57,429 bases of DNA from Hahella sp. HN01 (GTDB lineage: Bacteria; Pseudomonadota; Gammaproteobacteria; Pseudomonadales; Oleiphilaceae). A program made the position numbers and the translations under genes. The notes under the pieces were generated by a model. It worked only from the letters and a program-made list of their open reading frames with translations, did not search any database and was not told the DNA's origin. The DNA lies in contig NZ_JAHMIN010000005.1 in assembly GCF_018986435.1 (NCBI RefSeq), forward strand, positions 22,175-79,603, read 5' to 3'. Shown here one piece after another: positions 1 through 57,429 of the stretch. Positions within the stretch are counted from its first letter, which is position 1; each line of letters begins with the position of its first letter.

Positions 1-327
1 CTGGCGCGTGCGCTGGCGGTTGACGCTCCCGTATTGATGGCGGATGAACCGGTGGCGGGTCTGGACCCTCAGCACCAGATTCAGGTGATGAGCCATTTGC
101 AGGATTGGGCTGGAAGTGGGCGAATCGGCGTAGTAGTGCTGCACGATCTGACTCTGGCGCTGCGGTTTTGCGGACAAGCGATGCTGGCGATGCCAGACGG
201 AACCCTGGTGGCGGGCGACACTAACGAGGTCTTGAGCGATGAGCGCATCCAGCAGGCGTTCGGCGTCTCGGTGGTGCGGGGGCTCCATGAGGAACGGCCT
301 TATCTGCTGCCCTGGAGTCTGAAGTGA
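1..327 (+). CDS. ABC transporter ATP-binding protein, iron/heme/cobalamin type (5' truncated)
   Basis: C-terminal 108 residues of an ABC ATPase; the start lies left of the window. Visible parts are the helix after the signature motif (LARALAV), Walker B with its catalytic glutamate (VLMADEP), the D-loop (GLD) and the H-loop histidine (VLHDLTLA). This spacing and the short C-terminus fit the FecE/HmuV/BtuD group, which powers uptake of ferric siderophores, heme or vitamin B12 across the inner membrane. The stop codon overlaps the start of a tonB gene by 4 nt, supporting a TonB-dependent uptake operon. The substrate cannot be told from this fragment. Confidence 0.88.
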   Translation: MARALAVDAPVLMADEPVAGLDPQHQIQVMSHLQDWAGSGRIGVVVLHDLTLALRFCGQAMLAMPDGTLVAGDTNEVLSDERIQQAFGVSVVRGLHEERPYLLPWSLK

Positions 328-1121
328 GCACGGACGTCAGCAACGCTAAATACCCGCCATTACTATGGATGGCCCTGGTCGCCTCCCTGGCGGCGCATTT
401 GGCGTTGGTGCTGTATTTCAATTCCCCTCAGCCAACTAGAGATCGGTTGAAATCGACCACGATGACCGTGGCTATTCAGGCTCCGGCGGCGCCAACGTCA
501 GTTTCCGTAGCGCCGGCTCAACCTCAATCTCAACCTGTGGAACCGAAGCCGACTCCGCAGCCAGTTCTAAAGTCAGCGCCAGAACCCGTGTCACAGAAGC
601 CCAAAGTGGCGCTTAAGCCGGTGGAGACGCCCGCCCCCAAGCCAAAACCGGTTCCAGTAAACAAACCTGTCGTAAAAGAGAAGACCCCTAAACCAACGCA
701 GGTGGCGCACAAATCTGTTGCGCAACCTGTTCCACAAACCTCAGCGGCGAAGTCGCAGGTCACACCCGCTGTGAGCAAGCCCGCTCAGGCGGTTCCGACG
801 CCAGCCGTGGCCGCCGCGCCCGTCTCTGCGCCTGTGGCGGTCAGTGCGCCGTCGGAGCCCAGGTATCAGTTAGGCGAAGCCAATACGCCGAAGCCTGAGT
901 ATCCTGGCCTCGCCACCCGGCGCGGCTGGCAGGGCACCGTCATGGTGGAGCTGTTGGTGGACGCTTTGGGCAACCCCGTGAAAGTCTCCATCAAGCGCTC
1001 CAGCGGCTACACCGTGCTCGACAAGCAGGCGCTGAAAACCCTCTCCGGCTGGCGTCTGGCGGCGGCGGATGGACTCGACCGGGAAACCATCGTGGTGCCG
1101 GTGGTGTTTCGTCTGAATTGA
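324..1121 (+). CDS. tonB: TonB family energy transducer
   Basis: 265 residues from a GTG that overlaps the upstream stop (GTGA). A single N-terminal membrane anchor (about residues 12-32) is followed by a long Pro/Lys/Val/Ala-rich periplasmic spacer (about 45-185) and a TonB C-terminal domain (about 188-265) with the typical YPGLA, a GTVMVELLVD strand and a final VPVVFRL strand. TonB passes proton-motive energy from ExbBD to outer-membrane receptors. Its overlap with the ABC ATPase gene suggests dedicated service to one iron or cobalamin uptake system. ExbB/ExbD are not in the window. Confidence 0.92.
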   Translation: MSTDVSNAKYPPLLWMALVASLAAHLALVLYFNSPQPTRDRLKSTTMTVAIQAPAAPTSVSVAPAQPQSQPVEPKPTPQPVLKSAPEPVSQKPKVALKPVETPAPKPKPVPVNKPVVKEKTPKPTQVAHKSVAQPVPQTSAAKSQVTPAVSKPAQAVPTPAVAAAPVSAPVAVSAPSEPRYQLGEANTPKPEYPGLATRRGWQGTVMVELLVDALGNPVKVSIKRSSGYTVLDKQALKTLSGWRLAAADGLDRETIVVPVVFRLN

Positions 1122-1257
1122 CAAATTTCCCATACTGTCGCATAACTTCCTGCAGACTCCCGTTGTGGCTATGCCTGCAGGCGCGGGCTGCAAGGGAGCT
1201 TGTTAGGCTATCGCCTAGTTGACATGCATTGCCCGCTTCTCCCATGATGGCCGGCTC

Positions 1258-1270
1258 TGAAAGCGTTTCC
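1258..1270. promoter_or_regulatory. LacI-type operator, regulator promoter
   Basis: TGAAAGCGTTTCC lies 27 nt before the ATG of the LacI-family gene. It resembles the cre/LacI consensus TGNAANCGNTNNCA and the two better sites before the GH3 gene at 2372 and 2542. Autoregulation is inferred. Confidence 0.55.
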
Positions 1271-1296
1271 CCTTAAGCAAGGTGCCCGTCCTCCGA

Positions 1297-2313
1297 ATGA
1301 TTACAATAAAAGAAGTCTCCGACCGTGCGAAGGTCTCGATATCCACAGTCTCCCGTGTGATTAACAACACGGCTCCCGTTAAGGAAAGCACCCGTAAGCG
1401 GGTATTTAAAGCCATGAAGGATCTGGGGTATCGACCCAATTCATTCGCTCAGGGACTGGTCACCAACCGTTCCAATAATATCGGTCTGGTGGTGACGGAT
1501 CTGCTTGGCGTATTCTTCGGCCCCCTTATTTCAAGTCTGGAGCGCGCTTTGCGCGAATCCGGCTATAACCTCATCATTTCCGTAGAGAATTATTCATCCG
1601 ACGAGATCAAGGAAACCATCGACATGCTGGCTGGCCGCCGTTGCGACGCCATCATTCTGTTTCCGTACTGCCTGACGGATGAAGAGTTGATCAGCCTGAA
1701 GGAAAAATCTCCGCCGCTGGTGTTGTTGAACCGCTATGTGCCTGAATTGGCTGGCGAATGCGTCATCGTCGACAACGAGCAGGGCAGTCATCTGGTGGTA
1801 GAGTATCTGGCGTCCATAGGGCATCGCCGCATCGCCTGTATCAGTGGACCGTTAGGCAATGAGGAAGGGCGCGCGCGTCTGTCCGGCTATCGTCGCTCGC
1901 TGGAAAATCTGGGTATGCGCTATGACAAGGACCTGGTGGTGGAAGGCGACTTCACCGTAGAGGGCGGCTATATCGCTACTCAGCGCTTATTGAAGCGCAG
2001 CCGCGACTTCACCGCCATATTCGCCTGTAACGATCAGATGGCCGCTGGCGCTATGAAGGCGCTGCGCGAAGCCGAGTTGAGCGTTCCTGAAGAGATTTCC
2101 CTGGTTGGCTTCGATGACGTGGAATACGCCTCGTTGCTGTATCCGGCCCTGACCACCGTGCGTCAGCCGGTGAACGCCATGGGTAAACGCGCTGCGGCGC
2201 TGGCGATTCAATCCATTCAGGGCGAACGCCGGACGCAGCCGGCTCCCATGTTTGAGCCGGAACTGGTGTTGCGCGACTCCGTCGCCCCTCCCAAAAACTC
2301 CTCAGCATCTTAA
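1297..2313 (+). CDS. LacI family transcriptional regulator
   Basis: 338 residues from ATG 1297; an in-frame GTG at 1282 would add five residues but the LacI headpiece begins at MITIKEVSD. An N-terminal helix-turn-helix (TIKEVSDRAKVSISTVSRVI) and hinge helix are followed by a type-1 periplasmic-binding-fold sensor domain (about 60-330) ending in VPEEISLVGFDDVEYA and a typical LTTVRQP. Such proteins bind palindromic operators and leave DNA when a sugar binds. The matching palindromes in front of this gene and of the adjacent GH3 beta-glucosidase make that enzyme the likely target, with cellobiose or a beta-glucoside as plausible inducer (inference). Confidence 0.92.
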   Translation: MITIKEVSDRAKVSISTVSRVINNTAPVKESTRKRVFKAMKDLGYRPNSFAQGLVTNRSNNIGLVVTDLLGVFFGPLISSLERALRESGYNLIISVENYSSDEIKETIDMLAGRRCDAIILFPYCLTDEELISLKEKSPPLVLLNRYVPELAGECVIVDNEQGSHLVVEYLASIGHRRIACISGPLGNEEGRARLSGYRRSLENLGMRYDKDLVVEGDFTVEGGYIATQRLLKRSRDFTAIFACNDQMAAGAMKALREAELSVPEEISLVGFDDVEYASLLYPALTTVRQPVNAMGKRAAALAIQSIQGERRTQPAPMFEPELVLRDSVAPPKNSSAS

Positions 2314-2324
2314 AACCCCGCTTC

Positions 2325-2355
2325 GGCGTTATTACGTTCTATTGACAATAACGCC
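2325..2355 (+). terminator. Stem-loop after LacI gene (no U-tract)
   Basis: Perfect 9-bp inverted repeat GGCGTTATT/AATAACGCC with a 13-nt loop, 12 nt after the LacI stop. There is no T-run after it, so it may be a weak or factor-dependent terminator, or simply a hairpin. Confidence 0.4.
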
Positions 2356-2371
2356 TGAATTAGGGCAATTT

Positions 2372-2387
2372 ATGAAATCGCTTTCAT
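2372..2387. promoter_or_regulatory. LacI-type operator 1 before GH3 gene
   Basis: ATGAAATCGCTTTCAT, a 16-bp palindrome with one mismatch, matching TGNAANCGNTNNCA fully. It differs by one base from the site at 2542, 170 bp further on; paired sites would allow looping by a tetrameric regulator. Confidence 0.7.
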
Positions 2388-2541
2388 TATGGCGCGAGCT
2401 GTTTTGCGGTGCATTTACCGCATAGCGTCGAAAAAGCCGGCTAGTGCCCTGGTTTTCGTTAGTAATCGTCCGTTGTTCAGGTCGGGATACTCAGCAAACT
2501 ATCAGGTATCAGGAAATTGAGTCGGATTTATTAGTTTTGAA

Positions 2542-2557
2542 ATGAAAGCGCTTTCAT
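2542..2557. promoter_or_regulatory. LacI-type operator 2 before GH3 gene (perfect palindrome)
   Basis: ATGAAAGCGCTTTCAT is a perfect 16-bp palindrome ending 42 nt before the beta-glucosidase ATG, where repressor would overlap the promoter or early transcript. Assignment to the adjacent LacI regulator is inferred from the shared motif. Confidence 0.75.
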
Positions 2558-2599
2558 AATATTTCGGTCCACTACCGCTAAATATAAAAAGGTGACCAC

Positions 2600-5500
2600 A
2601 TGTACGTATCCAGACGCCTCAAGCTGAAGGCGCTGTCGACCATGATGATTGTCGCGGCGCTGACGGCATGCAGCAGTGATTCCAACGATAACGACGGTAA
2701 AGATGGGCCGGGAACGCCTGACCCGGTAGTCGGCGTTGATTACATCAATACCTTCAGTGATTGGCCGGCCATTCAAAGCGCCATCGCCAAAGACCCGCAA
2801 ATTGAAGCCAAGATCGTCGAGATCATGGCGACCATGTCTCTGGAAGAAAAAATCGGACAGATGATCCAGCCGGAGCTGCAGCATCTGACCCCGGAAGAAG
2901 TAAAACAGTACCACATTGGCTCCGTGCTGAACGGCGGCGGTTCCTGGCCGGGCACGAAAAAGCATGCGACGGTGCAGGAATGGCTGGATATCGCCGATGC
3001 GTTGTGGGAAGCCTCCATGGATGAGAGCGACGGTAACGCCGCCATCCCCATTATCTGGGGGACGGACGCGGTGCACGGTCACAGCAACCTGGTGGGCGCG
3101 ACCCTGTTTCCCCACAACATTGGCCTGGGCGCGGCGCGAGATAAGGATCTGATTCGCAGAATCGGCGCGGCGACGGCGGAAGAGGTGGCGGTGACCGGCA
3201 TTGACTGGACCTTTGCGCCCACTCTCGCCGTGGTGCGCGATGATCGCTGGGGGCGCACCTATGAGGGTTACTCCGAGGATGGCGAGATTATCTTTAATTA
3301 CGGCGCCGCTATGGTGGAGGGCCTGCAGGGTAATTTCGACCAGTCGCATGTGGTGGCCACCGCCAAGCACTTTATTGGCGACGGCGGCACGGACAAGGGG
3401 AATGATCAGGGCGACAACTTGGTGGACCAGAATACGCTGATCAACCTGCACGGTCAGGGGTACTATTCCGCCCTGCGCGCTGGCGCTCAGACGGTGATGG
3501 CGTCTTTCAACAGCTGGCAGGGCGAGAAGCTGCACGGCAGAAAGGACCTGCTGACCGATGTGCTGAAAGGCAAGATGGGCTTTGATGGTCTGATCGTGTC
3601 CGACTGGAACGGCATTGGTCAGGTGGATGGCTGCACGGAAAGCAACTGTCCGCAAGCGGTTAACGCGGGCATAGATTTGTTCATGGTGCCTTACAAAACC
3701 GACTGGAAGGCGTTCTACCAAAACACCATCGACTCCGTAAACGCCGGCGCCATTGAGATGTCGCGCATTGATGACGCCGTGGCGCGCATTCTGCGGGTCA
3801 AACTGCGCGCAGGTCTGTTTGATAAGCCCAAGCCCTCCCAGCGCGCTCTGGCGGGGAAAGTGGAAGTGCTGGGCTCCAGCGAACACAGGGAACTGGCGCG
3901 GGAAGCGGTGCGTAAGTCGCTGGTGCTGTTGAAGAATAAAAACGGCATCCTGCCTCTGAGCCGGGACGCCCGGATTCTGGTGGCGGGCAAATCCGCGGAC
4001 AGTCTGTCCAATCAAAGCGGCGGCTGGACCATTTCCTGGCAGGGAACCGGTCTTAATGAAGCCGAGGACTTTCCCGGCGCGACGTCCATCCTGAAAGGCA
4101 TTCAGGATGTCGCTTCCAATGTGACCTATGATGCGGACGGCGGCGACGCTGACCCTAACCTGCATGATGCAGCGATTGTAGTGATCGGAGAAACGCCCTA
4201 TGCGGAAGGCGTCGGCGATCTTGAAGGCGCCAAGACGCTGGAGCATGCCCGCAATTATGCGCAGGATCTGGCGGTGCTTGAAGCTATCCGCAACGCCGGC
4301 GTGCCGGTGGTGACGGTCTTCCTGTCCGGGCGTCCGTTGTATGTGAATAAAGAGCTGAACCGCTCCAACGCCTTTGTCGCCGCCTGGTTGCCGGGCAGCG
4401 AAGGTGAGGGCGTAGCGGATGTGCTGTTCGCCAAAGCGGACGGCGGCGTCAACAACGACTTCGTTGGTAAGCTGTCTTACTCCTGGCCAAACTCGCCCTG
4501 TCACACGCCATTGAATAAAGGCGACGCCAGTGATGCTCTGTTCGCCTACGGCTACGGACTGAGCTATCAGGACGCCGATAGCCTGGGCGACGATCTGAGC
4601 GAGGTAAGCCAGGCCTTTGGCTGCGATCAGACCGATCCCGGCGATGGCGGAACCACCAACGTGAATCTTGATCTGTTCACCAGCGGACAGAATCAGGGTG
4701 ACTGGGTCATGCGCATCGGCGGTCCTTCCAACTGGGGCGGAACGCCAGTCAGCATGGACCCGGCGGTGACCACGGCGCTGGAAGGAAATGAAGTGAGCGT
4801 CTCTACCGAAGACGGCGCCATTCAGTTCAGCGCCAAGAGGGTGAAATGGACGGATGTGGGCCAGATCTACATGCAGGCCACGGAAGACAACAAAGGCAAG
4901 GATCTGACGCCTTACTACAACTCAAAAACGTCGGTGAAATTCCGGGTTAAAGTGAATGAAGCGCCTGCTGGCGACGTTAATCTCTCGTTGCATTGCGTTT
5001 ACCCCTGTCTGGGTGAAGTAGCGGTTGGCGACTTTATGCGCGGCCTGCCGGTGGGTGAATGGACGGAAGTGAGCATTCCTTTCCAGTGCTTTGTGGACGA
5101 CGGCCTCGACTTCAGCAACGTCAATACGCCATTCCTGCTTTACTCTGGCGGCGCCATGGATCTGTCTTTGGAAAATATCCGCTGGGAGCCGAATACCGCG
5201 GCGGACACGCCGGATTGCAGCAGCTTCGCGCAGGAAAATGTCGCGCTGACGGAAACCACGGACGTGTATACGGATGGCGTGACGGACACCGAATTGTTCG
5301 CTCAGCCCGGCGTGTGGGCGGTCTCTTCCTGGGACCCCTATCAGGAAGACGCCAGCTTCGTGACCCTCGACGCGGCGCTTGCTGACGGCGCGGGAACTGT
5401 TGTGGACGCGCAATACGGCGCCCCGGCGGCGGAGCATGCAGCGAAAGGCGTTGTGCTGTTCAAGTCCGCCAAGCCGCTAAACGTTTCCGCCCTGAGCAAG

Positions 5501-5770
5501 CTTACTTTCGATGTGAAAGTCATCGATTTCGCCGCGTCTACCGGATTGATGGCGAAAGTGAATTGCGGCGCCGACTGCGGCACGGGTGATATCGCTATTC
5601 TGGACAGCTCCGCCGCGCTGAATGTCTGGCATCCGGTGGAGATCAACTTTGCGGACTATGATGGCCTTAACACTGCGGAAGTGACTTCGGTTCTGGAGAT
5701 TCTGCCAGTGTGGGATTCAGAAATGCGCAATGTGCATTTCCAGGTGGATAACGTTCGGCTGGTGAAGTAA
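2600..5770 (+). CDS. Glycoside hydrolase family 3 exo-beta-glucosidase lipoprotein (ExoP-like)
   Basis: 1056 residues; start supported by AAGGTGACC upstream. A lipoprotein signal (lipobox LTAC, Cys about 24) is followed by a short Ser/Asp/Asn/Gly linker, the GH3 N-terminal barrel (about 60-400) with nucleophile motif VSDW (Asp335), the GH3 C-terminal sandwich (about 430-690) and two carbohydrate-binding-like beta domains (about 710-890 and 900-1056), the first resembling the ExoP C-terminal domain. It probably removes terminal glucose from cello- or beta-glucan oligosaccharides at the cell surface or in the periplasm. Two LacI-type operators precede it. It is larger than a plain GH3 enzyme (about 750-850 residues) because of the extra domains. 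Confidence 0.93.
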   Translation: MYVSRRLKLKALSTMMIVAALTACSSDSNDNDGKDGPGTPDPVVGVDYINTFSDWPAIQSAIAKDPQIEAKIVEIMATMSLEEKIGQMIQPELQHLTPEEVKQYHIGSVLNGGGSWPGTKKHATVQEWLDIADALWEASMDESDGNAAIPIIWGTDAVHGHSNLVGATLFPHNIGLGAARDKDLIRRIGAATAEEVAVTGIDWTFAPTLAVVRDDRWGRTYEGYSEDGEIIFNYGAAMVEGLQGNFDQSHVVATAKHFIGDGGTDKGNDQGDNLVDQNTLINLHGQGYYSALRAGAQTVMASFNSWQGEKLHGRKDLLTDVLKGKMGFDGLIVSDWNGIGQVDGCTESNCPQAVNAGIDLFMVPYKTDWKAFYQNTIDSVNAGAIEMSRIDDAVARILRVKLRAGLFDKPKPSQRALAGKVEVLGSSEHRELAREAVRKSLVLLKNKNGILPLSRDARILVAGKSADSLSNQSGGWTISWQGTGLNEAEDFPGATSILKGIQDVASNVTYDADGGDADPNLHDAAIVVIGETPYAEGVGDLEGAKTLEHARNYAQDLAVLEAIRNAGVPVVTVFLSGRPLYVNKELNRSNAFVAAWLPGSEGEGVADVLFAKADGGVNNDFVGKLSYSWPNSPCHTPLNKGDASDALFAYGYGLSYQDADSLGDDLSEVSQAFGCDQTDPGDGGTTNVNLDLFTSGQNQGDWVMRIGGPSNWGGTPVSMDPAVTTALEGNEVSVSTEDGAIQFSAKRVKWTDVGQIYMQATEDNKGKDLTPYYNSKTSVKFRVKVNEAPAGDVNLSLHCVYPCLGEVAVGDFMRGLPVGEWTEVSIPFQCFVDDGLDFSNVNTPFLLYSGGAMDLSLENIRWEPNTAADTPDCSSFAQENVALTETTDVYTDGVTDTELFAQPGVWAVSSWDPYQEDASFVTLDAALADGAGTVVDAQYGAPAAEHAAKGVVLFKSAKPLNVSALSKLTFDVKVIDFAASTGLMAKVNCGADCGTGDIAILDSSAALNVWHPVEINFADYDGLNTAEVTSVLEILPVWDSEMRNVHFQVDNVRLVK

Positions 5771-5836
5771 GTCCTGCGCAGTTATTTACCTGATATGACT
5801 ATCTGAGCAAGGCGCGACAGGGATGCGCGCACCAAA

Positions 5837-5860
5837 AAAAGCCCGGTCTCCCGGGCTTTT
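5837..5860. terminator. Bidirectional rho-independent terminator
   Basis: AAAAGCCCGG, loop TCTC, CCGGGCTTTT between the convergent GH3 and MATE genes. A-run and T-run flank both sides, so it can end transcripts from either direction. Confidence 0.88.
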
Positions 5861-5879
5861 CTTTATCAAGAGAGGCGCA

Positions 5880-7250
5880 TCAGGCGGGAACTTCCGCCAA
5901 GCCGCCTTCGTCATTGTCGTGGCGGATGCCTTTGCTGCGCCACTTGCCAGTGCGCCAGCGCCACAGGTTGATGACCGCCCGCAGGGATTCATCCACGACA
6001 AAGCACATCCACACGCCCAGCATGCCGTAGCCCATATCGAGCCCGACCCAGAACACGAAAGGAATCACCGCCCACATGAAGATCATGCTGTTGACGGCGG
6101 AGAAGCGGGCGTCGCCCACTCCTTTCAGGCCCATGCCGGCGATAATGTTCACCGCTCGCGCTGGCTCCATGATGATGCAGGCCGCCAGCATCCACTTGCT
6201 CAGCTCGATAATCTGCTGATTATCCGTGAACAGGGTCAGCAGGCTGTCGTAGATCCATACAAACATCAGCATGTTGATGAAAGCGAAGCCGGATGCGTAG
6301 GCCACTGACTTCCAGAAGATGCGGTTCACCTCTTTGAAGTTTTCGGCGCCCATGAAGTGCGCCATCAGAATCTGGCTGCCGGCGCCCAGGGCGAAGGCGA
6401 AGGTGATTTCCACCACCAGCACCCGCAACACATAGGTGTTGGCCCCCATCGCCTCTAGCCCCAGACTGATCACCGCCATGGATACAACTATCTGCTGCAC
6501 GGTGTAGCTGAACGGCTCCATCGCCGAAGGAATGCCGATTTTCAGAATCGGGCGCATTACGCGGCGAATCGGGCCGGACATGCCTTTGAAGCGGAAACGG
6601 ATCTTCATCGGACCATGCACCACCCACATTACCAGCAGCGCGCCCACGGCGAAGGAAATCGACGTCGCCATGGCGATGCCCAGCAACCCCATCTTGGGCA
6701 GCCCGAACCAACCCAGGAAGAACGCCGCGTTCAAAATCACATTGAGCGCGTTGGTGGCCAGCGCGGTGGCCATGTTCCAATGGGTCATGCCTCGGGACGC
6801 CAGGATAGAGGCGTAGGAGAAACGCACAGCGATGCAGAAGAAGCTGAAGGACACCGCCAGAAGATAAGTCTCTGAATGTGCGTTCAACTCCGGCGTCATG
6901 CCCAGCCACAAGCCGACGCGGTCGGCGTAAATGAAGCTGACGATAAACATCAATAGCCCAAGCAGGCTGCTGATGCCGATGTTCGCCATGTAGGTCGGCA
7001 AGATATGCTGCGTTTGCTTCGCGCCCATGTATTGCGAAGCGACGCTGGTGCCTGCGGTGGTGAACATCGGGATGATGAAGAACCCCAGCAATAACACTGG
7101 CAGTAGCACGCCAACTGTGGCGGCGACTTCATCTGAGATACGACTGAGGAAATAGGCGTCGGCGAGAAACACCAAACCGCCGGTTATTTCTTCAATAAAG
7201 ATTGGCCATGAAAGCACCCACAGGTTGTGGGACCTTAATTCGTGGTTCAT
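5880..7250 (-). CDS. MATE family efflux transporter
   Basis: 456 residues with about twelve hydrophobic segments in two homologous halves. The N-terminus (LWVLSWPIFIEEITGG, residues about 9-24) and the repeated pattern after residue about 240 (KIGIPSAMEPFSYTVQQ) are typical of MATE/NorM/DinF proteins, which export drugs or metabolites in exchange for Na+ or H+. The C-terminal tail is charged and cytoplasmic. It stands alone, convergent with the GH3 gene and sharing its terminator. The substrate is unknown. Confidence 0.9.
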   Translation of the reverse strand: MNHELRSHNLWVLSWPIFIEEITGGLVFLADAYFLSRISDEVAATVGVLLPVLLLGFFIIPMFTTAGTSVASQYMGAKQTQHILPTYMANIGISSLLGLLMFIVSFIYADRVGLWLGMTPELNAHSETYLLAVSFSFFCIAVRFSYASILASRGMTHWNMATALATNALNVILNAAFFLGWFGLPKMGLLGIAMATSISFAVGALLVMWVVHGPMKIRFRFKGMSGPIRRVMRPILKIGIPSAMEPFSYTVQQIVVSMAVISLGLEAMGANTYVLRVLVVEITFAFALGAGSQILMAHFMGAENFKEVNRIFWKSVAYASGFAFINMLMFVWIYDSLLTLFTDNQQIIELSKWMLAACIIMEPARAVNIIAGMGLKGVGDARFSAVNSMIFMWAVIPFVFWVGLDMGYGMLGVWMCFVVDESLRAVINLWRWRTGKWRSKGIRHDNDEGGLAEVPA

Positions 7251-7782
7251 TGATTGTATACCCTGGCTATAAGCCTACAACTGGCCTGCGGCGCAGAAAG
7301 AGCGCAATCCCGGTGTTAAACGGGGAGATTCGAAGACCTATTTGTTTCTGTCAGAAAAATATCAGTAAGGGCGTCGCTGATGATGTGCGTTACGCGTAAT
7401 GCGCCTGAGCGCGATCAATATCAGCCGGCCTGGAGCGTTCTTCGTCAGGCGACGAGAGGAATGTTTTTAGTTTGCATGGATACCAGGCCTCCATTGGGGT
7501 TGGAGTTGAAGAGAGCAGATCAATATACACCTGCGATCAAAAAATGCCAATAGCGCTAAACACTTACGCAGTGCCTCAAAAACTAGTAACAAATAGTCAC
7601 GAATTATCCCGCCAGCCAGGCGTTCCGTCAGGTCTGTTGTGCTTTACTTAAATACTGCGTCCTATGCGAATTTGGCTCGGAGACAGATTGAATCTGCTCA
7701 TATTGGAAGGGGGATTCCGGCGCTGACGCAGGCGGAAGTTAAACGAAAAATTCACAGGCTACGGCTATCGCGAGGAGGAAAC
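7251..7782. other. Long intergenic region
   Basis: 532 nt between divergent MATE and lipoprotein genes. An open frame extends upstream of the lipoprotein ATG to 7639, but its residues do not look like a signal peptide and it lacks a good ribosome site. No RNA gene, repeat or riboswitch recognised; it must hold both promoters. Confidence 0.5.
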
Positions 7783-10008
7783 ATGTCCAAATTCGATAGG
7801 TTCAAGAACAATCTGACGCCTCTCATGCTGGCGATCGCTCTGACTGCATGCGGCGGAGGCGGTGGCGGCGGTGATGACGACAGCGGCGGCTCGACCAGCG
7901 TCACACTGAGCGGCGCGGCTTCCAAAGGCATTATCATCGGCGGCCTTGTGCGCGCTTATCCGGTGATCAATGGCGCGGTGGACACCTCCAACGTTTTGGG
8001 CCAAACCACGACTGGATCGGACGGAACTTACAATTTGACGTTGAGTTCCGGTTACAGCGGGCCTGTGGTCGTACGCATAACGCCAACGACCGGCACGCTG
8101 ATGCGTTGCGATCTAAGCGGAGGATGCGGAAGCGGTGTCGCCTTTGGGCAGGACTACGCTCTGACGGACAGCGGCTTTGCGCTGAATGCAGTGGTTCCCA
8201 CGGGCTCATCGAATATATCGGTCAACATAACGGTGTTGACTGATGTCGCCACCCAGGTGGCGCTGAAAGATATCACTATGGGCGGCGCCACCAGCGCGTC
8301 TGATATCCAGGCGGCGGTGACGGCGGCGAATTCGAAAGTGGCGAATCGTTTTGGCGTGGCGGGCGACCTGACCAAAATTGCGATAGTGGACATCACCAAT
8401 CCGACGGCGGTGGCCGCCGCTGGTCAGGGCGGGGTCAAATACAACACCCTAAGCGCAGCCATCGTGCAGGCGGTGCAGGGAGATTCTCCAGGGCTCAGTA
8501 TTGAGCAGGCGGTAGCGGCCTTTGCGGAAGATTTCGCTGATGGCGGCATCGCGGACAAAGCGGACACTGATGGGACGAAGACGACGCTGCAGGAAATCCT
8601 GGCGAGCACCTTGGATATTCTGAACGCCGCAGTGGCGGCGGATGAATCAGGCAATTTGGACCTGGGCGGCCTGATCACCATCATCACCGCGGAAGAGAGC
8701 GATGTGCAGAACAACGGCTCCACTGATGAATCTGAAGGCGAGGCCAGCGATACCGCCAACGCGACGGAATTAGCTCAGGCCAAGGCCATGGTGCAGGAGA
8801 TTCGTAATCTAGGAACCGGCATGCTGTTGAGCACTGCAGATCGGGTGTCAATAGAGGCGTTTGCAGACCAGATCGCCGCCGCTACCTTTGCTACGGATGA
8901 CAATCTCTCTGAAGTGCTGGACGTCATGGCGATCGCGCTGGAGCAAATCGCGGCGTCTTACATGGCCTTTGCGGAAGACGGCTCGACGGATGGCTCTCCG
9001 ATAGTGACCGTTAATATCGTGAGCGGCGGGGCTTCATTTACGGTAAACACTACGATTGAAGGCGTCGCCGTATCGTTGACCGCCACGGACCTTTCCACCA
9101 TCAATGTGGGCGATGAAGTGGAAACGCCGATTTCCGGCGGCACAAACACCACCCAGGCAATCAGCGCACAAGTAAATTTCTCTATCTTGGGCGCCGTGGA
9201 GTCCAGCTCGGTATCTCTAAACGTGAACAGCGGCAGTAGCGTCATGGTCACTTTGTCCTACACCAGTGACGAAGATGATACCGCTAGTGGCGGGACATCT
9301 ACGACCGTACAGGATGAAGATTTGGATCTCAGTAATCTGTCTTTGGGACTGAATGTGACGCTGGCTGAGAAAGGAGTAGGAAATCCGGTTTCTTTCACTG
9401 GGGCGATGAGTGCGACTTTATCGGCGTTTTCCGCGGATATAGACGAGACGGATACCCAGACCAGCAGCACCTATGAAGAGAGTTGGATGGAAAGTTACAC
9501 CGCAGGAACGTTTGCGATGACGTTGAGCGGTCAGTTCAGTAACGCCACAGACTCATTTTTCGCATCGCTGGCGCTGAATGCCAACGCCACGGGCGTGACC
9601 CTAAGCTGCGAGGGTTCTATGTCAGGCGGAACATCCTCGGAAACCTGTACGGATGAGAACGGATCGACCTATGTAGACGCTGACGCCACCCTCATATTCA
9701 AAGTGACGGTCAATGGCGTCGCTGACGCCATCAGCGTGAAGCTGATCGTGGATCGCACCGGCCTGGAATCCGGGCAGGCGACCCTGGAACTGAAGTATGG
9801 CGGCGTCACTCTGAATGCGGCCGTCGATTCCGTCGCGCAGACACTCACCGTCACCAACCAGGATGGCGTCACACTGTCCGTGGCGGAAGGCTCCGATGAT
9901 AAAGTGACTGGAACCATCACTAACAACGGAACCCAATACGCCACCATATCCGAAGTGAGTGGCGTGGTGTTGGTGCGCTTCAGCGATGGTGACTTTGAAT
10001 CGTTTTAA
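7783..10008 (+). CDS. Large poly-glycine lipoprotein, beta-rich, function unknown
   Basis: 741 residues. ATG 7783 is chosen because GAGGAGGAA lies 5 nt upstream and a lipoprotein signal follows at once (LTAC, Cys about 22); upstream in-frame starts would bury it. After the cysteine come seven Gly and an Asp/Ser linker, then a region like carboxypeptidase-regulatory or other periplasmic beta folds (ASKGIIIGGLVRAYPVING), a helical Ala-rich stretch (about 180-400) and a Ser/Thr-rich, repeat-like beta region with few charged residues (about 420-741). It is probably lipid-anchored at the outer membrane. The next gene encodes an outer-membrane-type protein, which may be a partner. I do not recognise a function. 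Confidence 0.85.
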   Translation: MSKFDRFKNNLTPLMLAIALTACGGGGGGGDDDSGGSTSVTLSGAASKGIIIGGLVRAYPVINGAVDTSNVLGQTTTGSDGTYNLTLSSGYSGPVVVRITPTTGTLMRCDLSGGCGSGVAFGQDYALTDSGFALNAVVPTGSSNISVNITVLTDVATQVALKDITMGGATSASDIQAAVTAANSKVANRFGVAGDLTKIAIVDITNPTAVAAAGQGGVKYNTLSAAIVQAVQGDSPGLSIEQAVAAFAEDFADGGIADKADTDGTKTTLQEILASTLDILNAAVAADESGNLDLGGLITIITAEESDVQNNGSTDESEGEASDTANATELAQAKAMVQEIRNLGTGMLLSTADRVSIEAFADQIAAATFATDDNLSEVLDVMAIALEQIAASYMAFAEDGSTDGSPIVTVNIVSGGASFTVNTTIEGVAVSLTATDLSTINVGDEVETPISGGTNTTQAISAQVNFSILGAVESSSVSLNVNSGSSVMVTLSYTSDEDDTASGGTSTTVQDEDLDLSNLSLGLNVTLAEKGVGNPVSFTGAMSATLSAFSADIDETDTQTSSTYEESWMESYTAGTFAMTLSGQFSNATDSFFASLALNANATGVTLSCEGSMSGGTSSETCTDENGSTYVDADATLIFKVTVNGVADAISVKLIVDRTGLESGQATLELKYGGVTLNAAVDSVAQTLTVTNQDGVTLSVAEGSDDKVTGTITNNGTQYATISEVSGVVLVRFSDGDFESF

Positions 10009-10036
10009 ACTAAGCTGAATACAGTATGCGAAACCT

Positions 10037-10060
10037 AAAGGGAGGCTTGTCCTCCCTTTT
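10037..10060 (+). terminator. Rho-independent terminator after lipoprotein gene
   Basis: AAAGGGAGG, loop CTTGT, CCTCCCTTT followed by TT, 28 nt after the stop codon. Confidence 0.88.
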
Positions 10061-10108
10061 TAACGCTTGGCGCTTGCGAAACGAATCATTAAAAACGGAA
10101 TCTGGCTT

Positions 10109-11227
10109 TTGTCTGATTATGGAAAACAGCTAAGGCGTATTACGCTGATTGGCGCGCTGGGTTGCACGCTGGTCTATGGGGAGATGGTTGCGGCGAGCGA
10201 TGACGACTGGCGGCTGTATACGGAGGTGGAAAGCTTTTCCTACAGCAATGCGGCGCCGATTTACCAAATCGCCCATGACCTGAAAGGCGATCCCGTGGCC
10301 CGGGGCGATGTGGCGTACACACATGATCATATCGAGATCGGCGCCGAATATCGCAACCTGAGCCTGTCCTTCGTCGAGCGTTACGACTACTACCTTGAAT
10401 TCAGTCCCGACGCTGCGGAACTGATATACCTCTACAACAATGACCTGCCTCATGAAAGCGACGCCCACTATGACCTTTACCTGGCGGCGAACCAACTGCG
10501 TGCGAAAGGCGTCAAGCTGGGCTACCGGTTTGCATTGACGGAGGCTTTCAACGTCAAGTTGGCGCTTTCCTACTTTCGTGCGGATGAGCTGACTGAGGGC
10601 TATCTGCGCGGCTATCTGGATACACCAGATGCCTCACCCACAGGCGAGTTGGAGCTGGATTACGCCTATACGGAAGACCACCTGCTGGACCGACCTCCAG
10701 AAAACGTCAGCGGCGATGGGTTTGCGGTGGATCTGTATCTGCAGTGGCGGCCTCACCCGCAGTGGGAGACGCGACTGGCGCTGGAAGATGCGTTCAATCG
10801 CATATACTGGGATCGCGCGACGGCGACGGTCGCCCGCGCTACCTCCGACACCATTGATTATGATGAAGACGGCGCCTTGGACGTGTCGCCGGCGTTGAGC
10901 GGTAATGAAGGCTATCGTGATCACGTGCAGGAGTTGCCGCTGCGAGGGTTTTTATGGAGCGAATATCGCCTGAACGATGCCGTCAGTCTGGGCGCTGGTT
11001 GGCGGCGTCACGATAAGTCCGACTTGGGTCTCATAGGGGCCGCCTACCGTTTCAATGAGGGGCTGACGCTGGGAGGTCGCTATTATTTCAACGCGGACGC
11101 CCTCAATCTCAACCTGCAGGTTTATGACCTGTATCTTGGCGTGACCATGGATCGTCTGCAGTGGAAGCAGGCCAAGACCTTAGGGCTGAGTCTGTGGTGG
11201 AGTTATCGTTTCGGTGGCGCTGGATAG
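10109..11227 (+). CDS. Predicted outer-membrane beta-barrel protein, function unknown
   Basis: 372 residues from TTG 10109, which gives a normal signal peptide (basic n-region, hydrophobic TLIGALGCTLVYG); an in-frame TTG at 10067 would add 14 residues. No ATG precedes the signal. The mature part alternates aromatic and polar residues in many short strands and ends WWSYRFGG, a barrel-like C-terminal pattern although the last residue is Gly rather than Phe. Many Tyr/Trp and Asp/Glu residues suggest a barrel. It lies 100 nt downstream of the poly-Gly lipoprotein, with a terminator between. Family not recognised. Confidence 0.75.
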   Translation: MSDYGKQLRRITLIGALGCTLVYGEMVAASDDDWRLYTEVESFSYSNAAPIYQIAHDLKGDPVARGDVAYTHDHIEIGAEYRNLSLSFVERYDYYLEFSPDAAELIYLYNNDLPHESDAHYDLYLAANQLRAKGVKLGYRFALTEAFNVKLALSYFRADELTEGYLRGYLDTPDASPTGELELDYAYTEDHLLDRPPENVSGDGFAVDLYLQWRPHPQWETRLALEDAFNRIYWDRATATVARATSDTIDYDEDGALDVSPALSGNEGYRDHVQELPLRGFLWSEYRLNDAVSLGAGWRRHDKSDLGLIGAAYRFNEGLTLGGRYYFNADALNLNLQVYDLYLGVTMDRLQWKQAKTLGLSLWWSYRFGGAG

Positions 11228-11266
11228 GATTTAATGAGACCCTCGGGTTTTGATCAGGAGTGGTTC

Positions 11267-11473
11267 ATGCTTTCCAGACTGGTCAGCCGCGCCTACCGGC
11301 TCAGGCTGTGCGGCGTGTTGCTGTTGTTATTGTATCTACTCAATCTTGCGTTGCCTGAGGAGGCGTCTCAGTCGCTGCCTGGATGGTTGATTGCGCTGTA
11401 TATTTTCGGTTGTTCGATATCAATGGTGTTCGCCATGGATCTGTTTCGCTGGTTTCAGGGCGACCGCGATTAA
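11267..11473 (+). CDS. Small two-helix membrane protein
   Basis: 68 residues from ATG 11267, preceded by AGGAG at good spacing; an in-frame ATG at 11234 would add 11 residues. Two hydrophobic helices (about 14-28 and 40-58) and a charged C-terminus (FRWFQGDRD). It follows the barrel gene by under 50 nt and may be cotranscribed. Its stop is 1 nt from the end of the convergent binding-protein gene. No function recognised. Confidence 0.6.
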   Translation: MLSRLVSRAYRLRLCGVLLLLLYLLNLALPEEASQSLPGWLIALYIFGCSISMVFAMDLFRWFQGDRD

Positions 11474-11474
11474 T

Positions 11475-12431
11475 TCAGGGCTTGGGCAGCGGCTGCAGTA
11501 GTTTGACGCCGGTGTCGGTGAACGCCGGTATGGGCTTTCCTTTGATCAGATCCAATGCCCTCTGCACCGCCAGATAGCCCATATACTCTGGATTCTGCAC
11601 CACCAGATTACTGATTTCTCCCGCATACATCGCCGCTTCCAATTCCTCCGTCTGATCGAAACCGATGAAGCCAAACCGCTTTGTTGTACCCGCTTGCCGA
11701 ATCGCCACCAGGGCGCCGACAGTTGTGGATTCATTGGGTGTGAACAGGCCGTCGATGGTCGGCAGTTCCTTCAGCAAGCGCAGCATTTCGCTGCGCGCGG
11801 CGCCGCGATCGTCGCCGACATATGGCGCGGCGGCGATGTGAATCATGTCGTACTCCATGAGCACGTCCAGAAACCCCTGTTCCCGCTGATCCGTCGAGGA
11901 GTTGCCCGCCCGCAGGCGCAGCAGAACCACATTGCGCTTCTTGCTCAGATCGAGGGTGGTGAGCAGGGCGCGGGCGGCCAGTTGGCCTGCGGCGTAATTG
12001 TCGGTGGCCACCAGTCCCTGGTGGGCGTCGCCGGCGAGATCGGAGTCCACCACCAGCACGGGAATATTCCTGGCGCGGTATTGAGCCACACTGGGGCCCA
12101 GATCTTCGGCGGAGTTGGGCGCCAGAATCAGAACATCCGGCGGCGTTTGGCTAAGGTGGTAAGACAGAATCTGTATCTGTCCCGCAATGTCGCCGTCATC
12201 CTTGGTGCTGCGATGCAACAAGGTGACGCCAGCCTCGTTGGCGGCTTTTTGCGCGCCCTGATAAACCTGTCGCCAATAAGCGTTGCTATCGCCCTTCAGC
12301 ACGAGCAGAAGTTTGGGTTGGAGGGCGTCAGCCTGGGATAACGGACTGGCGATGAGCCACATTAACGCCAGCAGCGCGGCGCAAACACTGAAATATCGGA
12401 CAGCTCCGGGCGAACGGAGTAAGGAAGGCAT
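11475..12431 (-). CDS. Periplasmic sugar-binding-like protein (type-1 periplasmic-binding fold)
   Basis: 318 residues from ATG 12431. The open frame runs further upstream to 12524 but there it overlaps the neighbour's terminator, so the internal ATG is preferred, though no clear ribosome site is seen. A signal peptide (VCAALLALMWLIASPLSQADA) leads into a type-1 binding fold: KLLLVLKGDSNAYW, DVLILAPNSAEDL, VLVVDSDL, TDNYAAGQLAA and GFIGFDQTEELEAAM. This is the layout of ribose/galactose-binding proteins of ABC importers or of the binding partners of sensor kinases. No transporter or kinase gene is adjacent, so its partner is unknown. Confidence 0.85.
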   Translation of the reverse strand: MPSLLRSPGAVRYFSVCAALLALMWLIASPLSQADALQPKLLLVLKGDSNAYWRQVYQGAQKAANEAGVTLLHRSTKDDGDIAGQIQILSYHLSQTPPDVLILAPNSAEDLGPSVAQYRARNIPVLVVDSDLAGDAHQGLVATDNYAAGQLAARALLTTLDLSKKRNVVLLRLRAGNSSTDQREQGFLDVLMEYDMIHIAAAPYVGDDRGAARSEMLRLLKELPTIDGLFTPNESTTVGALVAIRQAGTTKRFGFIGFDQTEELEAAMYAGEISNLVVQNPEYMGYLAVQRALDLIKGKPIPAFTDTGVKLLQPLPKP

Positions 12432-12495
12432 AAATCTGGTCGGTCTGTTGGATTTATTTACTTTAAGTTTAGACGGGCTTTCGCAATAGCCAATG

Positions 12496-12519
12496 AAAAA
12501 GGGCGGCAGCGCCGCCCTT
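12496..12519 (-). terminator. Rho-independent terminator for the 12538-13554 gene
   Basis: AAGGGCGGC, loop AGC, GCCGCCCTT, with a T-run on the minus strand. It ends 18 nt beyond the stop of the minus-strand gene to its right. Confidence 0.88.
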
Positions 12520-12537
12520 ACCACTCGGCAAATGGCA

Positions 12538-13554
12538 TTATTTGCGGCTCATTCGCTCGGTAAAGGCGTATTCACGGGACTGGGTTTCAATCAGATCCTG
12601 CACCAGGGCCAGAACCACCGCGATGGCTTTTTCCACGCCGGAATTGTGCTGGGAAAGCTGTTGTTTGATTTCTTCGTCGGCGTCGTGATAACCCAGAGCG
12701 GGTCGACGCACCGGATGCTCGCCAAGAAACAGGGCGTGACGCAGGCGATACAACTCTTTGAAGCAGTCCGCCGATTCAGGCGGGCGCCCAAGAACCAGTG
12801 TGACCCGCTCGCGTAGGTGCAACATGTCTTCGTCGCTGCGGGCGCCCATGAGCATTTCCAGTTGATTGGCCACCAGCATGGCGGTGCGGGCGCCGTAACG
12901 ATAGCGTTGCTGGGCGATTTTCAGCATATCCACCAGGACTTTGTTGGCGGTGGAAATCGCGGTATTACGATGGCTGGTTCCCAGCATTTCGAACCAGTCC
13001 CAGACCTTCTCAAAACTTAACTGGCCGATGCGCGGCCAGCCATGGTCCACGGCGCTTTGATTGGCGTCATAGAACGCTTTGGAGTCAAAATCCTGAGCCT
13101 CGAAACGGTGCGCCTGCTCGCCGAGGAACTGGGTCGCCAGGAGCTGACAGGAGCCCGGCAGCGCGATGTTCATGCCCAGCATCAGTTGTTGAATGAATAC
13201 GCTGGCGGTGTGATAAATGGAATAGGGGGCGGTCAGGTCGTTACGGGCCACCACTTTCAGGCTCAGCGTGGCGCTCAGGCTGACGCTGCTGTCTTCGGCG
13301 TGCTTGCGGCGATAGTGATTGAAACTGCCGGAGCTGTCCTTGGCTTGTTGCAGTGCGCGCACCATGTCTGACGCATCCAGAGAAATATCGTATTCGCCGA
13401 GCTTGCCGCGATAGGGGTCTTCCACCTTGAAAGGACGATCCTTGAAGAAACCGTCAATCTGACGCCATAAGTCGATGCACAACGCCGTCTCTTGTTCGCC
13501 GCCGCTGGGAACCGCGTTTTTGACTTCCAATTGAATCGTTTCTGTGCTTTGCAT
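12538..13554 (-). CDS. Conserved-looking cytoplasmic protein, function unknown
   Basis: 338 residues, no signal peptide or membrane helix. Acidic N-terminal half with a beta-like segment (SVSLSATLSLKVVARND) and an alpha-helical C-terminal half. Near residues 285-297 it reads LYRLRHALFLGEH, which recalls the helix of HEPN/ApeA-like domains (usually R-x4-6-H), but the spacing to the second His is off, so an active RNase is not claimed. A strong terminator follows the gene and its neighbours point elsewhere, so it looks monocistronic. Function not recognised. Confidence 0.75.
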   Translation of the reverse strand: MQSTETIQLEVKNAVPSGGEQETALCIDLWRQIDGFFKDRPFKVEDPYRGKLGEYDISLDASDMVRALQQAKDSSGSFNHYRRKHAEDSSVSLSATLSLKVVARNDLTAPYSIYHTASVFIQQLMLGMNIALPGSCQLLATQFLGEQAHRFEAQDFDSKAFYDANQSAVDHGWPRIGQLSFEKVWDWFEMLGTSHRNTAISTANKVLVDMLKIAQQRYRYGARTAMLVANQLEMLMGARSDEDMLHLRERVTLVLGRPPESADCFKELYRLRHALFLGEHPVRRPALGYHDADEEIKQQLSQHNSGVEKAIAVVLALVQDLIETQSREYAFTERMSRK

Positions 13555-13616
13555 TAAAGAGGCTCCACTGTCGTGCTGTGCGCTGTCGGGCGCGTCATTC
13601 TGACGCCGCCGGCGAG

Positions 13617-14600
13617 TTATAAATTCAGTGTTTCAATATCTCTACGGGTTCTGGCTGCAATATCCCGTAGCTCCGCTAATGGTAACAGCTTTTCCTTGGC
13701 GCCTTTATGTTGCAGGACAGATTCCGAATTGGTCATGGCGTAGTGGAGAGCTGTGGCGGTATTCTCGCCGAGAATAATAGCTGCGGTAAAGGTTGCGGCG
13801 AAGGCGTCGCCGGCGCCGGTGGTCTCCACTACCTGCAGGTCGGGCAGGGGGCGCGCATAATACAAATGCTCGCGATCATAGACATATGCCCCTTCCGCGC
13901 CGTCCGTGATGGCGAAAATGGCCGGCGGCAGCTTCGCCAGCTCTGGAATCAGGTCGGGAACCGATGGCGACTTGAAGAAATTGAGTCCGAGGAATTTACA
14001 GGCTTCTTCTTTATTCATGACCAGAATTTCCACCCGGTCGATCAACTTCGACAACTTGGCGTAGCCCAACTCCGCCTGATAGTTACTGGGATTGAAGGCC
14101 AGCTTGAAGCCGTTGCCGGCGACCAGATCGCAGACGGTCTGGAAACTCTGCTCCAGCATGCTCGACAGATATACCCAGCGGGTCTGGAAGGGCTGAATAT
14201 CCGCCGTCTCAAGATGATCGTTAGCTCCTTTGTAGGCGAGAATGGATCGGTCGTCCTTGATGCTGTTGAGGATAACGGAAAAGCCGGTCTGTCCGCCTCG
14301 GGCGCCTATGAAACTGATATGTTCCTCGCGCAATTTATTCAGCACGAAATCGCCATTGGCGTCATCGCCGACTTTGCCCAGAAAGCCGGTATTCAGCCCC
14401 AGCCTGGAGAATGCCACTGCGGTATTGGTGCCGCCGCCGCCAGTGGTGGTTCTGAGCTCTTTGATTAAAAGTTTACTACCTAACGGAAAAGCGATGAGTT
14501 CGGAATGTGTGGTGCGCGTGTCGATGCGGATCAGCTCGGAATCCGTGTCGGCGAAGTGATCTACGGTGGCGCTGCCGATGGTGACAACATCAAATGTCAT
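13617..14600 (-). CDS. PfkB family carbohydrate/nucleoside kinase
   Basis: 327 residues from ATG 14600, with AAGGA 8 nt upstream; the frame also has a TTG two codons earlier. Ribokinase fold: N-terminal TIGSATVDHF, the GGGGTNTAVAFSRLG substrate/lid motif (about 56-70) and the C-terminal GAGDAFAATF anion-hole and catalytic-Asp motif (about 266-275). It phosphorylates a sugar or nucleoside with ATP. NKEEA (about 197) is also typical of the family. Sequence alone does not separate ribokinase, fructokinase and adenosine-kinase-like members. No transporter is adjacent. Confidence 0.9.
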   Translation of the reverse strand: MTFDVVTIGSATVDHFADTDSELIRIDTRTTHSELIAFPLGSKLLIKELRTTTGGGGTNTAVAFSRLGLNTGFLGKVGDDANGDFVLNKLREEHISFIGARGGQTGFSVILNSIKDDRSILAYKGANDHLETADIQPFQTRWVYLSSMLEQSFQTVCDLVAGNGFKLAFNPSNYQAELGYAKLSKLIDRVEILVMNKEEACKFLGLNFFKSPSVPDLIPELAKLPPAIFAITDGAEGAYVYDREHLYYARPLPDLQVVETTGAGDAFAATFTAAIILGENTATALHYAMTNSESVLQHKGAKEKLLPLAELRDIAARTRRDIETLNL

Positions 14601-14787
14601 AGGCAATATCCTTAATTATTGTTAGCGGAGTTTCGGAATATTACTAGGATAGCTCTAGCTAACGCTATCTTGCTGACCCAAGTCAAGTGCATGGGCGACA
14701 TCGTTTTTCTGCCTTGGATCAAACTCCCTGTGATACCAAAGAGTATAGTATTTTCGCATGTGGAATAACCTTCGGAGGAGCGGAGCG

Positions 14788-15075
14788 ATGCATGAATTTG
14801 AACTGGCGTGCGGGGTCGATGGACTGAGCGATTTTCTCGACGCTTTGGGCGGGCAACTGGATGAACCGCTGGCGCAGGATAAGATCGCGCTGGCGTTAGC
14901 GGCCTTGGCGCAACTGGGCGATGGGGAAGAAGAGGACATCGAATTTGATCTGCGCTACCAGGATGCGGTAACCCCGGTCATCATCAAGGCGGCGGTGACC
15001 CATAATGTCGGTCCGCGGCTGGTGTTCGCCACGCCCTCTGAGCCCCTATTCGAGGCGGCGCGCCGATTGGCGTAA
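14788..15075 (+). CDS. Small acidic protein, function unknown
   Basis: 95 residues from ATG 14788, preceded by GGAGGAGCGGAGCG. No signal or membrane segment; acidic (GDGEEEDIEF), with a possible beta hairpin (TPVIIKAAVTHNVGPRLVFATP). An upstream in-frame ATG at 14758 is weaker. It is divergent from the PfkB kinase gene and shares its intergenic region, where GATAGC/GCTATC (14648-14669) forms a short inverted repeat. No family recognised; the good ribosome site is the main support. Confidence 0.6.
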   Translation: MHEFELACGVDGLSDFLDALGGQLDEPLAQDKIALALAALAQLGDGEEEDIEFDLRYQDAVTPVIIKAAVTHNVGPRLVFATPSEPLFEAARRLA

Positions 15076-15162
15076 CTGCCTCGTCATGATCCTTCAACAT
15101 CCGGCGTCGCTCGTCACGCTGACGAAAGACGCCGGCATATCAATGATGGAGCAGATGAGACT

Positions 15163-15924
15163 TCAGGCGGTTAATCCGCCATCCAGCGCCACCGCCTGTC
15201 CGGTCATGAAACTGGATTCATCTGAACATAGCCAGGCGATCATACGCCCTATTTCCGCCGGCTCGCCCAACCGTTGCATCGGATTGGCGCGCACTACCTT
15301 AAGCGCCTTCTTCTCGTCCATCGCCTGCAGCGCGCGTTGCACCATCGGCGTGTTGATAAAGCTGGGACAGACTGCGTTGATGCGAATGCCGGAGCTGGCG
15401 TATTCGACCGCGGCGGACTTGCTCAGCCCCACCACGCCGAACTTGCTGGCGGAGTAGGGTGCGAGCGACGGCGCGCTGCGCAGACCGGCGATAGAGGCGA
15501 GGTTGATGATGCGCCCGTCGCGGCGGGGCAGCATGCATTTGATCTGCTCACGCATACACAGGAACACGCCCTTCAGGTTGATGTCGATCACCTGATCCCA
15601 GGTAGCTTCGTCGATATCCGCCATCTTCGCGTTGACGTGCTCTACGCCTGCGCTGTTAACGGCGCAATCAAGTCTGCCGCAGACTTCCATTACGAAGGCG
15701 TGCAACTGGGCGACCTGCTCCGCCTGGGTGACATCGGCGGCGCAGAAATGCGCCCGGCCGCCCTGATCGCGAATCAATGCGGCGACGGCGTCGCCCTGTT
15801 CCGTATTAATGTCGGAGAGAACCACTTCCGCCCCCAACTGCGCCAGCAGAAGGGCGGTTTCCTTGCCAATGCCGGAAGCGGCTCCGGTGATCAGAATCAC
15901 CTTGTCCTGCAGATCGTAAGCCAT
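15163..15924 (-). CDS. SDR family NAD-dependent oxidoreductase
   Basis: 253 residues, a classical short-chain dehydrogenase. Cofactor motif TGAASGIG (13-20), Asp38 after the second strand (favours NAD over NADP), NSAG (90-93), Ser144, catalytic YSASK (Tyr157, Lys161) and NAVCPSFINTPM. The C-terminus (TGQAVALDGGLTA) is the usual substrate loop end. It reduces or oxidises a hydroxy/keto compound not identifiable here. AAGGAG precedes the ATG. It lies 11 nt after the MDR oxidoreductase gene on the same strand, so the two probably form an operon acting on one pathway. Confidence 0.92.
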   Translation of the reverse strand: MAYDLQDKVILITGAASGIGKETALLLAQLGAEVVLSDINTEQGDAVAALIRDQGGRAHFCAADVTQAEQVAQLHAFVMEVCGRLDCAVNSAGVEHVNAKMADIDEATWDQVIDINLKGVFLCMREQIKCMLPRRDGRIINLASIAGLRSAPSLAPYSASKFGVVGLSKSAAVEYASSGIRINAVCPSFINTPMVQRALQAMDEKKALKVVRANPMQRLGEPAEIGRMIAWLCSDESSFMTGQAVALDGGLTA

Positions 15925-15935
15925 ATCCGCGCTCC

Positions 15936-16949
15936 TTAGTTATCCGCTACCTTGAGCACCAGCTTGCCGAAGTTGTCGCCGCTGAACAGCATCATCAGCG
16001 TGTTGGGGAAGTTTTCAATGCCTTCCACCACATGCTCCTTCGCTTTCAGTTTGCCGGCGGCCATCCAGCCAGCCATTTCCATGGCCGCCTTGCCGTAATG
16101 TTTGCTGTTGTCGAACACCACAATGCCCTCCATGCGGGCGCGATTGACCAACAAGGACAAATAGTTGGAAGGACCTTTTACCGGTTTGGTGTTGTTGTAT
16201 TGGGAAATCGCGCCGCAAATGACAATGCGCGCATGCAGATTGATGCGAGCAAGCACGGCGTCCAGGATATCGCCGCCGACATTGTCGAAGAACACGTCGA
16301 CGCCGTTGGGACATTCCCGCTTCAGACCCGCCATGACATCTTCGTTCTTGTAATCCACCACGCCGTCAAAGCCAAGTTCGTCGATCAGATAGCGACACTT
16401 CTCAGTACCGCCGGCGATACCCACAACGCGACATCCTTTGATCTTGGCGATCTGGCCCACCACCCCGCCCACTGCGCCTGCGGCGCCGGACACCACTACG
16501 GTCTCGCCCTCTTGCGGCTTGCCGGTGTCCAACAGTCCGAAATAGGCGGTCATACCGGGCATGCCGAGGACGCCAAGATAACGTGGCGCCGGGGCGATGC
16601 GCGTATCGACTTTGTGCAGTTCTTTACCGTTGCAGATGGCGTATTGCTGGACGCCCAATGTTCCCACCACCATGTCTCCGGGCGTGAAGCCGGCATGGTT
16701 GGAGGCGATAACTTCGCCAACGGCGCCGGCGCGCATGACGTCGCCGATTTGCACCGGCGCAATGTAGGACTTGCCTTCGTTGAGCCAGCCGCGCATGGCG
16801 GGATCAAGAGACACGTATTGAATTTTCACCAGTACTTCATCAGCGCCTGGCTGCGCGACAGGTTTCTCGCAGAATTCCCAGGTATCGTCGCCGGGTTCGC
16901 CCACTGGACGCTTGGCCAGACGATATTGCTTATTAAGCAGTTCGCTCAT
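15936..16949 (-). CDS. NADP-dependent zinc-independent oxidoreductase (MDR, CurA/LTB4DH-like)
   Basis: 337 residues. The N-terminus (QYRLAKRPVGEP) and YVSLDPAMRGWL match the 2-alkenal/curcumin reductase group of medium-chain reductases, which use NADPH to reduce alpha,beta-unsaturated carbonyls and lack the zinc ligands of alcohol dehydrogenases. The Rossmann motif GAAGAVGGVVGQIAK (about 155-169) and FDNVGGDILDA follow. First gene of a likely two-gene operon with the SDR downstream. AAGGTAAT before the ATG supports the start. Confidence 0.9.
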   Translation of the reverse strand: MSELLNKQYRLAKRPVGEPGDDTWEFCEKPVAQPGADEVLVKIQYVSLDPAMRGWLNEGKSYIAPVQIGDVMRAGAVGEVIASNHAGFTPGDMVVGTLGVQQYAICNGKELHKVDTRIAPAPRYLGVLGMPGMTAYFGLLDTGKPQEGETVVVSGAAGAVGGVVGQIAKIKGCRVVGIAGGTEKCRYLIDELGFDGVVDYKNEDVMAGLKRECPNGVDVFFDNVGGDILDAVLARINLHARIVICGAISQYNNTKPVKGPSNYLSLLVNRARMEGIVVFDNSKHYGKAAMEMAGWMAAGKLKAKEHVVEGIENFPNTLMMLFSGDNFGKLVLKVADN

Positions 16950-17303
16950 GGATGTATTACCTTTATTGTTGATTGCGTCTACTGTGTTTCAGATAGCCTT
17001 TTGGATTTTTCAGCGTCGCACATGGCGTTGAGGATTAACACTGGCGTATATGACATAAAATAGGTTGTTTTAGCCATATCTTTGCCTGTAAACGGCGTCC
17101 TGGGGATAGGGCGTCGACGTTTGTTCGCTTCTGGTCTGGCAAGCCGTGAAGGCTGCGGAACCTTAATCCATAAGGGGTTAAAAAGCGGCGCGCAGGGGCA
17201 TAGAATGGGTCAGGTTCAGGTCTAACATTCCCGGTCCGGATACCGCGTCAAACAAGACAATCCCGCGCCGGGGCAGCGCTTTCAGTCACAAGGGATATCG
17301 CTG
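16950..17303. other. Intergenic region between divergent genes
   Basis: 354 nt with no open frame or RNA structure I can support; it must carry promoters for both the MDR/SDR pair and the solute-binding gene. Confidence 0.5.
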
Positions 17304-18077
17304 ATGATGACGAAAATTTCTGCTCTGATCAGACTGTCCGTCCGCCTCACATTGCTGTGTTTCGCTTTGGCGGGCGTCTGCCGCGCCGCGGACGACTTAA
17401 ATATGATGACGGAGGACTACGCTCCGCTGAACTTTGCAGAGAACGGTCGTCTGCAAGGCGTATCTGTGGACCTGATGGAAGAGATGCTGCAGATCGCCGG
17501 TTACTCGCAAACCCGCGCAGATATGTTGTTGATGCCCTGGGCGCGCGCCTACACCCATGTGCAGCAAAGCCGCAATGCGGTGCTGTTCGCCATGACCCGC
17601 ACAGAACATCGCGATGGTCTGTTCAAATGGGTGGGGCCGATTATCCCCTCTCATATCGTGATTACCGCTCGCCGCGATAAATCCCTGCGCGTTGCGTCTC
17701 TGCAGGATTTGAAGACGCTGCGCATCGCCACCGTGCGCGACGATATCGGCGAACAGTTGTTACTCAATAACGGCGTACCTGACAGCGCGCTGCGGCGCAC
17801 CTCCAGCCCTCAGGTAGCCCTGGCGATGCTGAGCCTTGGACAGGTGGACGCTTGGGCATACGGCAGGCTGGGCGCAGCCTGGTACATCAAGCAGATGAAA
17901 CTGAAACCGGGTGACTATGAAGAGATCTTTACTTTGAAAGACTCAGATCAGTATTTCGCGTTCAGCCTGCAAACGCCGGATGACGTGGTGCAGCGTTTTC
18001 AGCAGGCGCTGGATCAGCTGAAAAGCAACGGTCGCCATCAGGCCATTGTGAATCAGTATGTGGAAGGGGCGTTGTAA
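17304..18077 (+). CDS. Family-3 extracellular solute-binding protein (amino-acid-binding-like)
   Basis: 257 residues with a cleavable signal peptide (LLCFALAGVCRA, mature from about AADDL). SBP_bac_3 features: an EDYAPLNF start strand, GVSVDLMEEML and PWARAYTHVQ early, then IATVRDDIGEQLLLNNG and YFAFSLQTPDDVV. In Hahella, Shewanella and Pseudomonas many such proteins stand alone without permeases, as here. AAGGGA lies upstream of the ATG pair. It could bind an amino acid or act as a periplasmic sensor; ligand unknown. A second protein of the family is at 22375-23253. Confidence 0.88.
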   Translation: MMTKISALIRLSVRLTLLCFALAGVCRAADDLNMMTEDYAPLNFAENGRLQGVSVDLMEEMLQIAGYSQTRADMLLMPWARAYTHVQQSRNAVLFAMTRTEHRDGLFKWVGPIIPSHIVITARRDKSLRVASLQDLKTLRIATVRDDIGEQLLLNNGVPDSALRRTSSPQVALAMLSLGQVDAWAYGRLGAAWYIKQMKLKPGDYEEIFTLKDSDQYFAFSLQTPDDVVQRFQQALDQLKSNGRHQAIVNQYVEGAL

Positions 18078-18116
18078 ACGCACCCGATGCGTTCGCCGCA
18101 CCGGGCCTATTCGTTT

Positions 18117-19217
18117 TTAACGCTTCAACACCAGTGCGGAGAGGCGCGCCGCCCGCACATGGAAATCAGGCGCGGTGTAAAGAAAGACGCCTGGGCCGCG
18201 ATTGGTGAGGCTCCAGACGAACAGAGACAGGGCGGTGACGCCTAGGGTCGCCAGGGTCGGATACAGCGCGTACCAACCGGTGACCGCCGCACTGCTGTCG
18301 AATACGCCGGCCTTGATCAGCGCCGGCGCCAGCCAGACCCCCGCCATCTCAATAAATATCCGATGCAGCACGTAAATTTGCAGCGTGTTCTTGCCCATCC
18401 AGCGCAACATTTTGAAATCCGCAATGGACTGTGTGAACGCGAACCCCATGACGCTGATGCTCACTAGCAGCAAGCTGGTGAACAGGAAATGCTCCCAATG
18501 CAGTAGTTTCAAGCTCAAGGCCGCCAGTCCAAACACCGCTAGCAGGCCGATACTGCGCAGACTGATGCGGCTGAGCAGAGAAAACAGATGGCGGCCGTAG
18601 AAACAGCCCAGCCCGTAAAACACGCCATTGGCGATGATGCTTTTGGTAGGCCAATCATGGACGAAGTTTTGTCCGATAAAATGACCTGTCAGCAAAACCA
18701 GCATCGCCAGCGGCCAGCGATTGGACATCAGTTTGCAGATGGCGAAATACCAGGGTAGGGCGTAGAGATACCAAAGGCTGCTGGAACCGGTCAGGGTCAG
18801 GGCGATGAACTCCGCCGGATTAGAGGAATACAGCGCGTTGGTGACTTCTGTTAATTGCTTCTCGGAGCCTCCCACCCAGTTCACGATAGTGACTCCCAGC
18901 CATTGCAACTCGCCCCAGAGCACGAATAGAAAGACCAGATTGTAAATTCGCTTTTGCGCCACATCGCGCCATCGATACTGAGTGACGGCGCGGTGTACCA
19001 GAAAGCCGGAGATCATAAAAAACAGCGGCATGCGCAACGGCGCCAGATAGGTGCTCACCAAATGGTGAAAATGTTCAAACTTGACGGCGGTGGAGCTTAA
19101 CTCAACTCCGGGCAAAGCATAGGAAGTAATAATGACGTGGTGAAGCACCACTAACAAAATACAAACGCCCTTTGCCGTATCAATCCAATCTATATTGTTT
19201 TTAGCTTGGTTCTCCAT
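18117..19217 (-). CDS. Acyltransferase family 3 membrane protein
   Basis: 366 residues from ATG 19217, chosen because AAGGA lies 8 nt upstream; an ATG at 19235 has no ribosome site. About ten membrane segments. The N-terminal WIDTAKGVCILLVVLHHV fits the acyltransferase-3 family (conserved His on the first helix), and MPLFFMISGFLVHRA is another family hallmark. Members move acetyl, succinyl or other acyl groups from the cytoplasm to surface sugars or lipids. No polysaccharide genes are adjacent, so the acceptor is unknown. Confidence 0.88.
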   Translation of the reverse strand: MENQAKNNIDWIDTAKGVCILLVVLHHVIITSYALPGVELSSTAVKFEHFHHLVSTYLAPLRMPLFFMISGFLVHRAVTQYRWRDVAQKRIYNLVFLFVLWGELQWLGVTIVNWVGGSEKQLTEVTNALYSSNPAEFIALTLTGSSSLWYLYALPWYFAICKLMSNRWPLAMLVLLTGHFIGQNFVHDWPTKSIIANGVFYGLGCFYGRHLFSLLSRISLRSIGLLAVFGLAALSLKLLHWEHFLFTSLLLVSISVMGFAFTQSIADFKMLRWMGKNTLQIYVLHRIFIEMAGVWLAPALIKAGVFDSSAAVTGWYALYPTLATLGVTALSLFVWSLTNRGPGVFLYTAPDFHVRAARLSALVLKR

Positions 19218-19512
19218 GATGTAATCCTTGTCCATAAATGGCGGTAAAATTGTGAAGATTTGGAAGGTAACAAAAAATTTTCATACGTCATATAAGCCAT
19301 ATATGGCATGTGTTAAAAGGTGAGTAAGTGCCCGCTTTTTTGAGGTTTTAACAAGATAGAAAGTCGTGTTTTGGGCGCTAAAAAATAGTTTCGAAATGAC
19401 GTGAAAAAATGTGGCCGGCTTGGTTTTAAAGCGTGTGCAAGATGCGGTGTTATAACGGTGAAAAGTGCGAATTAAATCAGGGTTGAAGGGACAAAAAATC
19501 GACGAGGTGGAC
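19218..19512. other. AT-rich intergenic region
   Basis: 295 nt between two minus-strand genes, noticeably richer in A/T than the surroundings, with runs of A and T. Probably promoter DNA for the acyltransferase gene; nothing else recognised. Confidence 0.4.
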
Positions 19513-20403
19513 TTAGTTGAGCGCCCGCTCTCTCAGAATATCCACGACTTCCCGCAACGCTGGTTCGATTTGGGTGGGCGCGCTTTGATGGGGCGTCACC
19601 CACACTTTCGGGTGGCTCCATAACGGATGGGTGTCGGACAGGGGTTCCTGTTGGAATACATCCATCATGGCGCCGCGTAAATGGCCGTTGTCCAGGTGCT
19701 CCAGAAGCGCGTTTTCGTCCGTCACCGCACCGCGGGATACGCAAACCACGGCGGCCCCTTGCGGCAGGCGGGAGAGACGGTCCCGGTTCAGGAAGCTCTC
19801 CGTCGCTGAATTATGAGGCAGCATGTTGATGAGAATGTCGCATTGCCCGAGAAATTCATCCAGCGCCGTCTCACCGGCGAAAGTGGCGACGCCGGACAGT
19901 AGCTTGCCGCTGCGCGACCAGCCTGACGTTGGATATCCCAACTGACTCAGGTGTTGGGCGACTGCGCCTCCCAGACTGCCCAGTCCCAGTACGCCGACGC
20001 GGGTCTCCCGATTAGCGCGGTAAGGGCTGTTAGTCAGCCAGACTTTGTCCTGTTGCGCTTGCCGAAACTGGTCGAAGTTGCGTTGGAAATGCAGGACGGC
20101 GTAGGTGGCGTATTCCGACATCGCCTGACGCATGCCAGCGTCCCGCATACGCTCTACCGGTACCCCCGCGGGCAGGCGTAATTGTTGAAGCAGTCCGTCT
20201 ATGCCTGCGCCCAGACCGATGACCAGTTTCAGGTTGCACGCCTGGGTCCAGTCCGTCAGAGTGGGGCGCCAGATAAGCAGAACATCGATCTCTTCGATAG
20301 CGACGTCTTCCGGCGCCAGCAGCTGGAATTCCGGGCTGATGGTTTGAGCGACTCGCCGCCACGCCAGCAGGTCGAATGCGGCGCTGTGAAATACGATGTT
20401 CAT
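19513..20403 (-). CDS. ghrA: Glyoxylate/hydroxypyruvate reductase A-type D-2-hydroxyacid dehydrogenase
   Basis: 296 residues. Rossmann motif GVLGLGSLGGAVAQ (about 137-150), then the catalytic set: Arg in VCVSRGAV, Glu in FQQEPL and His in VTPHQSAPTQ. Length and layout match GhrA, which reduces glyoxylate and hydroxypyruvate with NADPH to glycolate and D-glycerate in the cytoplasm. It is 30 nt downstream of the VOC gene on the same strand, so cotranscription is likely. A divergent LysR regulator of the GcvA type suggests regulation linked to glyoxylate or glycine metabolism (inference). Confidence 0.9.
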   Translation of the reverse strand: MNIVFHSAAFDLLAWRRVAQTISPEFQLLAPEDVAIEEIDVLLIWRPTLTDWTQACNLKLVIGLGAGIDGLLQQLRLPAGVPVERMRDAGMRQAMSEYATYAVLHFQRNFDQFRQAQQDKVWLTNSPYRANRETRVGVLGLGSLGGAVAQHLSQLGYPTSGWSRSGKLLSGVATFAGETALDEFLGQCDILINMLPHNSATESFLNRDRLSRLPQGAAVVCVSRGAVTDENALLEHLDNGHLRGAMMDVFQQEPLSDTHPLWSHPKVWVTPHQSAPTQIEPALREVVDILRERALN

Positions 20404-20433
20404 GAAGATCTCTACCGTTGTTTGGAAGCGGGA

Positions 20434-20847
20434 TCAGGTTCTGAAAATATCTGCGTCGCTGTTGAAGTATTTAAACTCCAGCACGTTGCCGGACGGATCG
20501 CTGACAAAGAAGGTGCCTTGCTCACCGGGTTCGCCGACGAAACGGATTTTCGGCGCCAGCAGGAAGGTGTCGCAGCGTTCGGTAATGCGATCGCGCACTG
20601 TTTCCCATTCGCTTTTATCCAGAATAACGCCGAAATGCGGCACGCGGATGCTGTCGCCGTCAACGGCGTTGCGGCCGGCGTCTTCCTGAGGGCTTTCCAC
20701 GAGATGGGCAGTAATCTGGTGGCCGAAGAAGTCAAAGTCGATCCAGCGCTCCGCGGTACGACCGATAGCGCAGCCGAAACGATCCACATAAAAGGCGCGG
20801 GCGGCGTCCAGATTCGTCACGGGAAAGGCCAGATGAAACGGCCGCAT
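20434..20847 (-). CDS. VOC family (glyoxalase/bleomycin-resistance-like) protein
   Basis: 137 residues with the two-repeat beta-alpha-beta-beta-beta fold: MRPFHLAFPVTNLDAARAFY at the start, HFGVILDKSEW in the middle and SDPSGNVLEFKYF near the end. Possible metal ligands are His5, His in QITAHLVE and Glu in LEFKYF. These enzymes include glyoxalase-like, dioxygenase-like and resistance proteins; this one is probably a small-molecule enzyme. It leads a likely operon with ghrA and faces a LysR gene across a perfect inverted repeat. Confidence 0.88.
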   Translation of the reverse strand: MRPFHLAFPVTNLDAARAFYVDRFGCAIGRTAERWIDFDFFGHQITAHLVESPQEDAGRNAVDGDSIRVPHFGVILDKSEWETVRDRITERCDTFLLAPKIRFVGEPGEQGTFFVSDPSGNVLEFKYFNSDADIFRT

Positions 20848-20864
20848 ACATACCTCCTGAAATA

Positions 20865-20895
20865 AGTGATAATTGAGCTGTGTGCAATTATCACT
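20865..20895. promoter_or_regulatory. Inverted repeat, candidate LysR operator
   Basis: AGTGATAATTG, 9-nt spacer, CAATTATCACT: perfect 11-bp arms in the 104-nt region between the divergent VOC-ghrA pair and the LysR gene. LysR-type regulators typically bind such dyads (T-N11-A core) next to their own gene. Confidence 0.72.
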
Positions 20896-20951
20896 GTGAA
20901 ATTAACGATTAAAAAGCGATATTAACTCAATTTGGTTGAGATTTTCGCACT

Positions 20952-21908
20952 ATGCGGATGCTGCCTCCCTTAAACGCGGTGCGTACGTTTGAATGCGCCG
21001 CCCGTCACCTCAGTTTCACCAAGGCCGCAGAAGAACTCTGTGTGACGCCCGGAGCCGTGAGCCGCGCTATCGCCGGGCTGGAGGAACGTCTGCAAACGCC
21101 GTTGTTCAGTCAGCACAAGCGCCGCCTGCAACTTACCGCCGCCGGACGCGCCTATCTGTTTCATGTCACACAGGCGTTGGATCGCCTGTCACTGGGCACA
21201 GATGAATTGCTGCAACATCGGGGCGAGGGCGGTCTGCTGACGATCGGCGCGTTGCCGACGTTGGGTTCCCGATGGTTGATTCCCAAGTTGCAGGATTTTC
21301 AGCGGCGTTATCCCAATATCTCGGTCGAAGTGAAGACGACGCCTTCCGATTTCTCCAAGGCGTTCACCGAATTGGACCTGAATGAACATGGTTTGGATGT
21401 GGCGCTGTATATCGGTCAGGGCGACTGGTCCGGCGTGCGGAGACATAAACTGTTCCAGGAGCGACTGCTGCCGGTGGCGGCGCCATCGCTGCGTGAGGAA
21501 CTGGAGGCCTTGGGACGGGGCGAAGCTGACCCGGGTCGCCTGTTGTTGCATTCCACCCGGCCTCATGTGTGGGCTCACTGGTTCGAGGCGCAGGGCTTTG
21601 ATTTCACTACGCCGACCTGGCGCGCCCGCTTTGAACATTACTACATGGTGATCGAGGCAGCGATGCATGGACTGGGCGTCGCCTTGCTGCCGGAAGTGCT
21701 GGTGGCGCAGGAACTACGCTCCGGCGCGCTGCTGGCGTTGAGTGAACGGAACTTGCCGCAAGCGGAAAACTACTATTTATTGCATCACCCGGCGCGTAGT
21801 GAGGAAAATAAAATCCGGGCGTTTAGGGACTGGTTGATGCGGACGGAATGCGCGAGAGAAAACCCCGTATTAAAGGGCAAACCTGCCGATGTGGAAAAGG
21901 ATGGCTGA
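20952..21908 (+). CDS. LysR family regulator, GcvA-like
   Basis: 318 residues. N-terminal winged helix PPLNAVRTFECAARHLSF, then FTKAAEELCVTPGAVSRAIAGLE (helix-turn-helix about 20-45) with the LF and LTAAGRAY signature. The C-terminal sensor (about 95-300) carries TIGALPTLGSRWLIPKL and is GcvA/AmpR-like. Regulators of this type control glycine-cleavage or related genes when bound to a small molecule. It is divergent from VOC-ghrA, and the dyad at 20865 sits between them. A second in-frame ATG is at 20958. Its stop overlaps the next start by 1 nt (TGATG). Confidence 0.92.
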   Translation: MRMLPPLNAVRTFECAARHLSFTKAAEELCVTPGAVSRAIAGLEERLQTPLFSQHKRRLQLTAAGRAYLFHVTQALDRLSLGTDELLQHRGEGGLLTIGALPTLGSRWLIPKLQDFQRRYPNISVEVKTTPSDFSKAFTELDLNEHGLDVALYIGQGDWSGVRRHKLFQERLLPVAAPSLREELEALGRGEADPGRLLLHSTRPHVWAHWFEAQGFDFTTPTWRARFEHYYMVIEAAMHGLGVALLPEVLVAQELRSGALLALSERNLPQAENYYLLHHPARSEENKIRAFRDWLMRTECARENPVLKGKPADVEKDG

Positions 21909-22381
21909 TGAAAAACGTAGCGCTAAAAGGTTTAAAGGTGTTGCTGGGCTTACTGTGTATTCTCCCTACGACGATGATGTATATCTTTGGGTTTTCATTA
22001 GTGTTCTGGCATTCGATACGGAATGAACAGGGGGTGGATTTTGGCATTATGATCTTTTTCGCAGTGACCGGTCTCGGGTTACTGTCATTAGTATGGTTAT
22101 GGATACGGCGCCCAAGTTATGTTCTGAGAAGTGTTCCGATATGGATATGGCTGGGTTTGATTGCTGGAAATGGTGTTTTTATTTATATGCTTGGCGACAC
22201 AGGCGGGCGGTCTTATCAACACTCCTTGGTTGGTCGGCTCATGGCGGGTGACTTTGACGTGCTGGTAGGGTTCTGGGTCGCAGGCGGTGGTCCCGCGCTG
22301 TTCTCATGGTATTTGCTGTATAAGGTTTACAGGCAGGGAGTGCGTCTATCTTCACAGGAGGGGACAGTCCCTCCTCAGTGA
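21908..22381 (+). CDS. Small integral membrane protein, function unknown
   Basis: 157 residues from the ATG that overlaps the LysR stop (TGATG), which suggests translational coupling. Four or so hydrophobic helices (about 7-31, 41-60, 71-92, 110-140) and a polar tail (QEGTVPPQ). The open frame extends 60 nt upstream inside lysR, but those residues are basic and polar. No family recognised. Its end overlaps the convergent solute-binding gene by 7 nt. Confidence 0.7.
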   Translation: MKNVALKGLKVLLGLLCILPTTMMYIFGFSLVFWHSIRNEQGVDFGIMIFFAVTGLGLLSLVWLWIRRPSYVLRSVPIWIWLGLIAGNGVFIYMLGDTGGRSYQHSLVGRLMAGDFDVLVGFWVAGGGPALFSWYLLYKVYRQGVRLSSQEGTVPPQ

Positions 22382-23253
22382 GCGGGGATCAGTCGACGGC
22401 TTTCCAGCTCCCCTTCGTATTCCAAGACCTCCCGGAAGCCGTGACGAGTATAAATATCCTGCAGGGTTCCGTCTTTTTTCACGGCTTTCAAGCCGGCGTT
22501 GAAAGCCGCCAGCTGGTCTTCATAGTCGGGCGCCTTTTTGGAAAACACCACGTACAGGAATTTGACCTCCAGGGGCGGCTCCAGAAAACGGAGGTCGCGC
22601 AGGTATTGCGGGTAGTTTTTTTCCAGCAGGTAGCGGGCGACGAATTTGTCGATGAAGATGAGTTGCACTCGGTTATAGAAGAGACGCTGTAAATTGGTGA
22701 GGTCGTCGACGACGTCTTCCTTGTACAGGAAGGACGCGCTGTCAAAGGTGTCGGTGTTGATATAGCCGCGCACCACGCCGAATTTATACTGAGACAGCGC
22801 CTGTAACGCCTCAAGCTGATTTCTTCTGGGGTCCACGCTGAACTGGATGCCGCTGTCGTTGCGTACGTAAAAGCCTACAGGGCCGCCGAGAAAGGGGTCG
22901 GAGTAAACGAAATCCTCCAGGCGGGAGGAGGAGTAATATTCCGGGAACAGCGCGTCCATTTCCCCTCGTTCGGTCATGTCCAGCGCCCGCGCCCAGGGCA
23001 GGAATTTGACGTTGGGCGTGTAGCCGCCGCGTTTGAACGCTTCCGTCACCAGTTCGTAGACGAATCCAAAATTGCGCATCTCTTCGCCGACATAGGGCTC
23101 CCAGTTGAGTGTGGCCAATATGGTCGTCGGTCGTTGCGCCGCCATGACGGACGAAGACGGGAGCAGCAGGAGGGACAGCGTCAGCACGGCGATCGCGCGG
23201 CGCGCTGATCCTGATTGCAGTGGGAGCCGTATCCAGTGAAAACGCCGTATCAT
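22375..23253 (-). CDS. Family-3 extracellular solute-binding protein
   Basis: 292 residues with an N-terminal signal (AIAVLTLSLLLLPSSSVMA, cleaved near AAQRP). Family features: a first strand LNWEPYVGEEM, EAFKRGGYTPNVKFLPWARALDM, DALFPEYYSS, FGVVRGYINTDTF and NAGLKAVKKDGTLQDIYTRHG at the end. No permease or ATPase gene is nearby, as with the similar gene at 17304. It may bind an amino acid or sense a ligand in the periplasm. Confidence 0.88.
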   Translation of the reverse strand: MIRRFHWIRLPLQSGSARRAIAVLTLSLLLLPSSSVMAAQRPTTILATLNWEPYVGEEMRNFGFVYELVTEAFKRGGYTPNVKFLPWARALDMTERGEMDALFPEYYSSSRLEDFVYSDPFLGGPVGFYVRNDSGIQFSVDPRRNQLEALQALSQYKFGVVRGYINTDTFDSASFLYKEDVVDDLTNLQRLFYNRVQLIFIDKFVARYLLEKNYPQYLRDLRFLEPPLEVKFLYVVFSKKAPDYEDQLAAFNAGLKAVKKDGTLQDIYTRHGFREVLEYEGELESRRLIPAH

Positions 23254-23421
23254 CGGATTTCCGTCGTGGTGTTTTGATTTACGGGTGCGTTTTAAAGCTT
23301 AGGTGAGTCCGCCGTATTTGGCCAAAATCGGCGTCTCCCGTCGGCCTGCGTCGATGTGAGAAGACCGGACGGCGAGCAGCGGCCATCCGATCGGCTATGC
23401 TTGTTTGAGAGGTAGTAAACG

Positions 23422-23877
23422 ATGAATGTAGTATTGCGACCGGCCACGGCGGCTGACGCCGATACCGTGACTGATATTATGCTGGCGTCGCGAAAGAAGT
23501 TTCTGGCTTATGCTCCTATGGCCCACTCGGAACGGGAAGTCCGTGGTTGGGTGCGATATCTGTTGCTTCCCCGCGAGTCCGTGACGCTCGCCGTGGCGGA
23601 TGAGCGCATCGCCGGATTTCTCTCGCTGGACAAAGGCGACCGCCTGACCTGGCTGACTCAGTTTTATCTCGCACCTGACTTTGTCGGACGCGGCATTGGC
23701 ACCCAGCTGTTGACCCATGCGTTGTCGCTGGCGTCGAAGCCGGTCAGGCTGCATTGTTTTCAGCAAAACCAGGACGCACGCCGCTTCTATGAACGCCACG
23801 GGTTTGTCCCAGTGCGCTTTACTGACGGCTCCGGCAATGAAGAGCGTTGTCCCGACGTCCTTTATGAATTGGCGTAG
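23422..23877 (+). CDS. GNAT family N-acetyltransferase
   Basis: 151 residues with GAGG at the right distance upstream. Fold marks: VLRPATAADADTVTDIML at the N-terminus, QFYLAPDFVGRGIGTQLLTHAL (acetyl-CoA loop, R/Q-x-x-G-x-G/A as GRGIGT) and a C-terminal ARRFYERHGFVPV. It transfers an acetyl group from acetyl-CoA to an amine; the substrate cannot be predicted. Its stop is 8 nt from the end of the convergent zinc-ribbon gene. Confidence 0.92.
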   Translation: MNVVLRPATAADADTVTDIMLASRKKFLAYAPMAHSEREVRGWVRYLLLPRESVTLAVADERIAGFLSLDKGDRLTWLTQFYLAPDFVGRGIGTQLLTHALSLASKPVRLHCFQQNQDARRFYERHGFVPVRFTDGSGNEERCPDVLYELA

Positions 23878-23885
23878 CCGCGGCG

Positions 23886-24650
23886 TTATTCCTGTTCGCG
23901 CATCAGAAGATACTGGCTGTACAGCACCACGCCGCCCCAGACGACTGCGACAATCATGATCAATGAACCCAGTAAATGGGCACCTTGGGCGATGCCATGG
24001 TCGAAGCGCAGCAGTCCGGTTTCCGTGAGCAGGTACTCCCAGTCATGGAAGCCGTATGGGGAGGAGTGGCCGAAGTTGCCGCCCAGCAATGGCAGTTGTC
24101 CCGCGCGCGCGTCGTTGATGTAGGGCGCCAGATCGAGAAAGTTTTCTCCGAACCACCAGGCGCACACGGCGGCCCCAAAGGTGTTGTGATGTTTGAACAG
24201 CAGAACGCCAAAACAGATGGCGGGCATGATCAACTGGCCCAAACTGCCTCCCAGGGAAGCGATGAACTGCCCCAAGGGACGAAAAATCACATGCCCGGCT
24301 TCGTGAAAAGGCAGATTAATCAGGTGAAGAAAGGATTCGCCCGCCGCATTGGACGCGATGGAGGAGGTCATCAACCACAGTCCCCAGAGCGCCAGCGCCG
24401 CCAACAGCAGCGCGCGTCCGCCGACGGAAATGGGATCGGGAGAGGCGTCGCCGGGATATAGCAAAATTTCCCGCCAGGAAACTTTCTCTTCCGCTTCTTC
24501 CGTTTCCTGCTCGGGTTCCTGCGCGGGATGTGGGCTGTCATGGGCCTGTTGCGGCGGGTGATATTTCAAATATTTTGCGAATACGATGCCGCAGCTTTCG
24601 CAGTCGACGTTGCTATCCCTCTGTTCAAACCCACACTTGGGACATTTCAT
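23886..24650 (-). CDS. Zinc-ribbon membrane protein with HEAGH metalloprotease-like motif
   Basis: 254 residues from ATG 24650. An N-terminal zinc ribbon (Cys3, Cys6, Cys17, Cys20) is followed by a Glu/Gln/Pro-rich linker (about 32-57) and about five membrane helices. NLPFHEAGHVIF holds the zinc-peptidase motif H-E-x-x-H (His116, Glu117, His120) beside a membrane helix, as in the M50 site-2 protease group. Later acidic/histidine sites (FHDWEY, FDHGIAQGAH) could give a third ligand but I see no standard NPDG motif. The upstream frame extension to 24776 is less likely because the ribbon begins at this ATG. Intramembrane proteolysis is inferred. Confidence 0.75.
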   Translation of the reverse strand: MKCPKCGFEQRDSNVDCESCGIVFAKYLKYHPPQQAHDSPHPAQEPEQETEEAEEKVSWREILLYPGDASPDPISVGGRALLLAALALWGLWLMTSSIASNAAGESFLHLINLPFHEAGHVIFRPLGQFIASLGGSLGQLIMPAICFGVLLFKHHNTFGAAVCAWWFGENFLDLAPYINDARAGQLPLLGGNFGHSSPYGFHDWEYLLTETGLLRFDHGIAQGAHLLGSLIMIVAVVWGGVVLYSQYLLMREQE

Positions 24651-24793
24651 ATACTGGCGTGATCTTTTCGTAAATAGGTTTTGTGATTCTAGGTCAGCAG
24701 AGATCCGAAGCAAGCGCCAGGGCGTAATCATGACAACCCGTTCGCAACACGCAGGCGAGGGGGCTTCATCGGTCAAGCCAGGTAGAGTGCATC

Positions 24794-26350
24794 ATGCCCG
24801 CCCATGTTCATACGCTGAGGTTGTTGCTCGGCGATCAGCTCAACGCCGCCCACAGTTGGTTTCGGGAAACAGATCCGGGCGTCCTTTACGTGATTGCGGA
24901 GCTGCCTCAGGAAGTCGATTATGTCGTGCATCATGTGCAGAAAATCTGCGCCTTCTTCGCCTCTATGCAGGCATTTGCCGATGCCCTGCGGAAGGCCGGC
25001 CATGACGTGCTGCATCTGACCCTGGATGACACACAAGAGTTCGCCGATTTGCCAGCGCTATTGAAGCATCTGTGCGAGCGTCATCAAGTGCGCTGCTTTG
25101 AGTATCAGCGCCCGGACGAATACCGTCTGTTGCAGCAGATGGAACGACTGCAATTAGGAGAGCGGATTGAAATCGCGCAGGCGGACACGGAGCACTTTCT
25201 ACTGCCTTTTGCGGAGATCTCCGATCATTTTGTGCGCGGCGAGCATCTCACCATGGAGAATTTTTATCGGCGCATGCGCAAGCGCTTTGACATTCTGATG
25301 CAGAACGGCGCGCCCTTGGGCGGCAAGTGGAATTTCGACAGCGAAAATCGCAATAAAATCAAAGCGGAGCAGTTGGCGGATATCCCCGATCCCCTGTGTT
25401 TCGATAATGATGTCAGCGCCATTCTCGAACGTCTGCGGCGACATGGGGCGAAGACCTTCGGCGTCGCCCATGAGCGTTTGCTGTGGCCGGTGACGCGGCG
25501 TCAGGCGCAGCAATTGCTGCAACACTTTTGCGAACGGTGTCTGCCTCAGTTCGGGCGCTATCAGGACGCCATGACCGACGCGGTGGAGGCGCAGTGGAGT
25601 TTGTATCACTCCCGGCTGTCATTCGCCTTGAATACCAAAATGTTGCATCCCATGCAGGTGATCCGCGCGGCGCTGGAACGTTATGAGCAGGCTAATGGAG
25701 ACATCAGCCTGCCTCAGATCGAGGGCTTTGTGCGGCAGATTCTCGGTTGGCGTGAATACGTGCGCGGCGTTTACTGGGCGAATATGCCGGAATACATGCA
25801 AAGCAACGCGCTTGACGCAGGAAGACGCCTTCCCAGTTACTTCTGGGACGGCGACACCCATATGCGTTGCGTCAGCAAGGTGGTCGGGCAGTCGCTGCAA
25901 TACGCCTACGCCCATCATATCCAACGTCTGATGGTGACAGGTAACTTCTGCCTGTTGACCGGGATCGATCCGGATCAGGTGGATGAATGGTATCTGGGCG
26001 TTTACGTAGACGCCATCGAATGGGTGGAAGCCCCCAACACCCGCGGCATGAGCCAGTTCGCCGACGGTGGTCTGATCGCCACTAAACCCTACGTCAGCGG
26101 CGGCGCATATATTCAGCGCATGAGCGATTACTGCAAAGGGTGCCGTTACGACGTCAAAGCCAAGACCGGCGCCAACGCCTGCCCCTTCAATAGCTTGTAC
26201 TGGCGCTTTATTGAGCGGCATCGGGAACAGCTTCAGCATAACCCTCGGCTCGCCATGATCTACCGGACCTGGGAGCGTTTCTCGCAAGACCAGCGACGTG
26301 AGATCCTGGCGCAGGCGGAGGATTATCTGGAGCGGATCGAATCCCTGTGA
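24794..26350 (+). CDS. FeS-dependent prokaryotic (6-4)-type photolyase/cryptochrome (deoxyribodipyrimidine photolyase-related)
   Basis: 518 residues. N-terminal LRLLLGDQLNAAHSW is diagnostic of the FeS-BCP group, whose known members repair (6-4) photoproducts with FAD and a lumazine cofactor. Four cysteines, Cys359, Cys447, Cys450 and Cys463, have the same spacing (88, 3, 13) as the [4Fe-4S] ligands known from Agrobacterium PhrB. FAD-site regions include GKWNFDSENRNK and MVTGNFCLLTG. Located in the cytoplasm, light-driven DNA repair. AGGTAGAG precedes the ATG. The stop directly abuts the convergent membrane-protein gene. Confidence 0.93.
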   Translation: MPAHVHTLRLLLGDQLNAAHSWFRETDPGVLYVIAELPQEVDYVVHHVQKICAFFASMQAFADALRKAGHDVLHLTLDDTQEFADLPALLKHLCERHQVRCFEYQRPDEYRLLQQMERLQLGERIEIAQADTEHFLLPFAEISDHFVRGEHLTMENFYRRMRKRFDILMQNGAPLGGKWNFDSENRNKIKAEQLADIPDPLCFDNDVSAILERLRRHGAKTFGVAHERLLWPVTRRQAQQLLQHFCERCLPQFGRYQDAMTDAVEAQWSLYHSRLSFALNTKMLHPMQVIRAALERYEQANGDISLPQIEGFVRQILGWREYVRGVYWANMPEYMQSNALDAGRRLPSYFWDGDTHMRCVSKVVGQSLQYAYAHHIQRLMVTGNFCLLTGIDPDQVDEWYLGVYVDAIEWVEAPNTRGMSQFADGGLIATKPYVSGGAYIQRMSDYCKGCRYDVKAKTGANACPFNSLYWRFIERHREQLQHNPRLAMIYRTWERFSQDQRREILAQAEDYLERIESL

Positions 26351-26800
26351 TCAGACGGCGGGTCGGCTGCGGCGGAACGGTTTCTTAATCGCCACCACCA
26401 CAAGGGCCAGTATCAGCAGCACGTTAAACGCGCCGAACACCGCTTCCCGCAGCATGGCGTGATCGAAGACCTGATTGGCGTCGTTGACCGTCTCCAGGGA
26501 TAGCAGAATGGCCGGATACACCATCAACTGGGCATTCAGGGCGATCAGAACAAACCCGGCGACTTTTATCCACAACCAGGTCGCTTTGGGCTTTCCAGAC
26601 AACAGAATGCCGCTGAGGCCGGCGAGCCACATCGCCGGCAGCGTCAGCCAACCGGTTCCGGCGGCGACCCACTCCCGGTTCAGCGTCAGAGCGCGTAAGT
26701 CATTTTCCGGCAGGATGGCCCCGAAGAAGATATACGCGGCGATGCTGCCAAAGAACACGGCGATCGACAGTAGATGAACAGTTTTTAGTAAAGTTCTCAC
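26351..26800 (-). CDS. Four-helix membrane protein (CopD/DUF2269-like), MarR-linked
   Basis: 149 residues from GTG 26800, supported by AAAAAAGGAG 7 nt upstream. Four membrane helices (about 5-28, 47-66, 73-98, 122-141) with an early His (KTVHLLS), resembling DUF2269/CopD-like proteins; family assignment is tentative. An operator identical to that of the MarR gene ends 16 nt before the start codon, so it is probably the MarR target. A role in copper, heme or redox stress is possible but not shown. Confidence 0.75.
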   Translation of the reverse strand: MRTLLKTVHLLSIAVFFGSIAAYIFFGAILPENDLRALTLNREWVAAGTGWLTLPAMWLAGLSGILLSGKPKATWLWIKVAGFVLIALNAQLMVYPAILLSLETVNDANQVFDHAMLREAVFGAFNVLLILALVVVAIKKPFRRSRPAV

Positions 26801-26816
26801 AAACAGACTCCTTTTT

Positions 26817-26831
26817 TGTTAGTGCGCTAAC
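26817..26831. promoter_or_regulatory. MarR-type operator before the membrane-protein gene
   Basis: TGTTAGTGCGCTAAC, the same 15 bases as at 27281-27295. Arms GTTAG/CTAAC; it lies in the 51-nt gap between the marR stop and the membrane-protein start. Confidence 0.75.
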
Positions 26832-26851
26832 TATATGCTTAAAAAAACGCC

Positions 26852-27271
26852 TTACGACATGTTTTTCAAAACGCGTCGCAAGTAGTCTTTGAATTGGGAA
26901 GCTTCTTCAGGCGTGAAGGCGTTTAACGCCCGCGCATTGATGTCCTGGGCCAGAATCGGCAACTCGCCCATTAGCTCAACGCCCTTGGCGCTGATATGTA
27001 TCCGGTAAGCGCGTTGATCGCTAGCGTCCGGGACTTTCAGGATCAGCCCTTTGGCGTCCAGTCGACGGATGATGCCCGACATGGTGGGGCGGTCGAAAAA
27101 CAGCGATTTTCCCAGCTCGCTGATTTTCTGACCGTCGTTTTGTCGCAACCGCGCCAGCACTGACCATTGTCCCGGCGTCAGATCATAGGGACGTAACGCC
27201 GTCTCCAGAGCGAATTTCATCTCTCCGGCGGCTTTGTTGAGCAGAAAACCCAGGCTGTCATCTAATTTCAT
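26852..27271 (-). CDS. MarR family transcriptional regulator
   Basis: 139 residues. Winged helix: TPGQWSVLARLRQNDGQKISELGKSLFFDRPTMSGIIRRLDAKGLI (about 32-80) then a wing with DASDQRAYRI and a C-terminal dimer helix. MarR proteins are small-molecule-responsive dimers that repress their own operon. No ribosome site is visible before the ATG, which lies about 10 nt from the operator, so translation may be weak or the transcript short-leadered. It is upstream of the membrane-protein gene on the same strand, with a matching operator before each. Confidence 0.92.
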   Translation of the reverse strand: MKLDDSLGFLLNKAAGEMKFALETALRPYDLTPGQWSVLARLRQNDGQKISELGKSLFFDRPTMSGIIRRLDAKGLILKVPDASDQRAYRIHISAKGVELMGELPILAQDINARALNAFTPEEASQFKDYLRRVLKNMS

Positions 27272-27280
27272 GGCGCAATA

Positions 27281-27296
27281 TGTTAGTGCGCTAACA
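27281..27296. promoter_or_regulatory. MarR-type operator, autoregulatory
   Basis: TGTTAGTGCGCTAACA, arms TGTTAG/CTAACA around TGCG, ending 10 nt before the marR ATG. Binding here would block marR transcription. Confidence 0.78.
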
Positions 27297-27339
27297 ATAT
27301 CGCTGCAAGTAGAAGTTTAAATAGAGCCCTGCAGCAATC

Positions 27340-28218
27340 TCAAGCCGCCTCCGTCGGGCGCTCATTATTGTTGAGCCAGCGCGCCACTTCCTCCCGGTCG
27401 TCCACTTCCCAGGGATGGAAGTCGCGACGTAAATAGCGCAGAAACTGAGGCAATGACTGACGCAGCACGCCGGGCTTGCCCCACAGGAAATTCAGTCCGT
27501 GCAGCCAGGTTTTCAGATCCCAGAATTTACCCTCCGTTTTCAGCATGGAGCAGGTGTTGAGGAAGGTGAAGCGGAAGAACTGGAAGGTGACGATCCAGAA
27601 CGCCACGAAGCGCATCCGATAGAGACCGACCTGGCTTTGATACACATCGAAGGCCACGGATTTATGCTCGATTTCCTCCACCGCATGCCAGCGCCATAAC
27701 GCCTGCATGGTTGGGCTGGCGCCCGCCATCCAGTCTGGATTTTTCAATACGCCGTGAGCCAATACGGCGGTGTAGTGTTCAGCGGCGCAGGTCCCCGCCA
27801 GACGGCGACTGCGTTTGAATCCGCCGACAAACTCCATGTGTTTGTGAAAGCGGGCGTTCATTTTGTCCAGGTTATAGCCGCGTTGCGCCAGAGCGTCGTT
27901 GTAGCGGGCGTGTTCCCGGCTATGCATGCCTTCCTGACCGATAAATCCCCGAATGTGCTGTTGCAGTTGGGGATCTTTCACATTTTTGCGGTAGTCGCGC
28001 ACGGCCTTGATGAACAGATGCTCGCCCTCGGGAAATTGCAGGGAGAGCGCATTGAAGAATGCGGTTTTAAATGCGTCGCCGCCATGCCAGAGCGTGCTGA
28101 GTTCGGCGTCCACGTCGAAGCTCAGATTGCGCGGCTCGACGTTGATCTCCGGCGGCGTGCGGCTGTCGCCCTCTCCTGCGGCGGGGTGGCGTTCTGTGGT
28201 GCTGTGTTCCATTGTCAT
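27340..28218 (-). CDS. Metal-dependent hydrolase of the PF10118 type (ferritin-like diiron fold)
   Basis: 292 residues. Two helix motifs with carboxylate/His ligands, GQEGMHSREHARYN (about 95-108) and WHAVEEIEHKSVAFDVY (about 182-198), plus FFNALSLQFPEGEH, match the 'predicted metal-dependent hydrolase' COG3687 family. The E-x-x-H repeats are those of diiron proteins. Members occur near fatty-acid and hydrocarbon genes; the reaction is not established. The gene is divergent from an AraC regulator of the type often linked to lipid genes, which probably controls it. GGGAGA precedes the ATG. Confidence 0.85.
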   Translation of the reverse strand: MTMEHSTTERHPAAGEGDSRTPPEINVEPRNLSFDVDAELSTLWHGGDAFKTAFFNALSLQFPEGEHLFIKAVRDYRKNVKDPQLQQHIRGFIGQEGMHSREHARYNDALAQRGYNLDKMNARFHKHMEFVGGFKRSRRLAGTCAAEHYTAVLAHGVLKNPDWMAGASPTMQALWRWHAVEEIEHKSVAFDVYQSQVGLYRMRFVAFWIVTFQFFRFTFLNTCSMLKTEGKFWDLKTWLHGLNFLWGKPGVLRQSLPQFLRYLRRDFHPWEVDDREEVARWLNNNERPTEAA

Positions 28219-28381
28219 GACGGCGTCTCCCGTTGACCCAAGTGATCTGATTACAATCTATAACCGGACGCGGCTCGCAAACAGGTTGCGGCCCATCGAA
28301 TAGCGGGTCATTCTTTGTCACAACGACAGACTCGGCGCCGGACGCCGCCAACAACAATAAACCTGAGCGGATAAAGCTGTC

Positions 28382-29365
28382 ATGAGAGGTCATTACGTTG
28401 CAGCGTTGATCGACTTGTTAGTGGAGCGTGGCGTTGATCGCGCGGAATTTTTGCAGGATTGCCAGTTACAGGAAGACGAACTCAATGCGGACACCCTGAT
28501 CGACCAACGGCGCCTGGAGCGGGTGACCCGTCTGGCGGCGGAGCGGGTGCAGGAGACCGGTATTGGTCTGCTGGTGGGGCGACGTCTGAATATCAACACC
28601 CATGGCGCGCTGGGATACGCCGCCATGGCCAGCGCCAGCTATGAACAGGCGTTGCAGCTACTCGTGAAGTTCTACAGCGTGCAGGCGCCCAAGGCGTATT
28701 TTGAATTGCGGACTTGCGATGGCTATTACGAGCTGGCCTGCGAGTCCAGTTTCACGCTGCCAGAGCGGCCCTGGGTGACCACCGAATTTCTGATCAGCAG
28801 CATCTACACTTCCACGGAATTTCTCCTGAGCGGGCGCATGCAGGGTGTGGAAATCCATCTTGGTTATGCGGAGCCGCCCCACGTGGCCTTGTATAGAGAG
28901 ATGTTTCAGGCGCCGGTGCGGTTTCAGCAGGCGTTTACCGGCATCCTTATTCCCTTCAGCGTAGCGCGGCAGCCGCTGCCCTCGGCGGACCCCCTGGCGG
29001 CGAGCCTGTTCACCAAACGCTGTGAGTCCATCCAACATGACGACCGGGATGAACAGCTGCCGCGACGGGTGAAGGAAATGCTGTACGCCGGCGCAGGAGA
29101 ATTCCCCAGCCAGACCGAGCTCGCCTCGCGATTGCACATGAGCGTGAGCACCCTGCACCGTAAGTTGGCGGAGCAGGGCGCTACCTACAAAGCGCTGCTG
29201 GCGGAAGTGAAAAAAGAACTGGCGCTGCAGCACTTGCGGGACAGTCGTCTGACCGTGGATGAAATCGCGCAGTTACTGGGCTTCAGCGACGCTTCCAATT
29301 TCCGCCGCGCCTTCGTCGGCTGGACCGGCGAGACGCCCAGTGAATTTCGCAAACGATGCTTGTAG
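28382..29365 (+). CDS. AraC family regulator with arabinose-binding-type N-domain
   Basis: 327 residues. The N-terminal sensing domain (about 15-200; GRRLNINTHGALGYAAMAS) matches the Arabinose_bd family found in OruR/ArgR-like regulators; the C-terminal double helix-turn-helix (about 235-325) carries SQTELASRLHMSVSTLHRKL and LTVDEIAQLLGFSDASNFRRAFVGWTGETPSEFR. It is divergent from the PF10118 hydrolase with 163 nt between. Ligand unknown; a fatty acid or hydrophobic compound is plausible. Confidence 0.92.
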   Translation: MRGHYVAALIDLLVERGVDRAEFLQDCQLQEDELNADTLIDQRRLERVTRLAAERVQETGIGLLVGRRLNINTHGALGYAAMASASYEQALQLLVKFYSVQAPKAYFELRTCDGYYELACESSFTLPERPWVTTEFLISSIYTSTEFLLSGRMQGVEIHLGYAEPPHVALYREMFQAPVRFQQAFTGILIPFSVARQPLPSADPLAASLFTKRCESIQHDDRDEQLPRRVKEMLYAGAGEFPSQTELASRLHMSVSTLHRKLAEQGATYKALLAEVKKELALQHLRDSRLTVDEIAQLLGFSDASNFRRAFVGWTGETPSEFRKRCL

Positions 29366-29437
29366 GCGCTTGTTATTACTGGCATGTTATTGGCGTACAA
29401 GAACGGCATTGTCCATTCACCAATAAGGAATGTTGTT

Positions 29438-31210
29438 ATGCTAAGCGAAACAAAAAAAATAACTGACGCTCGCCTTTTTGGCTTCAAGTCTCTCGTAACT
29501 ATCCTCTCGAAACCCTTCTTACTCACCCTGACCTTGGCGGTCGCGGCGCCCACCAACGCTGAATTCATTCTGGAGGGAGACCGTAGCGTTCCCACGGAAG
29601 CGCATCACGGCATGGTGGCCACTAGCCACACATTGGCGACGGAAGAAGCATTGAAGGTGCTGAAAAACGGCGGCAACGCCATCGACGCAGCAGTGACCGC
29701 CGCCTTCGCTCTGGCGGTGACGCAACCCCGTTCCGGCAATATTGGCGGCGGCGGCTTCATGCTGATCTCCTCGGAAAGCCGCAATGAAGTGATCGCCATC
29801 GATTACCGGGAGAAAGCGCCAGCGGCCGCCTCCAGAGATATGTACCTGGACAAGAACGGTGAGGCGGACAGCAATCTGAGTCGCTTCTCACACAAAGCCG
29901 CGGGCGTGCCCGGCACGGTGGCGGGATTGGCGTTGGCCCTGGAGAAATACGGCACGATCTCTCTGCAGGAAGCTTTGGCCCCGGCGATCCGGCTGGCGGA
30001 GGAAGGTTTTATCGTCACGCCTCGCTTCAGTCATGGGGTGAAAGACAGCGCCGAAAGACTGGGCAAATGGGACTCTTCCCGCAAAGTGTTTTTCAAAGCG
30101 GACGGCTCTTTCTACGAACCCGGCGACCGCTTTATCCAGAAAGACTTGGCGGCGACCCTGAAACGCATTTCCGAGAAAGGCGTTAAAGGTTTTTATGAGG
30201 GCGAAACCGCCAAGCTGATCGTGGAGGAAATGAAGCGCGGCGGCGGACTGATTACGCTGGAAGACCTGAAGAGTTATCAGCCGGTCATGCGCGAGCCCGT
30301 TCACGGGACCTACCGGGGCTTTGATATTTATTCCATGAGCCCGCCCAGCTCCGGCGGCATCCATGTGATACAGATTCTGAACATTCTGGAAGGCTATCCC
30401 ATCGGCTACCTCGGGCATAACTCCGCACAAACGATTCATCTGATGGCGGAAGCCATGAAGCGCGCCTATGCAGACCGCTCCAAGTACCTGGGCGACCCCG
30501 ATTTTGTAGAAGTGCCGCAGAAAGGGTTGATGTCCAAAGACTACGCGGCGAAGCAGCGCAAGGATATTCCCATGAACCGCGCCACGCCCAGCTCTACGCT
30601 GGCGCCGGACAACCCCCTGCCTTATGAAAGCAATGAGACCACCCACTTCTCCGTCGCCGACAACAAGGGCAATGCGGTGTCCACCACCTACACCATCAAC
30701 TTCAGCTACGGATCGCATATCGTGGTCGATGGCGCTGGCTTCCTGTTGAACAACGAAATGGATGACTTCAGCGCCAAACCGGGCGTGCCCAACGCCTATG
30801 GTTTGCTGGGCGGCGAGGCCAACAAGATCGAAGGCAATAAGCGCATGCTCAGCTCCATGTCGCCGACCATCGTGAAAAACAAAGGCAAGAACTTCCTGAT
30901 TACCGGCAGTCCCGGCGGCTCTCGCATCATCACCACGACCTTGCAGGTGATCATGAATGTCATCGACCATCACCTGAATATTCAGGCGGCGGTGAACGCG
31001 CCCCGTATTCACCACCAGTGGTCGCCAGATGAGATCCGCGTGGAAGAAGGTCTCAGCCCCGATACCGTGAAGCTGCTGGAAGGAATGGGGCATGCGGTGA
31101 ATCAGAAGGCGGCGATGGGCGCCAGCCAGAGCATTCTCATTGATGAAAACGGCGTGTTTTTCGGCGCCGCCGACCCCCGTCGCAGCACATCCTCCGCCAT
31201 GGGTTTTTGA
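29438..31210 (+). CDS. ggt: Gamma-glutamyltransferase
   Basis: 590 residues from ATG 29438, with AAGGAA upstream; an in-frame ATG further left is not supported. A signal peptide (about 27-43, cleaved near TNAEF) exports it to the periplasm. The large subunit has GGNAIDAAVTAAFAL and RSGNIGGGGF; the self-cleavage site is NETTHFSV, where Thr401 becomes the N-terminal nucleophile of the small subunit. SSMSPTIV and TGSPGGSRI complete the active site. It cleaves the gamma-glutamyl bond of glutathione and related compounds. A short hairpin (ACCCTTCGGGCTTTT) follows the stop. Confidence 0.95.
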   Translation: MLSETKKITDARLFGFKSLVTILSKPFLLTLTLAVAAPTNAEFILEGDRSVPTEAHHGMVATSHTLATEEALKVLKNGGNAIDAAVTAAFALAVTQPRSGNIGGGGFMLISSESRNEVIAIDYREKAPAAASRDMYLDKNGEADSNLSRFSHKAAGVPGTVAGLALALEKYGTISLQEALAPAIRLAEEGFIVTPRFSHGVKDSAERLGKWDSSRKVFFKADGSFYEPGDRFIQKDLAATLKRISEKGVKGFYEGETAKLIVEEMKRGGGLITLEDLKSYQPVMREPVHGTYRGFDIYSMSPPSSGGIHVIQILNILEGYPIGYLGHNSAQTIHLMAEAMKRAYADRSKYLGDPDFVEVPQKGLMSKDYAAKQRKDIPMNRATPSSTLAPDNPLPYESNETTHFSVADNKGNAVSTTYTINFSYGSHIVVDGAGFLLNNEMDDFSAKPGVPNAYGLLGGEANKIEGNKRMLSSMSPTIVKNKGKNFLITGSPGGSRIITTTLQVIMNVIDHHLNIQAAVNAPRIHHQWSPDEIRVEEGLSPDTVKLLEGMGHAVNQKAAMGASQSILIDENGVFFGAADPRRSTSSAMGF

Positions 31211-31388
31211 CCCTTCGGGCTTTTAAACTATCCTTACATCCTAGTACTATGCGCCGCTTTTTCTTAACGAAGAAGCGGACGCTTCTCCCATCTCAGTTTT
31301 GACCACCACGTCGTAGAACGAACTCAGGATGGTCGTATAATAGCGTAGTATCAATCACTTAGCGGCTGTAAGGCTGACAGGAATAGTC

Positions 31389-33005
31389 GTGTCTGAATTA
31401 AAATTCGATGTTGTTTTATTGGGGCAGTGCCAGCAGGGCATGAACCCAGATGATGTAATAAACAAACTGGCCGCCTTGTTCAGGACGGATGTGGACAAGG
31501 TGGAAAAAATGATGGTGAAGAGCCGTCATGTGATCAAGAAAGGCGTTGATGGCGCCACCGCCAAAAAATATAAAACCGCGATAGAGCAGGCCGGCGGCGT
31601 GTGTGAACTGGTCAAGAGCGCCGTGGCGCCGGTGCAGAAAGAACCGCCCATGCGCGCAGCGTCTGCGCCCAGGCCTGCCGCCGCCAAGTCCGTTGAACCG
31701 ATAAGAGCGACGGCTAACGATGCGGTGGCGAACGCCTACCGTGCGCCTGTTGCGCCGGTAGTAAAAGATCAAATCGTTTATTGTCGTCAGTGCGGCGCGC
31801 ATATCTCCGCCACTTTGAGCGAGTGCCCTCATTGTCACGCCAAGCAATCCCCCACCAGCTCCAAGAGCAAAGTGACGGCGGGGCTGCTGGCGTTTTTCCT
31901 GGGCGGACTGGGCGTGCACCGCTTCTATTTGGGGCAATGGTGGGGCATTTTCTATATGTTGTTCTGGTTTACCTGGATTCCCAGCATAGTGTCGTTGATT
32001 GAGGCGATCGTCTTTTTTGCGTCGTCGGAAGACAGATGGCAGGAAAAATACGGTCAGGTTCGCGGCGGCGGCGCGGCTATGATTGTCGCGGCGGTTGTCG
32101 GGTTATTTGTAATGGTGGCCTTTATCGGCATCCTGGCGGCGGTAGCGATCCCCGCTTATCAAGACTACATAGCGCGCTCTCAAGTCCAGACCTCTATGCC
32201 GTTTGTTAAGGAAAACCAGGACAAAGTCAGCGCTTTTATCCAGCGTACGGGCTTCTATCCCAACCAGAACCTGGATGCGGGGTTGCCTGAGGAGCTGCGC
32301 GATAAAGTCGCCAGTATTCAGCTGCAACAAAACGCCCGCATGGTCGTGACTTACGACATCAAGAGTCTGCGCGAAAATAACACCATTGACTGGGTTCCCG
32401 CAGAAAGGAACGGTCAGATTGAATGGACCTGTATGGAAGGCTCCATGCCGGATCAATACCGCCCGACTATATGTCGGGGTGGGAGCCACACCAGTAGCGG
32501 AGACCGGCGCGTCTCCGCCGCGTCGGAGGCATTGGACAAGGTGCTGCGCAGCGCTGACGGACGTTTGTCCCTCAGCGTGCCCGGACGTTGGAAGAAAATG
32601 GATGACCTGAATGAAGAGGCGTCTCTGGGAGTCGGCAACTTGTTCGATGACGCCTATGCGCTGATTCTGGAAGAGTCCCGCGTTGATTTTGAAGACGGCT
32701 ATACATTGACGGACTATTCCGAACTCATTGTGTCCCTGATGCAGGAATCTCTGGAAAATCCCCGCACGCTGGGAGAGTGGAGCCCGGTTGAAATCAATGG
32801 CCTGCCTGCGCGCCAGGTGGCGCTGACCGGCTCGACCGGAGGCGTCAAAGTGACCTACCTGATCACCACAGTGATGGGCGACGCGCACTTTTATCAGGTG
32901 CTGGGTTGGACGCTGGCGTCCCGCTACGACAGTAAAAGCGAGGTGCTGCAAGCCGTCGCGGCCAGCTTCAAGGAGCGCAAAAATAGCGGTCCGGTGGCCA
33001 ACTGA
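31389..33005 (+). CDS. Zinc-ribbon/TM2/pilin-helix chimeric membrane protein, function unknown
   Basis: 538 residues from GTG 31389 (AGGA upstream). Order: N-terminal globular part (about 1-80), Ala/Pro linker, zinc ribbon (CRQCGAHI and CPHC, about 135-152), TM2-type two-helix domain (about 160-215; FFLGGLGVHRFYLGQWW), then a hydrophobic helix ending GILAAVAIPAYQDYIARSQ (about 243-262), which copies the core of a type IV pilin helix, and a long C-terminal globular part containing a pilin-like disulfide-type region and a second domain. The pilin helix lacks the processing glycine and the Glu5 normally needed for assembly, so it is probably a fixed membrane helix rather than a filament subunit. 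Confidence 0.78.
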   Translation: MSELKFDVVLLGQCQQGMNPDDVINKLAALFRTDVDKVEKMMVKSRHVIKKGVDGATAKKYKTAIEQAGGVCELVKSAVAPVQKEPPMRAASAPRPAAAKSVEPIRATANDAVANAYRAPVAPVVKDQIVYCRQCGAHISATLSECPHCHAKQSPTSSKSKVTAGLLAFFLGGLGVHRFYLGQWWGIFYMLFWFTWIPSIVSLIEAIVFFASSEDRWQEKYGQVRGGGAAMIVAAVVGLFVMVAFIGILAAVAIPAYQDYIARSQVQTSMPFVKENQDKVSAFIQRTGFYPNQNLDAGLPEELRDKVASIQLQQNARMVVTYDIKSLRENNTIDWVPAERNGQIEWTCMEGSMPDQYRPTICRGGSHTSSGDRRVSAASEALDKVLRSADGRLSLSVPGRWKKMDDLNEEASLGVGNLFDDAYALILEESRVDFEDGYTLTDYSELIVSLMQESLENPRTLGEWSPVEINGLPARQVALTGSTGGVKVTYLITTVMGDAHFYQVLGWTLASRYDSKSEVLQAVAASFKERKNSGPVAN

Positions 33006-33024
33006 CGCGATCCGGCTTCTCGAC

Positions 33025-33576
33025 TCAGACGCGTAATATCGCCGCGCATAAAGCCCGCGCCGTCTGGGCGTAATCCGCGTCGCCAAAGCACTGGGCGCGA
33101 ATAATAGCGCCGTCGATCAGCACCCCAATCTGCCGCGCCAGACTTTCATCCTCCACGCCTGCCTCTTTCAGCCACTGGGCGACTTTCTCATCCATATCCT
33201 GCTTATGTCGCCGCGCCAGCTCCCGTTCCGGCTCCTGAGCGTCATAGATCTCCGCCGTCACATTTAAAAACGCGCAGCCGCGAAACTCAGGATCGTCGAA
33301 CCATTCCCGTAAGGCGTCGAAGATGCCCAGCACCCGCTCTTTACCTGGAGCGTTGAGTGCTTCCACTCTGTCGGTGAACCATTGCATCCAGCGTTGGTGA
33401 CGCTCCTGCAATGCATCCATCACCACATCCTGCTTGCTGGGGAAATGCTTGTAGAAGGTGCGTTTGGCCACCTCGGATTCCTGAATCACCTGATCCACCT
33501 GAGTGGCGCGAAGCCCTTGCTTATAAAACAGGCGATAGGCGCTTTCGATAATTTTTTCTCGTGCTGAAGCTTTCAT
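33025..33576 (-). CDS. TetR/AcrR family transcriptional regulator
   Basis: 183 residues from ATG 33576 (a second ATG sits two codons upstream). N-terminal helix-turn-helix ESAYRLFYKQGLRATQVDQV, then AKRTFYKHFPSKQDVVMDAL (about 10-50), and a C-terminal all-helical ligand domain with CAFLNVTAEI (about 90-180) as in YxaF/NemR-like members. It faces the DUF1348 gene, and three evenly spaced palindromes lie between the two, so it very likely represses both. The inducer is unknown; electrophiles or flavins are common in the group. Confidence 0.92.
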   Translation of the reverse strand: MKASAREKIIESAYRLFYKQGLRATQVDQVIQESEVAKRTFYKHFPSKQDVVMDALQERHQRWMQWFTDRVEALNAPGKERVLGIFDALREWFDDPEFRGCAFLNVTAEIYDAQEPERELARRHKQDMDEKVAQWLKEAGVEDESLARQIGVLIDGAIIRAQCFGDADYAQTARALCAAILRV

Positions 33577-33595
33577 AATCAATCACTTAACAAAT

Positions 33596-33617
33596 AAGTA
33601 GACGAATTTGTCTACTT
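33596..33617. promoter_or_regulatory. TetR-type operator 1
   Basis: AAGTAGAC, 6-nt spacer, GTCTACTT; 22-bp dyad nearest the tetR gene. Confidence 0.85.
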
Positions 33618-33630
33618 TCTGATTGCAAAG

Positions 33631-33648
33631 GTAGACTAGTTTGTCTAC
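33631..33648. promoter_or_regulatory. TetR-type operator 2
   Basis: GTAGAC, spacer TAGTTT, GTCTAC; centre 33 bp from operator 1 and 32 bp from operator 3. Confidence 0.85.
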
Positions 33649-33660
33649 TCTCTCCTGCGT

Positions 33661-33682
33661 AAGTAGACAATATAGTCTACTT
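33661..33682. promoter_or_regulatory. TetR-type operator 3
   Basis: AAGTAGAC, spacer AATATA, GTCTACTT; 22-bp dyad nearest the DUF1348 gene, ending 25 nt before its ATG. Confidence 0.85.
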
Positions 33683-33707
33683 TTTGATAAAAACAGAGAG
33701 GCAATTC

Positions 33708-34148
33708 ATGTTTATTGAAAGAGACGGCAAACAGATTCCAGTTCCTCCTTTTACCGAAGCGTCCGCCCGCGCCAAGGTGAAAATGGCGGAAGACGCCTGG
33801 AATAGCTGTAATCCAGAGGTGGTTGCATTGGGATATACGGAGGATTCGGAGTGGCGTAATCGCGCTGAATTTTTCCAGGGACGTGAGCGCATACGTGAGT
33901 TCTTGACCCGTAAGTGGGAGCGGGAAACCCGTTACAAACTGATGAAGGAGTTATGGTGCTATCAGGACAATCGCATTTCCGTGCGCTTTGAGTATGAGTG
34001 GTATGACGCAGAGGCGGGGAGATGGATGCGCACCCATGGTAATGAGCACTGGGAGTTCAATGCAGAGGGACTGATGGCGCGGCGCGATATGAGCGCCAAT
34101 GATTACGCCATCAAACCCTCAGAACTGCGTTACGCAGTGGCCGGCTGA
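33708..34148 (+). CDS. DUF1348 (SnoaL/NTF2-like) protein
   Basis: 146 residues from ATG 33708, with AGAGAGG upstream; an ATG at 33684 would overlap the third operator. NTF2-like cone fold of the DUF1348 family: [21 protein letters not shown], then [21 protein letters not shown], and [21 protein letters not shown] near the end. Family members are small enzymes or binding proteins, often TetR-controlled; no reaction is established. Regulated by the divergent TetR gene (inference from operators). Confidence 0.9.
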
Positions 34149-34151
34149 TAC

Positions 34152-35078
34152 TTACTTCTTCAGCAGACCGATCTGGCGCAGACGCTCAACCAGATAGTCG
34201 TGAGACAGAATAGGTTCGTCGCGCACTGGATTCTCTTCGGTGACGCACTGCGGCAGAGCGGTCAGCCACACGTCTGGATTAGGATGCACGAAGAACGGAA
34301 TCGAGTAACGGCTGTGTTTGGACGCCTCGCCTTTGGGATTCACCACGCGGTGAGTGGTGGAAGGCAGAACGTGGTTGGTCATGCGTTGCAGCATGTCGCC
34401 GACGTTACAGATGATAGTGCCTTCGATCATGGAGATCGGCGTCCACTCGCCCTTCTTGCTCAACACTTCCAGGCCTTCCTGCTCGGAACCGACCAGCAGA
34501 GTGATCAGGTTGATGTCTTCGTGAGCGGCGGCGCGCACGTTAGGCAGGGAATCATCATTGATCGGCGGATAGTGCAGGGGACGCAGGATGCTGTTGCCGA
34601 AATTGATTTTCTCACGGAAGAAGTTTTCGTCTTCACCCAGGAATAATGCGAAGGCGGACAACATGCGGTTGGACAGGTTATCCAGAGCCTGATACATCTC
34701 CAGCATGGCGGACTTGAAGTCCGGCAGTTCTTCAGGCCATACGTTGGGGATCAATTGCTCGTAAGGCGGCTCGCCTTGCACTTCCCGACCCACATGCCAG
34801 AACTCTTTCAGGTCCACCACGGCGGCGTCTTTGGCGATTTCTGTGCCGAACGGGGTATAACCGCGTGCGCCGTAGTTATCCAGGAAGTATTTTTTCTTCA
34901 CCTCTTCCGGCAATGCGAAGAATTTCTCCGCGGCGCGCAGGGCATTGAAGATAGTTTCTTTAGGTACGCCGTGTCCGGTAATTCCCGCAAAGCCCCATTC
35001 TTTATATGCGGCCCCTAGATCGGCCAAAAACGCCTGCCGGTCTGAGTCAAACCGGGAAATATCGAGAACTGGTATCAT
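34152..35078 (-). CDS. Isopenicillin N synthase-like 2-oxoglutarate/Fe(II) dioxygenase
   Basis: 308 residues from ATG 35078 (AGAAGGG upstream); an extension to 35138 has no ribosome site. The double-stranded beta-helix core keeps the Fe(II) ligands in HEDIN (His-x-Asp) and the distal His in STTHRVVNP, and the co-substrate-binding R-x-S in HSRYSIPFF. Start strand IPVLDISRFDS is typical. It oxidises an unknown substrate with O2 and 2-oxoglutarate in the cytoplasm; similar plain family members act on amino acids, small metabolites or ethylene-forming routes. Confidence 0.9.
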   Translation of the reverse strand: MIPVLDISRFDSDRQAFLADLGAAYKEWGFAGITGHGVPKETIFNALRAAEKFFALPEEVKKKYFLDNYGARGYTPFGTEIAKDAAVVDLKEFWHVGREVQGEPPYEQLIPNVWPEELPDFKSAMLEMYQALDNLSNRMLSAFALFLGEDENFFREKINFGNSILRPLHYPPINDDSLPNVRAAAHEDINLITLLVGSEQEGLEVLSKKGEWTPISMIEGTIICNVGDMLQRMTNHVLPSTTHRVVNPKGEASKHSRYSIPFFVHPNPDVWLTALPQCVTEENPVRDEPILSHDYLVERLRQIGLLKK

Positions 35079-35483
35079 AAGAAAACCCTTCTGTTTAACT
35101 GTTATTGTTAGCGGGAGTGTAATAGAAAACTCGACCATTTGGTTAAGAAATTTAAAACTGCCGCTTAAAACTTGCGATGCGTCAAACCCGGCGCACAGGA
35201 ATGCGGCGGCGGTGAAAACACCCGTCTCCTAGGGGCGGGCCGCCAGAGTGACGGACAAATCGGGGGCGCAATTTTAAGCGTCCATCTTTGGATTTACTAA
35301 CACTTCTTGAGCAATTGTCCTTAAGATAACCGCGGCCGTTAAGATTCAAACATCAGGGAGGATTCGGTTATCGTGAAACGCCACGTCCTCCCTGTTGATC
35401 AGGCAGGCGCCGCAATCAGCGCTATTCGCCTCTCCGGCCTCTGTTTTCGTCCGTCATCCCTGTTCCAGAAGGAAATGATTTCC
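35079..35483. other. Intergenic region with leader hairpin
   Basis: 405 nt between divergent genes. AT-rich near the dioxygenase start (its promoter), otherwise no ORF I can support. It contains the inverted repeat described at 35354. Confidence 0.5.
35354..35394 (+). promoter_or_regulatory. Long stem-loop in leader of the DUF4349 gene
   Basis: CAGGGAGGA and TCCTCCCTG form a perfect 9-bp stem with a 23-nt loop, 90 nt before the chosen start. The left arm includes a Shine-Dalgarno-like AGGGAGG that would be hidden. Function unknown. Confidence 0.45.
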
Positions 35484-36278
35484 ATGCAGAAACCGATTTT
35501 GCGCCGCTTTATGTGGGCGATACTCATGCTGACCCTGGCCGCCTGTAGCCCCACCGATTACCCGGGGCGGATGCAAGGCGATGCGTCTTTACGGGCGGAG
35601 TCCGCGCAGCGTGAATCCAACCCCTACCTGGCTTATGAACACTCTGTTCGCGCGCGCTTGCAGGAAGACAAGATCGCCGCCACGCACCAGCAAATCATGG
35701 ACGCCTGCGCGGCGGACCGGGTAAACCACTGCACGCTGCTCGACGCCGATCTGAACCGGGAATACGCTCGCGCCAGTCTGCGTTTGCGCATCAAACCCGC
35801 CGGCGTGAAGCCGATTCTGCAACAACTGGCGCAGGCGGGAGATGTGACGCAGGTGAATACCCATGTGGAGGATCTGGCGGCGTCCATCGTTGATGCGGAA
35901 AAGCAGGTGGAGATGCTGACCAGTTACCGGGACCGCCTGCTGGAACTGGAGAAGCGTTCCGCCGACAACATCGATTCACTGATCAAAATCGCCTCGCAAC
36001 TGGCGCAAACTCAGGCGGAACTGGAGCAGGCAATGGGCGATAACGCCTATCTGCTGCAGCGGGTGAACATGGATATCCTCAACATCTCCTTCGACGCGGA
36101 GCACAATGAGTCATTCTGGAACCCTATCAGTCGCTCGCTGTCTTCATTCTCGGAAGACCTGTCGGAAGCCATCTCGGAAGTTATCACCGCATGCGCCTAC
36201 CTGCTGCCATGGCTGGTGATGCTGAGCCTTCTGTTCTTCCCTCTGCGGTTTATCTGGCGCAAGTTGCGTCGGCGTTAA
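35484..36278 (+). CDS. DUF4349 domain lipoprotein
   Basis: 264 residues from ATG 35484; AAGGAA lies 9 nt upstream and a lipoprotein signal follows (LTLAAC, Cys about 21). Mature part: helical N-terminal region, then RASLRLRIKPAGVKPILQQLAQAGDVTQ, a coiled coil (about 135-190), and a C-terminal membrane helix (about 235-258) with basic tail. This layout is that of the DUF4349 family, whose function is not established. The frame is open further upstream from GTG 35373 but the lipobox fixes the start. Confidence 0.85.
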   Translation: MQKPILRRFMWAILMLTLAACSPTDYPGRMQGDASLRAESAQRESNPYLAYEHSVRARLQEDKIAATHQQIMDACAADRVNHCTLLDADLNREYARASLRLRIKPAGVKPILQQLAQAGDVTQVNTHVEDLAASIVDAEKQVEMLTSYRDRLLELEKRSADNIDSLIKIASQLAQTQAELEQAMGDNAYLLQRVNMDILNISFDAEHNESFWNPISRSLSSFSEDLSEAISEVITACAYLLPWLVMLSLLFFPLRFIWRKLRRR

Positions 36279-36310
36279 CTGGGCGGAGAAATAGCGTTCC
36301 TTTCAATTTT

Positions 36311-36334
36311 GGCGCTCTTTATTGCAAGAGCGCC
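36311..36334. terminator. Hairpin after DUF4349 gene (no U-tract)
   Basis: GGCGCTCTT, loop TATTGC, AAGAGCGCC: perfect 9-bp stem, 32 nt after the stop. No T-run follows on either strand, so its role as a terminator is uncertain. Confidence 0.45.
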
Positions 36335-36383
36335 TACTCCAAATCCCCTGTCGGAATACGCCGGTATTTACTCCATTCGGGTG

Positions 36384-36404
36384 ATCGTTTGGGAACGATT
36401 CCCA
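36384..36404. promoter_or_regulatory. Nested palindromes before GH8 gene
   Basis: TGGGAACGATTCCCA (36390-36404) overlaps a second inverted repeat ATCGTT-TGGG-AACGAT (36384-36399), ending 48 nt before the GH8 start. The first resembles CelR/CebR-type operators (TGGGAGCGCTCCCA) but with an odd centre. Confidence 0.55.
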
Positions 36405-36452
36405 TCCTAGACTCGGGCGACAACCTGAAAAAACGAGTAAAGGAAGCGGACC

Positions 36453-38123
36453 ATGATGCCTGATACATTTCGAATCGCGCCTTTGGCGGCGCGGGTGATT
36501 CTTCTCTCTGGATTAGCCTTGAGCGCGCAGACGGCGCTCGCCGGTTGCGCGGACTCGACGGCGAAAACAACCATCGCTGCGGCGGATGCGGTTTGTCAGG
36601 AATCTCTGGCGCAGCAGGCGCAGGCGGCGCGGCCTTTTCCTCAGGCGCTTGAGTTCGCCGGCAAAATCAAACCGGATCATGTGTCTCAGGCGCAAATGAA
36701 CGCCAAGGTCGCCCAGTTCTACGATTATTGGAAAAGCGCTTACGTGAAACCGTCCAACGGCAATACGCCCGGCGGCGGCTATTACGTCAACATGAAAGGC
36801 ACCGGCGGCGACGGTAATGAGATCACCACCTCGGAGGCTCATGGCTACGGCATGATGCTGTTTGCTCTCATGGCTGGACATGACAGCGAGGCGAAGCAGT
36901 ACTTTGACGGCATGTACAACATGTACGACAAGCATCGCTCCACGCTCAACAATCATTTGATGTCATGGGTCATCGACGCCAGCGAAAACACGAGCAAGGA
37001 TTCCGATTCCGCCTCCGACGGTGATATGGACATCGCCTACGCGCTGCTGCTGGCGCATTATCAGTGGGGCTCCGATGGCGCCATCAATTACCTGCAACAG
37101 GCGAAGCGCATCATTAATAACGGTCTGAAAGGCGATGACGTGCACCGTTCTTCCAAGCGCACCATGCTGGGAGATTGGGATGACGACCAGTGGACTACCC
37201 GCTCCTCCGACTGGATGACGGATCACATGCACGCCTATCAGAAGGCCACCGGCGACGCATTCTGGGGCGAGGCGGCGGACACCGCCTATGGCGTCATCGA
37301 CAAGATGACCCAAAACCACGCCAGCGCCACCGGATTGATGTCGGACTTTGTTATCGACAGCAATCCCCGGCCGGCGCCGCCAAACTTCCTGGAGGCGGAC
37401 ACGGACGACGACTTCTCCTGGAACGCCTGTCGCTATCCTTTGCGTATCGCCATTGATGCCGCGCATTTCGGCGACGCGCGCGCCAGCGCCGCCATGAGCA
37501 AACTGATGCAATGGGCGGTAAACGCTACAGGCGGCGATCCCGGCGGCGTCATGGCCGGCTACAAGCTTAATGGCGAGCCTTTAGTGGGCTATTCCGCCAT
37601 GGCGTTCACCGCGCCAATGGTGGCGGCGGCTTCAGTCACTGGGCATCAGAGCTTCCTCAATCAGGGTTGGGATCTGATCAGCGGCAATCGCTCTGACTAT
37701 TACTCCGACTCTATCAATCTGCTGTCCATGCTGTTTATCTCCGGCAACTGGTGGTCGCCGGTAGAGGGCGGCGGTGATGACGGTGGCGATAATGGTGGGG
37801 ACGATGGCGGCGATGACGGAGATGGTGGCGACAACGGAGGGGATGATGGCGGCGACGGTGGCGATCAGGACAACCCTGCGCAAACCACTTTGCGTAAGAC
37901 TGATGACTGGGGCGATGGCTACTGCGCAGATGTACGCGTCCTCAACGCCAGCGATAGCGATCTGGTCTGGTCCGTGTCCGTTCCCATCGAAGGACAGGTC
38001 TACACCGCCTGGAGCGCGAACTGGAGCCAGCAAGGCAATGCGCTGAACGCTTCCGGGGTGCACTGGAACCGGGAGTTGGGGCCACGGGAAAGCACGGAGT
38101 TTGGTTTCTGCGCCAATCGCTGA
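36453..38123 (+). CDS. Glycoside hydrolase family 8 endoglucanase with CBM2
   Basis: 556 residues; AAAGGAAGCGG precedes the ATG. Signal peptide (about 1-30), GH8 catalytic domain (about 55-430) with proton donor Glu128 in TSEAHGYGMM and the full family signature ASDGDMDIAYALLLAHYQW (187-205), a Gly/Asp linker (about 437-470) and a C-terminal CBM2-like cellulose-binding module (about 475-556; DGYCADVRV, WSANWSQQ, FGFCANR). It likely cuts beta-1,4-glucan (cellulose) outside the cell. With the GH3 enzyme it could form a cellulose-to-glucose route. Nested palindromes upstream suggest sugar control. Confidence 0.94.
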   Translation: MMPDTFRIAPLAARVILLSGLALSAQTALAGCADSTAKTTIAAADAVCQESLAQQAQAARPFPQALEFAGKIKPDHVSQAQMNAKVAQFYDYWKSAYVKPSNGNTPGGGYYVNMKGTGGDGNEITTSEAHGYGMMLFALMAGHDSEAKQYFDGMYNMYDKHRSTLNNHLMSWVIDASENTSKDSDSASDGDMDIAYALLLAHYQWGSDGAINYLQQAKRIINNGLKGDDVHRSSKRTMLGDWDDDQWTTRSSDWMTDHMHAYQKATGDAFWGEAADTAYGVIDKMTQNHASATGLMSDFVIDSNPRPAPPNFLEADTDDDFSWNACRYPLRIAIDAAHFGDARASAAMSKLMQWAVNATGGDPGGVMAGYKLNGEPLVGYSAMAFTAPMVAAASVTGHQSFLNQGWDLISGNRSDYYSDSINLLSMLFISGNWWSPVEGGGDDGGDNGGDDGGDDGDGGDNGGDDGGDGGDQDNPAQTTLRKTDDWGDGYCADVRVLNASDSDLVWSVSVPIEGQVYTAWSANWSQQGNALNASGVHWNRELGPRESTEFGFCANR

Positions 38124-38138
38124 GCGATCACCCGGAGG

Positions 38139-41100
38139 CTATAGCGGCGGAAGCATATCCACTTCCGCCTGCGCCAGCTCCTGATGCGGCTTGACGGTGT
38201 CAATGCACAGGGTCACGTCGCCGGGGGTGAGGTAGGGCTCCAGAATCGGCGCCATGCCGCGTAATACCTGCACAGGCAGCGCGGAGGTGAAATGGAAGTC
38301 GCTGGAGGCTTTGCCCGGCACATAGGCGGTAAGCGTGCCGAAATGGTTGTTTCCCAGATAGAACACAAAGGTGGCGGTGCGATTGAGCGCCGTGCCGCCG
38401 CTGCGACGCCCGTTATCGGAGATATTGAAGATACGGTTGTCGCCGGTGCCGGTCTTGCCGCCCAACGCCAGCATGCGTCCATCGGGCAGTACGAAACCGC
38501 CTTGCAGGCGCCGCGCCGTGCCAGCCTCAACCACGTCTGACAACGCGTCTCGCAATGCCGCCGCCACATACGGGTCCATGACCCGGTCGGCTGTGGTGCG
38601 ATAGTGCCGCAATTTCACTTCATAAGGCGTCTCTGCAGCGAAATGCAACTGATCCAGGCGGAAGGTGGGCAGGCGCAGGCCATCGTTGAGGATGATGCCC
38701 ATCAACTCCGCCAGGGCGGCGGGACGGTCGCCGGAACTGCCCAGAGCGGAAGCCAGCGAGGGCACCAGATGGTCGAACGGATAGCCCAGACGACGCCAGC
38801 GCTGATGCAGGTTGGCGAAAGCCTCTACTTCGAGCATGGTGCGGATACGGGAGTCCTGCGCATTCTTGGCGCGGGTGCGGAACAGCCAGCCGTACACTTC
38901 CTGGCGACGCTCGCGACTGGCCGCGGAGAGTTCAGCGAACTCCGCCTGCGGATGTTTCTGTAAATACGCTAGCAACCACAACTCCAACGGATGCGCTTCG
39001 GCGATATAGGCTTGATCCGGCAGGCTGAAAGCGCCGGGGGCATAACGTACGAACAATTCCTCCATGCGTTCATCGCTGATTCTGTCATGGGGCAGTCGCT
39101 GCGCCAGAAAAGTCTCGAAGGTGCGCAGATCCGAATAGGGGAAGATATAGCGATGCGCCGCCGCCAGCCGCACTGGATTCAGGCGCAGACGGTCCAGAAA
39201 TATATCCAGTTGCTCTTCGCTGCTTTTACCTTGATAGGCGCTCCAGAAACGTTGCAGGAAGATCAGCCCCTCGCGGTCGGCGAAGCGCGCCAGATATTCA
39301 TGGCGACGGGGATCGTCGGGGTCTCCCAGTAATTGCCGGCTGTCCTGCTGGTTGGCGTTGATCTCATGGCGCACCAGATCCTGCAACAGGCGCACGAAGG
39401 GCAGGTTGATGGACTCGCGCAGGGACTCTCGCACGGTGGGAAAGCGATGATTGTCCTGACTGCTGAAATTGCGGAAGGTATGAACCCCGCCGCCTGTGAA
39501 GAATATCTCTTCTGGATTGGCGGAATAACGTCTGTCCAGCGCCGCCTGCAGCATGGGCGGCAGGGATTTGTCCTCCGCCTGGATCAGATACTCCAGCGCC
39601 CAGGCGGTGATGGGATCATGTGACGTCTTGGCGGTGTGACGCAGGACTTCTTCGTCCTCGGCGGCGTAAGTCAGGTGCAACGTGGCGATCAGTTCCAGAT
39701 AGCTGGCCAGCACCCGCAGTTTGGCGGTGGAGCCCAGCTCCAGCTTGCTGCCCTCGTTGATGTCGAAGGGCTGTCCGGTGTTGTCGGTCTGCACCCGCAC
39801 CCGGTTACCGGTGGCGGAGCGCTCGAACAGGGTGAAGCTGTAATACACCTCTCGCGCCTGGCCCTCGGACAGTAAACGCGGCCCTACCAGTCCAGTGGCT
39901 TTGGCGAATTCAGGGTCGCTCAGGCCGCGCAAATAGGCGGACACCTGACGTTGCAGGCTGCCCTGCAGGGTAGAGGAGGCAGTCAGATCGGTGCGATCCA
40001 GGTCGTACAGGGACAAATTGAACATCCGCGCCAGACGCAGGCGCGCCACATTGACGCCTTTGTCCGCATCCACCGGCGTCACTACGCGGGCTTCCGTAAA
40101 ATCACGATAGTGCGTGCGTTGCCCCAGGGCGGCGTCCCGCAACGGCGCGCCGATCTCGCCGCCATTGGCCATCAGGCGCAGATAGCTGTCAGTGAGATTC
40201 TCCAGGTCGGCGCGGCCTTGCATCAGATAATAGGAAGGGCGTCGATGTGCGATCATCAGGGACAATATGCGGCGCAGCGTCTGAGCCTGCTTTTCCAGCA
40301 GCTCGCCTTCCGCGCCGTTCATGTTGAGCAGATGGTTAGCCTCAATAAAGTCCGCCCCGAACCAGACCCACAAACCATCGCCGACGCCGTGTACTTCGCC
40401 TTGACCGGGCGCGGCGGCCAGCGGGACCGTATTAAGGTAGGACAGCACCAGATCCTTGCGCGCGGACAGCGTTTCCGGCCCGGCCTGATAGGCACGCACG
40501 CTGGCGGACAGCATTTGCAGCAGCTTGTCGCGGGGTGAGGAAGTCAGCCCTTCGGCGGAATGGCGATACTTTTCCATTTGCGTGGCCAGGGTACTGCCGC
40601 CCATAGAGGCGAAATCTCCGCCTAACGTGTTGCCGATGCGCACAACGGCGGCCTTGCTGAAGCGCCCCCAGTCCACCGCGGGATTAATCAGCGGGTGTTC
40701 CGTATCCAGCAGGTTACGGTTCTCAATAAACAGCAACGTGCTCGCCACCAGCGGCGGCACGGATTCAAAGTCGTCATAAATCCGCTGTGGGTAACGGTTG
40801 CGGTACATCACGTCCCCGCGACAGTCGAGTATATCCAGTCCAGCCTGTGACTTCTCCCGATAGGGTGGGAACAGGCCGTGGGAGGTGTACTCCATCAAGG
40901 CGGGAGAGAAACTGGCTTGGGATTTAACTTCCCAGCTTTGTTGATTCAGTTGCTGCAGAAAATCCGGCAGAGCGACATACCCCAAGCGCTTATCAAACGG
41001 TCCCTGCTCCGGATAGCGCACCGCCTCCGCAGGCCCCGCAGTAAGGCTGTAGTTCAGTTGACCGGCGTAGCGCGAAAACAACCGCGCCTGAAAACGAGAA

Positions 41101-41282
41101 GTGTGACTTTCAAAGTAAAAAAGGAGGGTTCCCACGACCAGAATAAGCGCGGTAATGCGCAACAACACCCTCTTCAACCCCGCCCCTTGCTCATTTTCGA
41201 CAAAAGAGGGCAGAGAATCCGGCTGGGATTCGGAATCAGGCCTGTTAGGCCAATTTTGGCGGGCTTTAAATATCGTAAACAT
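38139..41282 (-). CDS. Large atypical class A penicillin-binding protein (GT51 plus transpeptidase)
   Basis: 1047 residues from ATG 41282; GTG 41297 is possible. A membrane helix (about 40-58) is followed by a GT51 transglycosylase domain (FIENRN, GGSTLATQ about 185-245) and a transpeptidase domain with S-x-x-K (LGSTAK, Ser518), and KTG in GGKTGTG (Lys about 943). It polymerises and cross-links peptidoglycan in the periplasm. It is longer than PBP1a/1b/1c and has insertions between SxxK and KTG (about 600-860). It lies directly left of the AT-rich island and looks intact. Confidence 0.88.
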   Translation of the reverse strand: MFTIFKARQNWPNRPDSESQPDSLPSFVENEQGAGLKRVLLRITALILVVGTLLFYFESHTSRFQARLFSRYAGQLNYSLTAGPAEAVRYPEQGPFDKRLGYVALPDFLQQLNQQSWEVKSQASFSPALMEYTSHGLFPPYREKSQAGLDILDCRGDVMYRNRYPQRIYDDFESVPPLVASTLLFIENRNLLDTEHPLINPAVDWGRFSKAAVVRIGNTLGGDFASMGGSTLATQMEKYRHSAEGLTSSPRDKLLQMLSASVRAYQAGPETLSARKDLVLSYLNTVPLAAAPGQGEVHGVGDGLWVWFGADFIEANHLLNMNGAEGELLEKQAQTLRRILSLMIAHRRPSYYLMQGRADLENLTDSYLRLMANGGEIGAPLRDAALGQRTHYRDFTEARVVTPVDADKGVNVARLRLARMFNLSLYDLDRTDLTASSTLQGSLQRQVSAYLRGLSDPEFAKATGLVGPRLLSEGQAREVYYSFTLFERSATGNRVRVQTDNTGQPFDINEGSKLELGSTAKLRVLASYLELIATLHLTYAAEDEEVLRHTAKTSHDPITAWALEYLIQAEDKSLPPMLQAALDRRYSANPEEIFFTGGGVHTFRNFSSQDNHRFPTVRESLRESINLPFVRLLQDLVRHEINANQQDSRQLLGDPDDPRRHEYLARFADREGLIFLQRFWSAYQGKSSEEQLDIFLDRLRLNPVRLAAAHRYIFPYSDLRTFETFLAQRLPHDRISDERMEELFVRYAPGAFSLPDQAYIAEAHPLELWLLAYLQKHPQAEFAELSAASRERRQEVYGWLFRTRAKNAQDSRIRTMLEVEAFANLHQRWRRLGYPFDHLVPSLASALGSSGDRPAALAELMGIILNDGLRLPTFRLDQLHFAAETPYEVKLRHYRTTADRVMDPYVAAALRDALSDVVEAGTARRLQGGFVLPDGRMLALGGKTGTGDNRIFNISDNGRRSGGTALNRTATFVFYLGNNHFGTLTAYVPGKASSDFHFTSALPVQVLRGMAPILEPYLTPGDVTLCIDTVKPHQELAQAEVDMLPPL

Positions 41283-41297
41283 AATTAAATCAATCAC

Positions 41298-41683
41298 TTA
41301 TGGATAATACTGCTGTTCAATAAATGATCAATATGATTTATTATGTCCACAAAGTGTCCACAGCCGCAAGCGGTGTCCACGGGATGCTGGCTGCGGCTTC
41401 CTCCTTAAACTTGGCTCCCCCGTACTTCAAAACATAGCTGAAAGTTTCAATTTAGGAAAATCGTTAGCTCTCACATGCTCGCCAGTGGCGGGCCTTCCCT
41501 CGGCTATCCAGTTTCATGGCGAAAAGCTTTTCTCGAAACCCGCAGGCGTGGGGAGGAGTGAACTTCAGCTTCCATGACGGCAGTAGGCTGTAGTGAGTCA
41601 ATAGCGTGGATTACCCAAGGGTGAAGAAGCTTTGGTGTCTGTTCATCGTTAAAATGGACAAGGGGGAATAACTTCTTTCAAGA
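41298..41683. other. Island left flank: short repeats and a degenerate fragment
   Basis: 386 nt between the host PBP gene and the AT-rich cargo gene. TGTCCAC occurs three times (41344, 41355, 41374). A minus-strand frame at 41464-41601 reads 45 residues with ...ACGFREKLFAMKLDSRGKARHWR..., which looks like translation of a dispersed repeat or gene relic, not a proven gene. A left attachment site may lie here, but its partner is outside the window. Confidence 0.4.
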
Positions 41684-44600
41684 TCATGTAGCTGGATTAT
41701 CAAAAAATACATACCACAGATTATTTTTCCTACTTTCGGACAACCATACTTTTTTGGGTTTATATTCAAGAAGGCGATTAATTTCCCTCGTCAAGCTTGT
41801 CAGCTCAGAATTGTTTGGCCCATCATTTGAATAGAATTGGCACCAATTCAAAAATCCATAAAGCCAAGCAACCAACTTCATAGATGAGTCCCATTTACTC
41901 CAGTTAATGCTGGGTGAAAGAGGCCTTCTAATATCTCTCTCAACCTTCTTAAGCCTTTTAGCTAGTCTATTTATAGCTTCAGACTGCGCTTTAAGAGGGC
42001 TAATAGAAAACAACTGAGCTGCAATATCTGTCATCATTACATCCTCTTTTGACAGATAACTGGAAAGTTCAAATAATTTGCTAAGCCTACCTTCCAACTC
42101 TGTAATCCATATAGATAAAAAAACTTTCTTGCTATCTGCATATCGCTCGACTAATGGGCATAATACTTTCTCGGGAAACCAAGATGAAATATAGCCAAGT
42201 TCTCTCATCCTGCCTCTCATTGAATCAACGATATGTGTAACATCATCGTCTGTTGGGTATTTAGAAATTGCTGTGTTTATAAGGTACTCTATAATATCTT
42301 TAGCCCACTCAGGATCGCTCCCACCATGTAAGTTTCTATTTAGTAACCAACCAATAAATTGGATCTGAGTTTTTTTGTCAACTCTATCTATAATCGACAA
42401 AAAAACAGCGGCGTCTTGAGTTTCATTCAACTTAATTTCGATATAAGAAAAAGCAATAAATTTCAACACAGGGAGTTCACTTGAAATCAATATTTCCATC
42501 TGGAATTTAGTACTTTTACGGTGACAAGAAGTTGATATCTCAGATATACAATGAGCTATCAAATCTAACTTTTTACGAGTTTTTTTAGATGACAAAGAAG
42601 GAATTAAATCATTCTCTAAAAGAGCTATAAACTTTTCCGTTTCGTACTGATACAAAATTTTAATTGCATAGTAATCACCCCAGCTTAATCCATCTATCTT
42701 ATAATATTGTATGAATCCGTCCCTATCTATATCAATCAGATTTCTCAGAAGCACATCCAACGAGGCTTCAAAGTAAGAATATGTTCCTGGCATTGTCATA
42801 CTATTGGAAACTATCTCGGCCGCATTTTTGAACCTTCCATCTAAATAAATAAATATTTTATCTAGTGCCTTTTGGCTAAAAGCAGCGTCAGCAGAAAAAA
42901 AGCTCCCAGTATCCGTATTAGCTATTAGTAGCGAAAGATCATCCCAGCATGAAAACAGCTCTGCGTCCTCTACGGCTTCCAAAGCGGCAGAAACATTTTC
43001 ACAAGATATCGATTTATTTATTTCTTTGCTTTTCTTTTTTTTTTCATCAAGCGACAGACTACTCTTTTTCTTCAAATAGTCCCTTGAACAGAATGCCAAA
43101 GTTAAACTACCTTCACCGGCTAAAACACCTTCAATGTACCTATTAACATGAGGAATAATCTCGCCATCTATTGATGTTACCAATAGAGGGAAATTTTCAT
43201 TTGCCTTTTGAATTGAGTTTGACAATGAAAACCCTTTCTTTATTCGACCTTTCTTATCTGCAATTAACAAGTATCTGTCATGTATTTCCGAAACCTTATA
43301 CACCTTTATGCAACTACTTGATAATATATCTTTCATCGCTTCAACTGAGATTTTTATTTTGTCAATATTTTTATTTTTATTGCTTGTTAATATTACTACA
43401 TTTGAACCATTATCCGCATAGCGAGCAATAAGATCGACTCCAACGCTTTCAAAATACGGATCAAATATTATAAAGTCATCGCCAGCGTGTTTATTGAACA
43501 GAGATTTCCACCATTCGACAAATTCCAACCTGCCTTCACCTTCTGTATGGTGAGGAAAAAACTTTCCCTCTGTTTTTTCAGGAAACTCACGCGCTACCAG
43601 TCTCTCTATTTTTCGTTGTTCGTTAACCCATAGATCCGGATCGCGAGTGCTAATAGTTGAGGTTTGTCGCCTGCTGCATTTTGTGACTGATTGTGCTGCT
43701 TTAACTCTATCATTTCCGTCATTAAGTTTTGTCAGCTTTGTCAGCCATGAGTTCTCAATAACCCCTGAGAAGTATACAGGACTCACACTTAATGATATTT
43801 CTCTGATGAAATTATATTTTTGACTAAATATCAAAAAACATTCATTACAATCTCTCTTCTGCCCAAAAAGTTCAATTACTCGACCGTCAACAGATTTCTT
43901 CCAGTCTTGATTTATTCTCACATTAAAGGATATTTTATTTTCGTTATGGTATTCATTGGCAATGATATTTGCCTGGAAAGCTTGATTGTTATTTATATGC
44001 TCCACTTTTAGCACGTAAGAGATAAATTCTTCATGTCTATCAGGGTGATAATTTATTTTTACGCCATTCTGGCTATCAATAATTTCTAATTTTGAGCGAC
44101 AATATTCATCGATGGTAGGGAATGACAGTATTTCGAGATCACCTATTCTAGGAGCATCTTTTTTAGATAGGTCAAGCCCAGTATCTAATTTTATTTCACT
44201 AGAAATGTAACGATACAATTCATCCAAGACTCTACCATCAGATTGAATAAATGTTTCTTTCTGCAAAGAAATGATTGAAGCACTATTTGCTCCCGCCCCC
44301 GAATAAGGGCTAAACAGCCCTCTGTGCTCATAATTATCGCGGGACGGAAGATAGGTAACTGGCTTGAGAACTTTACACTCGTCTAGCTTTAGATTTCCAA
44401 ACCGCTCTCTAAAGACTTTTTTCATGGCTATTTCTGAACGATTGCTTGCCTCTTCAATTGAGCTTCCGCTATACATTAGTCCGAGAAAAGATTTTATCTC
44501 TTTTGCATTTAGATAAGAACTAAGACAAATGACCTGTACTTCTTCTCCCGAAATATTTTTAAATTTATCTTCATTAGGTGCACTCCAAGAATTATTAGAA

Positions 44601-44749
44601 AAGTGATAAGGAACAACCCAACCATAGACCAACCTGGAAGAGCGATCTTTTTTTTGGAGAACCCAAAGCTGCAAAGCACATTTTGACTCATCATCAAACA
44701 AAGGCTTTAATCGATAGTCTTCAAATACAGTATCTATTGTAATATCCAT
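41684..44749 (-). CDS. VPA1262-like protein with phospholipase-D-like domain, possible defence gene
   Basis: 1021 residues. The N-terminal part (about 1-160; LQLWVLQKKD, RLVYGWVVPYHFSNNSWSAP) resembles the VPA1262 family as I recall it. The middle part carries PLD-like features: FIIFDPYF (Asp430), then His490-Asp-Arg-Tyr, Asp498 and GFSLSN (506-511), matching the variant H-x-R/K...D...G-x-S-x-N motif of PLD nucleases. The C-terminal half (about 560-1021) is helical and may be a repeat sensor. DNA is about one-third GC by eye, unlike all neighbours, showing transfer. It is minus-strand, 134 nt downstream of the phage late operon. Function is not established; anti-phage activity is inferred. 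Confidence 0.8.
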   Translation of the reverse strand: MDITIDTVFEDYRLKPLFDDESKCALQLWVLQKKDRSSRLVYGWVVPYHFSNNSWSAPNEDKFKNISGEEVQVICLSSYLNAKEIKSFLGLMYSGSSIEEASNRSEIAMKKVFRERFGNLKLDECKVLKPVTYLPSRDNYEHRGLFSPYSGAGANSASIISLQKETFIQSDGRVLDELYRYISSEIKLDTGLDLSKKDAPRIGDLEILSFPTIDEYCRSKLEIIDSQNGVKINYHPDRHEEFISYVLKVEHINNNQAFQANIIANEYHNENKISFNVRINQDWKKSVDGRVIELFGQKRDCNECFLIFSQKYNFIREISLSVSPVYFSGVIENSWLTKLTKLNDGNDRVKAAQSVTKCSRRQTSTISTRDPDLWVNEQRKIERLVAREFPEKTEGKFFPHHTEGEGRLEFVEWWKSLFNKHAGDDFIIFDPYFESVGVDLIARYADNGSNVVILTSNKNKNIDKIKISVEAMKDILSSSCIKVYKVSEIHDRYLLIADKKGRIKKGFSLSNSIQKANENFPLLVTSIDGEIIPHVNRYIEGVLAGEGSLTLAFCSRDYLKKKSSLSLDEKKKKSKEINKSISCENVSAALEAVEDAELFSCWDDLSLLIANTDTGSFFSADAAFSQKALDKIFIYLDGRFKNAAEIVSNSMTMPGTYSYFEASLDVLLRNLIDIDRDGFIQYYKIDGLSWGDYYAIKILYQYETEKFIALLENDLIPSLSSKKTRKKLDLIAHCISEISTSCHRKSTKFQMEILISSELPVLKFIAFSYIEIKLNETQDAAVFLSIIDRVDKKTQIQFIGWLLNRNLHGGSDPEWAKDIIEYLINTAISKYPTDDDVTHIVDSMRGRMRELGYISSWFPEKVLCPLVERYADSKKVFLSIWITELEGRLSKLFELSSYLSKEDVMMTDIAAQLFSISPLKAQSEAINRLAKRLKKVERDIRRPLSPSINWSKWDSSMKLVAWLYGFLNWCQFYSNDGPNNSELTSLTREINRLLEYKPKKVWLSESRKNNLWYVFFDNPAT

Positions 44750-44883
44750 ATCAAATTCTACTTGTTATTTTGTATCAGTCATGATGTCCAATTTGTGGCG
44801 AAAGCAGTTCTTCTCTATTTTGCACAGAGTAAAATGTTAGCACATGCACCAATACCTGCTTTGGGTATAGGTAATATTTGAGC

Positions 44884-45972
44884 CTACCGCATTATCCCTA
44901 TAATTTGACTTTTCAAAGTGCCTGCCCGGCTTGCTTGGCCGCTATGGCTCCCACTACTTGATGGCGTCCCGCTTCCTCCTCCGTGGGTGTGGCTCGCCGT
45001 CGTAGCCGCCAACTCCTGAACCACTCCGATTAGATCCGCAATCACCTGCAACACATCCACTCCACCGCCGCCCATGGCGATTGCTGGCGCTTGGATGGTT
45101 ACGGCGGCGCTGGCTTTTAATTCGATGACTTGCGCCTGAATCTGCCTGGCTGCGCTGGCGATGTCGGTATGGCTTCCCTGAACGTTTATGGTTTTGTTGG
45201 CGCTGGTTTGTGTGTCGTTGCCGCTGATCGTCACGGAGCGCGAGCCGCCCACGGTGGCGCTGTCGTCGCCTTGGATCGACGCTTGCCGGTTTCGTGCGAC
45301 GGCCTGGTTAAGATCGGCGGCGGTGGTCAGGTTCAGGTTATCCGCCGCCGATAAATTGGCGTGCCCGCCGCTCAGCAGCTTTAACGCTCCCAAGGCTTCT
45401 ACCGTCTTCACGCCGCCGACATATTCCGCGCCATGTTCGCTGACCTCGGTCAGGCTGTCCTGGTAACGTTCTTGATTGTCCTGGGCGTCCACGCGCCGAC
45501 GGGCGCTTTTATCGGTTATGTCTCCGGGCGTTTCGCGCAACCAGTCGCCTTTGGCGCTCACGCGCTGGCGTACCGCTTCGGATTGCTGCCACACCAGGTC
45601 ACCGGGTTGGATACCTGGCGCGCCTAAGCCCTGTCCCAATACCGTGCGGATAAAGGGCTGATCCGGTAAGCCATAGGCGAACGCCACCTCTACGATGGTC
45701 CCCGGTTCCGGGAAACCGAACTGGCCGCGCTCGATGCCGCCATAAGACGCCGGCAATGGCACGCAACGATAAAGGGGAAGTTCCGGATCTTCCTCACCCT
45801 GGGGCGTCAGCACGCGAACGTCTACGGCGTAGCGAGGGCGGAAGCGGTCGCAGAGTTCCGGCTTTTGCAGTGGGTCGCTGATCGCCACCACCTTGGCCAG
45901 GCGCGGCAAATGTAAATTCCCGCTCAGTTCTGGAAACATCCGCAATACTATCTTTTTAATCTCTTCGTCCAC
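44884..45972 (-). CDS. Phage baseplate spike protein (gpV/gp5-like)
   Basis: 362 residues from GTG 45972 (GGAG upstream; the frame is also open to 46050, which would deeply overlap the hub gene). N-terminal OB-like part (RLAKVVAISDPLQKPELCDRFRPRYAV, FPEPGTIVEVAFAYG), a middle beta-helix-like repeat region (NLTTAADLN, ATVGGSRSVTI, SANKTINVQGSHTDI) and a His/Gly/Ser-rich tip (SHTHGGGSG). This is the membrane-piercing spike of contractile tails. It is the last gene of the late operon in this window. Confidence 0.85.
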   Translation of the reverse strand: MDEEIKKIVLRMFPELSGNLHLPRLAKVVAISDPLQKPELCDRFRPRYAVDVRVLTPQGEEDPELPLYRCVPLPASYGGIERGQFGFPEPGTIVEVAFAYGLPDQPFIRTVLGQGLGAPGIQPGDLVWQQSEAVRQRVSAKGDWLRETPGDITDKSARRRVDAQDNQERYQDSLTEVSEHGAEYVGGVKTVEALGALKLLSGGHANLSAADNLNLTTAADLNQAVARNRQASIQGDDSATVGGSRSVTISGNDTQTSANKTINVQGSHTDIASAARQIQAQVIELKASAAVTIQAPAIAMGGGGVDVLQVIADLIGVVQELAATTASHTHGGGSGTPSSSGSHSGQASRAGTLKSQIIGIMR

Positions 45973-46661
45973 GGCGCAGCGCTCCAGGTTAGATTCATGT
46001 GATTGTCGGCCAGGCTTACCTGGGTGACGTAATGGGTTTGGTTCAGCCAAACGCCAGGGCGGAGTTTTGGTGTTGCCGGCAGGCGGGCGCGGTTGGCCAC
46101 GCCGAAGCCGTTTAATAAGTGGGTCGGGATCTCCACGGGCCGGGTCGCCCAGTAGCTATGAGCCCACCCGCCAACATAAACCGCGCCGTCGCCTTGCTGT
46201 TGCCAGATCAGTTGCGGGATGTCGTACACCTCCGCCAAGGCGTCCATGCAGTGATAACCGCCGCCCCATGAATAAAACGCCGGCGCTTTGGTGTTCGCGT
46301 AAGACTCCGGCGGCGTCACAAAAATTAGCCCGGTGTCCTGACTGATCGCCGCCAGGGTCTCGTTTAAGGTCACGTGTCGCAGATTAAGCGCTAAGCGTCG
46401 GTTTAACGTAGCGGTTAGCTCCCGACAAAATACCCGCTGTTGCTGGTTATCCAGGGGCGTGCAGCTTTCCACGTAACCAATAAAAAACCGCTGCAAGGCG
46501 CTGGGGTCATAGCCCATCGCGAACTGGACCACGCCGGACAAGGGGGCGTCCGCCTGCACGGTAAACACCGCCCGCCCAGGACTGAACAACGCCAGGCGCA
46601 CGTCTTCAGACACCAATTTAAGCGGCGTTCCGCCCACGCTCAGGGATTTATGCAGCTTCAT
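45948..46661 (-). CDS. Phage baseplate hub protein (gpD/gp44-like)
   Basis: 237 residues. N-terminal VGGTPLKLVSEDVRLALF, a second domain with FFIGYVESCTPLDNQQQRVFCREL and a LysM-like helix region, ending KLRPGVWLNQTHYVTQVSLADNHMNL, typical of tail hub proteins that hold the spike. It overlaps the next upstream gene by 4 nt and the spike gene by about 25 nt. Assigned by position and fold-like features rather than a strong motif. Confidence 0.7.
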   Translation of the reverse strand: MKLHKSLSVGGTPLKLVSEDVRLALFSPGRAVFTVQADAPLSGVVQFAMGYDPSALQRFFIGYVESCTPLDNQQQRVFCRELTATLNRRLALNLRHVTLNETLAAISQDTGLIFVTPPESYANTKAPAFYSWGGGYHCMDALAEVYDIPQLIWQQQGDGAVYVGGWAHSYWATRPVEIPTHLLNGFGVANRARLPATPKLRPGVWLNQTHYVTQVSLADNHMNLTWSAAPWTKRLKR

Positions 46662-47179
46662 GCCAGCGCCTTGTCTACCTTACTCAGGAACGTTTCAAAG
46701 CCGGTCAGGGTTTCCCCTTCGGCGGGCGCGTCTTCCTGGACGGCGATAGTTTCCCCGGTGGCCTGTTGCACCTCCGTCTGGCTCAGGTCGCGGCGCTGTT
46801 CGGTCTTCTCCGCCACGCTCAGGTATTCCGCCAGGGTAAAACTGACGCGCCAAGCCTGGCTGGGGGACAGATCCTTGCACACGAACGCTCCCGTGAATTG
46901 CACCTGGCGCACGTTCATCGCTCGCGCGGTATCTTCGACAATGTCGTAAACGCGTAGCTTGCCGGCGCCGTCCTCCGCTTCCGCCACTTTCACCAGGTCG
47001 GTTAAGTCGCCCGCGTGCTTCTTCAGGATCAGCAGGGACACGGTCAGCGTTTTCGGCTTGATGCCCTTGTTAGCGCGATCCGTGCCGCTGGTCTGGCCGC
47101 CCAGGTCCTCCGTCTCGATGCGCAGATTGCCCGTCACCGTTAATTCGGTCCCGGGGACGGTAAAATCGTTGAGTCTCAT
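46658..47179 (-). CDS. Phage baseplate complex protein
   Basis: 173 residues; N-terminal half beta-rich (LTVTGNLRIETEDLGGQTSGTD), with VSLLILKKHAGDLTDLVKVAEAEDGAGKLRVYDI and VRQVQFTGAF, which match the 'baseplate complex protein' group of K139-like phages as I recall it. It ends in a predicted helix. 4-nt overlaps (ATGA) with both neighbours place it in the tail operon. Its exact role in baseplate assembly is not established. Confidence 0.65.
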   Translation of the reverse strand: MRLNDFTVPGTELTVTGNLRIETEDLGGQTSGTDRANKGIKPKTLTVSLLILKKHAGDLTDLVKVAEAEDGAGKLRVYDIVEDTARAMNVRQVQFTGAFVCKDLSPSQAWRVSFTLAEYLSVAEKTEQRRDLSQTEVQQATGETIAVQEDAPAEGETLTGFETFLSKVDKALA

Positions 47180-48075
47180 AATCCGAAAGTCTCTTTTAAA
47201 AAGGTCAGCTGGCCCGCGTTGGCAACAAACAACGCCCCCGCCGTCAGCACGTATTCATGCCCGGGCGCGCCTGCTTGTAACTGCGCCGCCACGGCTGACG
47301 CATCGCCCTGGGCGTAAAGCGCAAAACCCGTCTGGCCGTTCAGCTGGCCTTTTAATTCGTTGTAGTGGCTTTGCAGTTCTTTTAAGCGTTGGCGCTTTTG
47401 TTCAATGACGGCTTGCAGCTCGGCCATTGGGCTTGGCGTTTCCGCCGCATAGCCTTGCGCCGTGGCCAGCTGCGCCCCGACCGCGCGCCCATGCTGCGCC
47501 AGGCGCGGGATCTGCACGCCGTCGCGTGCCGTCCAGGGCGGCGTCAGGGGCGCATCCGGTAGCAACCACTTTTCCTGCTCCAGGGTGGCCAGCTGCGCTG
47601 CCCGCCGCTGCGCCAGTTGCAGCTCCGGCGCGGGGAATACCGCGTTGAAAGCCGCCAGGCGTTCGGCGAAGCCCGCCAGATCCCGCGCCACGATCAACAC
47701 GGCCACCGCGTCCAGCTGGCCCCGGGGCCGGCCCGTGTCCTGGGCGTCAGTCAGTTTGGCCGCCAGGCGCGCCGCCGCATTGGGCGCGGACAAGTAGCGA
47801 TATAAGCCGCTCCCGTCGCCCACGCCTTCCTGAAACGGATGCACACACAACACACGGCCTTCATAACGCATTAACGCCTGGTAGGCCTCCCGCGCCGCTG
47901 CGGCCTCGCTGGCCTGCGTCGCCAGGGGATTTGGAGAGTACGCGAGCGATAGCCCATTAATCCGCGTGCTGGCTTCTGCCAGGGACGCGTCCGCGCCGGC
48001 CAGGATCGGCGCCGCCAGGGCGACGGCTTGCGCCTCGGTATTTGACGCGCTGAACGCGGTCAGTCGCCAACTCAT
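47176..48075 (-). CDS. Phage tail-region protein, function unknown
   Basis: 299 residues, Ala-rich and mainly helical with a coiled coil near 215-245 (AVIEQKRQRLKELQSHYNELKGQLNG). Starts MSWRLTAFSASNTEAQAVAL and has a mid strand LDAVAVLIVARDLAGFAERL. Found beside the baseplate complex protein in similar prophages; no function recognised. It may be a tail or baseplate accessory. 4-nt overlaps on both sides. Confidence 0.7.
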   Translation of the reverse strand: MSWRLTAFSASNTEAQAVALAAPILAGADASLAEASTRINGLSLAYSPNPLATQASEAAAAREAYQALMRYEGRVLCVHPFQEGVGDGSGLYRYLSAPNAAARLAAKLTDAQDTGRPRGQLDAVAVLIVARDLAGFAERLAAFNAVFPAPELQLAQRRAAQLATLEQEKWLLPDAPLTPPWTARDGVQIPRLAQHGRAVGAQLATAQGYAAETPSPMAELQAVIEQKRQRLKELQSHYNELKGQLNGQTGFALYAQGDASAVAAQLQAGAPGHEYVLTAGALFVANAGQLTFLKETFGL

Positions 48076-48428
48076 ACCGCCTCGGGCCGAAGGTTCGGCG
48101 CGCTGGGTCGGGGTCCATTCGGAAAATCCGCTTGCTGGGGATAGTCGCGCAGGGCGCAGCGATACGCCCGCCAGCGTTGCGCTTGGCCGTCGCTGTCCAG
48201 GTCCTCCACTTTGAATAATTCAATGTCCGCGCGCTTCAACTCCAGGTCGCGCCAGGCGCGTTCCGCGCGCTGCTTGTCATCCAGCGCCGCCGCGCTACGG
48301 TCAAACGGGCTCAGCGTCGCGGCGCCGGCTTCCACCTCCGCCAGGATCTTCGCTTTAAAGTGCGCCGGGTACGTGGTGCAGTCACACACAAACTCACCGT
48401 ATTGGTTTTCTAGATAGCGTTTCGTCAT
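48072..48428 (-). CDS. Phage tail fibre assembly chaperone-like protein
   Basis: 118 residues; the C-terminal part (AWRDLELKRADIELFKVEDLDSD, then WRAYRCALRDYPQQADFP) carries the W-R-x-Y-R-x-x-L-R-x-Y-P-Q pattern typical of tail-fibre assembly chaperones or tail-assembly proteins that accompany fibre genes. It directly follows the fibre gene (13-nt gap). Confidence 0.75.
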   Translation of the reverse strand: MTKRYLENQYGEFVCDCTTYPAHFKAKILAEVEAGAATLSPFDRSAAALDDKQRAERAWRDLELKRADIELFKVEDLDSDGQAQRWRAYRCALRDYPQQADFPNGPRPSAPNLRPEAV

Positions 48429-48441
48429 CGTGTCTTATTCC

Positions 48442-50442
48442 TTAATAGCGCGCGTCCAAAATGGCTCTGCCTTGCCTGATCGCCGTGTGTCCGCTGCCGT
48501 TGGGTTGCAGGGTGATATAACAGTTTTTATCGGTGACCCCTTCCGCTCTGGCAAAAATGCCGCCCGTGCAAGACAGGTCCAACAGACTGACCGCCGGCGG
48601 CACGCGCATGGTCGGATACCACAGGCTACCCACCGTGAAGCGCTCTTCATCGGTGGTCCATCCTTGCAAGTAGGGAATCGTCACCGCGCGGTAATAGCGT
48701 TGGCATTGCGCCAGGGCTTCATGCAATGAAATCGGTTCAAATTCGCTGGACGTTTCGCCCAGCTCCAGCTGCATCGCATGCAGGCGCAGCTGGTTGTTGA
48801 CCTTGGCCGCAAATCCATAATGGGTGTCGTCCTCGATATGCACGGACACGCTAATCCCGACGCCGGTTCTCTCCGTGCTTAAGTGGTGGTCCGCAAACTC
48901 AAAGGCGACCTCCACCTCTTGAAAGGGAAAGGTAGCGCCGCCAGTGACGGCCAGGGCCTTCCAGCCCAGCAGCAGGCTGGTGTCGTGGTTATGCACCGCC
49001 ACGCCCAGTTTGCCGGTGTAATTGGCGCAGAAGCGCACTTTAAACACCGCTTTGATGTTGCTGGATTTGCCCAGACGGGTGATCGGCTGCAAGGTGGACG
49101 CCTCAATGAACTGCACCACGCTCACCAGCGAATTACGGGTGGACGCGGCGGTACAGGTCAACGCCATGCCGAGCTTGTTGTCCAGCAAGTGTGCGTTCAG
49201 CTCGCCGTTGAATTTATTGGCGCGATGCAGCCGCCAGCCATCGGCCAGATAGGTTAAGTGGCCGGGACTGACCACGGCGGGGCCGGTTTGCCACACGGAA
49301 AAATAGGGATTGATCAGCAAGTTTTTGCGCCCGGAAATCAGCGTCGTGAATTGCTCCTTGCGCAGGTAATTCGGATGCGGGTCCGCCTGGGCCATATGCG
49401 CGCCCATAAAGCCCTGCACCACTTGCGCCGCGACCTGTTTCCCTTTGTCCGTGTCCAGGTATTGCGCATGCGGATCGGCGTCCGCTGTGTGCGCCGCCAA
49501 GGCCGACTTGGCCACCTCGCCGGCGACGCTACGCCCCTGGCCATCGGTCAGGTATTGCGGATGTGGGTCAGAGTTGGCCTTATGCGCTTTCAGGGCGTCC
49601 TTGATCGCGGCGACCGCCAGCGGACGGAGATCTGTAATAACGCCATCTATGGCGATATCCGCCAGCTTCGCCACATAGTGACGCACGCCGTTGGCGTCGG
49701 GGCCGCCTTCGGCCTGCTCTGCGACAATCACCTGCAAGCGTGCCTCTACGCCGCTCACGTCGCCCACCAGGGCCGCGTCCACCCAAATACTGGCGGGCCG
49801 CGCGGTGACCGTGACGGCTAAGGGCTCGGTCAGCTCGATGCGCACGCCGCCCACATAGCCGACTCCGGGCTGCAATGCGAAGCGCCCACCCGCGCGCACC
49901 ACTTTAAACCCGTCTTGAATGAAGGTGGCGGCGCCGTAAAAATCCTGATTGCTCAGGCGCTCGCGCTCATCGATGCCCAACAGACGCGCGGTGAAATCAA
50001 TCTGCCAGGTGTCGGCGCTCACTGTTATGTCCGTCAGCGACTGCGCGCCGTTGAACTCCAGCATAAAGTTGCGGGTGATCGCGTTGCCGGTGACGCCGCC
50101 CTGGGTTTTGCGTTTCTGTTGCAGGGGCACATGGGCGATGGCCACCACCGTATTGTCGTCAGTAGTGGACACCAGACCGATCCAGTTAAACGCAAAGTCG
50201 CCCTGGGTGCTGTCCAAAATGAGCGAGTACACCACCAGGTTAGGATTGACGTAGCCCACTTGGGTGACGCCGCCGCTAAACACCTGGTGGCTGGCGTCGG
50301 GTAAACCTTCGTTACGGTCAATAGGCGCGACGGGGTCCAGTCCCGGCACGTTGGCCAGTACAAAACCGTCGATAGTCAGCGGCGCGCCCGCCGCTTGTTT
50401 CTGGGCGATCAGCCGTTCCCCGGCGAGGGTGATCACAGGCAT
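48442..50442 (-). CDS. Phage tail fibre protein (tail-collar N-domain)
   Basis: 666 residues. The N-terminal part (MPVITLAGERLIAQKQA, with SHQVFSGGVTQVGYVNPN) is the P2 gpH-like tail-collar domain that joins the baseplate. The middle carries three repeats with D-P-H-x-x-Y (SDPHPQYL, ADPHAQYL, ADPHPNYL; about 295-370), as in trimeric fibre shafts where His may bind metal. The C-terminal part (about 380-666) is beta-rich and should contact the host receptor, so it probably sets host range. Confidence 0.88.
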   Translation of the reverse strand: MPVITLAGERLIAQKQAAGAPLTIDGFVLANVPGLDPVAPIDRNEGLPDASHQVFSGGVTQVGYVNPNLVVYSLILDSTQGDFAFNWIGLVSTTDDNTVVAIAHVPLQQKRKTQGGVTGNAITRNFMLEFNGAQSLTDITVSADTWQIDFTARLLGIDERERLSNQDFYGAATFIQDGFKVVRAGGRFALQPGVGYVGGVRIELTEPLAVTVTARPASIWVDAALVGDVSGVEARLQVIVAEQAEGGPDANGVRHYVAKLADIAIDGVITDLRPLAVAAIKDALKAHKANSDPHPQYLTDGQGRSVAGEVAKSALAAHTADADPHAQYLDTDKGKQVAAQVVQGFMGAHMAQADPHPNYLRKEQFTTLISGRKNLLINPYFSVWQTGPAVVSPGHLTYLADGWRLHRANKFNGELNAHLLDNKLGMALTCTAASTRNSLVSVVQFIEASTLQPITRLGKSSNIKAVFKVRFCANYTGKLGVAVHNHDTSLLLGWKALAVTGGATFPFQEVEVAFEFADHHLSTERTGVGISVSVHIEDDTHYGFAAKVNNQLRLHAMQLELGETSSEFEPISLHEALAQCQRYYRAVTIPYLQGWTTDEERFTVGSLWYPTMRVPPAVSLLDLSCTGGIFARAEGVTDKNCYITLQPNGSGHTAIRQGRAILDARY

Positions 50443-50455
50443 GGTAAAAACTCCT

Positions 50456-51052
50456 TTAAAGTCGTGCGACTAACTGTTGTGAATCGTGGTTAGGCTCCGC
50501 CAGGCGTAAGGACAGGCGGAGACTATTCGGCAAGATCGCCGTCAGGGTTTGCTGGTCCCAGTCAAATTCCCCCACGCGCACGTCGAACGTAACCGGGGTA
50601 ATCAAGGCGAACTCATAGCGGCGACAGGTGCGCCCGTACATTTGCAGGATGATGCGCAATAGCTCCGGGTTGTCGCTCAGCTGGTTATCGGACAGACGCA
50701 AGATGATCACGTCCCAATCCCGCCCCGGGGCGCGTTCTTCGATCTCCACATAGCCCACCCCCAAACGCAGCATGATGCGCTTGAAGCCAGCCACGCTGCC
50801 GGCGTCCACCGCATTGGCGTAGGCGTACTTCACCCGCAGCCGGTAGAGGCGTTCCGGCTCGCCAGCAAAGCGCGCGATATTGCGTTGCCAGGCCAGCAGA
50901 TTGAGCACGCCCAGGGCGCAGGTTTCCGCGTCGATCTGACGCAGCGGCCAGCGCAACCAGTGTTCGACGCGCTCCCAGTAACGACGGGCGGCGCGGGCCA
51001 GCTTGGCCAGCTGCTCCCCGCCGAGCCAAAACGGCAATTTAATTTCGATCAT
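50456..51052 (-). CDS. Phage tail protein I (P2 gpI-like)
   Basis: 198 residues. YWERVEHWLRWPLRQIDAETCALGVLNLLAWQRNIARFAGEPERLYRLRVKYA is the family core (baseplate wedge component next to the fibre). It overlaps the baseplate J gene by 4 nt and precedes the fibre gene, the order normal for P2-like phages. Confidence 0.85.
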   Translation of the reverse strand: MIEIKLPFWLGGEQLAKLARAARRYWERVEHWLRWPLRQIDAETCALGVLNLLAWQRNIARFAGEPERLYRLRVKYAYANAVDAGSVAGFKRIMLRLGVGYVEIEERAPGRDWDVIILRLSDNQLSDNPELLRIILQMYGRTCRRYEFALITPVTFDVRVGEFDWDQQTLTAILPNSLRLSLRLAEPNHDSQQLVARL

Positions 51053-52218
51053 GGCAAGGTCACCGTTAGCGACTTCAGCCGGGGAATATCCATCCGGCTG
51101 GTGATATCGCCAGTTTTAAAATCAATGGACGCCAGCGCCGGAAACGTCGTGTGTAACTCCTGCGCCAGGCGGCTGAAGGAAAACCGGCTAAACGGAAAGG
51201 TCCGCGTGGGTTGGTAGTCCTGGTTCTCCCGAAACGCCGCCCGGATAAACTGCGTCACCGATTGCCTTAACTGCTCCCGCGCGTCCGCATCCAGGGCGCT
51301 GTCCGCCCATAGATCGGCGCTGACGTCGTGCTGGGTTTCCGGCATGGCGAACACCTGCAGGTCATCGCCGTGTCCGTGGTTGCCCTCGTCGGATATCCGC
51401 GCCTGGATGCGCGCCAAAAAGGGCGCGTCCGGGGTTCCGGTTTCAAACAAGATAAAGGCGTTGGCTGTCCCGGGACCGCGCGGCGCCTCATGCTCAAAAA
51501 ACACGTTGTCCACGCTGACGCCGTCGAAACTGGCGATAATCGCCGTATACACTGCGTCGGTGTGCCATTGGTTCACCGCGCTGAACTGGTTGCGCACTCG
51601 TAGACGTAACGCGTCGTCGGTTTCCCGATCCGCGCCAGGCTGCAACAGCCAGTTGTCCAGGTTGGTGACGGTCACCCCGGGGATGGGGCTCGGCGTCACC
51701 GCGTAATAACCCGCCGCCAGGTTGTAACCGCTGCCGGTGTCCGCCGCTTCCACCTCCACCAGCAAGTGGGCTTCGCCGTCTCTAAAGCGCTGCGCCCGGG
51801 TGGTCTGTAATCGGTAAATGCGCCCGTTAATGCTGGCGCTCTGTATCCAGGTTCCCGCCGCGATTTCCAGTTCTCCGGAGAGATCGCCCCGGGTGAACTG
51901 CACACGTCCGCGCGCCTTGGCCGCCTGCTTGCGCTCCACCGCCACGCCCCAGGCCAGAAGATCCAGGGCGGAGCCGCTGGCCGTCTTCACAAACATTTGC
52001 GGCAGCACGCCGGTTATCAGCAGATCCACCAGCCATAGCACGGGCTTGGTCACCAGCGCCGACACGATGCGCCACCAGGGCGAATACTCGCTGTTGTTGC
52101 TGAACGCCACGCCCTGGGCGGCGACTTCGTTTTCCCAGACGGTTTTTAGTTCCGCCTCGGTGGTCGGAATGCCGGCCTCTTTGACCAGGCGCGCAAAGTC
52201 CGCGTGGTGATCGTTCAT
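51049..52218 (-). CDS. Phage baseplate J / gp47-like protein
   Basis: 389 residues. Typical segments: ITGVLPQMFVKTASGSALDLLAW near 70-92, RGRVQFTRGDLSGELEIAAGTW, and a C-terminal ITSRMDIPRLKSLTV. Forms the wedge of the contractile-tail baseplate. 4-nt overlaps on both sides support coupled translation. Confidence 0.88.
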   Translation of the reverse strand: MNDHHADFARLVKEAGIPTTEAELKTVWENEVAAQGVAFSNNSEYSPWWRIVSALVTKPVLWLVDLLITGVLPQMFVKTASGSALDLLAWGVAVERKQAAKARGRVQFTRGDLSGELEIAAGTWIQSASINGRIYRLQTTRAQRFRDGEAHLLVEVEAADTGSGYNLAAGYYAVTPSPIPGVTVTNLDNWLLQPGADRETDDALRLRVRNQFSAVNQWHTDAVYTAIIASFDGVSVDNVFFEHEAPRGPGTANAFILFETGTPDAPFLARIQARISDEGNHGHGDDLQVFAMPETQHDVSADLWADSALDADAREQLRQSVTQFIRAAFRENQDYQPTRTFPFSRFSFSRLAQELHTTFPALASIDFKTGDITSRMDIPRLKSLTVTLP

Positions 52219-52538
52219 AGGTAAAACTCGATGTGTCCGTATTTCAGGGTTTTGGCGGTGATATACACCGTTTCCGGGTCCGTGCGCGTGACCTTCGCCG
52301 TGCCCGGTTTGATGCGTGCGTCGTTCTCCACCCGGGTTTCGATGCGGCTCAGGTTCAACGCCACTTTTTCCGGGTTGCGTTCGCCGATCAGCTCCACCAG
52401 CAGGCCGCTGTCGCGGATCATGTGTTTGATATCCTGGGCGATGGAGGCGCGCCCGCTGATCTCCTGCGGCACGCCGATAGCGTCCAGGCTGATATCGTTG
52501 TTAACGATGTGCAGGTCTATAAAGTCCGCCATAGTCAC
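52215..52538 (-). CDS. DUF2590 phage protein (baseplate wedge-like)
   Basis: 107 residues; FIDLHIVNNDISLDAIGVPQEISGRASIAQDIKHMIRDSGLLVELIGERNPE and NRIKPGTAK-like features fit the DUF2590 family of K139-type phages. By position it takes the place of the gpW/gp25 wedge subunit. 4-nt overlaps with both neighbours. Confidence 0.78.
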   Translation of the reverse strand: MTMADFIDLHIVNNDISLDAIGVPQEISGRASIAQDIKHMIRDSGLLVELIGERNPEKVALNLSRIETRVENDARIKPGTAKVTRTDPETVYITAKTLKYGHIEFYL

Positions 52539-54559
52539 CCCGCCGCCATGCTCAGTTCATCCGCCAGCATGAAGCCGTTTACCGGCCCGTTGGCGTTCAC
52601 CTCCAGTTTCTCCACCGTCACGCCCCGGTTGGTCGTGGTGTTGGCGTTACTGACTTGCTGCAGAAATCCCCCGGGGGGTGTCTGGTTCACCCGGCCTTCG
52701 TCCAGCGCCGGCGCAAAGCGCTGGATGCTTTCCCGCTCCTGGCGCACTTTTTCCGATAGCTGGATCTCGCCGCCATCGCCGAGGTCGATCCCGGGAATGG
52801 CGTTGATTTTGTCTATCAACCAATCCACCCCGGCGCCGATCACGGCGAACGGGTCCAGCTGCGCCAGCCAGTCGGAAAACTGCGCCCACCAGTCGGGGAT
52901 CTTTCCAAAGGAATCAATCACCCAACCCGCCAGATCCGCCGCCGCCAGCAGCGGGGCGAATACCGCGCTTAAAAAGGCGTTGTCCTCGATCAGGCTGCGT
53001 AAGCCGGTCCACTTTTCCACGATCCAGCCCAGGGCGGCGGACGCCGCCGCGCTAACCTCGTCCCAATAGATCACCAGGGCGGCCAGCGCTGCGATCAGCG
53101 CCACCACACCCAACACGATCCAGATAATAGGGTTGGCCAGCAGCGCGGTGGAAAACGCCCAGGTCGCCGCCGCGCCGGTCAGCAAGGCCGCCCGCATGGC
53201 GGTAAACGCGCCCGCCGCCAGATAGGTTCCGATCTGCAACAGGAACAGCGCCGCGCGCCCGGCGCTGACCGCCAGGGACCAGGCGCGCATGGCTCCCGCT
53301 CCCAGCAAAAGCACCGCGTGCCAGCCCGCCAGGACCAGCTGGGCGACGCCGGCGACCAGGGCGAAGGCGGAGGCCGCCGCCACTAAACCGATCACGGTTA
53401 AGGTGGCGATCGCTACCAGGCGGGTGAGGTTCGGAAACAAGCGGGTCCAGCGCGTCAGGGTGTCCGCGCCGGCGGTCAACCGATCTAACAGCGGTTGCAG
53501 CAAAGGCAGGAACGCCCGCCCCAGGCTGACCTTGACCGCATTCACGCCCGCCGCCCAGCGCTGCCAGGGATCTATCATGGCCTCGGCCATGGTTCGCGCT
53601 TTGTCCATGCCGGTCTGCGCTCCCAGCTGGTCGATGGCGCCCGCCAGCCCCTGGGTGTTCTGCATCAGCAGCTTGACCAGGCCGACCGCTTCCGTGGAGC
53701 CAAAGGCCTGTTTCAATAGATCCGCTTTGGCCACCGTGTCGATGTCGCCAAACTTGCCTTGAATGCGGGTCAGGATCTCCACCATCGGTAGCAAGCGGCC
53801 TTCGCTATCCGTGAACGCCAGGCCCAGGGCTTTCTGGGCGTTGCCGACGCCGGCTAAGAACGCCTTGTATTTGGTGCCGGCTTCGGTCCCGCTCATGGTC
53901 GCCTGCAGCGACCCCAACACCGCCATTTGCTCCGCCAGGGTCACGCCCTGGCTTTGCGCTTCCGCGCCCAGGTTGCCAAAGGCCGCCGCCATCTCCGCGC
54001 CGGTGGTTTTAAACATCTGCACCGCGCTGGCGGTCTGGCCGGCCAGACGTTGCACCCATTGCGCCTTGCCCATCTGCTCCGCCGTGCGCTGAAACACGCC
54101 ATACATGGTGCCCATGTAATTCGTGATTGTGGCGCTGTCGGATTTGGTGGCCTTGGCCAGCACGCCGCCGGCCTCGGTAAACGCGGCCAGCTCGCGACCG
54201 CTTAGCCCGGCGATGGCGCTTTGAATGTCATAGCTGGAGCGCACGAAATTGTCGGCGGCTTCGCCGTAGCGGATGGAAAAGCGCAAGGCGGTTTCCTCCA
54301 ACGTGCGCAAGGCCTCGTTGGCCACGCCCAGGCTTTTGACTTCCCCCAACGCGCGATCCATCTCGATGGCCGGCCCCAGCATGCTCTCCAGGGCGACGCC
54401 CGCGCCCAGCAAACCCGTAGCGCCGGCGGCCATCTGCACAAAGCCCCGCGTGGCGTGCTGCGTGAGCTTGTCCAGGCTGTGCTGGATCTTTCCGGCGACG
54501 CCGCTCGCCCGGTCGATCAGCGACACGCTGAACATTAGCTTTTCGAGTTTGTTGCTCAT
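52535..54559 (-). CDS. Phage tail tape measure protein
   Basis: 674 residues. N-terminal conserved region (LEKLMFSVSLIDRASGVAGKI; EMDRALGEVKSLGVANEALRTLEETAL; LAKATKSDSATITNYMGTMYGVFQRTAEQMGKAQW) typical of TP901/P2-type tape measures; a hydrophobic central stretch (about 380-500) and helical C-terminus. It sets tail length and exits first at infection. It starts 8 nt after the end of the frameshift extension of the chaperone. Confidence 0.92.
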   Translation of the reverse strand: MSNKLEKLMFSVSLIDRASGVAGKIQHSLDKLTQHATRGFVQMAAGATGLLGAGVALESMLGPAIEMDRALGEVKSLGVANEALRTLEETALRFSIRYGEAADNFVRSSYDIQSAIAGLSGRELAAFTEAGGVLAKATKSDSATITNYMGTMYGVFQRTAEQMGKAQWVQRLAGQTASAVQMFKTTGAEMAAAFGNLGAEAQSQGVTLAEQMAVLGSLQATMSGTEAGTKYKAFLAGVGNAQKALGLAFTDSEGRLLPMVEILTRIQGKFGDIDTVAKADLLKQAFGSTEAVGLVKLLMQNTQGLAGAIDQLGAQTGMDKARTMAEAMIDPWQRWAAGVNAVKVSLGRAFLPLLQPLLDRLTAGADTLTRWTRLFPNLTRLVAIATLTVIGLVAAASAFALVAGVAQLVLAGWHAVLLLGAGAMRAWSLAVSAGRAALFLLQIGTYLAAGAFTAMRAALLTGAAATWAFSTALLANPIIWIVLGVVALIAALAALVIYWDEVSAAASAALGWIVEKWTGLRSLIEDNAFLSAVFAPLLAAADLAGWVIDSFGKIPDWWAQFSDWLAQLDPFAVIGAGVDWLIDKINAIPGIDLGDGGEIQLSEKVRQERESIQRFAPALDEGRVNQTPPGGFLQQVSNANTTTNRGVTVEKLEVNANGPVNGFMLADELSMAAG

Positions 54560-54566
54560 TCAGTCG

Positions 54567-54755
54567 TTACCCTTTTAAGGCTTTGGCGATGCCGTTAGCG
54601 ACGGCGATTTCGTGTTTACTCCAGTAATCACGCTCTAAAAATAACGCCAGTCCCAGGGCGTCCTCGTTGGGCTCCTGCGCGGACAGCCACTTGGCGGCGT
54701 AGGCGCGTAACTGGTCGTAGCCGTTGGCGGCGATCTGGTCCGCTATGCGCTGCGC
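54567..54755 (-). CDS. -1 frame extension of the tail assembly chaperone (DUF6890-like)
   Basis: 62 codons in the -1 frame relative to the chaperone gene, beginning at the slippery site and ending TAA at 54567. It reads ALFLERDYWSKHEIAVANGIAKAL near its end, like a conserved small protein next to tape measures of K139-type phages (DUF6890, from memory). The frame holds no ATG, GTG or TTG, so it cannot easily start by itself. Made by frameshift, the fusion would be 151 residues (89 plus 62), matching the G/GT logic of lambda and E/E' of P2. Confidence 0.75.
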   Translation of the reverse strand, partial: AQRIADQIAANGYDQLRAYAAKWLSAQEPNEDALGLALFLERDYWSKHEIAVANGIAKALKG

Positions 54756-55021
54756 TTTTTTGCCACGATGCCCAGATCCGGGGTGTACTCCTCCAGCACC
54801 GCGCCGGCCAGCTGCACCTCCGCGCCAGGTGTTTCTCTGATTAGTTTCACCAGGGCGTCGCGCTGCTCCTGGGCCACGGTCCCGACCAAAAAGTTATGGC
54901 TGGGGGCGACCTTGTTCGTGGGCGTCACCGCGTTGACGTACTTGTTGTAAGCCTCGCGCGTCACCTGAAAGCTAAAGTCCTGGTCCAGTACGGTGAGGTC
55001 GATCATCTGTTTAGTGGTCAT
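54743..55021 (-). CDS. Phage tail assembly chaperone (Phage_TAC_10-like)
   Basis: 92 residues; TTKQMIDLTVLDQDFSFQVTREAYNKYVNAVTPTNKVAPSHNFLV and QEQRDALVKLIRETPGAEVQLAGAVLEEY fit the Phage_TAC_10 family found just before the tape measure. It coats the tape measure during tail assembly. Its 3' end carries the -1 frameshift site at 54755. Overlaps the holin gene by 11 nt. Confidence 0.85.
   Translation of the reverse strand: MTTKQMIDLTVLDQDFSFQVTREAYNKYVNAVTPTNKVAPSHNFLVGTVAQEQRDALVKLIRETPGAEVQLAGAVLEEYTPDLGIVAKKRSA
54755..54761 (-). promoter_or_regulatory. Candidate -1 ribosomal frameshift site (A AAA AAG)
   Basis: On the minus strand GCA AAA AAG contains A AAA AAG in the chaperone frame, the same heptamer used in E. 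coli dnaX. It lies five codons before the chaperone stop. No Shine-Dalgarno-like booster 10-14 nt upstream is obvious; the 3' stimulatory structure is uncertain. Confidence 0.8.
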
Positions 55022-55226
55022 GGTTTTCCCTTTGGTTTTCTAATGCCCGTTTGCGGGCGAGTTCTAAATGCTTTTGCTTGTAACACCAGTTCATCACGAA
55101 GGTGGCCACGCCAATCAGCAGGCCGCCGAGCGCCACCCACTGATTGAACGTCAGGCCGGCCACGGTGGTGATCGCCGAGGCCGCATAGTTGGTTACGACG
55201 GCTGACTTTTCCGGCACCTTAACCAC
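55011..55226 (-). CDS. HP1 family phage holin
   Basis: 71 residues; VKVPEKSAVVTNYAASAITTVAGLTFNQWVALGGLLIGVATFVMNWCYKQK with a single main membrane segment and basic C-terminus matches HP1-type holins, which make inner-membrane holes for lysis. Overlaps the upstream 3TM gene by 8 nt. Confidence 0.85.
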   Translation of the reverse strand: MVKVPEKSAVVTNYAASAITTVAGLTFNQWVALGGLLIGVATFVMNWCYKQKHLELARKRALENQRENHDH

Positions 55227-55698
55227 CTCGCTTAGCCTTAACCGCTTTGACGATCAGAGGGGTGACGTTCTTCACCGCTCGCTCGCCAAATAAAAAGCCC
55301 AGCACCAGCACGTTGATGGTGATCAGCGCGGTTTGTTGCTGTTCGTTCAGAGTCCAGGCGCTAAACCACATCCAGTCCAGATACAGGGTGACGAAGCCCC
55401 ACACCGGGCGCTGACAGCCCCGCAGAAACAACATCAGCGGCCCGAGGATCGGCAGGCGCAACAAGTCTTTGGCGCTGCCTTCCAGTTCTTTGATACGCTC
55501 GGTTAACTGCTTTTCCGCCGCCTGGCGCGCTTGCTCCGCCTGGCGTTTTTTCTCCAGTTCCAGGTTTTGCAGCGCCAGCTGCACATTGGCCCGCTGCGCT
55601 TCGCTCATGTCCGGCGGAAAGTAATCTTTGACGACCTGGTAAGCTCTGTCCGCCAGGCCGCCGGTCACCACGTCCACCACTTTGCTTAACAGGCTCAT
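55219..55698 (-). CDS. Three-helix phage holin (GTA-type 3TM holin-like)
   Basis: 159 residues from ATG 55698, overlapping the upstream stop (ATGA). A coiled coil (about 43-75) precedes KDLLRLPILGPLMLFLRGCQRPVWGFVTLYLD and further membrane helices, the layout of the 'holin of 3 TMs' family found in gene-transfer-agent lysis. A second holin next to the HP1-type one; it may act as holin, antiholin or spanin-like partner. Confidence 0.78.
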   Translation of the reverse strand: MSLLSKVVDVVTGGLADRAYQVVKDYFPPDMSEAQRANVQLALQNLELEKKRQAEQARQAAEKQLTERIKELEGSAKDLLRLPILGPLMLFLRGCQRPVWGFVTLYLDWMWFSAWTLNEQQQTALITINVLVLGFLFGERAVKNVTPLIVKAVKAKRGG

Positions 55699-56282
55699 CG
55701 GTTCACCTCGTCCAACAGGGTGTATGTAAAACGATTGCCGTATAGCCCTGCCGCCTTGCGACATAAGGCCATCAGCACATCAAAGTCGGCGCTGTCCGCA
55801 ATGACCTGACAGCCCGCGCTCCAGCGGTCCACCTGTTGACTGCTCCCCTGAAGCGTGGCGCGGTGGCAATTAATGCCGAATAGCCCCGTTTCGGTTTCTC
55901 CCTGGGCGTCCAGCTGGGCGTTGCGGTTCTTGTCCCGAAACACGGTAATCGGCCCGCGCTGCACTAACGCTTCGTATTTGCCTTGATGTTTGCCCAGCGC
56001 CCACACGCCAGCGTATTGGCCGGGTGCGACAATGGCGGTCCCTTTTTCGTTCGCCAGGTGTTCGCGCCAATAAACGCCCGGGTCAGTGGTCGCCGGAAAA
56101 CTAAAGCAGTGGGTTTGCCCCTGGATCTGAAACGCCACACACAGCAAATCGTTAAAGGTGTTGGCGTGGCGATCCTGGGCGCGCACGCCCACCAGGTTCA
56201 GGTTGTAATCGCCGCTTTCAAAAAAACGGTGGCCTTGGTTGCGCACCGCCGCGCGCAGTTGTTCATAGTTGATAGCCATCAT
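55695..56282 (-). CDS. Putative phage endolysin with H...SxGC motif
   Basis: 195 residues from ATG 56282 (ATGA overlap). No signal peptide. GLFGINCHRA followed about 17 residues later by WSAGCQVI resembles the His and Ser-x-Gly-Cys elements of L,D-transpeptidase (YkuD)-like folds, and its place directly upstream of two holins fits a lysis enzyme. Catalytic class not proven. Confidence 0.65.
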   Translation of the reverse strand: MMAINYEQLRAAVRNQGHRFFESGDYNLNLVGVRAQDRHANTFNDLLCVAFQIQGQTHCFSFPATTDPGVYWREHLANEKGTAIVAPGQYAGVWALGKHQGKYEALVQRGPITVFRDKNRNAQLDAQGETETGLFGINCHRATLQGSSQQVDRWSAGCQVIADSADFDVLMALCRKAAGLYGNRFTYTLLDEVNR

Positions 56283-56515
56283 CCGCGCCCCCTTTGGCGT
56301 ATTTGCCGTTGCGCATGTTGGTAGTAGTCTTCGCATTCCACACAGCGGGTGACGCCACCGAGCTGCTGCCGTAGCGGCGGAATGGCGTCCTCGCAGTCGA
56401 TGCAATATGCGCGGCTGGGTTGGCCCAGGGTGGAGCCGGCCAGCTGCCTGGCTAACGCTTGAGCGTTAAGCTTTTCTTGCAGTTCGGCGGCCTGGTCTAA
56501 GATGTCTCGCGCCAT
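56279..56515 (-). CDS. TraR/DksA-type C4 zinc finger protein
   Basis: 78 residues. A helical N-terminus and a C4 zinc finger (YCIDC and RCVEC, each C-x2-C) typical of phage TraR/DksA-like proteins, which bind RNA polymerase's secondary channel and can alter transcription of host or phage genes. Lies between tube and lysis genes, overlapping the endolysin start by 4 nt. Confidence 0.87.
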   Translation of the reverse strand: MARDILDQAAELQEKLNAQALARQLAGSTLGQPSRAYCIDCEDAIPPLRQQLGGVTRCVECEDYYQHAQRQIRQRGRG

Positions 56516-56518
56516 GAC

Positions 56519-56974
56519 TTACACCAGCTTTTCCGTTTCCGATGCGTCCACGTAGGGCACGCCGTTGATGCGCACAAAATCCGGGTCCGTCACGTCGTAA
56601 GCCAGTTTGTGGGTCAGCTGCTCGCCGCCGCTGGCTTTGGCGTTCAAGAGATCCGAAATTCTTAACTTGCAGCCGAACGCTTCTATGCGCAGTTCCCCGC
56701 CGCTGGTGGCGCCGTTAAACACCTGGTCGAAGGGCTCCAGGGCGCGGAAGCTGCCGGCGGCCTTGGCCGCGTCTAAAATGGTTTGCAGGTTGGTGGTGTC
56801 CACCGTGATATCGCCCGAGGCGCCGACTTCGCCGTCTACGTATCCGTTAGGAATGCCGCGCGTTTTGGTCACCGCCGTGGCGTCCTCAATGCTTAAAGTG
56901 ACTTCCTCCACATGCACCAGCATGTCGCCGATCATCACGTCTATGTCTTTGCCGGAGAGGCGCTTTTGACTCAT
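56519..56974 (-). CDS. Phage tail tube-like protein (DUF2597)
   Basis: 151 residues; KRLSGKDIDVMIGDMLVHVEEVTLSIEDATAVTKTRGIPNGYVDGEVGASGDITVDTTNL fits DUF2597, which takes the place of the tail tube in K139-type phages. It follows the sheath gene, the usual sheath-tube order. Confidence 0.8.
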   Translation of the reverse strand: MSQKRLSGKDIDVMIGDMLVHVEEVTLSIEDATAVTKTRGIPNGYVDGEVGASGDITVDTTNLQTILDAAKAAGSFRALEPFDQVFNGATSGGELRIEAFGCKLRISDLLNAKASGGEQLTHKLAYDVTDPDFVRINGVPYVDASETEKLV

Positions 56975-56992
56975 GGTTGTTCCTCCGTGTCC

Positions 56993-57429
56993 TTAGTGGG
57001 ACAGATCCAAAATGATGTTGGCGGTAATGTCCTTCGGGCAGTTGTACGGCTGTACTTTCAAGTACACCTCCACCCGGGTTTTGGTTGGCCACACGATTTC
57101 GATGCTGTCGTCCTTGGGGCTTTTGATCTCCCCGGGAAAATGTTCGCCCGCAAAAACGACGCTTTTGCTCATCTCGCGCAGCGGACGCATGAAATAGGTT
57201 TTGTTGGCGGCGATGCTCACGGGCGTGGAATTCAGCGAGCGGTTCGCCACCCGGGCGATGGCCAGAATACGAATGGCGCGCGCGGCCTTGTCCACGACGC
57301 GCAGGTTTTCAATCACCTGGTAGTCGCCCGCCGGCACGTCCAACAGGTTGCAGTCGCCCCAGTACGTCCCCGGGTAATCCGGGTAACGCTGCACGCAGGA
57401 CAGGCGGTTGGCGTCCAGGGTCGCCAGGG
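56993..57429 (-). CDS. Phage tail sheath protein (DUF2586), 5' truncated
   Basis: The frame is open to the window edge; 145 C-terminal residues visible. YPGTYWGDCNLLDVPAGDYQVIENLRVVDKAARAIRILAIARVANRSLNSTP is the conserved sheath C-domain, ending in a strand that reaches the neighbouring subunit. Contracts to drive the tube. The start and rest of the phage are to the right. Confidence 0.82.
   Translation of the reverse strand, partial: LATLDANRLSCVQRYPDYPGTYWGDCNLLDVPAGDYQVIENLRVVDKAARAIRILAIARVANRSLNSTPVSIAANKTYFMRPLREMSKSVVFAGEHFPGEIKSPKDDSIEIVWPTKTRVEVYLKVQPYNCPKDITANIILDLSH

What the first reader, a model, noticed from the sequence alone, without database searches (positions are those of the whole stretch)
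41684..44749. AT-rich VPA1262/PLD-like gene as prophage cargo: candidate anti-phage system
One intact 1021-residue gene of visibly foreign composition (about one-third GC by eye against a GC-rich surround) sits just downstream of a prophage late operon, the classic place for a cargo or 'moron' gene. The middle of the protein has a PLD-like site (Asp430; His490, Asp498, G-x-S-x-N at 506-511), flanked by a VPA1262-type N-domain and a long helical C-half that could sense infection. Only one PLD motif is visible, so a dimer would be needed. Single-gene nuclease-sensor fusions in such places are often defence systems, but no activity for this gene is known to me.
Basis: partly seen in the sequence, partly recalled or inferred. 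Interest (0 to 1): 0.78.

Follow-up and report, generated by a model that had tools for sequence, protein, structure and literature searches.

The report
Prophage cargo gene, likely phage defence
A virus sleeping in a bacterial chromosome carries one large foreign gene of a little-studied family whose relatives move between bacteria and sit near known anti-virus genes; it may make a self-contained defence against rival viruses, but no test of it was found.

Summary
Window 41684-44749 (minus strand) is one intact 1021-codon ORF at 35.6% GC; same-length stretches elsewhere in the window average 57.6%. It is a VPA1262-family protein (NCBIfam, 562 bits, cut-off 325). Empty sites in two congeneric genomes place it inside a 37.7-kb prophage with a 15-bp att repeat, between the last tail gene and attR. 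Five of five sister copies of this phage type found in the genus lack it and carry other DNA there, one a cytosine methyltransferase. Models predict an N-terminal alpha/beta domain, a beta-sandwich, one PLD-fold domain and an ARM/HEAT-like helical half. Relatives are patchy, sit on plasmids and in islands near PADLOC defence genes, show no constant partner, and in three groups share DNA essentially over the gene alone. Best reading: a stand-alone, prophage-borne anti-phage protein whose HDR-type PLD domain cuts nucleic acid as a dimer. Mobility, slot and fold are computed; activity, sensing and defence are inferred. The family is named, but ten paper searches found no function.

The parts
41684..44749 (-). 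VPA1262-family gene, 1021 aa
   Evidence: ORF; NF040699 562.4 bits against cut-off 325; GC 0.356, GC3 0.309
44105..44749 (-). N-terminal alpha/beta domain (about residues 1-215); limits approximate
   Evidence: secondary structure of model mdf1bc913781a; NF040700 matches residues 71-543
43754..44104 (-). beta-rich, immunoglobulin/C2-like sandwich (about residues 216-332); limits approximate, fold name by eye from weak matches
   Evidence: strands 221-330 in the model; C2 and fibronectin-type chains among weak Foldseek matches
43106..43588 (-). HDR-type PLD-fold domain (residues 388-548); invariant D430, P431, H490-D491-R492, G506, S510-N511-S512, Q514, P521, T525
   Evidence: conservation in 70 of 70; separate model, pLDDT 89.4; Foldseek to polyphosphate kinase, Tdp1, FAM83A, NgoAVII R
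41699..43012 (-). helical, ARM/HEAT-like C-terminal half (about residues 580-1017), proposed sensor
   Evidence: helices 583-1017 in the model; weak Foldseek matches to beta-catenin and karyopherin-beta2
41566..44829 (.). variable cargo slot between tail operon and attR
   Evidence: G002 carries the same prophage at the same site but different DNA exactly here
41226..41240 (.). attR, 15-bp repeat; the other copy is 37,710 bp away on the contig, beyond the window
   Evidence: empty sites in G005 (L100) and G001 (L102)
44884..46050 (-). last late gene of the prophage, baseplate protein
   Evidence: phrog_4011 E 2.6e-104
46658..54559 (-). tail genes: HP1 ORF34-like baseplate protein, tail-fibre assembly, fibre, baseplate wedge, tape measure
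38139..41297 (-). host transglycosylase (penicillin-binding-protein-like) gene; the phage inserts in its 5' end
   Evidence: PF00912 E 2.4e-12; att core lies inside the ORF start

Best explanation
The gene is a stand-alone anti-phage defence gene that a P2/HP1-like temperate phage carries in a cargo slot between its tail operon and attR, so that a lysogen resists competing phages. Proposed working: the ARM/HEAT-like C-terminal half, perhaps with the N-terminal and beta-sandwich domains, recognises a product of an infecting phage. Recognition brings two protomers together, so that two single HDR-type PLD domains form one active site (His490 as nucleophile, Arg492 in place of the usual Lys, Ser510/Asn511 and Asp430 around the phosphate). 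The complex then cuts nucleic acid without metal, destroying phage DNA or stopping the infected cell. Shown by computation: ORF, family, prophage limits, variable slot, predicted PLD fold, conserved site, near gene-only sharing between some relatives, lack of a recurrent partner, defence-rich surroundings of the relatives. Inferred: dimerisation, catalysis, substrate, trigger, protection.
For: (1) Cargo slot: empty sites in G005 and G001 and a 15-bp att repeat delimit a 37.7-kb prophage. Five of five other copies of this phage type found in four congeneric genomes have unrelated DNA past the last tail gene and none of the six congeners has the family. In G006 that DNA starts with a C5 cytosine methyltransferase (E 1.7e-67) followed by a 525-aa unknown protein. 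(2) Mobility: of 97 genomes searched (own included) only the own genome is over the family cut-off, and of 369 drawn from the class 2, own included; DNA close to an Atlantibacter homologue is in 2 of 5426 E. coli genomes, the one viewed having an integrase and trb genes nearby; 5 plasmids have it, 4 typed conjugative. (3) Single-gene movement: 7 pairs from 3 groups at 91.6-95.2% DNA identity share the gene plus at most 183 bp before and 215 bp after; the only other shared stretch at 80% identity or more is 1046 bp in one pair. No neighbour family recurs in more than 7 of 67 loci. (4) Defence context of relatives: 217 proteins within 5 kb matched 143 and 301 PADLOC models in two batches, with PifA, GajA, KwaA, KwaB, PtuA, PtuB, QatA, TmtA, PD-Lambda-4, Helicase, DUF2290 and type I restriction among the 25 rows shown of each; 103 random proteins matched 10. 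(5) Fold: the PLD domain model (pLDDT 89.4) has 21 PDB matches at E <= 1e-3: polyphosphate kinase, Tdp1, FAM83A and the NgoAVII restriction nuclease. (6) H490, D491 and R492 are invariant in 70 of 70 and were not in the search patterns.
Against: No activity data of any kind. The PLD site is non-canonical: Arg for Lys, no conserved Asp498. FAM83A (BJ-TSA-9), which I recall as non-catalytic, is among the best fold matches, so the domain might only bind phosphate. No match in 50,697 phage records or in two scans of viral contigs, so prophage carriage may be rare. Of nine proteins scanned from past the last tail gene of sister prophages, only the G006 methyltransferase matched PADLOC at E <= 1e-4. 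PADLOC counts are models, not proteins; proteins 7-10 kb away also matched 127 models (133 proteins), so whole islands are enriched; the control is not matched by taxon. Relatives are not strongly AT-rich: 35 of 46 are below their surroundings, 15 of 46 by more than 5 points, median 2.6 points. The whole-protein Foldseek search gave no PDB match at E <= 0.001. D430-P431 and G506...S-N-S-x-Q lie in the search patterns, so part of their conservation is built in, and the 70 sequences include near-copies.
Confidence: 0.5

Rival explanations
1. Defence protein in which the PLD-like domain is not catalytic: the HDR pocket binds a phosphate, nucleotide or lipid as a signal or scaffold, and the helical half does the damage or recruits a host factor.
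For: Lys of the motif replaced by Arg, Asp498 not conserved; FAM83A and MITD1 among the fold matches, both recalled as non-enzymatic.
Against: The presumed nucleophile His is invariant in 70 of 70 over rows that carry 10 phylum labels (63 rows, some bins misassigned). Tdp1, polyphosphate kinase and the NgoAVII nuclease, recalled as active enzymes, are matched about as well.
Confidence: 0.2
2. Mobile-element competition gene that is not specifically anti-phage: it acts against plasmids or integrating elements, or stabilises its carrier like a toxin.
For: Carried by plasmids, an E. coli island with trb genes and loci with integrases as well as this prophage; no phage carriage found elsewhere.
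Against: No partner family, so no antitoxin-like one, recurs in more than 7 of 67 loci; neighbours include many genes that PADLOC lists as anti-phage.
Confidence: 0.17
3. Abortive-infection effector that acts on membrane phospholipid, as true phospholipases D do, instead of nucleic acid.
For: PLD fold; human PLD2 is matched at E 1.0e-3.
Against: Prokaryotic single-PLD defence enzymes known to me are nucleases (recalled), and NgoAVII R is matched at a similar score. Membrane segments were not searched for with a dedicated tool.
Confidence: 0.06
4. Phage-serving gene (morphogenesis, lysis or lysogenic conversion) that merely lies after the late operon.
For: Same strand as the late operon and 134 bp after it.
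Against: Five of five sister copies have other DNA there; foreign composition; relatives on plasmids and in islands.
Confidence: 0.07

Closest known systems
VPA1262 family, NCBIfam NF040699/NF040700 (VPA1262 of Vibrio parahaemolyticus lies in genomic island VPaI-6)
   Same: Above both curated cut-offs; island or mobile setting (PMC1464126, passages read)
   Different: Divergent: 18-29% identity to the 62 others aligned, 1021 against mostly about 1100 aa, inside a prophage. No function is stated for VPA1262 in the passages read.
Single-PLD-domain restriction nucleases (NgoAVII R protein; recalled also BfiI)
   Same: One PLD domain per chain (recalled), so an active site presumably needs a dimer; fold match 4rct E 9.5e-4
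   Different: HDR instead of HxK; no recurrent methyltransferase partner; large helical half
SauUSI (type IV restriction enzyme, recalled)
   Same: PLD nuclease (recalled) in one large protein; whole-model match 7clg E 7.9e-3
   Different: SauUSI is ATP-dependent by its PDB title; no helicase family matched in this protein
DruH of Druantia III
   Same: Large protein read as a phage sensor with Ig-like domains and dimer-enhanced nuclease activity (PMC13192584, passages read)
   Different: Works with DruE; DruH did not appear among PADLOC matches at E <= 10. Similarity is of plan only.
P2/P4 and K139-type prophage defence hotspots
   Same: Small loci of high turnover between conserved phage genes, including a K139-like phage (PMC9122126, passages and section 12 read)
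   Different: The K139-type slot in that paper is between cI and integrase; this one is between the last tail gene and attR

Membership tests
VPA1262 family (NCBIfam NF040699, NF040700) | score above curated cut-offs | tested here: met
   562.4 against 325 and 260.8 against 80 bits
PLD superfamily | PLD fold | tested here: met
   predicted domain; 21 PDB chains at E <= 1e-3, being polyphosphate kinase, Tdp1, FAM83A and NgoAVII R; TM by query length 0.48-0.61. A prediction, not a solved structure
PLD superfamily | HxK(x)4D(x)6GSxN motif (recalled consensus) | tested here: not met
   H-D-R, no conserved Asp at 497/498, then G-x3-S-N-S; His invariant 70 of 70. Filed as a PLD-fold domain with a variant site, not as a canonical PLD enzyme
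PLD superfamily | phosphodiesterase activity through a phosphohistidine | not testable with these tools
   needs purified protein
Anti-phage defence gene | relatives sit among known defence genes more than chance | tested here: met
   PADLOC tallies, against control; counts are of models, control not matched by taxon
Anti-phage defence gene | horizontally mobile, patchy presence | tested here: met
Anti-phage defence gene | protects cells from phage | not testable with these tools
Prophage cargo hotspot | same phage slot, different genes in sister prophages | tested here: met
   five of five sister copies differ past the last tail gene; the att sites of four of the five were not located, only that of the G002 copy at the same place
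Druantia III DruH | sequence match to DruH models | tested here: not met
   only PDC-S05 models matched at E <= 10
PADLOC PDC-S05 or NsnC | full-length match to the PADLOC model | tested here: not met
   PDC-S05: 80 residues of the PLD region, E 2.7e-4. NsnC: 5 of 44 members at E <= 0.001, best 9.5e-6, not the window protein; coverage not shown

The most novel reading that the evidence does not exclude
The VPA1262 family is a one-protein immune system of its own kind: an HDR-type PLD nuclease built into a beta-sandwich/ARM-repeat sensor, moving between distant bacteria as a cassette of one gene plus its promoter region, and loaded by P2/HP1-like phages into a tail-end cargo slot that differs from the K139-type slot in the hotspot paper read here.
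Probability: 0.35. Interest if true: 0.7.

Novelty: new variant of a known kind. Interest (0 to 1): 0.52.

Why it matters
If true, a named protein family for which I found no function becomes a compact single-gene phage defence with an unusual PLD active site, testable by one clone and two point mutants. It would also add a cargo slot, between the last tail gene and attR of HP1/K139-like prophages, in which to look for new defence genes.

Tried and rejected
Canonical HKD reading rejected: Asp498 is Asp in 14 of 70 and Ser508 is Ser in 1 of 70. Membership in a PADLOC system rejected: only partial, weak matches. Two-gene system set aside: no recurrent partner. A profile link to small KilA-N/ORF6N-like proteins that also carry an HDR motif was weak (hhalign probability 12.7, E 0.0023) and is not claimed. 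Sequence-profile searches of solved structures gave nothing useful. Promoter- and terminator-like sites were at or below chance (12 promoter-like against 11.3 expected, 1 terminator-like against 2.6). 'NsnC' could not be identified from the papers. Ten paper searches found no function for the family; the library holds open-licence papers only, so most subscription papers were not covered.

Rows dropped. Family conservation used 69 of 81 ORF hits (those of at least 850 aa, near-copies kept) plus the window protein. Loci L050, L053, L059, L068 (near-copies) and L069, L079, L081 (short or broken) were left out of the neighbour sets; near set 230 reduced to 217 and far set 137 to 133 by de-duplication. 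Of 140 random control proteins listed, 103 were scanned for the residue limit: six from each of 17 stretches, one from the other. Two of 20 control stretches did not exist. The integrase profile was built from hits in the loci themselves, which favours them over the control. The PADLOC scan of the family used 44 of the 63 aligned members. The alignment for the PLD model used 62 of 63. The DNA-sharing list shows only stretches of 1500 bp or more that overlap the gene; re-read eight pairs for other stretches.
Full report
Observation. Window 41684-44749 (minus strand) is a single 1021-codon ORF at 35.6% GC and GC3 0.309. The rest of the window is at 57.7% GC, the lowest of 95 overlapping same-length stretches is 53.6%, and six other genes measured have GC3 0.66-0.84. 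It is a VPA1262-family protein well above both NCBIfam cut-offs. Pfam sees only a sub-threshold PLDc_2 match (E 0.033).

Setting. The genome (unnamed, 7.1 Mb) has six congeneric genomes on hand. Two, G005 and G001, hold the empty site: window DNA up to 41240 continues directly into DNA found at 78936 of the extended contig, overlapping by 15 bp. The repeat GGATTCGGAATCAGG occurs at 41226-41240 and 78936-78950, 37,710 bp apart. An integrase (77811-78824 in extended coordinates; L083 4986-5996) lies next to the far att. The prophage sits in the 5' end of a transglycosylase-type gene. The tail genes are of HP1/P2 kind (HP1_ORF34, baseplate, fibre, wedge, tape measure). The VPA1262 gene is the only large ORF between the last tail gene (lower end 44884) and attR.

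Slot. Five other copies of this phage type were found in the genus (G002 two, G005, G001 and G006 one each, the G006 protein being in two pieces). In all five, similarity to the window ends between 54 bp past the last tail gene and a point inside it (window 44830, 44885, 44903, 44922 and 45512), and other DNA follows. None of the six congeners has the family by profile. G002 has the same prophage at the same site with 2.3 kb of other DNA (GC 0.419) between window positions 44830 and 41565. G006 has a C5 cytosine methyltransferase (PADLOC type II methyltransferase) and a 525-aa unknown. G005 has DUF3800 and SDH-protease-like proteins. Of nine proteins scanned from past the last tail gene of sister copies, only the methyltransferase matched PADLOC at E <= 1e-4. 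So the slot is a turnover site; only one known set of contents is plainly defence-like. The att sites of the copies at other places were not located.

Family. One scan of genome contigs gave 72 loci and tblastn of plasmids 5 records. A DNA search of E. coli complete genomes with the Atlantibacter homologue gave 2 of 5426; one was viewed and has an integrase and trb genes within 15 kb. Phage records and two viral-contig scans gave none. Over the family cut-off it is in the own genome alone of 97 searched (3 of 97 at E <= 0.001, the two others weak and partial) and in 2 of 369 of the class, own included (6 of 369 at E <= 0.001). Tree rows carry 10 phylum labels, but some bins are misassigned: a 'Dehalococcoidia' copy is identical to a Pseudidiomarina one over 1686 bp.

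Mobility as one gene. Seven pairs from three groups (L017/L053; L022/L028/L059; L049/L061/L062, the last from Pseudomonas and Xanthomonas records) are 91.6-95.2% identical in DNA over the gene and at most 183 bp before and 215 bp after it. The only other shared stretch at 80% identity or more in these pairs is 1046 bp in L022/L059. Caveats: L049 has only 762 bp of upstream DNA, L059 is a MAG, and L061 is split over three ORFs. Against this, in the Idiomarina/Pseudidiomarina/Marinobacter group 3.6 kb or more upstream is shared as well, and L043/L067 share their whole stretch. The commonest neighbour families are in 7 of 67 loci (a GGDEF-like and a LuxR-type regulator), then IS66 transposase, HsdM and integrase in 5 each, and GuaA directly upstream in 4 (names mostly by eye from the sequence). 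An integrase profile, built from hits in these loci, matched in 13 of 67 loci and in 0 of 18 random stretches.

Defence context. Of the proteins of at least 150 aa nearest the gene in relatives (two a side, within 5 kb), 217 were scanned against PADLOC at E <= 1e-10. Batch A3 (109) matched 143 models and batch A4 (108) 301 models; the 25 rows shown of each name PifA, type I REase, QatA, GajA, KwaA, KwaB, ZorG, TmtA, PD-Lambda-4, Helicase, DUF2290, PtuA, PtuB, MTase_II, DruM, DrmMI, DrmMII, DpdF and MADS parts. Proteins 7-10 kb away (133) matched 127 models. The 103 random proteins matched 10, three of them MADS-part or AriA models that also occur in the other sets. Models are redundant, methyltransferase models especially, so these are not counts of proteins, and the control is not taxon-matched; the contrast is large but rough.

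Structure. AlphaFold2 with 63 sequences gave pLDDT 83.6 and pTM 0.70: an alpha/beta N-domain, a beta-sandwich, the PLD domain, then about 430 residues of helices. Foldseek on the whole model gave no PDB match at E <= 0.001, but its top rows hold FAM83A, polyphosphate kinase, SauUSI, NgoAVII R, Tdp1 and MITD1, and beta-catenin and karyopherin-beta2 weakly. The PLD domain alone (pLDDT 89.4, pTM 0.85) gave 21 matches at E <= 0.001, led by polyphosphate kinase 1xdo (4.5e-5), Tdp1 3sq5 (7.1e-5) and FAM83A 4urj (7.6e-5). In the viral library the top row for the whole model is a NucT-like nuclease at 3.5e-3, with none at E <= 0.001.

Site. Over 70 sequences D430, P431, H490, D491, R492, G506, S510, N511, S512, Q514, P521 and T525 are invariant. 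The scan patterns covered D430-P431 and the G506-to-Q514 stretch, so conservation there is partly built in; H490-D491-R492 were in neither pattern. Asp498 is Asp in 14 of 70. Only one such site was seen per chain, so a two-fold active site as in other PLD enzymes would need a dimer (inference). Coordinates of the models were not available, so the geometry of the site was not measured.

Reading. The best account is a single-gene, prophage-borne defence protein with an HDR-type PLD nuclease (0.5). A non-catalytic PLD-like pocket (0.2), a general mobile-element competition gene (0.17), a phage-serving gene (0.07) and a lipid-acting effector (0.06) are the rivals. Literature: 'VPA1262' occurs in two held papers, both on V. 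parahaemolyticus genomic regions (passages read). A third paper on the RIMD mobilome discusses VPaI-6, but the passages shown do not treat VPA1262. Rousset et al. 2022 describe a K139-type hotspot between cI and integrase (section 12 read), which is a different slot. Druantia III DruH offers a parallel of plan, not of sequence (PMC13192584, passages read). Passages of PMC12988326 (PDC-S05) and PMC12839542 (PLD in BREX) were seen and did not bear on the family.

Noticed in passing
L082 14163-17027 (same prophage, beyond the window; extended coordinates 66988-69852): A second AT-rich (GC 0.36) gene in the early region: 954-aa UvrD-like helicase with a bacterial PH domain and a Zn ribbon, between two look-alike small genes. 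G002 has about 3.5 kb without blastn similarity in place of window-extended 65910-72399, so it may be a second variable slot.
   Followed up: partly
window 41226-41297: The phage inserts inside the 5' end of a transglycosylase gene; the ORF stays open (1052 aa against 1059 aa at the empty sites), its start codon here lying in phage DNA.
   Followed up: partly
L107 1045-1938, L110 1420-2319, L111 979-1854, L008 1000-1863: Proteins of about 290 aa with a KilA-N/ORF6N-like N-terminus (recalled) and a C-terminal HDRFLI...GASLKD motif, which match the PLD part of the VPA1262 N-domain model weakly; perhaps a wider HDR-type PLD group.
   Followed up: partly
L052, L030, L054, L032: The VPA1262 gene lies within 500 bp of an upstream guaA (named by eye) in four records of different genera, which suggests a shared island insertion site.
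   Followed up: no
L061, L067, L075, L077, L079: Copies split over two or three ORFs; some may be decayed genes and some assembly errors (L067 is 99.4% identical in DNA to L043, whose copy is one ORF, on the same contig).
   Followed up: no
window 44884-46661: Two overlapping ORFs, 45948-46661 and 44884-46050, match the two halves of one baseplate protein family (phrog_2258, 544 positions); the same two ORFs are seen in sister prophages.
   Followed up: no
window 36453-38123: A 556-aa ORF with a Gly/Asp-rich linker before a C-terminal domain; by eye a secreted glycoside hydrolase with a carbohydrate-binding domain (names recalled).
   Followed up: no
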